Assembly (NCBI GenBank): GCA_964019135.1
Contig: OZ025260.1
Span: 20,082,254-20,146,253, forward strand
Reading direction: 5' to 3'
Length of the DNA: 64,000 nt
Source of the DNA: Arenicola marina
Lineage: Eukaryota > Annelida > Polychaeta > Arenicolidae
Numbering within the stretch: the stretch's first letter is position 1; each line of letters opens with the position of its first letter. Positions 1 to 64,000 of this stretch are shown here, piece after piece. The notes under the pieces were generated by a model. The model was not told the origin of the DNA, made no database searches, and was given only the letters and a program-made list of their open reading frames with translations. Position numbers and translations under genes: made by a program.

Positions 1-850
1 CAATACGACACCAAGGGAGGCATACGACACCAAGGGATCAATACGACACCAAGGGATCAACACGACACCAAGGGATCAATAGGACACCAATGGCGCAATA
101 GGAATCCAAGGGATTAATAAGACACCAATGGCTCAATACGACACCAAGGGATCAATACACCAAGGGATCAAAACGACACCATGGAGCAATACGACACCAA
201 GGGAGGCATACGACACCAAGGGGTCAATACGACACCAAGGGATCAATATGACACCAAGGGATCATAACTACACCAAGGGATGCATACGACACCAAGGGAT
301 TAATACGACAAGGGGCAACACGACACCAATGGAGCAATACGACACAAACGGATCAATACGACACCAAGGGATCAATACGAGACCAAGGGATCAATACGAC
401 AACAAGGGGCAACACGACACCAATGGAGCAATACGACACAAACGGATCAATACGACACCAAGGGATCAATACGAGACCAAGGGATCAATACGACACCAAT
501 GGAGCAATAAGACACCAAGGAATCAAAACGATAGCAAGGGAGCAATACGAAGGGTATTAATACAACACCAAGGGATCAATACGACACCAAGGGATCAATA
601 CAACACCATGGGAGTAATACGACACCAAGGGATCAATGCAACACCAAGGGATCAATGCGACACCAAGGGATCAATACGACACCAAGGGATCAATGCGACA
701 CCAAGGGATCAATGCGACACCAAGGGATGAACATGAGACCAAGGGATCAATACGAGATCAAGGCATCAACACGAGACCAAGGAATCAATACGACACCAAC
801 GAATCCACACGCCGCCAAAGCATTAATATTATGCCAAGAGATCAATAAAA
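1..850. repeat. 19-bp minisatellite
   Basis: Tandem copies of a unit close to ATCAATACGACACCAAGGG run from the left edge to about 850, roughly 44 copies with 10-20% divergence and some shortened units. The array is cut by the window edge. Long open frames across it come only from the rarity of stops in the unit and are not genes. Towards 730-850 the units decay into unique sequence. Confidence 0.93.
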
Positions 851-1212
851 TCAATTGGCTGTTCGCTGTAGATGGGATTATATTACGCGATTAGCAAATG
901 AACCATTCGTGATTGGCATACAGCTGTCGGATCGACGCCATGAGCAGCCTACTGAGAATGAGTAGACAGTGTGAAGGCAACCTTTGCGGCGGCCACGTGA
1001 TTGGGCCTAGTTCCTGGTCGACCGATGGGGGCGCTCCATGTTGTAGGGACACTCCGGGTTAATCAATAATACACGATACACGACGAGGCAAACAGTCAAC
1101 ATTAAAGGTTCAACAGAGATGCGAAAGGCGACCGAATACGAGTATCCACAAATGTTCTTTTGTTATTTTTTTAGTTGTTTTGCCGTTAACTCTTTAATCA
1201 TATTGTCATGCT

Positions 1213-1245
<33 letters not shown>

Positions 1246-1871
1246 CAATGATAACTTGAATGTCATGGGTTACCCGAAGAAATAATTATAATGAAATGTG
1301 TTATAGTCAATCAATCAAGAAATGAAAAAAAAACTTCAGTTTCAAACTTTTTATAAAATATTAAGCACTTCTTGCACCTACAATTCAGCTTCAGCTATAT
1401 ACACTATATACATATGTATGACTATGATAACATTTACAGTAGGGCAATCGATCCCCATAGACGATTGGCCAAAGCATAATACATACCATTTACCGGTTGA
1501 ATATTGCAAGAACCATTTACAATGTAGCCGTCAATAGGCGTCAAATGACAACTTGGTCTGGTATTAATAGAAATCTATACGTTAACGTATCGTAAGTTGT
1601 TAATAAAACTATAAGTAACATAACAAACACGACTATAATCGTGAGTAAGATGTCGTATATGGCACTTTAAAACGGTGACCACCGACATACCATCTCGGGA
1701 ACAGCTTAATTAAATCGCTCTCCACCCTTGGCCTATTTGCTTCACGCACCGATAATATCAAATAAGGAAAACTCTAATGGTCATACCGATCAAGTGACGT
1801 ATCAGTGAAAAAGTAGCATAAAATTGGCCTAACGCTATAAATTGATCTTTCCGCTGAGCTCCCATTCAAAC
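851..1871. other. Unassigned intergenic DNA with a TA microsatellite
   Basis: I see no gene here. A pure TA run lies at about 1215-1243 and is flanked by the inverted words ATTGTCAT (about 1202-1209) and ATGACAAT (about 1242-1249), so it can fold as a hairpin. The stretch next to 1871 should contain the 3' UTR of the minus-strand glycosyltransferase gene; no clear AATAAA on the minus strand was found. Confidence 0.6.
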
Positions 1872-4436
1872 TCATTCCGCTTTGGACGAATCGATCATAG
1901 CCTTAAGCTTTTCGACATCCGATATCTGGCCCCCGCCCCCGGGGCCACCTCCCGCCCACTTGGGTTCCGGTTTCAAAACGCGTAACTTCCGCAGATTGTA
2001 CTTGACCCGTTTCCGGTAGGCGAATCCTTTCTTCAGTCGGCGGTTGAAGTCTCGCGCGATGTCGTCGCTCCAGAAGTGCGAGAAGACGTTATAGAGGGAA
2101 TGAAAGCGCAGAACGTTCGCCTCATCTTTCTCGAAAAAATTGCGAATCTCATTGGAATCGGCGCCGAGAGCCGGGCTCCTGGGCTTCACCAGAACGACAT
2201 CCTTGCCGGTGATCTCGCGGTCTTGCCCGAGATCTGCGGGCGGACTGGAGCCGATGAAGTAGGCGGGAGACAGCGATTCTTTCACGGGTGTGGGTACCTT
2301 GACGTGCGACAGGAAGGTGTGCTCGCGGTACCGGCCCATGAACTCGCGGTGGAACTCCTCCAGGCGGAGCACATCGTGCAGGTTACAGAACCCCACGTCG
2401 TGGTCGATGTCCTCCTGCACGAAGCAGTGGAAGCGCGGCAGGACGACGACGCGCCGCAGGATCTGGCCCAAGGCCAGCGCGTTTCGCAGCGCCTTCAGCT
2501 CGGCGATGAGAGTCTCGGTTTCGTTGGTGAACGTGTAAGGGTTGTCGTACACGATGTATTTCCGCGTGAGGTCGCTGTAATACCCCTCCACGTTCAGGTT
2601 CCAGAAGTGCATCTCCTTGAAGCGGTACGTCTTGGCGTCCTTGGTGAAGTGTTCGTCGTTGATAACCGCCACGCAGTTCTCGCACGGCTCCACGTTGGCG
2701 AACTTACGGGTGCTGAAGAATTCCTTCCCATGGGGATACTTATTCATCCCCAAGAGAAGTAAGTTCAATCGGTCCACCCGGCGGAGTTTGAAAAGCCAAC
2801 GCTGCGGAATTTTCATGGAATTATTCAGCATCTTGTGCATGAGGTCGTACAGGAAGTAGACTGAGTTCTCGGTGGGTCGCGCGTAGGCCAGCGAGAGACC
2901 CACGTGTCGCTTCTCCCGGTCTTTGATCGGCAACGCCACGTCACACTGACCTTGACATTGCTTCTCGATATCTCGAAATGGGTTGCGCATCAAGATGGTG
3001 TCGACGTCTGAATAGAAGACGGTGTAGCCCAAGGCCACGGCCTCGAACATCATACGGATCTTGTAGAATACTTTATACTGGAAGATATCCGGCCCGTAGC
3101 TGGGATATTTCAGCCGGATCTCCTCGTCCAGTCTGTCGTAGAAGACGCACGGAATGTTCAGGGCCGTCAGTTTGCTGCATAGGACACGATCCATGGTGCA
3201 GAAGAGGACGTTCCTCAAGCCTAGCTTGATGACGGACGTCTCGTAGAAGTTGAGCGTCAGCAATGTGTACCGACTGTCGCTGAGTAGGAGGACGATGCGC
3301 TTGTCCTTGTTGGAGTATTGCTCCAGGGCCTGCTTGAAGCGACTCACCGGAGCGGCATTCAGCTCCTCCATCATCGCACGGCGCTCATCGCGTCGCATCG
3401 CGTCAATCTCGTTCTGCTCGGTGATCGTCTTCTGGTCCTCTTTCTCCTTCTTCTTGGCCTCCTTGATGGCCTTCTCCTTGGCCTTCTCTCGCGCCTTGGC
3501 CTCCTGGTCGACCGCGCGGTTCCTGCCCGGGTCCTCCTCGTCACCACCCCCCTCCGTGGTGGTGAACACCGCGGTCGTGGTCGCCATCGTGCTCGTCCCC
3601 GAGGTGGTCGTCTCCTCATCCTCGTCTTCGTCATCCTCGTCCACGTCATCGTAGTCTTCCTCCAGGTCCTCATCCTCGGCCTCGTCCTGCCGCCTGTCCA
3701 TGCCCTTCCGCCTCTCCTCCCGCCAGTCCGACCCCCCGGCCTCCACGGCACCCAGGTCCGCCCAGCCCTCGCCACCAATGTCCTCCTCCTCCTCCTCCTG
3801 CAGTCTCATTCTGTCCCTGTCCCCCACACCGACAAATCCTGTCTGGTCCCCTTCCCCGGGCAGCCCGATGGGGCCCGTGTCCTCCAGAAGCCCCAGCTCG
3901 TCCTCCAGGTCATCGTCGCCCTGGAAACCGATGACAGCCCCCGAATCTTCCGCCAACGTCCCTAAGTCGTCGCTATTCCAGGAGTTTCCTTCCCCCTTGC
4001 CCACCTCCAGATGCTCCGTCTCCCACTCGGCCAGCGAATCCTCGAAGTCGGCCATCTCCTTCTCCAGGTTGTCCACGCGGAGCTCGGCGTCGTCATCCTC
4101 CTCGTCGTCCTCGTCCAGCCCGGCGAGGAAGGCCAGCGGGCCGCCCGCCGCGAACGGCGACTCCGTCGACCCTAGCACCGTGGTCGACTGGACGGCGTCC
4201 GTGGTGCCCTCCGCCCCGCCCCGGCCGCCCAGGTCCCGGTCGTCGTCCAGGAGGGACTCGTCCCGCCCCATGCCGGAGAGGATGGCGCCGGCCTGACGCC
4301 GCATCTCCTGCGGCAGGTCGCTCCACTCGCTGCCCGCGGACACGTTGGCCCAGTAGTACAGCAACACGAAGATGGCGGTCAGCACCAACACAGTCAGCGT
4401 CATGCGCAGACACGATATACGGTTTCTGGGCAGCAT
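1872..4436 (-). CDS. GT77-type (Nucleotid_trans) glycosyltransferase, type II membrane protein
   Basis: The protein has 854 residues from the ATG at 4436. An 11-residue cytosolic tail is followed by one membrane anchor (about residues 12-29). A long stem (about 30-390) follows, with extreme Asp/Glu tracts, a Thr-rich patch and a Lys/Glu/Ala-rich probable coiled coil. The catalytic region (about 395-640) has the nucleotide-sugar signature SDVDTILMRNPF; the DxD Asp residues are 477 and 479 (codons at 3000-3008). A conserved C-terminal block with ALRNALALGQIL and LPRFHC follows. This fits family GT77 (PF03407), Golgi enzymes that move a sugar from a nucleotide sugar. Donor and acceptor cannot be read from sequence. 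A splice acceptor (TTTTTTCCTAG) ends at 4453, so the coding exon starts at 4452, 16 nt before the ATG; at least one 5' exon must lie at higher coordinates. The paralogue at 34355-36292 shares the catalytic and C-terminal blocks. Confidence 0.85.
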   Translation of the reverse strand: MLPRNRISCLRMTLTVLVLTAIFVLLYYWANVSAGSEWSDLPQEMRRQAGAILSGMGRDESLLDDDRDLGGRGGAEGTTDAVQSTTVLGSTESPFAAGGPLAFLAGLDEDDEEDDDAELRVDNLEKEMADFEDSLAEWETEHLEVGKGEGNSWNSDDLGTLAEDSGAVIGFQGDDDLEDELGLLEDTGPIGLPGEGDQTGFVGVGDRDRMRLQEEEEEDIGGEGWADLGAVEAGGSDWREERRKGMDRRQDEAEDEDLEEDYDDVDEDDEDEDEETTTSGTSTMATTTAVFTTTEGGGDEEDPGRNRAVDQEAKAREKAKEKAIKEAKKKEKEDQKTITEQNEIDAMRRDERRAMMEELNAAPVSRFKQALEQYSNKDKRIVLLLSDSRYTLLTLNFYETSVIKLGLRNVLFCTMDRVLCSKLTALNIPCVFYDRLDEEIRLKYPSYGPDIFQYKVFYKIRMMFEAVALGYTVFYSDVDTILMRNPFRDIEKQCQGQCDVALPIKDREKRHVGLSLAYARPTENSVYFLYDLMHKMLNNSMKIPQRWLFKLRRVDRLNLLLLGMNKYPHGKEFFSTRKFANVEPCENCVAVINDEHFTKDAKTYRFKEMHFWNLNVEGYYSDLTRKYIVYDNPYTFTNETETLIAELKALRNALALGQILRRVVVLPRFHCFVQEDIDHDVGFCNLHDVLRLEEFHREFMGRYREHTFLSHVKVPTPVKESLSPAYFIGSSPPADLGQDREITGKDVVLVKPRSPALGADSNEIRNFFEKDEANVLRFHSLYNVFSHFWSDDIARDFNRRLKKGFAYRKRVKYNLRKLRVLKPEPKWAGGGPGGGGQISDVEKLKAMIDSSKAE

Positions 4437-4609
4437 GATGGCTTCTGAAGTCCTAGGAAAAAAGAAACCGAGAGTTAGCCTCAAGAATTCTTGACGAAAT
4501 CGTAACATACATATTGCATCTAATTTAGGTCGGCTGTATATTCAGGACGTCTTAACTACTTTTGATCACATCGTATCAATGGGAGAAGGCAGGGAGGGTG
4601 GAACCATGT

Positions 4610-6595
4610 CCCCGGGGGTAATAGTAAGGCTGTCATGAACAATAGTAATGCGGTCAAAGCAATAATAAGGCTGTCATGAACAATAATAAGGCTGTCGTGA
4701 ACAACAGTAAGGCTGTCATGAACAATAGTAAGGCTGTCATGAACAATAGTAAGGCTGTCAATACTATAGTAAGGCTGTCAATACTATAGTAAGGTTGTCA
4801 GAAACAATAGTAAGGCTGCCAGACACCATCGTAAGGCTGCCAGAAACCAAAGTAAGTCTGCCAGGAACAATAGCAAGGCTGTCAATACAACAGTAAGGCT
4901 GTCAAGACAAGATTCATGTTACCAGGAACACTAGTAAGGCTACCAGGAACAATAGTAAGACTGCCAGGAACAATAGTAAGTCTGGCAATACTATAGTAAG
5001 GTTGTCAGAAACAATAGTAAGGCTGCCGGGAACAATAGTAAGGCTGTCACAAACAATAGTAAGGCTGCCAGGAACAATGGTAAGGCTGTCAATACTATAG
5101 TAAGGTTGTCAGAAACTACAGTAAGGTTTTCAGAAACAATAATAAGCAGCCAGGAACAATGGTAAGGCTGTCATGAACAACAGTAAGGCTGCCAGGAACA
5201 ATGGTAAGGCTGTCAATACTATAGTAAGGTTGTCAGAAACTACAGTAAGGTTTTCAGAAACAATAATAAGCAGCCAGGAACAATGGTAAGGCTGTCATGA
5301 ACAACAGTAAGGCTGCCAGGAACAATAGTAAGGCTGTCACAAACAATAGTAAGGCTGCCAGGAACAATAGTAGGCTGCCAGGAACAATGGTAAGGCTGCC
5401 AGGAACAATAGTAAGGCTGTCACAAACAATAGTAAGGCTGCCAGGAACAATGGTAAGGCTGTCACAAACAATAGTAAGGCTGCCAGGAACAATGGTAAGG
5501 CTATCAATACTATAGTAAGGTTGTCAGAAACTACAGTAAGGTTTTCAGAAACAATAATAAGCAGCCAGGAACAATGGTAAGGCTGTCATGAACAACAGTA
5601 AGGCTGCCAGGAACAATAGTAAGGCTGTCAATACTATAGTAAGGTTGTCACAAACAATAGTAAGGCTGCCAGGAACAATAGTAGGCTGCCAGGAACAATA
5701 GTAAGGCTGCCAGGAACAATAGTAGGCTGCCAGGAACAATAGTAAGGCTGCCAGGAACAATAGTAAGGCTGCCAGGAACAATAGTAAGGCTGCCAGGAAC
5801 AATAGTAAGGCTGCCAGGAACAATGGTAAGGCTGTCAATACTATAGTAAGGTTGTCACAAACAATAGTAAGGCTGCCAGGAACAATAGTAAGGCTGCCAG
5901 GAACAATAGTAAGGCTGCCAGGAACAATAGTAAGGCTGCCAGGAACAATGGTAAGGCTGTCAATACTATAGTAAGGTTGTCACAAACAATAGTAAGGTTG
6001 CCAGGACACAATAGTAAGGCTACCAGGAACAATAGTAAGGCTGTCAGGAAGAATAGTAAGGCTGTCAGGAACAAAAGTCTAGGCTGTGTGGTATCTATAC
6101 TGTTAGGATCAATGTTTTCACTGTTAGGATCAATGTCAAGACTGTGAGAACCAAAGTCTAGGCTGTAAGAACCAATGTCTAGGCTGTGAGGAACCATATC
6201 TAGGCTGTCAGGACCAATGTCTAGGCTCTCAGGACCAATATCTATTCTGTGAGGACCAATGTTTAGGCTGTGAGAACCAATGTCCAGGCTGTGTAAACCA
6301 ATGTCTAGGCTGTGTGAACCAATGTCTAGGCTGTCAGGACCAATGTCTAGGCTCTCGGGACCAATGTCTGAACTGTGAGAACCGACGTCTAGGATGTGAG
6401 GAACAATGCCCAGACTGTTAGGAACAATATCTAGGCTGTTCTAATCAATGTCTATGCTGTGAGAACCAATGTCTAGATTGTTAGGACCAATGTCTAGGCT
6501 GTGAGAACCAATGTCTAGGCTATTAGGACCAATGTCTAGGCTCTCGGGACCAATGTCTAGGCTGTGAGAACGAACGTCTAGGCTGTGCTATTGCC
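4610..6595. repeat. 21-bp minisatellite with two subfamilies
   Basis: The left part (4610-6070) repeats CCAGGAACAATAGTAAGGCTG and variants in which CCAGG is replaced by TCATG or TCACA. The right part (about 6075-6595) repeats a related unit near AGGCTGTGAGAACCAATGTCT. Mixed units around 6060-6100 join the two, so this looks like one array with two homogenised halves. A block containing the odd units AGTAAGGTTTTCAG and AATAATAAGCAGCC recurs at about 5110, 5240 and 5540, showing local higher-order duplication. It lies upstream of the glycosyltransferase coding exon on the minus strand and may sit in its first intron. Confidence 0.92.
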
Positions 6596-6984
6596 CTATC
6601 GATTGATGTGCCTGTGTATCACATGCCAATACCGTTAATTATGCTCGTGCATATCGAGATGATATTAACCTGCCGCTAGTGGCCTTGAATTAATTATTAA
6701 TTTATCTACGGATTCATCACAAAGTCGTAAACCACGACTGATGGCGAAGAGAGTTTCCCCCGGAATGGCCTTAATTAAACGTGGCCTGGCGCCCGACCTC
6801 CAGTAAGCTCTGCCAGGCCAACCATCCTGTCAGAGTGTTCGCGCCCCTCGTGCAGCAAGCCCAAGTGGCCAGTGTGTGGTTCGAGCACCACCCGCCCACA
6901 CGTCTAGGCTCGTGCAGGATAAAGTGTAAGGGCATAAGGCTCTTGCTGATGTGCTGACCGTACGCGGGAGTCTATTGCTCTCAA
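6596..6984. other. Unassigned single-copy spacer
   Basis: Nonrepetitive DNA between two arrays. No coding exon, RNA gene or transposon could be recognised in it. Confidence 0.5.
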
Positions 6985-7596
6985 GTATGTCAGTGGGAGG
7001 TTATAACCCGAGGTTGTGAGGTAGGGTAACCCGAGGTTGTGGGATAGGATAACTTGAGGTTGTATTTGAGGTTGTCAGGCGGGATAACCCGAGGTTTTGA
7101 GGTTAGGTAACCCGAGGTTGTGAGGTGGGATAACCCGAGGTTGTCAGGCGGGATAACCCGAGGTTGTCAGGCGGGATAATCCGAGGTTTTGAGGTTAGGT
7201 AACCCGAGGTTGTCAGGCGGGATAACCCGAGGTTTTGAGGTTAGGTAACCCGAGGTTGTGAGGTGGGATAACCCGAGGTTGTCAGGCGGGATAACCCGAG
7301 GTTTTGAGGTAAGGTAACCCGAGGTTGTGAGGTGGGATAACCCGAGGTTGTGAGGTGGGATAACCCGAGGTTGTCAGCCGGGATAACCCGAGGTTGTCAG
7401 GCGGGATAACCCGAGCTTGTCAGGCGGGATAACCCGAGGTTGTCAGGCGGGATAACCCGAGGTATTGAGGTAAGGTAACCCGAGGTTATCAGGTGGGATA
7501 ACCCGAGGTTGTCAGGTGGGATAACCCAAGGTTGTCAGGCGGGATAACCCGAGGTTGTCAGGCGGGATAACCCGAGGTTGTCAGGCGGGATAATCC
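6985..7596. repeat. 23-bp minisatellite, left part
   Basis: The unit is near GATAACCCGAGGTTGTCAGG plus CGG. A variant carrying TTTTGAGGTAAGG in place of TTGTCAGGCGG recurs at fairly regular spacing, which indicates higher-order units. The array is interrupted at 7597 by an insertion and resumes at 7851. Confidence 0.93.
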
Positions 7597-7850
7597 GAGT
7601 TTTTTTTTATATTGAAGTGTGTTTATTTCGTACAACTTAGGCCATGGGCCCATGGTACAACACATTTACACATCATTTGGTAACAGTGCACAGTCATCCA
7701 TAATCTTAAAACAGTGATACGTGTATGCTGCCAAATTACATAGAATCTTGACATTCGTAGTTTTCATTATTGTGTGAAAATTAGCTCTGGTATCATATTT
7801 GTCAGGAATACAAATGTCATACTTTGTTCGTATATCACAAAATTGCGGAG
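7597..7850 (-). mobile_element. 3' end of a retrotransposon (probably LINE) inserted in the minisatellite
   Basis: About 250 bp of unrelated, AT-rich sequence splits the 23-bp array. It begins on the plus strand with a T run (about 7601-7609). Read on the minus strand it therefore ends with AATAAACACACTTCAATATA followed by a poly-A tail, the usual form of a 5'-truncated non-LTR retrotransposon. A palindrome CCATGGGCCCATGG lies near 7642-7655. No target-site duplication could be fixed because the target is itself repetitive. No coding part survives, so the family is not determined. Confidence 0.5.
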
Positions 7851-8215
7851 GTTTTGAGGTAATGTAACCCGAGGTTATCAGGCGGGATAACCCGAGGTTA
7901 TCAGGCGGGATAACCCGAGGTTATCAGGCGGGATAACCCGAAGTTGTCAGGCGGGATAACCCGAGGTTGTTAGGCGGGATAACCCGAGGTTTCAGGCGGG
8001 ATAACCCGAGGTTTTGAGGTAAGGTAACCCGAGGTGGTCAGGCGGGATAACCCGAGGTTGTCAGGCGGGATCACCCGAGGTTGTCAGGCGGGATAACCCG
8101 AGGTTGTCAGGCGGGATAACCCGAGGTGGTCAGGCGGGATAACCCGAGGTTTTGAGGTAGGGTAACCCGAGGTTATCAGGCGGAAAACCCGAGGCTGTCA
8201 GGCAGGATAACCCCC
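7851..8215. repeat. 23-bp minisatellite, right part
   Basis: Same unit as 6985-7596, resuming after the inserted element, with the GTTATCAGG and GTGGTCAGG variants more common here. Confidence 0.92.
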
Positions 8216-8834
8216 TCATCAGGCGCTATTTAAAGGGACGGCAGATGAGTGAAGCCTGCGTGACCGGCTCCAGGGTCTCCCAGGGGCAGACCACGTGACA
8301 AACAACGTGACACACCACGTGACACACCACGTGGCACACCACCTGGCAGAGCACGACCTTCTCAGATTCATCAGGTCAGCGTGCAACGCCCGCTCAAAGG
8401 AATCCCTATCTTTCGTGGGTGGTAACGTAAATGAAATAGTGGTGTTTATCCCCCTTTTTGCGCATACCAGCTACATATTAAACATCTTAAAGACATCCTC
8501 TATGAACTGTTCCCCCTGAGTGGAACCCTAACATCTTTGGTGGGTTCAATGAGCACGCCGTCACTGGTGATAACGATCCAAAAAGCTTTCGATATATTGG
8601 CTGTGTGACTGCCGCTTGGCTGCTACACTGGCCCACCATGGGGCGGGGGCACAGCTGATGGCTGCTGGCACAGTGCTGCATGTGTATTGACTCGGTAAAG
8701 GTCACCATGTGTACTGGGTCGGATGCCACGTATAGTCTGTCAAGGTACCATGTCGCCGAATGCGCCTCTGAAGCCTAATCAGCGCGCCAACAAACTGCAC
8801 AACGGTATCGGTGAAACCATTGGAACGCGGAGCA
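8216..8834. other. Unassigned spacer with a short ACGTGACACACC repeat
   Basis: About four degenerate copies of a 15-bp unit (CACCACGTGACACAC type) lie at 8290-8350. The remainder is unique, with no gene that I can support. Short open frames on either strand here show no recognisable domain. Confidence 0.5.
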
Positions 8835-9245
8835 AGGCAAAGGATGTCACCTTGACAGAGAAGTCACACGAAATACAAGGCGATGGTCCTAACCTTAACT
8901 GAAAAGTGGCATTAAATACAAGGCGATGGCCCTAACCTTGACTGAGAAGTCGCACCAAATACAAGGCAAAAAAAGTAACCTTGACAGAGAAGTCACACCA
9001 AATACAAGGCGATGGCCCTAACCTTGACTGAGAAGTCGCATTAAATACAAGGCGCTGACCCTAACCTTGACTGAGAAGTCGCATTAAATACAAGGCGATG
9101 GCCCTAACCTTGACTGAGAAGTCGCATTAAATACAAGGCGATGGCCCTAATCTAGACAGAAGTCACACCAAATACAAGGCGATGGCCCTAACCTTGACTG
9201 AGAAGTCGCACCAAATACAAAGCGATGGCCGTCACCGTGACAGGA
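8835..9245. repeat. 43-bp minisatellite
   Basis: About nine or ten units, each containing CCTTGACTGAGAAGTCGCA, then AAATACAAGGCGATGG and CCCTAA. Divergence is moderate and one unit carries AAAAAAGTAA in place of the middle. Confidence 0.9.
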
Positions 9246-9423
9246 GTCATACCAGATGTGTCATCACGGACATTAATGAACGAAGACAAGTTGCAAGTTG
9301 CAGGGCGCCACAGAGAAAAAATTAACAACTAATAATTGCCCCTAACATGATAACATTGCATAAGTTGAAGAGGGAGGTGTTTACTTTACCTTTGTGTTAA
9401 TGCCACAGTCACGTCCTCTGCTC

Positions 9424-9545
9424 TATTCCCCGCTAGTGGCTCACGGCGCCCATCTTGACCTCCTAGGTCTGTATCAATCCCCAACGAGGTGGCGCCCGTC
9501 TGTGTAACCGCCTCACTCTCATGCCACTCCCTCTAGCGGGGGAAT
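9424..9545. mobile_element. Possible MITE with short terminal inverted repeats
   Basis: ATTCCCCGCTAGTGG at the left is mirrored by CCCTCTAGCGGGGGAAT at the right, about 120 bp apart. This is the form of a small non-autonomous DNA transposon. No target-site duplication was confirmed and no second copy is seen in the window, so this is tentative. Confidence 0.35.
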
Positions 9546-9589
9546 GTTTCAACCCGAATTAAAAATAGAACAACGCGAGGCTGGGTGAT

Positions 9590-9850
9590 CAACCTCTCCC
9601 CTCTCCCACACCCCAACCCATGACTACTGCCCCCCCCCTCCCCTCTGCCACACTCCACCCCCATCCGATTCCCTCTGTCACACTCCACCCCCCCCCCTCC
9701 CCTCTGCCACCCTCCAGCACCCCCTCACCCCCAACTCTCGGTTACAGTCTCGTCCCTCTGCCGTACGCCCAGTAGTCCCCTCCACCCCCCACCTCCCACC
9801 CCCCACTCCCCCTCCCACCCAGTTCTTCGTGCCCCGCCCTTCATCCCATA
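9590..9850. repeat. C-rich low-complexity tract
   Basis: Long pyrimidine-rich sequence with several C runs (CCCTCCCCTCTGCCACACTCC recurs in parts). The short open frame on the opposite strand (Gly-rich) is a by-product of composition. Confidence 0.8.
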
Positions 9851-10254
9851 GATAATCATATACACTATCCATACATACATGGGAGCCCGTCGCCAGCGCT
9901 TCACTCGCTATAGCAGACGGATCGAAGTTCCATTTACCAGTTTTGGTCGGGTTAGTTTTCCCGTTAAATGTCACAACCTGTACGGTCCGTGTATCAGGTC
10001 GATATATCGAGATCAGTATCGACCTGTGTTCAGCAGACTTCTAGCAGCGGAGTGGGGACGCAACAGGTGACATCACCCACGTGCACGTTGCACTACACGG
10101 AACGAACGACAACACTCAGGCGTGTGGGGGGGGGGGTCGTGAGGGGGAGGGGGGGGGGGAGAGAATTGGTCATATCGGGTCGTTGGAACCGGGACAACAC
10201 CCCGTGACACAGCCCCTACTCTACCCAATTCCTACCTGAGGCAGCCGTTGCCCC
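9851..10254. other. Unassigned spacer with a G-rich patch
   Basis: A G-rich stretch lies at about 10123-10160. No gene or transposon is recognised in the rest. Confidence 0.5.
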
Positions 10255-10776
10255 GTTCCACAAGTTGATGGTCACTTCCAGGGCACTCCGGACAGCTATC
10301 GCTAGTTGATAGTCACTTCCGGGACAGTTATCGATAGTTGTTGGTCATTTCCATGGCACTCCCGGGACAGCTGTCGATAGTTGTTGGTCACTTCCAAGGC
10401 ACTCCCGGGACAGTTATCGATAGTTGTTGGTCACTTTCATGGCACTCCCAGGACAGTTATCGATAGTTGTTGGTCACTTCCAGGGCATTCCCGGGACAGT
10501 TATCGATAGTTGTGGGTCACTTCCAGGGCCCTCCCAGGACAGTTATCGATAGTTGTTGGTCACTTCTATGGCACTTTCAGGACAGTTATCGATAGTTGTG
10601 GGTCACTTCCAGGGCCCTCCCAGGACAGCTATCGATAGTTGTTAGTCACTTCCAGGGCAATTCCTGGTCAGTTATCGATAATTGTTGGTCACTTCCAGGG
10701 CAATTCCTGGTAAGTTATCGATAGTTGTTAGCCACTTCAAGGGCACTTCCTGGAGAGCTATCGATAGTTGTTGGTC
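10255..10776. repeat. About 43-bp minisatellite with ATCGAT core
   Basis: About twelve units containing TTATCGATAGTTGTTGGTCA followed by CTTCCAGGGCACTCCCGGGA. The last units drift into the adjoining 33-bp array: GGTCACTTCCAGGGCA becomes GGTCACGGTCCTGGAGCTC near 10773. Confidence 0.9.
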
Positions 10777-13700
10777 ACGGTCCTGGAGCTCTCAGTCGTG
10801 TGCATTCAGTCGGTCCTGGAGCTCTCAGTCGTGAGCATTCAGTCGGTCCTGGAGCTCTCAGTCGTGAGCATTCAGTCGGTCCTGGAGCTCTCAGTCGTGA
10901 GCATTCAGTCGGTCCTGGAGCTCTCAGTCGTGAGCATTCAGTCGGTCCTGGAGCTCTCAGTCGTGAGCATTCAGTCGGTCCTGGAGCTCTCAGTCGTGAG
11001 CATTCAGTCGGTCCTGGAGCTCTCAGTCGTGAGCATTCAGTCAGTCCTGGAGCTCTCAGTAGTGTGCATTCAGTCGGTCCTGGAGCTCCCAGCCGTGTGC
11101 ATTCAGTGGGCCCTGAAGGTCTCAGTCGTGTAAATTCAGTCGGTCCTGAAGCACTCAGTCGTGTACATTCAGTCAGTCCTGGAGTTCTCAGTCGTGAGCA
11201 TTCAGTCGGTCCTGGAGCTCTCAGTCGTGAGCATTCAGTCGGTCCTGGAGCTCTCAGTCGTGAGCATTCAGTCGGCCCTGAAGCTCTCAGTAGTGTACAT
11301 TCAGTCAGTCCTGGAGTTCTCAGTCGTGAGCATTCAGTCAGTCCTGGAGCTCTCAGTCGTGAGCATTCAGTCAGTCCTGGAGCTCTCAGTCGTGAGCATT
11401 CAGTCGGTCCTGGAGCTCTCAGTCGTGAGCATTCAGTCGGTCCTGGAGCTCTCAGTCGTGAGCATTCAGTCGGTCCTGGAGCTCTCAGTCGTGAGCATTC
11501 AGTCAGTCCTGGAGCTCTCAGGCGTGAGCATTCAGTCAGTCCTGGAGCTCTCAGTAGTGTGCATTCAGTCGGTCCTGGAGCTCTCAGCCGTGTGCATTCA
11601 GTCGGTCCTGGAGGTCTCAGTCGTGTGCATTCAGTCGGTCCTGGAGCTCCCAGCCGTGTGCATTCAGTCAGTCCTGGAGCTCTCAGTCGTGTACATTCAG
11701 TCGGTCCTGGAGCTCTCAGTCGTGAGCATTCAGTCGGTTTTTGAGCTCTCAGTCGTGTACATTCAGTCGGTCCTGGAGCTCTCAGTAGTGTACATTCAGT
11801 CAGTCCTGGAGCTTTCAGTCGTGTACATTCAGTCAGTCCTGGAGCTCTCACTAGTGTACATTCAGTCGGCCCTGAAGCTCTCAGTAGTGTACATTCAGTC
11901 GGTCCTGGAGCTCTCAGTAGTGTACATTTAGTCAGTCCTGGAGCTCTCAGTCGTGAGCAGTCAGTCGGTCTTTGAGCTCTCAGTCGTGTACATTCAGTCG
12001 GTCCTGGAGCTCTCACTAGTGTACATTCAGTCGGCCCTGAAGCTCTCAGTCGTGTACATTCAGTCAGTCCTGGAGCTCTCAGTCGTGAGCATTCAGTCAG
12101 TCCTGGAGCTCTCACTAGTGTACATTCAGTCGGCCCTGAAGCTCTCAGTCGTGTACATTCAGTCGGTCCTGGAGCTCTCAGTAGTGCACATTCAGTCAGT
12201 CCTGGAGCTCCCAGTCGTGAGCATTCAGTCGGTCTTTGAGCTCTAAGTCGTGTACATTCAGTCGGTCCTGGAGCTCTCAGTCGTGAGCATTCAGTCGGTC
12301 TTTGAGCTCTCAGTAGTGTACATTCAGTCGGTCCTGGAGCTCTCAGTAGTGCGCATTCAGTCGACCCTGAAGCTCTCAGTAGTGTACATTCAGTCAGTCC
12401 CGGAACTCTCAGTCGTGTACATTCAGTCGACCCTGAAGCTCTCAGTAGTGTACATTCAGTCAGTCCTGGAGCTCTCAGTAGTGTACATTCAGTCAGTCTT
12501 GGAGCTCTCAGTCGTGTACATTCAGTCGGTCCTGGCGCTCTTTGCCGTGTGCATTCAGTCGGTCCTGGAGCTCTCACTAGTGTACATTCAGTCAGTCCTG
12601 GAGCTTTCAGTCGTGTACATTCAGTCAGTCCTGGAGCTCTCACTAGTGTACATTCAGTCGGCCCTGAAGCTCTCAGTCGTGTACATTCAGTCGGTCCTGG
12701 AGCTCTCAGTAGTGCACATTCAGTCAGTCCTGAAGCTCTCAGTCGTGAGCATTCAGTCGGTCTTTGAGCTCTCAGTCGTGTACATTCAGTCGGTCCTGGA
12801 GCTCTCAGTAGTGTACATTCAGTCAGTCCTGGAGCTCTCAGTCGTGAGCATTCAGTCGGTCTTTGAGCTCTCAGTCGTGTACATTCAGTCGGTCCTGGAG
12901 CTCTCAGTCGTGCGCATTCAGTCGACCCTGAAGCTATCAGTCGTGTACATTCAGTCAGTCCTGAAGCTCTCGGTAGTGTACATTCAGTCAGTCCCGGAGC
13001 TCTCAGTCGTGTGCATTCAATCGACCCTGAAGCTCTCAGTAGTGTACATTCAGTCAGTCCTGGAGCTCTCAGTAGTGTACATTCAGTCAGTCTTGGAGCT
13101 CTCAGTCGTGTACATTCAGTCGGTCCTGGCGCTCTTTGCCGTGTGCATTCAGTCGGTCCTGGAGCTCTCAGTAGTGTACATTCAGTCAGTCCTGGAGCTC
13201 TCAGTCGTGTACATTCAGTCGGCCCTGAAGCTTTCAGTAGTGTACATTCGGTCAGTCCTGGGGCTATCAATCGTGTACATTCAGTAGGTCCTGGAGCTCT
13301 TAGTCGTTTGCATTCAGTCAGTCCTGGAGCTCTCAGTAATGTGCATTCAGTCGGTCTTTGAGCTCTCAGTCGTGTACATTCAGTCGGTCCTGGAGCTCTC
13401 AGTAGTGTACATTCAGTCAGTCCTGGAGCTCTCAGTCGTGAGCATTCAGTCGGTCCTGGAGCTCTCAGTAGTGTACATTCAGTCAGTCCTGGAGCACTCA
13501 GTCGTGAGCATTCAGTCGGTCTTTGAGCTCTCAGTCGTGTACATTCAGTCGGTCCTGGAGGTCTCAGTCATGTACATTCAGTCGGTCCTGGAGCTCTTAG
13601 CCGTGTGCATTCAGTCGGTCCTGGAGCTCTCAGTAGTGTACATTCAGTCAGTCCTGGAGCTCTCAGTCGTGTACATTCAGTCGACCCTGAAGCTCTCAGT

Positions 13701-14185
13701 AGTGTACATTCAGTCAGTCCTGGAGCTCTTAGTAGTGTATATTCAGTCAGTCCTGGAGCTCTCAGTAGTGAGCATTCAGTCGGTCTTTGAGCTCTCAGTC
13801 GTGTACATTCAGTCGGTCCTGGAGCTCTCAGTCATGTACATTCAGTCGGTCCTGGAGCTTTTAGCCGTGTGCATTCAGTCGGTCCTGGAGCTCTCAGTAG
13901 TGTACATTCAGTCGGTCTTTGAGCTCTCAGTAGTGAGCATTCAGTCGGTCTTTGAGCTCTCAGTCGTGTACATTCAGTCGGTCCTGGAGCTCTCAGTCGT
14001 GTACATTCAGTCGGTCCTGGAGCTCTTAGTCGTGTACATTCAGTCGGTCCTGGAGCTCTCAGTCGTGTACATTCAGTCGGTCTTGGAGCTCTCAGTCGTG
14101 TGCATTCAGTCGGTCTTTGAGCTCTCAGTCGTGTGCATTCAGTCGGTCCTGGAGCTCTCAGTAGTGTATATTCAGTCAGTCTCAG
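10777..14185. repeat. 33-bp minisatellite, about 100 copies
   Basis: The unit is GGTCCTGGAGCTCTCAGTCG followed by TGAGCATTCAGTC. Because 33 is a multiple of three and the unit is free of stops in several frames, long frames stay open on both strands: 831 codons on the minus strand, and 300-345 codons in each of several plus-strand frames. I read none of these as a protein. A higher-order repeat is visible: the rare unit with GCGCTCTTTGCCGTG occurs near 12534 and again near 13128, 594 bp (18 units) apart, with matching variant order around it. Confidence 0.95.
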
Positions 14186-14410
14186 CCGTGTCTCCCAAGC
14201 CACATATACTTGAGATGAATTCCGAAAAAATCATAGCGCAAACACCAACTGGACGCGAGGGAATGGTCCCCCAAAGCTAATCATAACGCCCACAACTGTA
14301 ACCGGCACATTAACCGGTGAACGAAAGTCCGCATATGACTCGGTAATCAAGACTTATGACTCGGCTCTCCAGACACCCGACAATCCAGCGAGAGTACTCG
14401 TCAGCCCAGA

Positions 14411-17400
14411 CACAGGGGTGCCCGACAGGGGTATCACATAGGGTTGTCATACAGGGGTGTCATACAATGGTGTCATACAGGGGTGTCTGGCAGGGGTGTC
14501 ATAAAGTGATGTCTGACAAGGGTGTCTGACAGGGGTGTCACACAGGGGTGTCTGACAGGGGTGTCTGACAGGGGTGTCATATAGGGGTGTCTGACAGGGG
14601 TGTCATACAGGGGTGACATACAATGGTGTCATACAGGGGTGTCTGGCAGAGGTATCATAAAGGGATGTCTGACAAGGGTGTCTGACAGGGGTGTTACACA
14701 GGGGTGTCTGACAGGGGTGTCTGACAGGGGTGTCTGACAGGGGTGTCATACAGGGGTGTCATACATGGGTGTCATACAGGGGTGTCATACAGGGGTGTCA
14801 TACAGGGGTGTCATACAGGGGTGTCTGACAGGGGTGTCATACAGGGGTGTCCTACAGGGGTATCATACAGGGGTGTCATACAGGGGTATCAGACAGGGGT
14901 GTCATACAGGGGTGTCCTACAGGGGTGTCACACAGGGGTGGCACACAGGGGTGTCTGACAGGGGTGTCAGACAGGGGTGTCATACAGGGGTGTCCTACAG
15001 GGGTGTCACACAGGGGTGGCACACAGGGGTGTCTGACAGGGGTGTCCGACAGGGGTGTCACACAGGGGTGTCACACAGGGGTATCTGACCGGGGTGTAAT
15101 ACAGGGGTGTCCGACAGGGGTGTCTGACAGGGGTGTCATACAGGGGTGTCTGACAGGGGTGTCATACAGGGGTGTCATACAGGGGTATCAGACAGGGGTG
15201 TCATACAGGGGTGTCATACAGGGGTATCAGACAGGGGTGTCATACAGGGGTGTCCTACAGGGGTGTCACACAGGGGTGGCACACAGGGGTGTCTGACAGG
15301 GGTGTCACACAGGGGTGGCACACAGGGGTGTCTGACAGGGGTATCAGACAGGGGTGTCATACAGGGGTGTCCTACAGGGGTGTCACACAGGGGTGGCACA
15401 CAGGGGTGTCTGACAGGGGTGTCAGACAGGGGTGTCATACAGGGGTGTCCTACAGGGGTGTCACACAGGGGTGGCACACAGGGGTGTCTGACAGGGGTGT
15501 CCGACAGGGGTGTCACACAGGGGTGTCACACAGGGGTATCTGACCGGGGTGTAATACAGGGGTGTCCGACAGGGGTGTCTGACAGGGGTGTCATACAGGG
15601 GTGTCTGACAGGGGTGTCATACAGGGGTGTCATACAGGGGTGTCTGACAGGGGTGTCATACAGGGGTGTCATACAGGGGTGTCATACAGGGGTGTCATAC
15701 AGGGGTATCAGACAGGGGTGTCATACAGGGGTGTCATACAGGGGTGTCTGACAGGGGTGTCATACAGGGGTGTCATACAGGGGTGTCATACAGGGGTGTC
15801 ATACAGGGGTGTCAGACAGGGGTGTCTGACAGGGGTGTCACACAGGGGTATCAGACAGGGGTGTCATACAGGGGTGTCCTACAGGGGTGTCACACAGGGG
15901 TGGCACACAGGGGTGTCTGACAGGGGTGTCAGACAGGGGTGTCATACAGGGGTGTCCTACAGGGGTGTCACACAGGGGTGGCACACAGGGGTGTCTGACA
16001 GGGGTGTCCGACAGGGGTGTCACACAGGGGTGTCACACAGGGGTATCTGACCGGGGTGTAATACAGGGGTGTCCGACAGGGGTGTCACACAGGGGTGTCA
16101 CACAGGGGTGTCACACAGGGGTGTCACACAGGGGTGTCTGACAGGGGTGTCACACAGGGGTGTCATACAGGGGTGTCCGACAGGGGTGTCTGACAGGGGT
16201 GTCATACAGAGATGTCATACAGGGGTGTCATACAGGGGTGTCACACAGGGGTGTCTGACAGGGGTGTCATACAGGGGTGTCATACAGGGGTGTCACACAG
16301 GGGTATCTGACCGGGGTGTAATACAGGGGTGTCCGACAGGGGTGTCACACAGGGGTGTCACACAGGGGTGTCTGACAGGGGTGTCACACAGGGGTGTCAT
16401 ACAGGGGTGTCCGACAGGGGTGTCTGACAGGGGTGTCATACAGAGATGTCATACAGGGGTGTCATACAGGGGTATCATACAGGGGTGTCTGGCAGATGTG
16501 TCATACAGGGGTGTCTGACAGGGGTGTCATACAGTGGTTTCAGACAGGGGTGTCATACAGGGGTGTCTGACAGGGGTGACTGACAGGGGTGACATAAAAG
16601 GGTGTCTGCCAGGGGTGTCTGACAGGGGTGTCATACAGTGGTGTCATACAGGGGTATCTGACAGGGGTGTCATACAGGGTGTCTGACAGGGGTGTCTGAC
16701 AGGGGTGTCTGACAGGGGTGTCATAAAGGGGTGTCATACAGGGGTATCTGACAGGGATGTCGGACAGGGGTGTCATACAGAGATGTCATACAGGGATGTC
16801 ATACAAGGGTGTTTGACAGAGGTGTCATACAAGGGTGTCCGACAGGGGTGTCTGACAGGGGTGTCATACAGGGGTGTCATACAGGGGTATCTGACAGGGG
16901 TGTCGGACTGGGGTGTCATACAGAGATGTCATACAGAGATGTCATACAGGGATGTCATACAGGGGTGTCTGGCAGATGTGTCATACAGGGGTGTCATACA
17001 GGGGTATCATACAGGGGTGTCTGGCAGATGTGTCATACAGGGGTGTCTGACACGGGTGTAATACAGGGGTGTCCGACAGGGGTGTCACACAGGGGTGTCA
17101 CACAGGGGTGTCTGACAGGGGTGTCATACAGGGGTGTCATACAGGGGTATCTGACAGGGGTGTCGGACATTTGTGTCATACAGAGATGTCATACAGGGAT
17201 GTCATACAGGGATGTCATACAGGGATGTCATACAGTGGTTTCAGACAGGGGTGTCTGCCAGGGGTGTCTGACAGGGGTGACTGACAGGGGTGACATAAAA
17301 GGGTGTCTGCCAGGGGTGTCTGACAGGGGTGTCATACAGTGGTGTCATACAGGGGTATCTGACAGGGGTGTCATACAGGGGTGTCATACAGGGGTATCTG

Positions 17401-19122
17401 ACAGGGGTGTCTGACAGGGGTGTCATACAGGGTGTCTGACAGGGGTGTCTGACAGGGGTGTCTGACAGGGGTGTCATACAGGGGTGTCATACAGGGGTAT
17501 CTGACAGGGGTGTCGGACAGTTATGTCATACAGAGATGTCATACAGGGATGTCATACAGGGATGTCATACAGGGATGTCATACAAGGGTGTTTGACAGAG
17601 GTGTCATACAAGGGTGTCCGACAGGGGTGTCTGACAGGGGTGTCATACAGGGGTGTCATACAGGGGTATCTGACAGGGGTGTCGGACTGGGGTGTCATAC
17701 AGAGATGTCATACAGAGATGTCATACAGGGATGTCATATAGGGGTGTCACACAGGGGTGTCTGACAGAGGTGTCATACAAGGGTGTCCGACAGGGGTGTC
17801 ATACAGGGGTGTCATACAGGGGTATCTGACAGGGGTGTCGGACTGGGGTGTCATACAGAGATGTCATACAGAGATGTCATACAGGGATGTCATATAGGGG
17901 TGTCACACAGGGGTGTCTGACAGAGGTGTCATACAAGGGTGTCATACAGAGGTGTCTGACAGGGGTGTCATACAGGGGTGTCTGGCGGATGTGTCATACA
18001 AGGGTGTCATACAGGGGTGTCTGACAGGGGTGTCGGGCAGGGGTGTCTGGTATGGGTGTCTGACAGGGGTGTCATACAGGGGTGTCTGACAGGGGTGTCG
18101 GGCAGGGGTGTCATGCAGGGGTGTCTGACAGGGGTGTCGGGCAGGGGTGTCATGCAGGGGTGTCTGACAGGGGTGTCTGGTATGGGTGTCTGACAGGGGT
18201 GTCATACAGGGGTGTCTGGCGGATGTGTCATACAGGGGTGTCTGACAGGGGTGTCGGGCAGGGGTGTCATGCAGGGGTGTCTGACAGGGGTGTCTGGTAT
18301 GGGTGTCTGACAGGGGTGTCTGACAGGGGTGTCATACAGGGGTGTCTGGTAGGGGTGTCATACAGGGGTGTCATACAGGGGTATCATACAGGGGTGTCTG
18401 ACAGGGGTGTCATACAGGGGTGTCTGGTAGGGGTGTCATACAGGGGTGTCATACAGGGGTGTTATACAGTGGTGTCTGACAGGGGTGACATAAAAAGGGT
18501 ATCTGGCAGGGGTGTCATGCAGGGGTGTCTGACAGGGGTGTCTGGTATGGGTGTCTGACAGGGGTGTCTGACAGGGGTGTCAGACAGTGGTGTCACACAG
18601 GGTGTCTGACAGGGGTGTCTGACAGGGGTGACATAAAAAGGGTATCTGGCAGGGGTGTCATGCAGGGGTGTCTGACAGGGGTGTCTGGTATGGGTGTCTG
18701 ACAGGGGTGTCTGACAGGGGTATCTGACAGGGGTGTCATACAGGAGTGTCTGACAGGGGTGTCTGACAGGGGTGTCTGACAGGGGTGTCATACAGGGGTG
18801 TCAGATAGGGGTGTCTGACAGGGGTGTCTGACAGGGGTGTCTGACAGGGGTGACATACAGGGGTGTCATACAGGGGTGTCATACAGGGGTGACATAAAAG
18901 GGTGTCTGACAGGGGTGTCGGGCAGGGGTGTCTGGCAGGGGTATCTGGCAGGGGTGTGTGATAAGGGTGTGACAGGGGTGTCTGACAGGAGTGTCTGGTA
19001 GGGGTGTCATGAAGTAGTGTCATACAGGGGTGTCTGACAGGGGTGTCTGACAGGGGTGACATAAAAGGGTGTCTGACAGGGGTGTCTGACAGGGGTGTCA
19101 TGCAGGGGTGTCTGACCGAGGT
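14411..19122. repeat. 13-bp minisatellite, about 360 copies
   Basis: The unit AGGGGTGTCATAC alternates with AGGGGTGTCTGAC and variants (GTATC, GTGGC, GATGTC). Higher-order structure is clear: the segment around 14876-15061 recurs identically when translated at 15838-16023, 962 bp away, and partly at 15214-15516. The right third (17.9-19.1 kb) has a different mixture with GGGCAG and GGTATG units. Overlapping open frames on both strands are by-products of the repeat. Confidence 0.95.
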
Positions 19123-19137
19123 GTCAAAAATAACGTT

Positions 19138-19330
19138 TAACGTGGATCACCAAGTAAGCGTTGGTAAGTGGTGTGCGACGTGTAACGTGGATCACCAAGT
19201 AAGTGTTGGTAAGTGGTGTGCGACGTGTAACGTGGATCACCAAGTAAGTGTTGGTAAGTGGTGTGCGACGTGTAACGTGGATCACCAAGTAAGCGTTGGT
19301 AAGTGGTGTGCGACGTGTAACGTGGATCAG
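19138..19330. repeat. 45-bp repeat, four copies, each with consensus 5' splice-site words
   Basis: Four near-identical units contain GTGGATCACCAAGTAAG, then TGTTGGTAAGTGGTGTGCGA. Each carries GGTAAGTG, a near-perfect U1 5' splice-site match on the plus strand, plus a second AAGTAAGTG word. They differ mainly at one C/T site. No adjoining exon was identified. Confidence 0.88.
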
Positions 19331-20667
19331 TGGGCGCATTTCTTTGGTAACCCGGGTGTATCCCTGCGGTGGACCGAATACGCACATTACGCATCGGTTC
19401 GCCACCCGACACTTCTTTCACCCGGGCATGGGTGCGCGCGCATCCATTCGGTATGCCGATGTGCCCCGTTCAAAACAGCACGGGACATTCGGGAGAAGAT
19501 GGCGGCTGATTGAAAGGTGATGAGAGAAGGTTGGTTCCCGTGCCTTAATGTGCACCGGATGTGAACGGTGTGTGCATTTCATTGGCATAGGCATATCCCT
19601 ATCGGCAAACTCGGAAGTTCCCTGTCACGTGTTGCGGGCCCGGGGCGGGATACCGAACCTGGCCCAAAGAAATGCGCTCAGTGTGTGTGCCATGGAGTCC
19701 CTGCCGCTCTCTCTGCGGACACGGCACGTCCACCAGTGGATACATCAAGGCACTCTCTGCCTTCGACTCACTCCGCTAGGGCTCCGTCATATCTGTGTTG
19801 TCGCCTACGTCCTCAATGCATTTTCACACTCGCTCGCCAGGGCGGCGCTGCGCAAATTGATAGGAAAAAATGCGCCGCGCATTTCTACAAATAAGTGCCG
19901 GGGACCCAGCCTAAGCCTAATAACACACGGTATCAGGTGATGAAAACAAAGGAAAGAAAGAGTCACAATGAGAACTTTTTCATAAGGGTCAAGATGTTTT
20001 TGGTGTATTAAATACACAGAACTCCTGAAAATTACGATGGTGCAAAAAATTACAGGTGATTTGACCGTTTTTCAAGAATCGACAGCAGCCGTAAAAGCGG
20101 AGCTTGCGTAGCGCCACCGTGCGGAGATTTTGACATCTATGGACTTACACATCATCCCCAGTCAATAACGCCATGTATATATATATGTATTGACGCGTAC
20201 CCCTCACTTCAAACAGCCACGTAAACGAGACAGATTCCGACGGGTGTGACGCTAAGAGCTCGGATCGAGCTTGGGGTTGGTTGGTACGTGCGCCATCCGG
20301 TGTGGCGATCAGAAATCGATTTTTTATCGATTGTGCAGATGCCAAGTTTATTGAATGTGGAGATTGTTGCTGACTTCAATATATAATGCCATCACATGCG
20401 TGTTTCTCGCGCGCTCCGCCATAGGCCCGGGAACGGAGTCTGAACTATAGGTACACAATGCCCCATAAGATATCCCTAAAAATATTGACCAATGGCATGC
20501 AATCCAAACAAACCTGTTGATGTTCCGTGTCAACTCAGGCTGTGACAGGCCACGTGGGTCCTGGGAGGCCCCTACCCCCATCCCCCTGACCCCATCCCTG
20601 GTTGTCTGTGAAATAGTTGCAGACCACATTGTGGTCGCCACATGATCGTCACCAGTCCACGCTTCCG
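19331..20667. other. Single-copy region, possibly containing a 5' exon ending at 20667
   Basis: Unique sequence without a recognisable protein domain. Open frames of up to 130 codons occur at 19548-19940 but match nothing I know. A consensus donor (CTTCCG then GTAAGTACG) at 20668 on the plus strand is a candidate 5' splice site for a noncoding or unrecognised exon that would be joined to 24500. This is inference from the splice motif only. Confidence 0.35.
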
Positions 20668-20714
20668 GTAAGTACGCTCTGCTTATTGCAGCATGCTAAA
20701 AATTGTGCGTATCA

Positions 20715-23700
20715 ATAGCATGGTTTAACTGTCTTTGTCTAGTCATCACTAGCATGGTTTAACTGTCTTTGTCTAGTCATCACTAGCATGGTTTAACCGT
20801 GTTTGTCTAGTCATCACTAGCATGGTTTAACCGTCTTTGTCTAGTCATCACTAGCATGGTTTAACCGTGTTTGTCTAGTCATCACTACCATGGTTTAACC
20901 GTCTTTGTCTAGTCATCACTAGCATGGTTTAACCGTGTTTGTCTAGTCATCACTACCATGGTTTAACCCTATGTATCTAGTCATCACTAGCATGGATTAG
21001 GCGAATTTTTGCTGTCATCACTAGCATGGCTAAACCGTATGTATCTAGTCATCACTAGCATGGCTAAACCGTATTTATCTAGTCATCACTGGCATAGTTT
21101 AACCGTATGTATCTAGTCATATCTAGCATGGTTTAACCGTATTCATGTTGTCATCGCTAGCATGGTCTAACCGAATTTGTGTTGTCATCGCTAGCATGGT
21201 TTAACCGTATGTATCTAGTCATCACTAGCACGGTTTAACCGTATTTATGTTACCATCACTAACATGGTTTAACTGTATTTATATAGTCCTCGCTAGCATG
21301 GTTAAATAGTCTTTATCTAGTCATCACTATCATGGTTTAATCGTCTTTGTCTAGTCATCACTAGCATGGTTTAATCGTTTGTATCTAGTCATAACTAGCA
21401 TGGTTTAACCCTATGTATCTAGTCATCACTAGCATGGATTAGGCGAATTTATGCTGTCATCACTAGCATGGCTAAACCGTATGTATCTAGTCATCACTAG
21501 CATGGCTAAACCGTATGTATCTAGTCATCACTAGCATGCTTTAAGGGCATTAATGTTGTCATCACTAGCCTGGTTTAACCGTATTATATAGGCCTCACCA
21601 GCATGGTTTAATCGTATCTATCTAGTCATCACTAGCATGGATTAAGCGAATTTATGTTGTCATCACTAGCATGGTTAAACCGTATTTATCTAGTCATCAC
21701 TAGCATGGTTTAACCGTATTTATCTAGTCATCACTAGCATGGTTAAACCGTATGTATCTCGTAATATCTAGCATGGTTTAACCGTATTTATGTGGTCATC
21801 ACTAGCATGGTTTAACCGAATTTGTGTTGTCATCACTAGCATGGTTTAACCGTATGTATCTAATCATCACTAGCACTGTTTAACCGTATTTATGTTACCA
21901 TCACTAGCATGGTTTAACCGAATTTGTGTTGTTATCACTAGCATGGTTTAACCTTATGTATCTAGTCATCACTAGCACGGTTAAATCGTATGTATCTAGT
22001 CATCACTAGCATGGTTTAACCGTCTTTGTCTTAGCATGGTTTAACCGTAGCTATATAGTCCTCACCCGCATGATTTACCATCACTAACATGGTTTAACTG
22101 TATTTATATAGTCCTCGCTAGCATGGTTAAATAGTCTTTATCTAGTCATCACTATCATGGTTTAATCGTCTTTATCTAGTCGTCACTACTATGGTTAAAT
22201 CGTCTTTATCTAGTCATCACTGGCATTGTTTAATCGTCTTTATCTAGTCATCACTAGTATGGTTTAACTGCATTTATCTAGTCATCACTAGCATGGTTAA
22301 ACCGTATTGATCTAGTCATCACTGCCATGGTTTAACGGTATTTATATAATAATCACTAGTATAGTTTAATCGTCTTTATCTAGTCATCACTAGCATGGTT
22401 TAATCGCCGTTATCTAGTCATCACTACTATGGTTTAACCGTATTTATTTAGTCATTACTAGCTTGGTTTAACCGCATTGATTAAGTCATCACTATCGTGG
22501 ATTTACATGTGTTCATCTAGTCATCACTAGCATGGTTTAACCGTATATATCTAGTCAACACCAGCACGGTTTAACCGTATTCATCTAGTCATCACTAGCA
22601 TGATTTAACTGTATGTATCTAGTCATCACTAGTGTGGATTTACCGAATTGATGTTGTCATCACTAACATTGTTTAACTGTATGTATCTAGTCATCACTAG
22701 CGTGGATTTAACGAATTGATGTTGTCATCACTAACATGGTTTAATCGTTCTTAGCTAATCATCACTAGCATGCTTCAAGTGCATTTATTTATTCATCACT
22801 AGCATGGTTTAACCGTATTTATCAAGTCATATCTAGCATTGTCTAATCGTCTTTATCTAATAGTCACCAGCATGGTTCAACCTTATTTATTTAGTCATCA
22901 CAAGCATGGTTTAGCCGAATTTATGTAGTCATCACTAGCATGGTTTTACCGTATCTATCAAGTCATATCTAGCATGGTTTAATCGTCTTTATCTATTCAT
23001 CGCTAGCATGGCTAAATTCTTTTTATCTAGTCATCACTAGCATTGTTAAATTGTCTTTATTTAATCATCACTAACATGGTTAAATCGTTTTTATCTAGTC
23101 ATCACTAGCATGGTTAAATCGTTTTTATTTAATCATCACTAGCATGGTTTAATCGTATTTATCTAGTCATCACTAGTATGATTTAACCGTATTTATCTAG
23201 TCAACACTAGCACAACTTTACATGTGTTGATCTATTCATCACTAGCATGGTTTAACCGTATATATCTAGTCAACACCAGCATGGTTTAACCCAATTTATG
23301 TTGTCATCACTAGCATGGTTTAACCGTATAAAATCTAGTAATCACTAGCGCGGTTTAACCGTATTTATCTAGTCATATCTAGCATTGTTGAATCGTTTTA
23401 ATCTAATCATCACTAGCATGGTTTAACCGTATGTATCTAGTCATCAGTAGCATGGTTTAACAGTATTTATCAAGTCAACACTAGAATGGTTTAATCGTCT
23501 TTATCTAATCATTACTAGCATGGTTTAACCATATCTATCTATCCATCACTAGCATGGTTTGATCGTCTTTGTCTAGTCATCACTAGCATGGTTTAGCCGA
23601 TCTTATGTAGTCATTACTAGCATGGTTTAACCGTATTCATCAAGTCATATCTACCATGGTTTAATCGTCTCCATCTAGTCATCACTAGCATGCCTTAATC

Positions 23701-24330
23701 GTCTTTATCTAGTCATCACTAGCATGGTTTAAATGTATTTATCTGGTCATCTCTAGCATGGTTCAATCGTATTTATCTAGTCATCAGTAGCATGGTTTTA
23801 CCGTATTTATACAGTCATCACTGGCATGGTTTAATCGTATTTATCTAGTCATCACTATCATGGTTTAAATGTATTTATCTGGTCATCTCTAGCATGGTTC
23901 AACCGTATTTATCTAGTCGTCACTACTATGGTTTAATCGTCTTTATCTAGTCGTCACTACTATGGTTAAATCGTCTTTATCTAGTCATCACTAGCATGGT
24001 TTAACCGTCTTTATCTAGTCATCACTAGCATGGTTTAATCGTCTTTATCTAGTCGTCACTACTATGGTTTAATCGTCTTTATCTAGTCGTCACTACTATG
24101 GTTAAATCGTCTTTATCTAGTCATCACTAGCATGGTTTAACCGTCTTTATCTAATCATCACTAGCATGGTTTAACCGTATTTATCTAGTCATCACTATCG
24201 TGGATTTACATGTGTTTATCTAGTCATTACCAGCATGGCTTTATATGTATTGACCTAGTCATCACTAGCCTGCTTAAATCGTGTTTTTGTACTAACTTTC
24301 ACGGCTTTACATGTATTTATCTCACTGATT
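20715..24330. repeat. 34-bp minisatellite, about 105 copies
   Basis: The unit is near TAGTCATCACTAGCATGGTT followed by TAACCGTATTTATC. Copies diverge by 10-25% (ATCG, GTCTTT, ACGT variants), more than in the 48-bp and second 34-bp arrays further right, so this array is probably older. It lies between the candidate donor at 20668 and the acceptor at 24499, and so probably fills an intron. Confidence 0.93.
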
Positions 24331-24499
24331 AAAAACATTGTATTAGTATCACTTTTCAAACATCATTATGTTCTTTCTTACCAACCATATAGATCATTGG
24401 GACGTTTGTTGTCATCTGTGGACACCCTCAAAACAAACTGATGGCTGCAAGCTATTATTATTATTATTATTATTATTTGTTTTCGTGTTTCTTTCTAGG

Positions 24500-25105
24500 C
24501 TCAGCAATTCTTTACACGACCCGACCCAGTACTCGCTTGGACCAGGACCAGTACTCACGTTTGACCTGACCCAGTACTCGCAAGTGACCTGACCCAGTAC
24601 TCGCGTGTGACCTGACCCAGTTCCCCTGCCTGCTGACCCCGCCCCCGGCGAGACGATGCTGAAACCGGACCGTCCCCGCGTGTTGGCCTTACTGCTCTCC
24701 AAGTCCCACATCTTGCTGCTCCTCGCCAGCCTCCTCATCTTCATCATCTGGTTCGGCGCCTCCCGCTCACTCAGCGTCACGGGCTACCAGGGCCCGGGCG
24801 ACGCCAGCCTCGTGGTCGCCGAGACTGCGCCAGAGGGCTCCAAGAACAAGAAGGCGATCGCCAGCGCCATGCAGCGGGCGGACACGGAATCACTGGGACT
24901 TAAGACCCAACGCACCAAGTTACAAGGTCTGAACGACGGTATCGGGGAAGGTGACGGAAATGCCGTGGAAACGACAACCATGATAATGTCCACCTCCACG
25001 GCTTTCCAGTCCACGCAGTCGACATTCGCGACGACCACGGAGGACACGAGATAATGTTCGTTTAGTATTTCTATTTCACTCGAATAAATTCACATTACGA
25101 GAAAA
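24500..25105 (+). other. Probable terminal exon of the small membrane-anchor gene, with polyadenylation signal
   Basis: A good splice acceptor (TTTCGTGTTTCTTTCTAG) ends at 24499, preceded by a TTA microsatellite. The exon would hold a 5' UTR containing short repeats of a GACCTGACCCAGTACTCGC word, the CDS at 24656-25054, and an AATAAA signal at 25083-25088, 29 nt after the stop codon. The exact cleavage site is not known. Confidence 0.55.
24656..25054 (+). CDS. Small type II membrane protein resembling the anchor and stem of a glycosyltransferase
   Basis: The protein has 132 residues. A basic N-terminus (KPDRPR) precedes a strong hydrophobic segment (about residues 18-35, with HILLLLASLLIFIIWF). 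A lumenal tail of about 95 residues follows, ending in a Thr/Ser-rich stretch with ATTTEDTR. Topology and the Thr-rich tail resemble the anchor and stem of the GT77-type protein at 1872-4436 (which has TTTSGTS and FTTTEGG in its stem), but there is no catalytic domain, and a stop and AATAAA follow at once. It could be a truncated glycosyltransferase copy, an alternative terminal exon of a longer gene, or a genuine small secretory-pathway protein. A splice acceptor upstream and the close polyadenylation signal favour a transcribed gene. Confidence 0.55.
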   Translation: MLKPDRPRVLALLLSKSHILLLLASLLIFIIWFGASRSLSVTGYQGPGDASLVVAETAPEGSKNKKAIASAMQRADTESLGLKTQRTKLQGLNDGIGEGDGNAVETTTMIMSTSTAFQSTQSTFATTTEDTR

Positions 25106-25129
25106 CAAACCAATGGACGTTTGTTTATG

Positions 25130-26560
25130 TGTGTTGTTCCATATCTCAGCCAACGTGACAAGGTATCTCAGCCAATGTGGCACGATATCTCAGTTAGCGT
25201 GACATGATATCTGACCTATCTCATTCAGTTCCATGATAGTTCCGTCAACGGGATCTGATATCTCAGTCAACGGGATCTGATATCTCAGTCAACGTGACAT
25301 GATATGTCAGTCATCGTGACATGATATCTCCGTCATCGTGACATGATATCTCAGTCAACGTGACATAAGATCTCGGTCAACGTGCAATGATATCTCAGTC
25401 AACATGACATGATATCTCAGTCAACGGAACATGATATCTCAGCCAATGTGACATGATATCTCAGCCAATGTGACATGATATCTCAGTATACATGACATGG
25501 TATCTCAGTCAACGTGATATGATATCTCAATCAACGTGACATGATATCTCAATCAACGTGACGTGATATCTCAATTAATGTGACATGATATATCATTCAG
25601 CGCGTCATGGTATCTCAACGTGACATAATATCTCAGTCAACGTGACATGAGATGTCAGTCAGCGTGACATGATATCTAAGCCAACGAGACATGTTATATC
25701 ATTCCACGTGATATGATATCTCAATCAACGTGACATGATATCTCAATCAACGTGACATGACATCTCAATCAACGTGATATGTTATCTCAGTCAACGTTAT
25801 ATGATATCTCAATCAACGTGACATGATATATCAGTCAACGTGACATAATATCTCAGTCAACGTGACATGAGGTGTCAGTCAACGTGACATGATATCTAAG
25901 CCAACGTGACATGTTATCTTAGTCAACGTAATATGATATTTCAGCCAACGTGATATGATATTTCAGTAAACGTGACGTGATACATCACTCAACGTGACAT
26001 GATATCTCAGTCAACGTGACATGTTATCTCATTCAACGTGACATGTTATCTCATTCAACGTGACATGATATCTCAGTCAACGTGACATGTTATCTCAGTC
26101 AAGGTGACATGTTCTCTCAGTCAATGTGACATGTTATCTCAGTCAACGTGACATGATATCTCATCCAACGTGACATGATATCTCATTCAACGTGACATGA
26201 TATCTCAGTCAACGTGACATGATATCTCAGGCAACGTGACATGATATCTCAGACAACGTGACATGATATCTCAGTCAACGTGACATATCTCAGTAAACGT
26301 GACAAGATATCTTAAAGTGACATGATATCTCAACGTGACATGCCATCTCAGTCAACGTGACATGATATCTCAAAGTGACATGATCTCTCAAAGTAACATG
26401 ATATCTCAAAGTCCCATTATATCCCAATGTCACATGATATCTCAAAGTGACATGATATCTCAAAGTGACATGATATCTCAAACTGACATGATATCTTAAA
26501 GTGACATGATATCTCAAAGTGACATGATATTTCAGTCAACGTGAACATGATACCTTAACG
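25130..26560. repeat. 22-bp minisatellite
   Basis: About 64 copies of a unit near TGACATGATATCTCAGTCAACG. A shortened form (AAAGTGACATGATATCTC) takes over at 26300-26530, giving a distinct right-hand subfamily. Confidence 0.93.
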
Positions 26561-28005
26561 TTGTTAAGCGCCTTACCTTGAACCGCCAGAGTTATCATCA
26601 GAGTTATGGTAGGACAACTCTCCCCCACATTGTTTACTCCCCTCCCATAAAATATCTCCGGCAATTCTCCCCCCGGAGCGCCCCCCCCCCCCAGCTTGGA
26701 CAATTCCCCCGACACCCCACCTCCGACAACTCCCCCCCTCCCCCTCCTCCGGATAACTTTCCCTCGGACAATCCCCACGTAGATAACGCCGGACCAACAA
26801 TAGCCCCCCCCCCACACACCCCACTCGCATGTGAAGGAGCGTGGCTTTCTGTTTATAAGGTTGTCCGTCAGGTTGCAGATGCGCAGCCTTCATATTATAC
26901 TTTCATTTTGCACCGTTTCTAAACGCCCGCCCTAGGCCTTACCAGCCTGAGGCTGATAGGCACTTGTGTCGATTGGTCTTGATTAGAATTTGGAACCATG
27001 TGGCGCGGACGTATTAGTGAGACCCCATGTATGGTCATTTACAAACACAAATAACGTTTACGATGAGTTGGGTAGGAAATAGGCACAACGGAGTGGGTCT
27101 CCCCAGGCTATATAGCCGTGTGAAGGGATGCGAAGGGATGCCTATGCTATCTGCCTATTGTGCATACACCAACCGCCCTACTTCAAACGTAGGCAAAATC
27201 GGTGGGAAATTCAATTTGTTCGCTTTTTTCCGAGTTCGGAGCTCTGGATTATCAATACCGAGAGAGTTATGACCATTCAAAGCTGACATTTCGAATATAT
27301 CAATAAATGGACTGCTGTGCCGGTCTATGTGCTTAGGCCTGACTGGTGGCGGTGGGAGGAGGGTGGTTGCATAGGGTCGAGTTGTCCACGATTGTGTGAG
27401 GAGCCATTGTCCTGGGGGGTGGGGGGGGGGTGAGTGGGCGGCTGACTGAAGGAGAATTTGGGATTGTCCTGCTCCCGTGGTCAGATGTGGGGTGCCCGGG
27501 GGGAGGGGTACATGAGCGGGGGTGGGTGGGGGGGGGGGGCAGACATTGTTCACACAGACGGGAAGGGAGTATTTTATCTCACCAGGTGGTGCCACTGTAT
27601 GGTCTTGGAGGCTGTATCCCTGAATGGTGCTATACTAGGTACGACCGTAAGGCAAACATGACCCTAGACGTATGGAGCACAGGGTAGTGACGTGTACCCA
27701 CACCCTGTGCCCCAGCTTGTGGAATGGCGAAGTCATTAACGCATAAATTAAGTGTTTCCCTTACACTAACCGATCACGCTCTATTCGCTACAAAGTACCA
27801 AAAGAGATCCCAATTTTCCAAAATGGTCAAACTTTTATTTCTATTTTGTTGTGGACCTGCCATACTACGATTCTTGAAAAAAAAAATATTCCTAAACAAG
27901 CTTACGAACATTTTCAGAACAACACATCATGTAATAATAGCCAATAAGGTTTCACGTCCCACCATTCCCCCGGACGCCCTCGAACTAACTGACCAGTAAA
28001 AAACA
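26561..28005. other. Unassigned region with C-rich and G-rich tracts
   Basis: A C-rich tract lies at about 26665-26820 and a G-rich tract at about 27410-27540. I found no coding exon that can be supported; proline- or glycine-rich open frames follow the base composition. Confidence 0.5.
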
Positions 28006-28530
28006 TGAATAAGAGGGCGATTCCCTTTAGGCATATTGACTTGTCTAAGGCATTCGATACAGTAAAGACCGATATTACGGCCAAAAGTCTATGAGAAGTT
28101 ACATTTGCAATAAAAATCAATATGGTCAACTTCAAGATGGAACGTCTATAGATTGAAATATAAAACCCTAATATAAGTTTTTCACTAAGCTCCACCCATT
28201 GTCTTTTGTTTATTTATAATAGAAAATTGATATAACATCTCCCAGGGACATTTTTTATGAAATACGCAGATGACACAACCCTTCGAATTACGATAAATCC
28301 AAAAGATATCAACGTCAAATATTTCGTTTCCCAATCAAATTTATGTTCTATGTTGATGTTCTCATTCATGCGATGAATAAAAGTCCTATCCAGTGTGTAG
28401 ATGAATTTAATATGCTGGAGTTAACTATGCACAGAAGCTTAAGATGGGACAGCCATATCCTAAAAATATCAATTATTGATCTGATCTGAGCGATTAAAAA
28501 AAAACACAAGAGAAAACTCTTAGGATCATA
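28006..28530 (+). mobile_element. Decayed non-LTR retrotransposon (LINE) reverse transcriptase fragment
   Basis: Translation gives HIDLSKAFDTV at about 28032-28064 and KYADDTTLR at about 28260-28286, the two best-known blocks of LINE reverse transcriptases of the Jockey/CR1/L2 kind. A further block, HRSLRWDSHI, near 28430-28460 matches the region after the catalytic core (usual form LxWxxHI) and lies in a different frame. The blocks are closer together than in an intact element and stops occur between them, so this is an old truncated copy. Its ends are approximate. Confidence 0.75.
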
Positions 28531-30444
28531 ACGTGCGGAAAATATAATGTACTGACGACGAGGTCATGGGACCATGGGTGACTGTATGACGGCTTGGTGG
28601 AGCACCACACCCAAACCACGGGAGGAATAGACCGACCCATACCCCGACCCTAAGCCCCGCCCACGCTTGAGTCCTTTTTCTTGGTCGTGAGTACGAAATT
28701 GACAATCATAGCTGATGGTAGGTATAAGTGAGTAGTCTCTGAAACTGACAAGAAAGTGACATGCTGCTTCGTTTGTCTGACTTGTTTGTCCGATATGACG
28801 CACGTGGAAGACCTTTTTCCACGACACGATTGGATAAAAGCAACAGTGACGTCAGTGAATGATTGACAGCCTGGATTGGTCTATTGTAACATCACCCTTA
28901 CTGACCACCCATGTCGGATGTGAAGGGTAGATGCTTTATCTTTGCAGTCTTTGTCTGAATCAAGTTGTAAGTTTCAGTACTGGCGCATCAGAAGCCGTCA
29001 ATGCGGGAGGCTTGGGTTTCAGGTGTGTCTTCCAGTGACGTTAATATCGAAAACCTAACTTCGCGTGTCGCTAATGAATGAAAGTCCACAATATGTAAAT
29101 GGTGGTGAAGGCATCACGTTAGACGTTTGCCTTCGATGTGCCAGCGGTTTCTCACGGCCTGAACTTGTGCTGATTCGGGGCTGTTATCACCATGCAACAT
29201 ACTTACCTTTATGTACCATACTTGCCATATATCTATTCTCATTGGTAGCTTGACAAACATTGTTAGTAGCCTACATGTACACGCTATAATGTGCACGGAA
29301 TGAAGTGAACGATTTAATCAATCAATCAGTCAGTCACTCGATCAATCGATCATGCAGCCAGATGCCCTACCGTAAAGGCCGTACGTACGACTGTTTGTCA
29401 GCACACTTAAGGTACAATTACAGAAAAAATCCCGGAAAGTATTCTCTCTAAGGTTATTCACGAGCCAAGCCCTGGGCGGTCTAGGCTGTGCACATGTAAC
29501 ACTATAGTAGCCTAAGTTCTTTAGTAAGTTTTACAATAAATACTCTACATAGGCCTACTACAGTATGGTCCAGACTATAGAATTTACCAACTATTATTCT
29601 AAATCCCATAGTAATTATGTTCTATAGCATTTTTAATGCAGGGTTGATTTGGCCAAAACCCAAATCTATATTTGTGCAGGCGAATGTCTTTGCTATAATT
29701 TCTTGCATGTGGCTGTGTTCGTATGTATCTGGTAAGCTGTGTTTGGCTTTTGTATCCTCCTTTCCAGTTAGTAACTTGCAGGGTCAGGTCTATTAGGTCA
29801 TTATGTATGTCATTAACTACTATCTCTCGCATTTTTCGCATCTTTTATGCATCCGCGAGATGTTGTTTAGTACGTAAGAAACAAGACCCCCCTCTAGTAC
29901 AGCAGAAACAAAATGGACTCGTCCACGTTGACGCCCCTAGCAACCAGTTGCTTATTGAAGTCAACCAATCAGAGGCTGGCTTTTGGCTGGCAGCAAGAAG
30001 TTCTACCCAATCAGTCATTCGGACAACAGATGCCGACGAGGTTACCCACCGCCTCCGTTACAATACCTTTTTTTATTGAATTTCAGTTTTAATCAATACG
30101 CAATTAATTATTAAATTGATCAGTATAGTAAGGGTTGTGCCGTAGAACACTTATATTTATGAACTCCCGTAATAAACTGACATGATTATTTGATTAAAAG
30201 AGAACGGAATATTTAAGGATATGGATGACCGCTGTTCCTCGTTCTTCTGAACGCAATTTGTAAATATTACCATACTTTCGACACCCCCAGCTTTCAATTA
30301 AATAGAAAGCTACATTGCAGAAGAGAATCCCAGTGGCCCGCATGAAAGCGACCATATGCATTTTTAATCTCTCTTATTGAGTCTCTAGACCAAGTATAAA
30401 TTTTGAAATTTGTTCGTTTTAATTTTAGTTTGTTCACTGTTTAC
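28531..30444. other. Unassigned single-copy region
   Basis: No gene recognised. A short ATCA-rich patch lies at 29316-29353. Several open frames of 60-120 codons on both strands show no domain. Part of this may be further transposon debris next to the LINE fragment. Confidence 0.45.
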
Positions 30445-31255
30445 GAGGGGCTAGAGGAGCGGACCACGGGACGACGGGAGCTGACCACGGGGCAAGAGGA
30501 GCGGACCACGGGACGACAGGAGCGGACCACGGGGCGACAGGAGCGGACCACGGGACGACAGGAGCGGACCAGGAGACGACAGGAGCGGACCACGGGACGA
30601 CAGGAGCGGACCACGGGACGACAGGAGCGGACCACGGGACGACAGGAGCGGACCACGGGACGACAGGAGCGGACCACGGGACGACAGGAGCGGACCGCGG
30701 GACGACAGGAGCGGACCGCGGGACGACAGGAGCGGACCGCGGGACGACAGGAGCAGACCGCGGGACGACAGGAGCGGACCACGGGACGACAGGAGCGGAC
30801 CGCGGGACGACAGGAGCGGACCGCGGGACGACGGGAGCGGACCACGGGACGACGGGAGCGGACCACGGGACGACAAGAGCGGACCACGAGACGACAGGAG
30901 CGGACCGCGGGACGACAGGAGCGGACCGCGGGACGACAGGAGCGGACCGCGGGACGACAGGAGCGGACCGCGGGACGACAGAAGCGGACCGCGGGACGAC
31001 AGGAGCGGACTGCGGGACGACAGGAGCGGACCACGGGACGACAGGAGCGGACCACGGGACGACGGGAGCTGACCACGGGGCAAGAGGAGCGGACCACGGG
31101 ACGACAGGAGCGGACCACGGGACGACAAGAGCGGACCGCGGGACGACAGGAGCGGACCACGGGACAACAGGAGCGGACCACGGGACAACAGGAGCGGATC
31201 GCGGGACGACAGGAGCGGACCACGGGACGTCAGGAGCGGACCACGGCGCGCTACT
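30445..31255. repeat. 21-bp minisatellite
   Basis: About 38 copies of ACAGGAGCGGACCACGGGACG with a CCGCGGG variant. As the unit is a multiple of three, both strands have long open frames (an Arg/Thr/Glu-rich 7-residue repeat on the plus strand, Ser/Arg/Pro-rich on the minus). A block with GGGAGCTGACCACGGGGCAA occurs at about 30476 and again at about 31065, a sign of internal duplication. Confidence 0.93.
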
Positions 31256-31615
31256 TATCCACCCGAGATCCGCTAGCTTACCGTCACTATGGTATCGACC
31301 GAACGGGCCTATTGAACGTTATTGAACAGAACTGTTAGTCAGTTAACCTTTACACAAAATAAACCGTGACATTCAGGTATGTACACGCTAATGTGACATT
31401 TCCCCACACCGTAACTGTGGGCAAGCACCCCGGAGGGGGGAGGTCGTGGGGGGGGGGGGGGTGTACGGTATGGCCGTACAAAGTCGATTGTGGTGTCAGG
31501 GACCTGTGGAATGGAGAGGGAAGGTGGGAGGAGTGTGGGGGGGGGGGGGGCGGGTGCGTTGTAATGGCGTAGCTACAAGCAAAGGTCGGTATGAGAAATA
31601 CGCGTGTATCTATAT
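31256..31615. other. Unassigned spacer with G runs
   Basis: G runs occur at about 31446-31461 and 31536-31550. No gene or RNA is recognised. Confidence 0.5.
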
Positions 31616-31748
31616 CAGTGGCCTATTTCACGTACATAGTTTAGCCGGCTACGGGGCTTAGTCGACTAAAATCGCCTATCTTTTACATGGTAACTTTAGC
31701 CGACTAAGCCCCGTAGCCGGCTAAACTGCGTTCGTGAAATCCGCCACA
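31616..31748. mobile_element. Palindromic MITE, copy 1
   Basis: Two long inverted arms, each containing GTTTAGCCGGCTACGGGGC followed by TTAGTCGRCTAAA, flank a centre of about 30 bp. The similarity runs outward to ATTTCACG and GTGGC near both ends, giving terminal inverted repeats of about 45-50 bp in an element of about 130 bp. A related copy lies at 37123-37249 in opposite orientation. The length and TIR-only structure fit a non-autonomous DNA transposon; the superfamily is not determined. Confidence 0.75.
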
Positions 31749-31884
31749 GGCATGAACTCATGTTGACTACAAATGTTCGCATTAACATATTTTATGCAAG
31801 AGTCATTTCAGCCCATGCCTTTAGTCGTCAAAATTTGTTGACAGCTTATTTGGGGTTATGAGCTGAACGGTTCAGGCTGAACTT

Positions 31885-33238
31885 ACACGCCCTATAAGGA
31901 TAAGACCTACAAAGGTACCATAAGGGTAACACACTCTATAAGGGTAACACACCTTATAAGGGTAACACACTCTATAAGGGTAACACATCCTACAAGAGTA
32001 ACAAAACCTACAAGGGTAACATACCCTATTAGGGTAACACAACATATAATAGTTATACCCACACTATGAGGGTAACACACCCTATAAGGGTAACACACCC
32101 TACGAGGATAACACACCTTATAAGGGTAACACATCCTATAAAGGTAACACACCCTATAAAGGTAACACACCTTATTAGGGTAACACACCTTATTAGGGTA
32201 ACACACCTTATAAGGGTAACACACCTTATAAGGGTAACACACCCAATAAAGGTAACACACCCTATAAGGGTAACACACCTTATAAGGTAACACACCTTAT
32301 AAGGGTAACACACCCTATAAAGGTAACACACCCTATAAGGGTAACACACCTTATAAGGGTAACACACCTTATAAGGATAACACACTCTGTAAAGGTAACA
32401 CACCCTATAAAGGTAACACCCTACAAGGGTAACACACCCTACAAGGGTAACACAACCTACAAGGGTAACACAGCTTATAAGGGTAACAAACACTATAAGG
32501 GTAACACACTTTATAAGGGTAACACACCTTATAAGGGTAACACACCCTATAAAGGTAACACACCCTACAAGGGTAACACAACACACCTTATAAGGGTAAC
32601 ACACCCTATAAGGGTAACACACCCTATAAGGGTAACACACCTTATAAGGGTAACACACCCTATAAGGGTAACACACCTTATAAGGGTAAGACACCCTATA
32701 ATGGTAACACACCTTATAAGGGTAACACGCTCTATAAGGGTAACACACCTTATAAGGGTAACACACCCTATAAGGGTAGCACACCCTACAAAAGTAACAC
32801 ACCTTATAAGAGTAACACACCCAATAAGGGTAACACACCTTATAAGGGTAACACACCCTATAAGGGTAACACACCTTATAAGGGTAACACACCCTATAAG
32901 GGTAACACACCTTATAAGGGTAACACACCCTATAAGGATAACACACCTTATAAGGGTAACACACCCTATAAGGATAACACACCTCATAAGGGTAACACAC
33001 CCTATAAGGGTAACACACCTTATAAGGATAACACACCCTATAAGGGTAACACACCCTATAAGGGTAACACACCCTACACGAGTAACACACCCTATAAGGG
33101 TAACACACCTTATAAGGATAACACACCCTATAAGGGTAACACACCTTATAAGGATAACACACCCTATAAGGATAACACACCCTATAAGGGTAACGCCCTG
33201 CAAAGGACACACACCCTACAATAAAGCTAACATCTTAT
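31885..33238. repeat. 18-bp minisatellite
   Basis: About 74 copies of AAGGGTAACACACCTTAT and its CCCTAT variant. Two-unit (36-bp) alternation is visible at 32830-33000. Divergence rises at both ends (for example around 32000 and 32400). Confidence 0.94.
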
Positions 33239-33257
33239 AAGTGTGACCCGTGAATCA

Positions 33258-33403
33258 AAACCCATTTCTTCTCATCTCATCAAGGGCCAAGCGTGGCCAG
33301 CGAACCTGCCGGACGAACCATGCCCCAGATTAGGTGTCCAGGTCCGGATTCGAACCCAGGACCTGAGGATGTAACTAACCACTACACCAGGGAGGCCCTG
33401 GTA
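33258..33403 (-). mobile_element. tRNA-derived SINE
   Basis: On the minus strand the head carries TGGTGTAGTGG (33379-33389, A box) and GGTTCGAATCC (33346-33356, a perfect RNA polymerase III B box) at tRNA-like spacing. They are followed by about 70-90 bp of unrelated body. The tRNA cloverleaf is incomplete at its 3' side and it runs into the body without a break, so this is a SINE and not a tRNA gene. Confidence 0.7.
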
Positions 33404-33424
33404 ATAACGTAATGAATCTACTCT

Positions 33425-33672
33425 TTATAGTATACATACATATACATATATATGTATACTATAAGTATATATAAGTATACTATAAGTATATATAAGTATA
33501 CTATAAGTATATATAAGTATACTATAAATATATATAAGTATACTATAAGTATATATAAGTATACTATAAATATATATAAGTATACTATAAGTATATATAA
33601 GTATACTATAAGTACTATAAGTATACTATAAGTATATATAGTATATATAAGTATATTTATAAGTATATTATC
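33425..33672. repeat. TA-rich 21-bp tandem repeat
   Basis: About eleven units of ATAAGTATACTATAAGTATAT type, almost purely A and T. The unit is partly self-complementary (AGTATACT). Confidence 0.9.
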
Positions 33673-34354
33673 TTACGGTTCCGTCGAACGTTTTTTTTTT
33701 ACTTTACACTTAATGGATTATCGAATACCAATTTATAATCAAGGCGTTGCAATTTTTGCTCAATACGCGCAAAACTACACCAATAGTAATTAAAGAGTGG
33801 GCCAATTACACCCAATTCACGTCAAAATGGGTTTCAAATATACCACATTCAGTTTAAAAGCTCATGACAGAGATTGAGAGGATGGCGCCGTGCACAGTTT
33901 ACGACCTAACTGCCCCCCCCCCCCCCCTCCCCCAGTTCAACCTTTCTCCTGCACTACCCACTTCTATATTCATCGACTTTACAATCGATCCCGGTGCAAT
34001 GTTATTCTACTTTATTGACCGTGGGGGCGCTTATGGCTGTTGATTTCAATCTGTCTGGAGACTGGACCGGTCCCTTCATGTCCGATACATTGACGGTGTC
34101 TACGTCATGGGTGTGGGGCCCGAGGTAAACATTACTGGGATCCCAAACACTCTCCCCAAACTCGGGACACAAACCCCCAAAGGGAGGAACTATTCTGGCG
34201 GGAACTGCCTGCCGCGCGAGGAGGTGTAAGTTAGGTAGAGCATTAAGCCGTGAAGTTTTCCCGCCCTCGCGTGCGCCGAGCAGACGACCGACCCAACAGC
34301 CGGGGATACCAGACTGCCTACTACTACCAGGCTGCCGTGTGTGCTCTTTCTGAT
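33673..34354. other. Upstream region of the second glycosyltransferase gene
   Basis: No exon was recognised. A C run lies at about 33913-33930. The reading frame of the downstream gene stays open back to about 34250, but without an ATG before 34355, so part of this may be 5' UTR. No TATA box or clear initiator was identified. Confidence 0.45.
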
Positions 34355-36292
34355 ATGAAAGGTGAAGCCAATTATTGGATTCAGGGCGGTGATGTAGCTG
34401 AATTGAGTCCAGCGGCGGTGCACGGGGCGCACAGAGGTGGCAAACGACTGCTCTCAGGTAGCGACAGTGACGGGGAGATGAGCTCAGCGGAAGGTTCGGC
34501 CATGGGTCACAACAGACATCTGTTTTCCTTGCTGGCCGTGTTAATGTTGCTTCCCGCCCTGGCAGTCTTCGGAGGGGCCTACTACTATTTCGCGTCCGTC
34601 GGTCGGTCGTCCAGCCGGTTCGACGGCTCAGACTCTTTCGGATTCTACGGCACGCTTCAGTTCCTCAACGTCATCAGCGTGGAAACCTCGGAGGAGCCCG
34701 GGGCCGAATATGACGTAGACGACATGGGTCAGTTCCGGGCGTACCCGGACGGCGTGAACCGAGTGCCCTTCGAGGAGGCGGACATAGGCATGGACCTCAG
34801 CGAGTTCGAGGACGGCGACGATCGCCCGGACGAGGGGTTCGGGGTGGACGCCCCTGACAACGACATCAGCAGCAGGGTGGAGTTTCTCAACTACGAGACC
34901 GCGCTCCGGGCCCGCGCGTCACGTGACAAGGTGATTATGATCAAGATGATAAACGAGAAGGCTGCCGACATGGCCATCAACTTCTGCGAGGAGATCCTGA
35001 TTAAGAAGGGGTACGATAACTATCTATTCGTGTCCATGGAGCGACAGGTATGTGATGAGCTGAAGCGCATCGAGCTGCCATGCTACGTGCATGATGAGTA
35101 CGAGGGCGGTCAGATCACGCGAGACCAGCTGGTCAGCCAGCTGAGTCCCGCCCAGGCCATGGCGATAGTCCGGGTCCGGATGATCCTGGACGCCATCTCG
35201 CTGGGGTACACGGTGCTGTTCACGGGCGCCGACACCCTGTACATGAAGGACCCCTTCGCCGCGATGGACACGACGTGTGGCGAGAGCTGTGACATCGCCG
35301 TGACCGTGCGCAAAAGCGCCGGCGGCGGGGGCCCCCCCTTCGCCAACTGGGCGGCCCACTACGTGCGGCCCAGCCGCGTGACGGTGCTGCTGTACGGCAA
35401 GCTGCTGCTCGACCTGAGGAAGGACGCCGCGGACAGCGAGGGCAAGCTCAACGAACACCTCAAACAGCTCCACTACAAAGTCGGCCTCAAGGTCGAGGCG
35501 CTCGACGACTCGGAGTTCATCCCGGCCTCGGTATTCTTCCGCACCCGCCGGTTCCCGGCAGATTACAAGTGCAGCGGGTGCGTGGCGCTGTACGAGGACC
35601 GGAAGCCGTCGCGCGCCCAGCAGGTGTACGACCTCAAGGAGATGGGGCTCTGGAAGGCCAACTTCGACGAGTATTACACGAGCAGGCGGAGGGGGTACAT
35701 CATGTACTATCACCCTTACGAGTTCGACAGCAACCGTCGCACGCTGATCCAGGAGATCACGGCGCTCCGGAACGCCCTGGCGCTGGGGCAGATCCTGGGG
35801 CGACTCGTCATCCTGCCGCGCTTCCACTGCCCCAACGCGGTCACCGAGGTTGACTTCTGCTCCCTGCGCGATATCTTAGTCATGACCGATTTCGACGCCG
35901 AGTTCGGCGAGTTTTACAGAGAGCACACTTTCTCCGACCACCCGGAAGTCTCGCGAGAAGTGAAGCGACAGACTTCCGATGTGTTTTACATCGGGAGCCA
36001 GCGACCGCCGCAAGCCGATGCGGACTCGCAACTTCCGGACCGGAAACCGTTCGTCTTCCTCAAGCCGGCCAACCCGCGAGAGGGCGCCACTGCCGACGAG
36101 CTGAAGGAGTTCTTCGCGCCCGAGTGGCGCTACTTCTTGCGGATTCACTCGCTCTACAGCGGCTTGATGGGGTTCGACACCAGGCAGGAGACGGACGCCT
36201 TCAACAGTCGCCTGCGCACAGGCTTTAGGCTCCGCCCCGAGGTCCAGGAGGAGGTCGGAGACTGGGAATTCGATATGGAGTACAATTATTAG
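34355..36292 (+). CDS. GT77-type glycosyltransferase paralogue with altered DxD motif
   Basis: The protein has 645 residues from the first ATG in frame; later Met at residues 42 or 50 are possible. A cytosolic part of about 54 residues precedes one anchor (about 55-78, LLAVLMLLPALAVFGG). A short acidic stem and the catalytic region follow. At the position where the paralogue at 1872-4436 has SDVDT, this protein has TGADT (residues 290-294): the first Asp of DxD is Gly and only Asp293 remains. Shared blocks include MKDPF against MRNPF, a Cys pair (CSGCVAL against CENCVAV), ALRNALALGQIL, LPRFHC and YREHTF. Family GT77 enzymes use the DxD for metal and nucleotide-sugar binding, so activity may be changed or lost; the fold is otherwise intact and the frame unbroken. 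The CDS is GC-rich beside AT-rich flanks and appears intronless. Substrate unknown. Confidence 0.85.
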   Translation: MKGEANYWIQGGDVAELSPAAVHGAHRGGKRLLSGSDSDGEMSSAEGSAMGHNRHLFSLLAVLMLLPALAVFGGAYYYFASVGRSSSRFDGSDSFGFYGTLQFLNVISVETSEEPGAEYDVDDMGQFRAYPDGVNRVPFEEADIGMDLSEFEDGDDRPDEGFGVDAPDNDISSRVEFLNYETALRARASRDKVIMIKMINEKAADMAINFCEEILIKKGYDNYLFVSMERQVCDELKRIELPCYVHDEYEGGQITRDQLVSQLSPAQAMAIVRVRMILDAISLGYTVLFTGADTLYMKDPFAAMDTTCGESCDIAVTVRKSAGGGGPPFANWAAHYVRPSRVTVLLYGKLLLDLRKDAADSEGKLNEHLKQLHYKVGLKVEALDDSEFIPASVFFRTRRFPADYKCSGCVALYEDRKPSRAQQVYDLKEMGLWKANFDEYYTSRRRGYIMYYHPYEFDSNRRTLIQEITALRNALALGQILGRLVILPRFHCPNAVTEVDFCSLRDILVMTDFDAEFGEFYREHTFSDHPEVSREVKRQTSDVFYIGSQRPPQADADSQLPDRKPFVFLKPANPREGATADELKEFFAPEWRYFLRIHSLYSGLMGFDTRQETDAFNSRLRTGFRLRPEVQEEVGDWEFDMEYNY

Positions 36293-37121
36293 ATACCAGA
36301 AGACCACAGGCAAAACCCGTCTCGGTAAAAGCCAAGAGCTATATATATTGATAGCGAGCAAGGAGAAGATGTTGTATTCTTGTATCTATAGCCATGAGGG
36401 AAGCTGGGCTAACCGTACGGCGGGGGTTAGGAAACGGGGCCGATGGTAAGGGAAGGGGCCGGGGTAAGGGAAGAGGCCGAGGATAAGCCCAGCAAACAGA
36501 TTAACGTCATGACAACGTCGACACGTTATTTTTTGGTAACGGAAGGGATCGGGGGCAAGGGACGGAACCGGATGTAGGGGAAGGGGCCTCTGGTAAGGGG
36601 ACGGCTGGGGATAACCTTAATGAGGTAAGTGGAGGGAAGGGTAATGTAGATTGTGGACGCTCTGCCTCGTCTTTGGGTCTGTGAATAGCAACGAATTCGG
36701 AAGGTCACATATAGCAGTCTTTCTGGATAAACTGGACATCAGTGGCAATCTGTCATATTTACTTTATTATGACGAAAATGTTCGTCATATGTTGGTTGGT
36801 CTAGTTCTGTTGTTGCGTTGTAAAGCTTACTTTAGGCATTACTAGCCAGCTTACGGCAACTGATTGCATTAAACTGTATTGCAGTGCATGATGGGAAGTA
36901 TCCGTTCCTGTGCAAAATGATGTCGTATAAAATAACAAAAAACAGGTCTTCTGGTTTTTGTGCTTTATACTAACTATTAAGGTAATGTTTGCTAAAGTGC
37001 GGCTTTTATGCAATGTGAAAAAAACACCAAAAAAAGCCCGCTAGCTTCCGGTTAGTGATTGTACTAAAACAGCGATCCGTACGACACTCGGCCTGCCGGG
37101 GAAGGAAGATAGAGGCCGGCC
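36293..37121. other. 3' flank with a purine-rich degenerate repeat
   Basis: From 36418 to 36610 there is a degenerate purine-rich repeat around GGTAAGGGAAGGGGCCG, probably in or just beyond the 3' UTR of the glycosyltransferase gene. The remainder is unique; no further gene is recognised. A clear AATAAA close to the stop was not found. Confidence 0.5.
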
Positions 37122-37122
37122 T

Positions 37123-37275
37123 GTTGCGGAATTCACGAACGCAGCGACTACGGGGCTTAGTCGACTAATGTTACCATGTAACCGATAGGCGAGTTTAGCC
37201 GTCTAAGTCCCGTTACGGTAGTCGAGAAACTATGTACATGAAATAGGCCTATTTTACGTACATAGTTTAGCAACA
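37123..37275. mobile_element. Palindromic MITE, copy 2, with an attached fragment of a third copy
   Basis: Relative to the copy at 31616-31748 this one is inverted: it begins GTTGCGGAATTCACGAACGC and ends ATGTACATGAAATAGGCC. Arms with CTACGGGGCTTAGTCGACTAA and TTTAGCCGTCTAAGTCC are still recognisable but more diverged. At once after it, 37249-37274 (TATTTTACGTACATAGTTTAGC) is a further copy of the element's end in the opposite direction, so a second insertion or a rearrangement has occurred here. Confidence 0.7.
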
Positions 37276-37559
37276 GAACGTCCGACTTCCAAAGACGTCA
37301 GGCGTTATGGCGAAACACAAAACATGACAGTTACGTGTCTTGTCACAAGCTGCATAATTAGCGGTTGTTCTGGCATATTGAATACTCTGACAGTCACACA
37401 CACGCCAGTCAAACTGTCTGCTGTTTCCATGGGTCGGTCCCTCCAATCAGATGTCAGCCTTTCCCTAGACTCTGGCCCCTGACGGAGATTGTCGCAAACA
37501 CAACGTGGGAATGCAGCACTCGGATATACTTGTTTTGGAACAGCTTTGGAGGTGGTGCA

Positions 37560-37845
37560 TGTAATCCTTATTCAATTATCGAGGGTAGTGTATGTAATCT
37601 TACTTTGGTTATCGAGGGTAGTGTATGTAATCTTCCTTTGGTTATCGAGGGTAGTGTATGTAATCTTCCTTTGGTTAACGAGGGTATTGTATGTAATCTT
37701 CCTTTGATTATCGAGGGTAGTGTTTGTAATCTTCCTTTGATTATAGAGGGTGGCGTATGTAATCTTCCTTTGATTATCGAGGGTAGTATGTGCAATCTTC
37801 CTTCGGTTATCGAGGGTTGCGTATGTAATCTTCCTTCGATTATCG
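37560..37845. repeat. 33-bp minisatellite, eight to nine copies
   Basis: The unit is near ATTATCGAGGGTAGTGTATG followed by TAATCTTCCTTTG. Because the length is a multiple of three, open frames run through it on both strands; they are not supported as genes. Confidence 0.9.
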
Positions 37846-38615
37846 TTAATGGAAAAGTACTACGTAGCGCTATTCGAGAAGCTGACATATCTGTACAGTT
37901 TCTCAACATTGCCTTCCACATATATACATGCGCCTTCAGCAAATAGTCAGTTGTTTACACACTGTTTACATCTGACATTCAGTGGCATAAACCGCATAAC
38001 ATATCAGATATAAGGAAACATGTGAAAAAACAAAGAAGATATATATGAAACATGTGGTCCTCTCCCCACGGTCGCCAGTTTCATCAAAAATCCTGCTCGC
38101 CTGGTCGCATGTTCATACTTTGTTGACTCCTCAAGAAGATGTCGCCGCGAGTAAACGCCGCGACCTCCACAGGAATGGGTGTCAATGGCTGTCCACTTCT
38201 AGGGCCGTATTCATAATCCCCTCGTAAGTTACGCACATTCTAAGTACATTCTGTCTGGAATTTAAATCCTGAAAAGCCTGTGGGCTATCCGGAGAGCAGC
38301 ATTTTGGTCAACGGAGCAGAAGTTGGTGGCCGGCTTTATATCCCTGCGCGCCTGCTCGCAGTTCCCTATTTTGTGTGTGATTTCGACCGCGACTCGCTAT
38401 GACGTCCGCGCGCGACATAAATAAACCGTGGAGTTTTATGTTGAAATGTTTGTTTTACAGGCTCAAAGAGATATAAAACATATGCATCATAAATTTTGAG
38501 ATACTCTAAGTCTTGATTCTAATATGTTAGATGTTTCATACACTAGAGGCACTCTGATATAAACTCCATTCATTTTGTATTGGAAGACATCAACACGATA
38601 GTTACAAAACTACAT
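37846..38615. other. Intergenic spacer downstream of the rotatin-like gene
   Basis: AT-rich unique sequence. No gene was recognised. It separates the convergent ends of the plus-strand glycosyltransferase gene and the minus-strand rotatin-like gene. Confidence 0.5.
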
Positions 38616-38621
38616 TTTATT
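38616..38621 (-). promoter_or_regulatory. Candidate polyadenylation signal of the rotatin-like gene
   Basis: AATAAA on the minus strand, about 370 nt after the stop codon at 38994-38996. It is the first clear hexamer that I found downstream and would give a 3' UTR of about 0.4 kb. Confidence 0.5.
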
Positions 38622-38993
38622 GAAATAATAAATAGTAAAATGGTTAAGGTACGCGCAATGCATCGTTTCATGCAATAAAGTGTCCTCAAATACTATTCTC
38701 TAAGTATTCATCTACAGGAAACATTTCAAAACATTAAATAAATAATTACAATCCGCGCACAAGAGCCAACTTTCTTTCCCCAAAGAAACCTTGGTCACCT
38801 ATAAATCAAAGATATTATAAACAATAAGATCTTTGGATCACGGTCTGTTGTTAACTGCAATGAGACAGCAAACCGCAATTGTTATACTAAAGATCAAGAG
38901 GAGACCCAGAACACTCGTCCGGCTCTGCCCCCCCCACCCCCGATCTCCCCGGCGTCCCGACCTCTGGTGGCGAGACCCGGATGTTGGCATCAG

Positions 38994-39137
38994 TCAGCCC
39001 CTTAACAGGCTCAGGGTGTTCCGCAAACTGGCAGCGCATTGCGGGGCCCACGTGACCGACGTTTCCATGGCGATGAACTCGTTGTAAGCCTCTTGCAACC
39101 TGCCAATGATGTGTCCGTCTTTCAAAGTGCCCTTGGC
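38994..39137 (-). CDS. RTTN: Rotatin-like exon J, C-terminus and stop
   Basis: Acceptor TGACTGATATTGCAG, phase 0. 47 residues: AKGTLKDGHIIGRLQEAYNE to AASLRNTLSLLRG, then TGA. The closing amphipathic helix with a leucine-rich end fits the C-terminus of rotatin as I recall it. The 783-bp intron before it has no tandem repeat. Confidence 0.77.
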   Translation of the reverse strand, partial: AKGTLKDGHIIGRLQEAYNEFIAMETSVTWAPQCAASLRNTLSLLRG

Positions 39138-42100
39138 CTGCAATATCAGTCAACAAATCAAGATAAAGGAATGAGAAGGAATGTCTCCACGTGACGTCAC
39201 GTGACGTACTTTGCCTCAGGTAACAGATGCGAGTTCCGGACCGACTTTCTGAAAGTACGTCTCCACAAATTGGGGGGAGAGGAAGGATAGTTGTGGGAGA
39301 GAGGAACATACCGGCTGTATCTAGAACGTAGCATGTGATATCAAGTTGAAGCAAATGAAGTATATGTTCCCAAAAATATATCAGTTGAGATATTTGTGGT
39401 TGTACTATGAAACTATCAATATGTCAAAAGCGAACTATATTTATGATGCATTTGTTGGACGCAAATGTCGTATGTAAATCGGCCGTTGTTGACATTTTGC
39501 TGGGTGAGCAAACACTAACGACGATTTGTAATGTATCACTTTCCCTTTCTCCCCCCGCCCCCCACCCCGTCCCCATTCATGCGCTTTACCGCCACCCTTA
39601 CACCCACCCACGGTCTCCCCTCGTCGGCCCTGCTCGTCCTACTTTAGGTCAGGCCATGATCTGACCTATATTTCCAATTTGGGCAGACCCTAAATCAAAT
39701 GCTGGGTCTCGCAGTGGACTGGGAATTAGACATCATATAAACCAGTAATACTTAAAGTTCCTGTTGGTACCTTGAGAGACACTCGTACAACATCCTCCAC
39801 CTGTTTTCGACAGCATTATTCTTCAACGCTAGAATCATATACTCAGGTCAAGGGATCTTTGTATGTAGTAATGCATGGTGACTTCAATGACGGCTTCACG
39901 TAAATAGTCGCTAGACTGACCTTCTGGTTGTTGAAGGTCAAGGCGTGGAGTGCGGAACACGCGCTATTGCGCACGTCGCCGGAACCTGCCTCCACACAGT
40001 TGAGGAAGTAGGGAACCAGCTTCTCTGAAGTAACAACGTAGTAAGCTCATATCAATATATTGATTATCAATGAAAACTGATACATGCATGAACTGATTAA
40101 TTAATGGATAACAGGAGAAGTCGGGGGTTGAAAACACGAGGATCGGGTAGCTCTATCACCAGTTAGGACGAGTTAACGTGCCAATGATCAATACCAACCA
40201 TGCCATCTACCATGGAGATCCAACTTAATAGTTACTAAAGAATTGGGGCCAGGAGACCATTATAGAGCAATTAGGTGGAGGACACCATAATCATCATTGA
40301 CCAACCGGGACCAGGATACCTAACATTGACCAACCGGGACCAGGATACCTCACCTTGATCAACCGGGACCAGGATACCCAACATTGATCAACCGGGACCA
40401 GGATACCTCACCTTGACCAATCTGGACAGGGGACCTAACATTGACTAATCTGGACAGGGGACCTAACATTGACCAATCTGGACAGGGAACCTAACATTGA
40501 CTAATCTGGACAGGGGACCTAACATTGACCAATCTGGACAGGGGACCTAACATTGCTCCATCTGGACCAGGATACCTCACATTGACCAACCGGGACCAGG
40601 ATACCTAACATTGACCAACCGGAACCAGGATACCTCACCATGACCAACCGGGACCAGGATATCTCACCTTAACCAACCGGGACCAGGATACCCAACATTG
40701 ACCAATCTGGACCAGGATACCTCACCTTGACCAACCGGGACCAGGATACCTCACCTTGACCAACCGGGACCAGGATACCTCACCTTGACCAACCGGGACC
40801 AGGATACCTCACCTTGACCAAACGGGACCAGGATACCTAACATTGACCAACCGCGACCAGGATACCTTACCTTGACCAACCGGGACCAGGATACCTCACC
40901 TTGACCAACCGGGACCAGGATACCTCACCTTGACCAAACGGGACCAAGATACCTCACATTGACCAATCTGGAACAGGGGACCTAACATTGACAATCTGGA
41001 ACAGGGGACCTAACATGACCAAGAGAGACCAGGGGACATAACATTGACCAGTTGGGACCATGATATCTAACATTGACCAATCTGGACCAGGGCAGCTAAC
41101 ATTGACCAATGGCGACCAGAATACCAAACATGTACCAATTAGGACCAGGGAACGTAACATTGACCGAGAGACCAGGGGACCCAACATTGACCAACCGGGA
41201 CCAGGATACCTAACATTTACCAATCTGGAAAAGGGGACCTAACATTGACCAACCGGGACCGGGATACTTAACATTGCTCAATCATAGACCAGGATACCTA
41301 ACATTGCTCAAGCTGGACCAGGATACCTCACATTTACCAAGAGAGACCAGGGGACCCTAACATTGACCAACTTGGAACAGGGGACGTAACATTGACCAAC
41401 CTGGAACACGGGGACCTAACATTTAGCAACAGAGACCAGGATACCCAACATTGACCAATTGGGACCAGGATACCTAACATTGCCAATTTAGAAGAAGGAT
41501 ACTTACCATTGACCACTCGAGACATGTCAACCTGCCATTGATCACTTGAGACCTGTCGACTTACCATTGACCACTCGGGACCTGTCGAATTACCATTGAC
41601 CACTTTGAAACCTGTCAACCTACCATTGATCACTTGAGACCTGTCGACTTACCATTGACCACTCGGGACCTGTCGAATTACCATTGACCACTTTGAAACC
41701 TGTCAACCTACCATTGATCACTTGAGACCAGTCGACTTACCATTGACCACTCGGGACCTGTCGAATTACCATTGACCACTTTGAAACCTGTCAACCTACC
41801 ATTGATCACTTGAGACCTGTCGACTTACCATTGACCACTCGGGACCTGTCGAATTACCATTGACCACTTTGAAACCTGTCAACCTACCATTGATCACTTG
41901 AGACCAGTCGACTTACCATTGACCACTTTGAGACCTGTCGACCTACCATTGGCGAGCAGCTTGGGTTTGTTGGGGGCGTGGAAGCAGAGGTTCCTGAGGA
42001 TGAGGGTGGCGCTCCTCCTGTTGTGTTCGGGACCCGAACCGCCGTGCTCCAACAGCAGCGACACGGCGTCTGAACAAACAAACCGGTCGTCAGGGAGACA

Positions 42101-45100
42101 ACTACACGCGTCATAGGGTCCAGATATTACATTAATAGCGTAGGTGTGTAATCCGGCGCATATATTACCTCAATAATAACAGTATACCTGCCATTTCGTG
42201 GACACATTATGGTGACACAGACCTTGCAGTTTGAGCACCATGTTCTGTCCCTCGGCGCTGAATGAGAGGTTGACCAGGACGTCGAGCCAGAGACCGACCA
42301 GGACTCGCCCGGACTTGTTCTTCTTGTTCCTCGTGGGGGCCAATCCAGAAAAGTCATGGAGACAGTTACTCTGAAAATTTAAAAGAAAATAGATTATATA
42401 ACAAAAAAGCCGAAAGGTCCAAAGGGAAACATCAGACAGAATAACAATAACATATATTGGCATATTTAATGGTGTCCATTACAAGGTCTTAATGCCTACC
42501 TGCCTCATTATTCCCGTTACAATTTCTTAATGTCTACCTTCCACAGTATACCCCTGGCCTCCTGTCACAATGCCTTAATGTCTACCTTACACAGTATACC
42601 CCTGGCCTCTGGGCACAGTCTTAATGCCCACCTTCCACAGTATACCCCTGGCCTCCTGTCACAGTGCCTTCATGCCTACCTTCCACAGTATACCCCTGGC
42701 CTCCTGTCATAGTGCCTTAATGCCTCCCTTCCAGAGTATACCCCTGGCCTCCTGTCACAGGGTCTTAATGCCTACCTTCCACAGTATACCCCTGGCCTCC
42801 TGTCACAGGGTCTTAATGCCTACCTTCCACAGTATACCCCTGGCCTCCTGTCACAGGGTCTTAATGCCTACCTTCCACAGTATACCCCTGGCCTCCTGTC
42901 ACAATGCCTTAATGCCTACCTTCCACAGTATACCCCTGGCCTCCTGTCACAATGCCTTAATGCCTACCTTCCACAGTATACCCCTGGCCTCCTGTCACAA
43001 TGCCTTAATGCCTACCTTCCACAGTATACCCCTGGCCTCCTGTCACAGGGTCTTAATGCCTACCTTCCACAGTATACCCCTGGCCTCCTGTCACAGGGTC
43101 TTAATGCCTACCTTCCACAGTATACCCCTGGCCTCCTGTCACAGGGTCTTAATGCCTACCTTCCACAGTATACCCCTGGCCTCCTGACACAGGGTCTTAA
43201 TGCCTACCTTCCACAGTATACCCCTGGCCTCCTGTCACAGGGTCTTAATGCCTACCTTCCACAGTATACCCCTGGCCTCCTGTCACAGGGTCTTAATGCC
43301 TACCTTCCACAGTATACCCCTGGCCTCCTGTCACAGGGTCTTAATGCCTACCTTCCACAGTATACCCCTGGCCTCCTGTCACAGGGTCTTAATGCCTACC
43401 TTCCACAGTATACCCCTGGCCTCCTGTCACAGCCTTAATGCCTACCTTCCACAGTATACCCCTGGCCTCCTGTCATAGTGCCTTAATGCCTCCCTTCCAC
43501 AGTATACCCCTGGCCTCCTGTCACAATGCCTTAATGCCTACCTTACACAGTATACCCCTGGCCTCCTGTCACAGGGTCTTAATGCCTACCTTCCACAGTA
43601 TACCCCTGGCCTCCTGTCACAGGGTCTTAATGCCTACCTTCCACAGTATACCCCTGGCCTCCTGTCACAGGGTCTTAATGCCTACCTTCCACAGTATACC
43701 CCTGGCCTCCTGTCACAGGGTCTTAATGCCTACCTTCCAGAGTATACCCCTGGCCTCCTGTCACAGGGTCTTAATGCCTACCTTCCACAGTATACCCCTG
43801 GCCTCCTGACACAGGGTCTTAATGCCTACCTTCCACAGTATATTCCTGGCCTCCTGTCACAATGCCTTAATGCCTACCTTCCACAGTATATCCCTGGCCT
43901 CCTGTCACAGCCTTAATGCCTACCTTCCACAGTATACCCCTGGCCTCCTGTCACAGCGTCTTAATGCCTACCTTCCACAGTATACCCCTGGCCTCCTGTC
44001 ACAGCGTCTTAATGCCTACCTTCCACAGTATACCCCTGGCCTCCTGTCACAATGCCTTAATGCCTACCTTCCACAGTATACCCCTGGCCTCCTGTCACAA
44101 TGCCTTAATGCCTACCTTTCACAGTATACCCCTGGCCTCCTGTCACAGCGTCTTAATGCCTACCTTCCACAGTATACCCCTGGCCTCCTGACACAGTCTT
44201 AATGCCTACCTTCCACAGTATACCCCTGGCCTCCTGTCACAATGCCTTAATGCCTACCTTCCACAGTATACCCCTGGCCTCCTGACACAGGGTCTTAATG
44301 CCTACCTTCCACAGTATACCCCTGGCCTCCTGACACAGGGTCTTAATGCCTACCTTCCACAGTATACCCCTGGCCTCCTGTCACAGCGTCTTAATGCCTA
44401 CCTTCCACAGTATACCCCTGGCCTCCTGTCACAGCGTCTTAATGCCTACCTTCCACAGTATACCCCTGGCCTTCTGTCACAATGCCTTAATGCCTACCTT
44501 CCACAGTATACCCCTGGCCTCCTGACACAGTCTTAATGCCTACCTTCCACAGTATACCCCTGGCCTCCTGTCACAATGCCTTAATGCCTACCTTCCACAG
44601 TATACCCCTGGCCTCCTGTCACAATGCCTTCATGCCTACCTTCCACAGTATACCCCTGGCCTCCTGTCACAGTCTTAATGCCTACCTTCCACAGTATACC
44701 CCTGGCCTCCTGTCACAATGCCTTAATGCCTACCTTCCACAGTATACCCCTGGCCTCATGTCACAATGCCTGAATGCCTACCTTCCACAGTATACCCTTG
44801 GCCTCCTGTCACAATGCCTTAATGCCAACCTTCCACAGTATACCCCTGGCCTCCTGTCACAATGCCCTAATGCCTACCTTCCACAGTATACCCCTGGCCT
44901 CCTGTCACAGCCTTAATGCCTACCTTCCACAGTATACCACTGGCCTCCTGTCACAGCCTTAATGCCTACCTTCCACAGTATACCCCTGACCTCCTGTCAC
45001 AGCTTTAATGCCTACCTTCCACAGTATACCCCTGGCCTCCTGTCACAATGCCTTCATGCCTACCTTCCACAGTATACCCCTGGCCTCCCGGCACAATGCC

Positions 45101-48100
45101 CTAATGCCTACCTTCCACAGTATACCCCTGGCCTCCTGACACAGTCTTAATGCCTAGCTTCCACAGTATACCCCTGGCCTCCTGTCACAATGCCTTAATG
45201 CCTACCTTCCACAGTATACCCCTGGCCTCCTGACACAGGGTCTTAATGCGTACCTTTCAAAGTATACCCCTGGCCTCCTGTCACAATGCCTTAATGCCTA
45301 CCTTCCACAGTATACCCCTGGCCTCCTGTCACAGCCTTAATGCCTACCTTCCACAGTATACCCCTGGCCTCCTGTCACAATGCCTTAATGCATACCTTCC
45401 ACAGTATACCCCTGGCCTCCTGTCACAATGCCTTAATGCCTACCTTCCACAGTATACCCCTGGCCTCCCGGCACAGCCTTAATGCCTACCTTCCACAGTA
45501 TACCCCTGGCCTCCTGTCACAATGCCTTAATGCCTACCTTCCACAGTATACCCCTGGCCTCCTGGCACAGCCTTAATGCCAACCTTCCACAGTATACCCC
45601 TGGCCTCCTGTCACAGCGTCTTAATGCCTACCTTCCACAGTATACCCCTGGCCTCCTGTCACAATGCCTTAATGCCTACCTTCCACAGTATACCCCTGGC
45701 CTCCTGTCACAATGCCTTAATGCCTACCTTTCACAGTATACCCCTGGCCTCCTGTCACAGCGTCTTAATGCCTACCTTCCACAGTATACCCCTGGCCTCC
45801 TGACACAGTCTTAATGCCTACCTTCCACAGTATACCCCTGGCCTCCTGTCACAATGCCTTAATGCCTACCTTCCACAGTATACCCCTGGCCTCCTGACAC
45901 AGGGTCTTAATGCCTACCTTCCACAGTATACCCCTGGCCTCCTGACACAGGGTCTTAATGCCTACCTTCCACAGTATACCCCTGGCCTCCTGTCACAGCG
46001 TCTTAATGCCTACCTTCCACAGTATACCCCTGGCCTCCTGTCACAGCGTCTTAATGCCTACCTTCCACAGTATACCCCTGGCCTTCTGTCACAATGCCTT
46101 AATGCCTACCTTCCACAGTATACCCCTGGCCTCCTGACACAGTCTTAATGCCTACCTTCCACAGTATACCCCTGGCCTCCTGTCACAATGCCTTAATGCC
46201 TACCTTCCACAGTATACCCCTGGCCTCCTGTCACAATGCCTTCATGCCTACCTTCCACAGTATACCCCTGGCCTCCTGTCACAGTCTTAATGCCTACCTT
46301 CCACAGTATACCCCTGGCCTCCTGTCACAATGCCTTAATGCCTACCTTCCACAGTATACCCCTGGCCTCATGTCACAATGCCTGAATGCCTACCTTCCAC
46401 AGTATACCCCTGGCCTCCTGTCACAATGCCTTAATGCCAACCTTCCACAGTATACCCCTGGCCTCCTGTCACAATGCCCTAATGCCTACCTTCCACAGTA
46501 TACCCCTGGCCTCCTGTCACAGCCTTAATGCCTACCTTCCACAGTATACCACTGGCCTCCTGTCACAGCCTTAATGCCTACCTTCCACAGTATACCCCTG
46601 ACCTCCTGTCACAGCTTTAATGCCTACCTTCCACAGTATACCCCTGGCCTCCTGTCACAATGCCTTCATGCCTACCTTCCACAGTATACCCCTGGCCTCC
46701 CGGCACAATGCCCTAATGCCTACCTTCCACAGTATACCCCTGGCCTCCTGACACAGTCTTAATGCCTAGCTTCCACAGTATACCCCTGGCCTCCTGTCAC
46801 AATGCCTTAATGCCTACCTTCCACAGTATACCCCTGGCCTCCTGACACAGGGTCTTAATGCGTACCTTTCAAAGTATACCCCTGGCCTCCTGTCACAATG
46901 CGTTAATGCCTACCTTCCACAGTATACCCCTGGCCTCCCGTCACAATGCCTTAATGCCTACCTTCCACAGTATACCCCTGGCCTCCTGTCACAGCCTTAA
47001 TGCCTACCTTCCACAGTATACCCCTGGCCTCCTGTCACAATGCCTTAATGCATACCTTCCACAGTATACCCCTGGCCTCCTGTCACAATGCCTTAATGCC
47101 TACCTTCCACAGTATACCCCTGGCCTCCCGGCACAGCCTTAATGCCTACCTTCCACAGTATACCCCTGGCCTCCTGTCACAATGCCTTAATGCCTACCTT
47201 CCACAGTATACCCCTGGCCTCCTGGCACAGCCTTAATGCCTATCTTCCACAGTATACCCCTGGCCTCCTGTCACAATGTCTTAATGCCTACCTTCCACAG
47301 TATACCCCTGGCCTCCTGTCACAGCCTTAATGCCTACCTTCCACAGTATACCCCTGGCCTCCTGACACAGTCTTAATGCCTACCTTCCACAGTATACCCC
47401 TGGCCTCCTGTCACAATGCCTTAATGCCTACCTTCCACAGTATACCCCTGGCCTCCTGACACAATGCCTTAATGCCTACCTTCCCCAGTATACCCCTGGC
47501 CTCCTGTCACAATGCCTTAATGCCTACCTTCCACAGTATACCCCTGGCCTCCCGGCACAATGCCCTAATGCCTACCTTCCACAGTATACCCCTGGCCTCC
47601 TGTCACAATGCCTTAATGCCTACCTTCCACAGTATACCCCTGGCCTCCCGGCACAGCCTTAATGCCTACCTTCCACAGTATACCCCTGGCCTCCTGTCAC
47701 AATGCCTTAATGCCTACCTTCCACAGTATACCCCTGGCCTCCTGTCACAATGCCTTAATGCCTACCTTCCACAGTATACCCCTGGCCTCCTGTCACAGCC
47801 TTAATGCCTACCTTCCACAGTATACCCCTGGCCTCCTGTCACAATGCCTTAATGCCTACCTTCCACAGTATACCCCTGGCCTCCTGTCACAATGCCTTAA
47901 TGCCTACCTTCCACAGTATACCCCTGGCCTCCTGACACAGTCTTAATGCCTACCTTCCACAGTATACCCCTGGCCTCCTGTCACAATGCCTTAATGCCTA
48001 CCTTCCACAGTATACCCCTGGCCTCCTGACACAGGGTCTTAATGCCTACCTTCCACAGTATACCCCTGGCCTCCTGTCACAATGCCTTAATGCCTACCTT

Positions 48101-51100
48101 CCACAGTATACCCCTGGCCTCCTGTCACAATGCCTTAATGCCTACCTTCCACAGTATACCCCTGGCCTCCTGTCACAATGCCTTAATGCCTACCTTCGAC
48201 AGTATACCCCTGGCCTCCTGTCACAATGCCTTAATGCCTACCTTCCACAGTATACCCCTGGCCTCCTGTCACAATGCCTTAATGGCTACCTTCCACAGTA
48301 TACCCCTGGCCTCCTGACACAGGGTCTTAATGCCTACCTTCCACAGTATACCCCTGGCCTCCTGTCACAATGCCTTAATGCCTACCTTCCACAGTATACC
48401 CCTGGCCTCCTGTCACAATGCCTTAATGCCTACCTTCCACAGTATACCCCTGGCCTCCTGACACAGTCTTAATGCCTACCTTCCACAGTATACCCCTGGC
48501 CTCCTGTCACAATGCCTTAATGCCTACCTTCCACAGTATACCCCTGGCCTCCTGACACAGGGTCTTAATGCGTACCTTTCAAAGTATACCCCTGGCCTCC
48601 TGTCACAATGCCTTAATGCCTACCTTCCACAGTATACCCCTGGCCTCCTGTCACAATGCCTTAATGCCTACCTTCCACAGTATACCCCTGGCCTCCTGTC
48701 ACAGCCTTAATGCCTACCTTCCACAGTATACCCCTGGCCTCCTGTCACAATGCCTTAATGCATACCTTCCACAGTATACCCCTGGCCTCCTGACAGTCTT
48801 AATGCCTACCTTCCACAGTATACCCCTGGCCTCCTGTCACATTGCCTTAATGCCTACCTTCCACAGTATACCCCTGGCCTCCTGACAGTCTTAATGCCTA
48901 CCTTCCACAGTATACCCCTGGCCTCCTGACAGTCTTAATGCCTACCTTCCACAGTATACCCCTGGCCTCTGGGCACAGTCTTAATGTCTACCTTCCACAG
49001 TATACCCCTGGCCTCCTGACACAGTCTTAATGCCTACCTTCCACAGTATACCCCTGGCCTCCTGTCACAATGCCTTAATGCCTACCTTCCACAGTATACC
49101 CCTGGCCTCCTGTCACAATGCCTTAATGCCTACCTTCCACAGTATACCCCTGGCCTCCTGACAGTCTTAATGCCTACCTTCCACAGTATACCCCTGGCCT
49201 CCTGTCACATTGCCTTAATGCCTACCTTCCACAGTATACCCCTGGCCTCCTGACAGTCTTAATGCCTACCTTCCACAGTATACCCCTGGCCTCCTGACAG
49301 TCTTAATGCCTACCTTCCACAGTATACCCCTGGCCTCCTGTCACATTGCCTTGATGCCTACCTTCCACAGTATACCCCTGGCCTCCCGGCACAGCCTTAA
49401 TGCCTACCTTCCACAGTATACCCCTGGCCTCCTGTCACAATGCCTTAATGCCTACCTTCCACAGTATACCCCTGGCCTCCTGGCACAGCCTTAATGCCTA
49501 TCTTCCACAGTATACCCCTGGCCTCCTGTCACAATGTCTTAATGCCTACCTTCCACAGTATACCCCTGGCCTCCTGGCACAGCCTTAATGCCTACCTTCC
49601 ACAGTATACCCCTGGCCTCCTGACACAGTCTTAATGCCTACCTTCCACAGTATACCCCTGGCCTCCTGTCACAATGCCTTAATGCCTACCTTCCACAGTA
49701 TACCCCTGGCCTCCTGACACAATGCCTTAATGCCTACCTTCCACAGTATACCCCTGGCCTCCTGTCACAATGCCTTAATGCCTACCTTCCACAGTATACC
49801 CCTGGCCTCCCGGCACAATGCCCTAATGCCTACCTTCCACAGTATACCCCTGGCCTCCTGTCACAATGCCTTAATGCCTACCTTCCACAGTATACCCCTG
49901 GCCTCCTGTCACAATGCCTTAATGCCTACCTTCCACAGTATACCCCTGGCCTCCTGACACAGTCTTAATGCCTACCTTCCACAGTATACCCCTGGCCTCC
50001 TGTCACAATGCCTTAATGCCTACCTTCCACAGTATACCCCTGGCCTCCTGACACAGGGTCTTAATGCCTACCTTCCACAGTATACCCCTGGCCTCCTGTC
50101 ACAATGCCTTAATGCCTACCTTCCACAGTATACCCCTGGCCTCCTGTCACAATGCCTAAATGCCTACCTTCCACAGTATACCCCTGGCCTCCTGTCACAA
50201 TGCCTTAATGCCTACCTTCCACAGTATACCCCTGGCCTCCCGGCACAATGCCCTAATGCCTACCTTCCACAGTATACCCCTGGCCTCCTGTCACAATGCC
50301 TTAATGCCTACCTTCCACAGTATACCCCTGGCCTCCTGTCACAATGCCTTAATGCCTACCTTCCACAGTATACCCCTGGCCTCCTGACACAGTCTTAATG
50401 CCTACCTTCCACAGTATACCCCTGGCCTCCTGTCACAATGCCTTAATGCCTACCTTCCACAGTATACCCCTGGCCTCCTGACACAGGGTCTTAATGCCTA
50501 CCTTCCACAGTATACCCCTGGCCTCCTGTCACAATGCCTTAATGCCTACCTTCCACAGTATACCCCTGGCCTCCTGTCACAATGCCTTAATGCCTACCTT
50601 CCACAGTGTACCCCTGGCCTCCTGTCACAATGCCTTAATGCCTACCTTCCACAGTATACCCCTGGCCTCCTGTCACAATGCCTAAATGCCTACCTTCCAC
50701 AGTACACCCCTGGCCTCCTGACACAGTCTTAATGCCTACCTTCCACAGTATACCCCTGGCCTCCTGACACAGGGTCTTAATGCCTACCTTCCACAGTATA
50801 CCCCTGGCCTCCTGACACAGGGTCTTAATGCCTACCTTCCACAGTATACCCCTGGCCTCCTGTCACAATGCCTTAATGCCTACCTTCCACAGTATACCCC
50901 TGGCCTCCTGACACAGGGTCTTAATGCCTACCTTCCACAGTATACCCCTGGCCTCCTGTCACAATGCCTTAATGCCTACCTTCCACAGTATACCCCTGGC
51001 CTCCTGACAGTCTTAATGCCTACCTTCCACAGTATACCCCTGGCCTCCTGTCACAATGCCTTAATGCATACCTTCCACAGTATACCCCTGGCCTCCTGAC

Positions 51101-54100
51101 ACAGGGTCTTAATGCCTACCTTCCACAGTATACCCCTGGCCTCCTGTCACAATGCCTTAATGCCTACCTTCCACAGTATACCCCTGGCCTCCTGTCACAA
51201 TGCCTTAATGCCTACCTTCCACAGTATACCCCTGGCCTCCTGACACAGGGTCTTAATGCCTACCTTCCACAGTATACCCCTGGCCTCCTGTCACAGCGTC
51301 TTAATGCCTACCTTCCACAGTATACCCCTGGCCTCCTGTCACAATGCCTTAATGCCTACCTTCCACAGTATACCCCTGGCCTCCTGACACAGGGTCTTAA
51401 TGCCTACCTTCCACAGTATACCCCTGGCCTCCTGTCACAATGCCTTAATGCCTACCTTCCACAGTATACCCCTGGCCTCCTGTCACAATGCCTTAATGCC
51501 TACCTTCCACAGTATACCCCTGGCCTCCTGTCACAATGCCTTAATGCCTACCTTCCACAGTATACCCCTGGCCTCCTGACACAGCCTTAATGCCTACCTT
51601 CCACAGTATACCCCTGGCCTCCTGTCACAGTCTTAATGCCTACCTTCCACAGTATACCCCTGGCCTCCTGTCACAGGGTCTTAATGCCTACCTTCCACAG
51701 TATACCCCTGGCCTCCTGTCACAGCCTTAATGCCTACCTTCCACAGTATACCCCTGGCCTCCTGTCACAATGCCTTAATGCCTACCTTCCACAGTATACC
51801 CCTGGCCTCCTGACACAGGGTCTTAATGCCTACCTTCCACAGTATACCCCTGGCCTCCTGACACAGGGTCTTAATGCCTACCTTCCACAGTATATCCCTG
51901 GCCTCCTGTCACAATGCCTTAATGCCTACCTTCCACAGTATATCCCTGGCCTCCTGTCACAGCCTTAATGCCTACCTTCCACAGTATACCCCTGGCCTCC
52001 TGTCACAGCGTCTTAATGCCTACCTTCCACAGTATACCCCTGGCCTCCTGTCACAATGCCTTAATGCCTACTTTCCACAGTATACCCCTGGCCTCCTGTC
52101 ACAATGCCTTAATGCCTACCTTCCACAGTATACCCCTGGCCTCCTGTCACAGCGTCTTAATGCCTACCTTCCACAGTATACCCCTGGCCTCCTGACACAG
52201 TCTTAATGCCTACCTTCCACAGTATACCCCTGGCCTCCTGTCACAATGCCTTAATGCCTACCTTCCACAGTATACCCCTGGCCTCCTGACACAGGGTCTT
52301 AATGCCTACCGTCCACAGTATATCCCTGGCCTCCTGTCACAGGGTCTTAATGCCTACCTTCCACAGTATACCCCTGGCCTCCTGTCACAGCGTCTTAATG
52401 CCTACCTTCCACAGTATACCCCTGGCCTCCTGTCACAATGCCTTAATGCCTACCTTCCACAGTATACCCCTGGCCTCCTGTCACAATGCCTTAATGCCTA
52501 CCTTCCACAGTATACCCCTGGCCTCCTGTCACAGCGTCTTAATGCCTACCTTCCACAGTATACCCCTGGCCTCCTGACACAGTCTTAATGCCTACCTTCC
52601 ACAGTATACCCCTGGCCTCCTGACACAGGGTCTTAATGCCTACCTTCCACAGTATACCCCTGGCCTCCTGTCACAGCGTCTTAATGCCTACCTTCCACAG
52701 TATACCCCTGGCCTCCTGTCACAATGCCTTAATGCCTACCTTCCACAGTATACCCCTGGCCTCCTGACACAGGGTCTTAATGCCTACCTTCCACAGTATA
52801 CCCCTGGCCTCCTGTCACAGCGTCTTAATGCCTACCTTCCACAGTATACCCCTGGCCTCCTGTCACAATGCCTTAATGCCTACCTTCCACAGTATACCCC
52901 TGGCCTCCTGTCACAATGCCTTAATGCCAACCTTCCACAGTATACCCCTGGCCTCCTGTCACAATGCCTTAATGCCTACCTTCCACAGTATACCCCTGGC
53001 CTCCTGTCACAGCCTTAATGCCTACCTTCCACAGTATACCCCTGGCCTCCTGTCACAATGCCTTAATGCCTACCTTCCACAGTATACCCCTGGCCTCCTG
53101 ACACAGTCTTAATGCCTACCTTCCACAGTATACCCCTGGCCTCCTGTCACAGCGTCTTAATGCCTACCTTCCACAGTATACCCCTGGCCTCCTGTCACAA
53201 TGCCTTAATGCCTACCTTCCACAGTATACCCCTGGCCTCCTGTCACAGCGTCTTAATGCCTACCTTCCACAGTATACCCCTGGCCTCCTGTCACAATGCC
53301 TTAATGCCTACCTTCCACAGTATACCCCTGGCCTCCTGTCACAGGGTCTTAATGCCTACCTTCCACAGTATACCCCTGGCCTCCTGTCACAGCGCCTTAA
53401 TGCCTACCTTCCACAGTATACCCCTGGCCTCCTGTCACAGGGTCTTAATGCCTACCTTCCACAGTATACCCCTGGCCTCCTGTCACAGGGTCTTAATGCC
53501 TACCTTCCACAGTATACCCCTGGCCTCCTGTCACAGGGTCTTAATGCCTACCTTCCACAGTATACCCCTGGCCTCCTGTCACAGCGTCTTAATGCCTACC
53601 TTCCACAGTATACCCCTGGCCTCCTGTCACAATGCCTTAATGCCTACCTTCCACAGTATACCCCTGGCCTCCTGTCACAGCGTCTTAATGCCTACCTTCC
53701 ACAGTATACCCCTGGCCTCCTGTCACAATGCCTTAATGCCTACCTTCCACAGTATATCCCTGGCCTCCTGTCACAGCGTCTTAATGCCTACCTTCCACAG
53801 TATACCCCTGGCCTCCTGTCACAATGCCTTAATGCCTACCTTCCACAGTATACCCCTGGCCTCTGGGCACAGTCTTAATGCCTACCTTCCACAGTATACC
53901 CCTGGCCTCCTGTCACAATGCCTTAATGCCTACCTTCCACAGTATACCCCTGGCCTCCTGACACAGGGCCTTAATGCCTACCTTCCACAGTATACCCCTG
54001 GCCTCCTGTCACAATGCCTTAATGCCTACCTTCCACAGTATACCCCTGGCCTCCTGACACAGGGTCTTAATGCCTACCTCCCACAGTATACCCCTGGCCT

Positions 54101-57100
54101 CCTGTCACAGTCTTAATGCCTACCTTCCACAGTATACCCCTACCCTCATGTCACAGTCGTTATGCCTACCTTCCACAGTATACCCCTGGCCTCCTGTCAC
54201 AATGCCTTAATGCCTACCTTCCACAGTATACCCCTGGCCTCCTGTCACAGCGTCTTAATGCCTACCTTCCACAGTATACCCCTGGCCTCCTGTCACAATG
54301 TCTTAATGCCTACCTTCCACTGTATACCCCTGGCCTCCTGTCACAATGCCTTAATGCCTACCTTCCACAGTATACCCCTGGCCTCCTGTCACAATGCCTT
54401 AATGCCTACCTTCCACTGTATACCCCTGGCCTCATGTCACAGCCTTAATGCCTACCTTCCACAGTATACCCCTGGCCTCCTGGCACAATGCCTTAATGCC
54501 TACCTTCCACAGTATACCCCTGGCCTCTGGGCACAGTCTTAATGCCTACCTTCCACAGTATACCCCTGGCCTCCTGACACAGCCTTAATGCCTACCTTCC
54601 ACAGTATACCCCTGGCCTCCTGACACAGTCTTAATGCCTACCTTCCACAGTATACCCCTGGCCTCCTGTCAAAATGTCTTAATGTCTACCTTCCACAGTA
54701 TACCCCTGGCCTCCTGTCACAATGCCTTAATGCCTCCCTTCCACAGTATACCCCTGGCCTCCTGTCACAGCCTTAATGCCTACCTTCCACAGTATACCCC
54801 TGGCCTCTGGGCACAGTCTTAATGCCTACCTTCCACAGTATACCCCTGGCCTCCTGACACAGCCTTAATGCCTACTTTCCACAGTATACCCCTGGCCTGC
54901 TGTCACAATGCCTTAATGCCTACCTTCCACAGTATACCCCTGACCTCCTGTCACAGCCTTAATGCCTACCTTCCACAGTATACCCCTGGCCTCCTGACAC
55001 AGCCTTAATGCCTACCTTCCACAGTATACCCCTGGGCTCCTGTCACAGCCTTAATGCCTATCTTCCACAGTATACCCCTGACCTCCTGTCACAGCCTTAA
55101 TGCCTATCTTCCACAGTATACCCCTGGCCTCCTGTCACAGCCTTAATGCCTACCTTCCACAGTATACCCCTGGCCTCTGGGCACAATGCCTTAATGCCTA
55201 CCTTCCACAGTATACCCCTGGCCTCTGGGCACAGGGCCAGTGTGGTCAGTACGCTGAAGCCGGCCTTCAACAAGACTGGGTTGGTCGCCGTGGATTCTCT
55301 CTGCAGTAACTTGATGAGGCAGTGAACCAGCGAGTTGTTGCTGTACTGTGGCCTACTACTCGGCTGCCTGTCCCCAGTCTGGGAGGACGACGTGAAGGCC
55401 AGCGATCTACAAGCTGAACAAAGCGAAGACGTACCCTGTAATAGGACCTGAGTCACAACAATGATATCAGTATAATAACATAGGTAACCCCCTAACAGTA
55501 TCAGGGGTCTGGAAGGGGTAAACCGCGACACGCGACACAGAGATATTTAAAAAATCGACATTTGACATTCTCAAATTCCGACATTGAGAATCTGAAAAAA
55601 CGACATTGAGCCAAAAAGCAACACGGAACGTCGTGAAGAATCGACATTCGACACCGAGCATTTTGAAAAATCGACATGCACACCCCCTTCCATACCCCTA
55701 GTATCAACACAATGCAGGCCCCCACCCCGCCCGCAAGCTTACCATGGTTACCTGGGGTGAAGGATACATTGAGTGATGGTTACCTGGAGTGATGGTTACC
55801 TGGGATGAAGGTTACTTTGAGTGATGGTTACCTGGGGTGATGGTTACCTGGGGTAATGGTTACCTGGGGTGATAGGTTACCTGGGGTGATGGCTACTTGG
55901 AGTGATGGTTACCTGGGGTGATGGGTTATCTGGGGTGATGGTTACCTGGGTAGATGGGTTACCTGGGGTGATGGGTTACCTGGGGTGATGGTTACTGGGA
56001 GTGATGGTTACCTGGGGTGGTGGTTAACTGGGGTGATGGTTAGCTGGGGTGATGGTTACCTGGGGTGATGGGTTACCTGGGGTGATGGTTACTGGGAGTG
56101 ATGGTTACCTGGGGTGGTGGTTAACTGGGGTGATGGTAACCTGGGGTGATGGTTACCTGGGGTGATGGTTACCTGGAGTGATGGTTACCTGGGGTGATGG
56201 TTACCTGGGATGATGGTTACCTGAGGTGAGGGTTACCTGGAGTGATGGTAACCTGGGGTGATGGTAACCTGGGGTGATGGTTACCTCGGGTGATGGTTAC
56301 CTGGGGTAATGGTTACCTTGCGTGATGGCTACCTTGCGTGATGGTTACCTAGGGTGACGGTTACCTGGGGTGATGGTTACCTGAGGTGATGGTAACCTGG
56401 GGTGATGGTAACCTTGGGTGATGGTTACTTGGGGTGATGGTTACCTCGGGTGATGGTTACCTCGGGTGATGGTTACCTGGGGTGATGGTTACCTGGGGTG
56501 ATAGTTACCTTGGGTGATGGTAACCTGGGGTGATTGTAACCTGGAGTGATAGTTACCTGGGGTGATGGTAACCTGGGGTGATATTTACCTGGGGTGATGG
56601 TAACCTGGGATGATGGTAACCTTGATTGATAGTTACCTGAGGTGATGGTAACCTGGGGTGATGGTTACCTGGGGGGGGGGTGTTAATCTGGGGTGATGGT
56701 TACCTGGAGTGATAGTTACCTGGGGTGATGGTAACCTGGGGTGATGGTTACCTGAGGTGATGGTAACCTGGGGTGATGGTAACCTGGGGTGATGGTAACC
56801 TGGGGTGATGGTTACCTCGGGTGATGGTTACCTGGAGTGATAGTTACTTGTGGTGATGGTAGCCTGGGGTGATGGTTACCTGGGGTGGTGTTAACCTGGT
56901 GTGATGGTTACCTTGCGTGATGGTTACTTTGCGTGATGGTTACCTGGGGTGATGGTAACCTGGGGTGATGGTAACCTGGGGTGATGATAACCTGGGGTGA
57001 TGGTAACTTGGGGTGATGGTTACCTCCGGTGATGGTTACCTGGAGTGATGGTTACCTAGAGTGATGGTAACCTGAGGTGATGGTAACCTGGGGTGATGGT

Positions 57101-60100
57101 AACCTGGGGTGATGGTTACCTGGAGTGATGGTTACCTCGGGTGATGGTTACTTGGGGTAATGGTTGCCTGGGGTAATGGTTACCTGGGATGGTGGTTACC
57201 TAGTGATGGTAACCTGGAGTGATAGTTACCTGGGGTGATGACCTGGCGTTAGGCTTACCTGTAGGACACCTGGCTGTGAAGGTGGCCAGTAGCAGCAGTG
57301 TGGCTTGCAATAGCGGGGGTTCCTGGAGGCACCAGGCCCACAGGCCGTGCACCAGGCTGGCCAGCCCAGAGTCGTGTGCTGCCATCTATTCGGAGAGCCG
57401 GAAACCGTTCAGCACAGATACAGTATCCCGTCCTCATAGTATTGAGGCCATGAGGCTTGTTTTACAATGACAGCTTACGGCTTTACTTTCAGGAAATCAT
57501 ATAAATATGTATTCATCAAACGTAGCCAAAGTGAGGTCCGGCCTGTTAATTTCTGAAAGCATTGAATATTCATGAGCGCTACTTGCAAATTACTCAACGA
57601 TTTCACAAGTTTGCCATGAACTTTAATGTCATGGAGGCAGCTAATGTGGAGTGTATTATATTCATGGCTGAGCGCTTTTTCGTCGAGTTCAAGCCATAAA
57701 AATGTGAGAGAATCTTGAATCTTGGAGACGTCATTGTCGTCCCTCATGAAATCAGAATATGACCCACCCCCTCTCCTCTCCGGACCCCAGGAACACGAAC
57801 ACAGAAGAATACCATGAGCTTAAGTTGTGTTGAAATGTCTATAAACCTCGGATGTGTTCACGTGTCACTGTAATTCGTACACATAGTGCAACATAGCTAA
57901 CGAGTAAGGCTTAAATAGATGCTAGATTGTTATATTTTCATTATCATATTTATATTTATCTCATCAGCTCACGTCATTTCATTATTGTCGGTAAATACCA
58001 CTTGGGCTAATGTCTATTGTTGAATTTTACATACCGACGTTAAAATAAAACTTTATTTCATCATATCTTATGTTATCTTAACAACCTGACCACTTTACTA
58101 ACCTTAACGTCCTGGTTTTCGAACATGAAGTTCCTCAGAAGGTCAAAGGTCAGGACCACGTCGCATATGATAGGATTCTCCTGAAAGCGTACGACGCACA
58201 TCTTTACACTAACAAAAAAAAGCCTGACAAACCTAATTGACAATAACTGCAGTGTGATGCGGAAAAAAACTGAGAAACTGGCTTTGAAACGCCAATCTAG
58301 GCATCTGGTGAGTATAAACCTAGACCAAACGACAGGTCATCGATTCGATAACTGCGGTAAGCTGTGTCGGTTACAGATAGGCTTATTTAGTCATAAGCGA
58401 AAATGCCGCGAAACAATTCTTACTACCTAAACCAAAACAAAAGCTGCAAATCCATCGTCTTTCGCAGACGGACGGATGCCAACCAGCCAACCGGTACAAC
58501 ACGTGTCAGCGGTGTACGTTACCTTGGCTGCCGTCCCTGCCGGTTTGCCGGGGAGCAGGGCGTCCATGCTGAGCTTGGTGTGCAGGTACCGAATCTGCTC
58601 ACATATAGTCTCCACAAAGCCATCTGAAATGAAATGTTGATGTTTTAGGCCGCTTTTGTGCACATGAAGGCTAAATTGGGCCAAGGAACCTCCCGGGACG
58701 ATGAAGGATGACGGAATGAAACAGGTCCCAGATCAAAGCCATCTGAAGTGAATATATAAACCACATACAGGTTCCAACATACCGATACAGTATCTACAAC
58801 ATACCGATACAGTATCTACAACATACCGATACAGTATCTACAACATACCGATACAGTATCTACAACATACCGATACAGTATCTACAACATACCGATACAG
58901 TATCTACAACATACCGATACAGTATCTACAACATACCGATACAGTATCTACAACATACCGATACAGTGTCTACAACATACCGATACAGTATCTACAACAT
59001 ACCGATACAGTATCTACAACATACGGATACAGTATCTACAACATACCGATACAGTATCTACAACATACCGTTACACTATCTACAACATACCGATACAGTA
59101 TCTACAACATACCGATACACTATCTACAACATACCGATACAGTATCTACAACATATCGATACAGTATCTACAACATACCAATACAGTATCTACAACATAC
59201 CGATACACTATCTACAACATACCTATACACTATCTACAACATACCGATACAGTATCTAACACATACCGATACAGTATCTAACACATACCGATACAGTATC
59301 TACAACACTCACCATTGAATTATAATGCTTAGTCTTATCCCACTGGAGCCGATACTTTGGCCCTAAAAGTCACCCTCGATACCAGTGGTTTAAGCAATGT
59401 TAAATGCACTCACCCTCCAGTGGCAATACCTTAGCGCTAACACTCACCCTCCAGTGGCAATACCTTAGCGCTAACACTCACCCTCCAGTGGTAATACCTT
59501 AGCGCTAACACTCACCCTCCAGTGGCAATACCTTAGCGCTAACACTCACCCTCCAGTGGCAATACCTTAGCGCTAACACTCACCCTCCAGTGGCAATACC
59601 TTAGCACTAACACTCACCCTCCAGTGGCAATACCTTAGCGCTAACACTCACCCTCCAGTGGTAATACCTTAGCGCCAACACTCACCCTCCAGTGGCAATA
59701 CCTTAGCGCTAACACTCACCCTCCAGTGGTAATACCTTAGCGCCAACACTCACCCTCCAGTGGCAATACCTTAGCGCCAACACTCACCCTCCAGTGGTAA
59801 TACCTTAGCGCTAACACTCACCCTCCAGTGGTAATACCTTAGCGCCAACACTCACCCTCCAGTGGCAATACCTTAGCGCCAACACTCACCCTCCAGTGGT
59901 AATACCTTAGCGCCAACACTCACCCTCCAGTGGCAATACCTTAGCGCCAACACTCACCCTCCAGTGGTAATACCTTAGCGCCAACACTCACCCTCCAGTG
60001 GCAATGCCTTAGCGCTAACACTCACCCTCCAGTGGTAATACCTTAGCGCCAACACTCACCCTCCAGTGGCAATACCTTAGCGCTAACACTCACCCTCCAG

Positions 60101-63100
60101 TGGTAATACCTTAGCGCCAACACTCACCCTCCAGTGGTAATACCTTAGCGCCAACACTCACCCTCCAGTGGCAATACCTTAGCGCCAACACTCACCCTCC
60201 AGTGGCAATACCTTAGCGCCAACACTCACCCTCCAGTGGTAATACCTTAGCGCTAACACTCACCCTCCAGTGGTAATACCTTAGCGCCAACACTCACCCT
60301 CCAGTGGTAATACCTTAGCGCCAACACTCACCCTCCAGTGGCAATACCTTAGCGCCAACACTCACCCTCCAGTGGCAATACCTTAGCGCCAACACTCACC
60401 CTCCAGTGGCAATACCTTAGCGCCAACACTCACCCTCCAGTGGTAATACCTTAGCGCCAACACTCACCCTCCAGTGGTAATACCTTAGCGCCAACACTCA
60501 CCCTCCAGTGGCAATACCTTAGCGCCAACACTCACCCTCCAGTGGTAATACCTTAGCGCTAACACTCACCCTCCAGTGGTAATACCTTAGCGCCAACACT
60601 CACCCTCCAGTGGTAATACCTTAGCGCCAACACTCACCCTCCAGTGGCAATACCTTAGCGCCAACACTCACCCTCCAGTGGCAATACCTTAGCGCCAACA
60701 CTCACCCTCCAGTGGCAATACCTTAGCGCTAACACTCACCCTCCAGTGGTAATACCTTAGCGCCAACACTCACCCTCCAGTGGTAATACCTTAGCGCCAA
60801 CACTCACCCTCCAGTGGTAATACCTTAGCGCCAACACTCACCCTCCAGTGGCAATACCTTAGCGCCAACACTCACCCTCCAGTGGCAATACCTTAGCGCC
60901 AACACTCACCCTCCAGTGGCAATACCTTAGCGCTAACACTCACCCTCCAGTGGTAATACCTTAGCGCCAACACTCACCCTCCAGTGGTAATACCTTAGCG
61001 CCAACACTCACCCTCCAGTGGCAATACCTTAGCGCCAACACTCACCCTCCAGTGGTAATACCTTAGCGCCAACACTCACCCTCCAGTGGCAATACCTTAG
61101 CGCCAACACTCACCCTCCAGTGGTAATACCTTAGCGCTAACACTCACCCTCCAGTGGTAATACCTTAGCGCCAACACTCACCCTCCAGTGGCAATACCTT
61201 AGCGCCAACACTCACCCTCCAGTGGTAATACCTTAGCGCCAACACTCACCCTCCAGTGGCAATACCTTAGCGCTAACACTCACCCTCCAGTGGTAATACC
61301 TTAGCGCTAACACTAACCCTCCAGTGGCAATGCCTTAGCGCTAACACTCACCCTCCAGTGGTTATACCTTAGCGCCAACACTCACCCTCCAGTGGCAATA
61401 CCTTAGCGCCAACACTCACCCTCCAGTGGCAATACCTTAGCGCCAACACTCACCCTCCAGTGGCAATACCTTAGCGCCAACACTCACCCTCCAGTGGCAA
61501 TACCTTAGCGCCAACACTCACCCTCCAGTTGTAATACCTTAGCGCTAACACTCACCCTCCAGTGGCAATACCTTAGCGCTAACACTCACCCTCCAGTGGT
61601 AATACCTTAGCGCTAACACTAACCCTCCAGTGGCAATACCTTAGCGCTAACACTCACCCTCCAGTGGTAATACCTTAGCACTAACACTCACCCTCCAGTG
61701 GCAATACCTTAGCGCCAACACTCACCCTCCAGTGGTAATACCTTAGCGCTAACACTCACCCTCCAGTGGTAATACCTTAGCGCCAACACTCACCCTCCAG
61801 TGGTAATACCTTAGCGCTAACACTCACCCTCTAGTGGCAATACCTTAGCGCTAACACTCACCCTCCAGTGGTAATACCTTAGCGCTAACACTCACCCTCC
61901 AGTGGCAATACCTTAGCGCTAACACTCACCCTCCAGTGGCAATACCTTGGCGCTAACACTCACCCTCCAGTGGTAATACCTTAGCGCTAACACTCACCCT
62001 CCAGTGGCAATACCTTAGCGCTAACACTCACCCTCCAGTGGCAATACCTTAGCGCTAACACTCACCCTCCAGTGGTAATACCTTAGCGCTAACACTCACC
62101 CTCCAGTGGCAATACCTTAGCGCTAACACTCACCCTCCAGTGGTAATACCTTAGCGCTAACACTCACCCTCCAGTGGCAAAACCTTAGCGCTAACACTCA
62201 CCCTCCAGTGGTAATACCTTAGCGCTAACACTCACCCTCCAGTGGCAATACCTTAGCGCTAACACTCACCCTCCAGTGGCAATACCTTAGCGCTAACACT
62301 CACCCTCCAGTGGTAATACCTTAGCGCTAACACTCACCCTCCAGTGGCAATACCTTAGCGCCAACACTCACCCTCCAGTGGTAATACCTTAGCGCTAACA
62401 CTCACCCTCCAGTGGTAATACCTTAGCGCTAACACTCACCCTCCAGTGGTAATACCTCAGCACTAACACTCACCCTCCAGTGGCAATACCTTAGCGCTAA
62501 CACTCACCCTCCAGTGGCAATACCTTAGCGCTAACACTCACCCTCCAGTGGCAATACCTTAGCGCTAACACTCACCCTCCAGTGGCAATACCTTAGCGCT
62601 AACACTCACCCTCCAGTGGCAATACCTCAGCGCTAACACTCACCCTCCAGCGCCGACACTTTGGCCTTGGGACTCAGCGTGAGGAGCGACTTCAGAGCGT
62701 TGATGACGGCCATCTTGATGACGTAGAAATCCTCCAGGGGGCGCCTTGCGATGACGTCATACATCCGGACGAGCGCCGGACATAGCTGAGTGCTGCTGCT
62801 GCTCTTGTTGAACATGTCATCATCATCTGTGTCATAAGGCAAGGCATATCGTTACCAGGCCTGTCTCTAACTTATCACTTATCACTGGGTGCCTTTACTG
62901 CCGTTAGAGCCAGGCAGCATTTGCTGTCTTTGCGGTATTGCAGCGCATATTGCCGCGGCTGGAGCTGATCGAATAAATTTTAGCCAGAAAAAGCCTTGAC
63001 ATTGCGAGTTACGATACTGAATCAAACACCGCACAGACAGCAAATGCTGCCTGGCTCTAACGGCACACATGCTGCTTAGAGGCAGGCCTGGTAAGGCATA

Positions 63101-63913
63101 GAACGCTGAATCTGTAATACATGTTCATCTGACCACGAAGCCAAAAAAAAAAACCCATTTCAAGACTTAAATATTTAGTTTATTTATCTTGACAGAAGTC
63201 ATAAACAGACATCATCTTGCAGCCTGAACAAAATGTTATTTCCCGATGTCTGGATCAATGAGAGAACATGATTCCAGACACAGGTGGGAAAGGAAAGGGA
63301 GGGGCGCGCTCCAGCGGTAACACTGGGGTGCGTTCCGTACGGCCGTCGACCGCGGTCGCACTCCTTGCGGAACGACAAATAAGGATTTGAACTTGGCGGA
63401 TTGGTCAAGGACGCGTACAACTTTAAACCGGAAGTTGGGTATGGTTCACCGTGATCGAGAGCAATCCGCGATATGATAATATTAATTAAACTGTGGACGA
63501 CGATTCTTATGAAATACGTAGAAATGACCCATAAGTATCGATGTGTAAACGGTATCCTTTATTTACCAATATTTTACACTATTTAGATTGTGCTATTTCT
63601 AAATTAGGGATAATGAAGTAGCGGATATGCCCGCGACAAATGGAAATAGTGCGATGTGACCAATATCGTTCCATAGCGAGTTCAGAGTGACCAAAATTGC
63701 GGAACTCGGCCCTGATGTAGGGTCACTCACCCGCCGACAGGGGACTATCCAGGCGGTCCGTCACGCTCGGGGCGTCCCCCAGGGCGCCAGGATGCTCCGG
63801 ATCCTGTCGTGTCTTGGCCTCCTCCGTCAGGATCAGCGCCAGACAGCTCTGGGCGGACACCCACAGGGACGACTCCCAGAACGCCTTGTCCTGCAAGATG
63901 CTTAGGATCCGAC
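38994..63913 (-). CDS. RTTN: Rotatin-like gene, 3' part (ten exons, C-terminal 466 residues)
   Basis: Ten minus-strand exons join in frame: 63913-63731, 62826-62644, 58623-58523, 58180-58103, 57385-57259, 55413-55202, 42370-42223, 42069-41947, 40024-39921 and 39137-38994 (stop included). Every junction has AG and GT and the phases agree (1,1,1,0,0,1,0,1,1,0 at the exon starts). The product is helical, armadillo-like, with leucine-rich helices such as CDVVLTFDLLRNFMFENQ and ATLILRNLCFHAPNKPKLLA. I recognise this as the C-terminal region of rotatin, a protein of about 2,200 residues that acts at centrioles and basal bodies, is needed for cilia and left-right patterning, and whose loss in humans disturbs brain development. 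Family assignment is from memory of these motifs. The gene continues beyond 63913. Four of its nine introns carry minisatellites on the donor side. Confidence 0.8.
39921..40024 (-). CDS. RTTN: Rotatin-like exon I
   Basis: Acceptor CGTTGTTACTTCAG; the split codon completes as Glu (LLANE). It encodes KLVPYFLNCVEAGSGDVRNS and ACSALHALTFNNQK, ending phase 0 before GTCAGTCTAG. The helical ACSALHAL pattern is typical of armadillo repeats. Confidence 0.78.
40280..41946. repeat. 29-bp minisatellite at the donor of exon H, with two subfamilies
   Basis: The donor-proximal part (about 41480-41946) repeats TTACCATTGACCACTCGGGA plus CCTGTCGAA, in three-unit blocks of about 88 bp. The distal part (about 40280-41475) repeats CATTGACCAACCGGGACCAG plus GATACCTAA or GATACCTCAC. 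On the gene strand the proximal units read CAATG-GTAAGT and the distal units mostly CAATG-TTAGGT or CAAG-GTGAGGT. Intermediate units near 41400-41500 join the two parts. Confidence 0.93.
41947..42069 (-). CDS. RTTN: Rotatin-like exon H
   Basis: Acceptor GTTTGTTTGTTCAG, phase 1 at both ends. It encodes SLLLEHGGSGPEHNRR and ATLILRNLCFHAPNKPKLLA, the block that most clearly recalls vertebrate rotatin. It ends CCAATG before GTAGGTCG; the same CAATG-GTAAGT word recurs through the array that begins at once in the intron. Confidence 0.8.
42223..42370 (-). CDS. RTTN: Rotatin-like exon G
   Basis: Acceptor TTAAATTTTCAG, phase 0. It encodes SNCLHDFSGLAP, a Lys-rich loop (RNKKNKSGR), then LVGLWLDVLVNLSFSAEGQN and MVLKLQ. 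The donor CAAG-GTCTGT is not strong but is the only one giving the phase 1 end needed by exon H; a GTATAC further on is out of phase. The next intron is only 153 bp. Confidence 0.75.
42483..55201. repeat. 48-bp minisatellite derived from the exon F-intron junction, about 265 copies
   Basis: The unit is AATGCCTACCTTCCACAGTA, TACCCCTGGCCTCCTGTCAC, AATGCCTT (plus strand); 46-bp variants drop two bases near the end. On the gene strand each unit contains GGGGTATACTGTGGAAG-GTA, the exon F end and its donor. Units with CCTCTGGGCACAG, the exact exon form, occur near 42606, 48967, 53864, 54528, 54805 and next to the exon. Higher-order duplication is large: about 44200-45800 is repeated at about 45812-47420 with a 1,612-bp shift. 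Confidence 0.97.
55202..55413 (-). CDS. RTTN: Rotatin-like exon F
   Basis: Acceptor CGCTTTGTTCAG chosen because only it gives the phase 1 start needed by exon E; two other AGs upstream would be out of phase. It encodes a Ser/Gln-rich loop, then SLVHCLIKLLQRESTATNP and GFSVLTTLALCPEARGILWK, ending phase 0 before GTAGGCATT. The last 24 nt of this exon and the first 9 of the intron occur unchanged in many units of the 48-bp array. Confidence 0.78.
55735..57240. repeat. 16-bp minisatellite beside the donor of exon E
   Basis: About 94 copies of GGTTACCTGGGGTGAT. On the gene strand the unit is ATCACCCCAGGTAACC, so each has a CAG-GTAA core like the true donor (CTACAG-GTAAGCC). Divergence is moderate, with GGTAACC palindromic variants common. 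Confidence 0.93.
57259..57385 (-). CDS. RTTN: Rotatin-like exon E
   Basis: Acceptor CTCTCCGAATAG (weak pyrimidine tract), phase 0; donor CCTACAG then GTAAGCC, phase 1. It encodes MAAHDSGLASLVHGLWAWCL and LLQATLLLLATFTARC. The donor core CAG-GTAA resembles the unit of the 16-bp array that starts 18 nt into the intron. Confidence 0.73.
58103..58180 (-). CDS. RTTN: Rotatin-like exon D
   Basis: 78 nt, phase 0 at both sides: acceptor ACGCTTTCAG, donor GTTAAG then GTTAGTAAAG. It encodes ENPIICDVVLTFDLLRNFMF and FENQDVK, one of the clearest rotatin-like blocks. It is followed by a 717-bp intron without an array. Confidence 0.75.
58523..58623 (-). CDS. RTTN: Rotatin-like exon C
   Basis: Acceptor ACATTTCATTTCAG; the split codon completes as Asp. 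It encodes GFVETICEQIRYLHTKLSM and a Lys/Pro/Gly loop, ending phase 0 at CCAAG before GTAACG. The following 342-bp intron has no repeat. Confidence 0.75.
58775..59310. repeat. 22-bp minisatellite in the same intron
   Basis: About 24 very uniform copies of TACAACATACCGATACAGTATC. On the gene strand each unit contains ATCGGTATGT, a possible donor-like word (GTATGT), but it is not similar to a neighbouring exon. High uniformity suggests recent expansion. Confidence 0.93.
59330..62643. repeat. 34-bp minisatellite at the donor of exon B
   Basis: About 97 copies of AACACTCACCCTCCAGTGGC followed by AATACCTTAGCGCT (plus strand), with a two-state site (GCT or GCC) and TGGC/TGGT variants arranged in higher-order patterns. 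On the gene strand every unit reads CACTGGAGGGTGAGTGTT, so each carries the exon B end and the GTGAGT donor. The unit aligns over its whole length with the exon-intron junction (about 23 of 34 positions, most differences transitions). The intron-distal edge copy at 59348-59362 matches exon B at 14 of 15 positions. Confidence 0.95.
62644..62826 (-). CDS. RTTN: Rotatin-like exon B
   Basis: Acceptor TTATGACACAG; the split codon completes as Asp. It encodes an acidic start (DDDDMF), then LVRMYDVIARRPLEDFYVIK and a helix with NALKSLLTLSP. The donor is CTGGAGG then GTGAGTGTT at 62643. The last 30 or so nt of this exon plus the donor are the template of the 34-bp array that follows in the intron. 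Confidence 0.78.
62827..63730 (-). other. Intron A-B with a foldback element
   Basis: 904 bp and no tandem array. Its acceptor-side third is occupied by the inverted-repeat element described separately; the rest is unique. The phases on either side match, so no exon need be missing here. Confidence 0.6.
62842..63100. mobile_element. Foldback (long inverted-repeat) element in the rotatin-like intron
   Basis: The left arm (62842-62935) contains TTACCAGGCCTGTCTCTAA and GCCGTTAGAGCCAGGCAGCA. The right arm (63027-63100) carries their reverse complements, TTAGAGGCAGGCCTGGTAA and TGCTGCCTGGCTCTAACGGC. The arms are separated by about 90 bp. Arm identity is high (only one difference in the first pair), so the element is fairly young or conserved by folding. 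No coding capacity; a MITE-like DNA transposon is the likeliest origin. Confidence 0.7.
63731..63913 (-). CDS. RTTN: Rotatin-like exon A (first visible)
   Basis: Acceptor TGTCTCTTCCAG; starts with two bases of a split codon and ends phase 1 before GTGAGTGAC. It encodes RILSILQDKAFWES and a probable loop rich in Asp, Pro and Ser. At least one further exon lies upstream, outside the window. Confidence 0.75.
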
Positions 63914-64000
63914 CTGGAAGAGACATGTCGATCTTCACTGCTTTAGATGGCTAGCTCAGTGCATAGCAAGACACACGAGTCAGACACAGCAACATACAGT

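What the first reader, a model, noticed from the sequence alone, without database searches (positions are those of the whole stretch)
42483..55260. 12.8-kb intron built from copies of its own exon end and 5' splice site
The junction of exon F reads (gene strand) GAGGCCAGGGGTATACTGTGG then AAG and the donor GTAGGCATT. The 24 exon bases and 9 intron bases at this junction recur in most of about 265 tandem 48-bp units that fill the intron. Exact exon variants (CCCAGAGG in place of GACAGGAGG) reappear as far away as 42606. So the array was seeded by duplication across the exon-intron boundary, and the intron now holds hundreds of decoy donors identical to the true one. How the spliceosome uses only the correct one is an open question. 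From memory, minisatellites overlapping exon-intron junctions were reported at the amphioxus Adh locus; if so this is a far larger case of that phenomenon.
Basis: seen in the sequence. Interest (0 to 1): 0.88.

Follow-up and report, generated by a model that had tools for sequence, protein, structure and literature searches.

The report
Introns grown from copied splice junctions
A 12.8-kb intron of an animal gene consists almost wholly of about 268 copies of its own exon end and splice signal, and two, perhaps three, other introns of the same gene show the same thing on a smaller scale; repeats across exon-intron borders are known from lancelets, but this one is very large and shows a gene apparently tolerating hundreds of look-alike splice sites.

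Summary
On the minus strand, exon F (55413-55202) of a ten-exon HEAT/ARM-like gene (rotatin-like; name recalled) is followed by a 12,831-bp intron with 268 further units, mostly 48 or 46 bp. Each unit copies the exon end plus the 5' splice site: 206 of 269 junctions match 24+9 bases exactly. Up to 33 exon bases are copied exactly. The intron holds 237 decoys identical to the true donor 9-mer, and no site in it scores near the true acceptor (recalled tables). Four of the gene's nine introns hold large arrays, and each starts at or near the donor; B, F and H span the junction, E is weak. This is the 'mirage' structure published for amphioxus genes, much larger than the cases I could read about. 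Most likely a junction duplication grew by unequal exchange. It is probably tolerated because only the first few donors lie within exon range of an acceptor; in F and H a slip to the next donor stays in frame. The junction-copy origin is well supported. The splicing rule is inferred, because no RNA, reads or genome were available. Species unknown.

The parts
55202..55413 (-). Exon F (212 bp); its last 33 bases are the exonic part of the array unit
   Evidence: phase-consistent ten-exon model placed by hand; copies
42371..55201 (-). Intron F, 12,831 bp, GT-AG
42479..55225 (-). Array F: 268 further units, mostly 48 or 46 bp, each exon end + 5' splice site; 237 decoy donors identical to the true 9-mer
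42371..42478 (-). Unique 3' end of intron F (108 bp) with pyrimidine tract and acceptor; by recalled tables the only good acceptor in the intron
42223..42370 (-). Exon G, joined to exon F in phase
62644..62826 (-). Exon B; its last bases CTGGAGG plus donor begin array B
59407..62650 (-). Array B: 34-bp unit, about 95 copies, starts 7 bases inside exon B; 96 of 96 matches to the donor pattern (true donor included) keep GT
59339..59362 (-). Degenerate exon-B-end copy beyond the far end of array B (spotted by eye first)
   Evidence: score 14, reached by 0 of 2000 real non-array stretches and 0 of 5000 shuffles
58775..59307 (-). Secondary 22-bp array in intron B (24 copies); unit holds a donor-like TCG|GTATGT (p 0.116 against shuffles); no similarity to the exon B junction
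41947..42069 (-). Exon H; its last five bases CAATG plus donor begin array H
41501..41951 (-). Array H, near part: 29-bp unit; consensus ATG|GTAAGT scores above the true ATG|GTAGGT (recalled table)
40295..41486 (-). Array H, far part: diverged 29-bp unit; 0 of 23 pattern-matched units keep GT in register, others carry AAG|GTGAGG
57259..57385 (-). Exon E
55744..57240 (-). Array E: 16-bp unit CAG|GTAACC..., starts 18 bp after the first intron base; true donor 16 bp from the first decoy (in register); exon copy limited to CAG (weak case)

Best explanation
It is a boundary-spanning minisatellite (a 'mirage'). A tandem duplication once copied the exon end (about 32 bases) together with the donor and about 16 intron bases. 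Unequal exchange and segmental duplication then grew the copies, taking an intron with only 108 bp of unique sequence to 12.8 kb (array shown; growth process inferred). The same happened at the donors of introns B and H, and perhaps E. Splicing survives, I infer, because only the 5'-most donor, or the first few, can close a normal-sized exon with the real acceptor upstream. The F units carry donors but no usable acceptor, so they cannot be defined as exons. In F, use of the first decoy would add 16 in-frame codons, and later decoys lead to stop codons (sequence shown, splicing inferred). The array itself is probably a passive by-product.
For: Copies of exon end + donor. Continuous ten-exon frame. 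In the four large-array introns the array starts 24, 7 and 5 bases inside the exon (F, B, H) or 18 bases after the first intron base (E). Under uniform placement this has p 1.2e-8 for the observed starts, or 3.3e-4 if any start within 18 bp counts and 50 bp at the acceptor is reserved. Without F these become 1.3e-6 and 1.0e-3. A stretch beyond the far end of array B is nearer to the upstream part of the exon B end than the array consensus is (14 of 15 bases against 9 of 15, counted). Array F has exact internal duplications of 828 and 491 bp at an offset of 1612 bp. With recalled frequency tables, intron F has 238 decoy donors scoring at least as high as the true one and 0 antisense sites of score 6 or more; its best decoy acceptor scores -1.7 against 6.3 for the true one. 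First decoy in frame and open in F (16 aa) and H (10 aa). Published precedent with normal splicing: PMC3087553 (passages), PMC3902484 (passages).
Against: No transcript, reads or second allele were available, so donor choice and array length are untested. Array E is weak: its exon copy is only CAG, and its junction score was reached by 4 of 100 shuffles and 5 of 2000 non-array stretches. In H the exon part alone shows no signal (1212 of 2000 stretches score as high), and in B it is modest (8 of 2000; 41 without the last three bases); their case rests on the whole junction (0 of 2000 each). Against shuffled units the best gene-strand donor is significant (p below 0.05) in 3 of 6 units of this gene but not in F48 (0.088), B22 (0.116) or the far H unit (0.234). 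It also reaches p below 0.05 in 5 of 30 unit-strand tests on the 15 other arrays. In introns B and H one decoy acceptor each scores at least as high as the true one. In B and E the first decoy is out of frame. Arrays inside introns should be just as harmless, so passivity does not explain why arrays sit at donors. The 15 other array blocks were not tied to coding introns (I looked around some only). One of them (20711-24269) starts about 42 bp after a possible UTR donor, and its unit has no good donor (best scores -1.0 and 2.2).
Confidence: 0.8

Rival explanations
1. Assembly artefact: the array is collapsed or inflated by the assembler, or the exon end was filled from array reads.
For: Exact 828-bp and 491-bp duplications at one offset of 1612 bp inside the array could be an assembly duplication; PMC3087553 (passage) says that the draft version of one globin mirage appears to be aberrantly assembled.
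Against: No N in the window; 71 distinct unit sequences among 268 units; the exon end sits in a ten-exon frame; other introns of the gene show a like layout with unrelated units.
Confidence: 0.05
2. Selected function: the donor array does something, for example it binds U1 snRNP to keep a long intron from premature polyadenylation, or makes alternative-donor isoforms.
For: GT is kept in 96 of 96 matches in array B and 259 of 268 decoys in F; in H the near-part decoy consensus scores above the true donor; the first decoy is in frame in F and H.
Against: In F the GT pair is no better kept than other adjacent pairs (259 against 256-268 of 268); in E 88 of 97 matches keep GT, and in the far part of H 0 of 23 pattern-matched units do, though others there, missed by the pattern, carry AAG|GTGAGG. 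Units are homogenised anyway. Intron length is itself the product of the array.
Confidence: 0.08
3. Weak selection against nearby decoys: the dangerous inner donors closest to the exon have been inactivated.
For: In F the second and third decoys have lost GT (AAGATAGGC); at least 2 of the nearest 3 broken has p 0.0035 by permutation.
Against: Found after looking; both carry the same change and may be one event copied; the nearest decoys of B and H keep GT.
Confidence: 0.15
4. Reverse direction: the exon end was overwritten by, or the intron created from, a pre-existing array.
For: Intron gain from mirages has been proposed for globins (PMC3087553, passage).
Against: The exon variant CCCAGAGG is rare in the array (6 further copies); a stretch beyond array B keeps a copy nearer to the upstream exon bases than the consensus. 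No orthologue could be compared.
Confidence: 0.07

Closest known systems
Mirage minisatellites of amphioxus (Adh3, globins BflGb6 and BflGb9, troponin C, PGBD5)
   Same: [quoted passage not shown] Adh3 units of 10-72 bp as given in PMC3087553; reported not to disturb normal splicing (passages).
   Different: Here 268 further units and 12.7 kb at one junction against 6 and 3 units (of 150-160 bp) in BflGb6, and four array introns in one gene, each at or near the donor; globin mirages occur at either boundary. The host species here is unknown; non-array G+C is 49.4%, higher than I recall for Branchiostoma (about 41%).
Partial exons with splice sites inside introns of amphioxus VCBP3 (PMC2632668, passages)
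   Same: Complete or partial exons, some with canonical splice sites, lie in introns and resemble the adjacent exons.
   Different: Described as data not shown, without a tandem array of this kind in the passages read.
Intron gain by tandem genomic duplication (AGGT proto-splice model; PMC3087553 passages; PMC4974935 listing only)
   Same: Duplication of an exon stretch containing AG|GT makes new intronic sequence.
   Different: Here the intron needs no new position: the array enlarges it from its donor side.
Satellite-filled giant introns (Drosophila; PMC6508621, seen in listing only)
   Same: Intron length is made of tandem repeats.
   Different: Those repeats are, as far as I recall, not copies of the host gene's splice junction.

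Membership tests
Mirage (boundary-spanning minisatellite) | Tandem repeat unit contains sequence from both sides of an exon-intron boundary | tested here: met
   Exon bases recurring exactly with the donor: F 33, B 7, H 5, E 0 (3 with one mismatch). E fails or is unclear
Mirage (boundary-spanning minisatellite) | Repeats carry the splice signal of that boundary | tested here: met
   237 identical donor 9-mers in intron F; 96 of 96 matches with GT in B, true donor included
Mirage (boundary-spanning minisatellite) | Normal mRNA is made in spite of the repeats | not testable with these tools
   no transcripts held; only the open ten-exon frame
Mirage (boundary-spanning minisatellite) | Length instability between alleles or tissues | not testable with these tools
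   no second allele; internal segmental duplications seen
Mirage (boundary-spanning minisatellite) | Host is a cephalochordate (all cases in the passages that I read) | not testable with these tools
   no genome held for the window; no relative found in viral or prokaryote contigs
Rotatin gene | Sequence match to rotatin | tested here: inconclusive
   Pfam gives only matches below the curated cut-off (DUF383 E 2.2e-4, HEAT E 0.055); the one PDB match (E 0.27, an unrelated protein) means nothing; the name is recalled

The most novel reading that the evidence does not exclude
In this genome intronic minisatellites are born at 5' splice sites as a rule: donors are hot spots of tandem duplication (perhaps transcription-coupled), so introns grow from their donor end by copying their own junction. 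If so, arrays of hundreds of equal donors show that donor choice obeys 'first donor after an acceptor-defined exon' and not strength.
Probability: 0.3. Interest if true: 0.85.

Novelty: new member of a known kind. Interest (0 to 1): 0.6.

Why it matters
Intron F is a natural experiment on splice-site choice. It holds 237 donors identical to the true one and, by recalled tables, no competing acceptor. In intron H of the same gene 21 decoys score at least as high as the true donor. Models of donor choice make opposite predictions here, and long-read cDNA could decide between them. Four array introns in one gene, each starting at or near the donor, also suggest a concrete origin for intronic minisatellites and intron growth, which a genome-wide count could test.

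Tried and rejected
Hidden decoys: local RNA folding does not set the true donor apart. Its mean unpaired probability is 0.50, against 0.38-0.79 for the first 11 decoys and a mean of 0.61 (sd 0.14) for 40 of the other 257. Two stretches of array F and one each of B and H fold no better than shuffles (z 0.21, -0.76, -0.97, 1.24); E does (z -2.88); exon G as control gives 1.67.

G-rich strand (R-loop) as the common cause: gene-strand G-C skew is +0.45, -0.53, +0.48 and +0.20 in arrays B, E, F and H, so it is not shared.

Purging of decoy donors in F as a whole: GT is intact in 259 of 268, within the range of the other adjacent pairs (256-268).

Relatives: no match to the 466-aa protein in viral contigs or prokaryote species genomes (7 stretches matched a pattern, none confirmed); no genome held.

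Literature: ten searches, whose listings are capped, showed no report of donor-anchored arrays of this size or of several in one gene. Most subscription papers are not in the library. The founding Adh paper (Canestro et al. 2002) is not held; I know it only from citations and recall. [quoted passage not shown] no junction copy in the passages), PMC4039745 (C. elegans minisatellites near alternative exons) and PMC3152781 (Daphnia tandem repeats; the word 'splice' does not occur in its main text). Other papers were seen in listings only.

Acceptor-side junction copies: of 9 acceptors only exon C's has one that beats all 100 shuffles, a single 19-base copy.

One figure discarded: the 31-base 'outside array' match of exon F is, by its letters, exon F itself, left in by a wrong cut. 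The output was cut; the frames were listed again, array-rich ones left out.
Full report
What is there. Minus-strand coding exons were placed by hand from the sequence. Ten exons A-J (63913 to 38995) give one open frame of 466 aa with GT-AG introns. The protein is HEAT/ARM-like by Pfam matches below the curated cut-off. I recognise the C-terminal end of rotatin from memory, but no call confirms the name.

The observation. Exon F ends at 55202. Its last 24 bases with the first 9 intron bases occur 206 times exactly on the gene strand and never exactly on the other strand. With up to three mismatches they occur 268 times on the gene strand, and no gene-strand match with up to six mismatches lies outside 42470-55260. 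A looser pattern gives 269 junctions, the true one included; one departs by 10 bases. Spacing is 48 bp in 198 cases, 46 in 62, 44 in 7 and 38 in 1. The copy reaches 33 exon bases exactly. Common variants among units sit at a few sites of the intronic linker (about +13 to +23); the 33 exonic and donor columns are 97-100% identical. The array contains exact segmental duplications of 828 and 491 bp at an offset of 1612 bp.

The wider pattern. Nine introns lie between the ten exons. Four hold large arrays (B, E, F, H); five have no TRF row (A, C, D, G, I). By TRF coordinates the arrays start 7 (B), 24 (F) and 5 (H) bases inside the exon, and 18 bases after the first intron base in E. The units differ in length and sequence, yet in each the true donor is in register with the array. 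Under uniform placement in the unique part of each intron the four starts have p 1.2e-8. A lenient version (all starts within 18 bp of the donor, 50 bp at the acceptor reserved) gives 3.3e-4. The junction against the rest of its intron beats all 100 shuffles for B, F and H but not for E (4 of 100 reach it). Against the array consensus, the junction of B, F and H (near unit) scores above all 2000 non-array stretches. E is reached by 5 of 2000 and the far H unit by 9. The exon part alone is decisive only in F (0 of 2000), modest in B (8), weak in E (31) and absent in H (1212). Beyond the far end of array B lies a 24-base stretch that matches the upstream part of the exon B end better than the array consensus does (0 of 2000 real stretches and 0 of 5000 shuffles reach its score); it was spotted by eye first. 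Acceptors behave differently: 1 of 9 (exon C) has one extra 19-base copy (58752-58734) and no array.

Donor content of units. Against shuffled units, the best gene-strand donor has p 0.016 (B34), 0.000 (E16) and 0.009 (near H), but 0.088 (F48), 0.116 (B22) and 0.234 (far H). The 15 other arrays reach p below 0.05 in 5 of 30 unit-strand tests. So a donor motif alone is weak evidence; the position at the junction and the copied exon bases carry the case.

How it is spliced. With recalled donor and acceptor tables, intron F has 238 decoy donors at least as strong as the true one, B has 94, H 21 and E none (though 51 score 6 or more). The antisense strands of B, F and H have none scoring 6 or more; E has 6. 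In intron F no decoy acceptor comes near the true one (-1.7 against 6.3); in B and H one each reaches the true score. So the F units are donors without acceptors. Exon definition (established knowledge, not tested here) then leaves only the first donor or the first few as partners of exon F's own acceptor. A slip to the first decoy adds 16 in-frame residues in F and 10 in H. In B and E the first decoy leads to a stop, while the third decoy of E is in frame again. In F the second and third decoys have lost their GT (p 0.0035, found after looking, possibly one event). RNA folding does not explain the choice. That the array is spliced out cleanly is inferred; no RNA evidence was available.

How it arose. 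A junction duplication followed by unequal exchange is the simplest account. A passive array explains tolerance but not why arrays sit at donors. A donor-linked duplication bias is the bold reading. It is supported by the four introns of one gene, three of them clear, and is untested elsewhere. The 15 other array blocks of the window were not tied to coding introns, and I looked around some of them only. The array 20711-24269 starts about 42 bp after a possible UTR donor and its unit has no good donor, which counts against a universal rule.

Known or new. PMC3087553 (passages) describes 'mirages' in amphioxus: tandem repeats spanning exon-intron boundaries in Adh3 and two globin genes, at either boundary, with 6 and 3 units in two haplotypes of BflGb6, no sign of disturbed splicing, and somatic instability at Adh3. 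PMC3902484 (passages) adds PGBD5 and troponin C. PMC2632668 (passages) mentions partial exons with splice sites in VCBP3 introns. The kind is therefore known. The size and the recurrence within one gene did not appear in ten searches of the open library (numbers in Tried and rejected). The founding Adh paper could not be read. The species here is not known.

Noticed in passing
window:1-64000: About 63% of the window is tandem arrays: 21 blocks picked and merged by hand from TRF, with unit lengths from 13 to 48 bp.
   Followed up: partly
window:58734-58752 and 58615-58633 (-): The acceptor of exon C is duplicated: 18 of 19 bases TTCAYTTCAG|ATGGCTTTG recur about 120 bp upstream in intron B.
   Followed up: partly
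window:45582-46901 and 43970-45289: Large near-exact segmental duplication inside array F (offset 1612 bp): recent exchange or assembly duplication.
   Followed up: partly
window:1878-4541 (-) and 34355-36286 (+): Two long uninterrupted frames with Pfam PF03407 nucleotide-diphospho-sugar transferase matches (E 7e-11 and 1.9e-16).
   Followed up: no
window:31618-31747: MITE-like inverted repeat: 53-nt arms, 89% complementary; similar sequence by eye near 37100-37280, where only a 21-nt inverted repeat was found.
   Followed up: partly
window:62899-63065: Inverted repeat with 41-nt arms, 95% complementary, in intron A.
   Followed up: partly
window:19133-19329: 45-bp array, 4.4 copies at 98%, with two donor-like sites per unit (CAA|GTAAGC and TTG|GTAAGT) outside any gene that I could place.
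   Followed up: no
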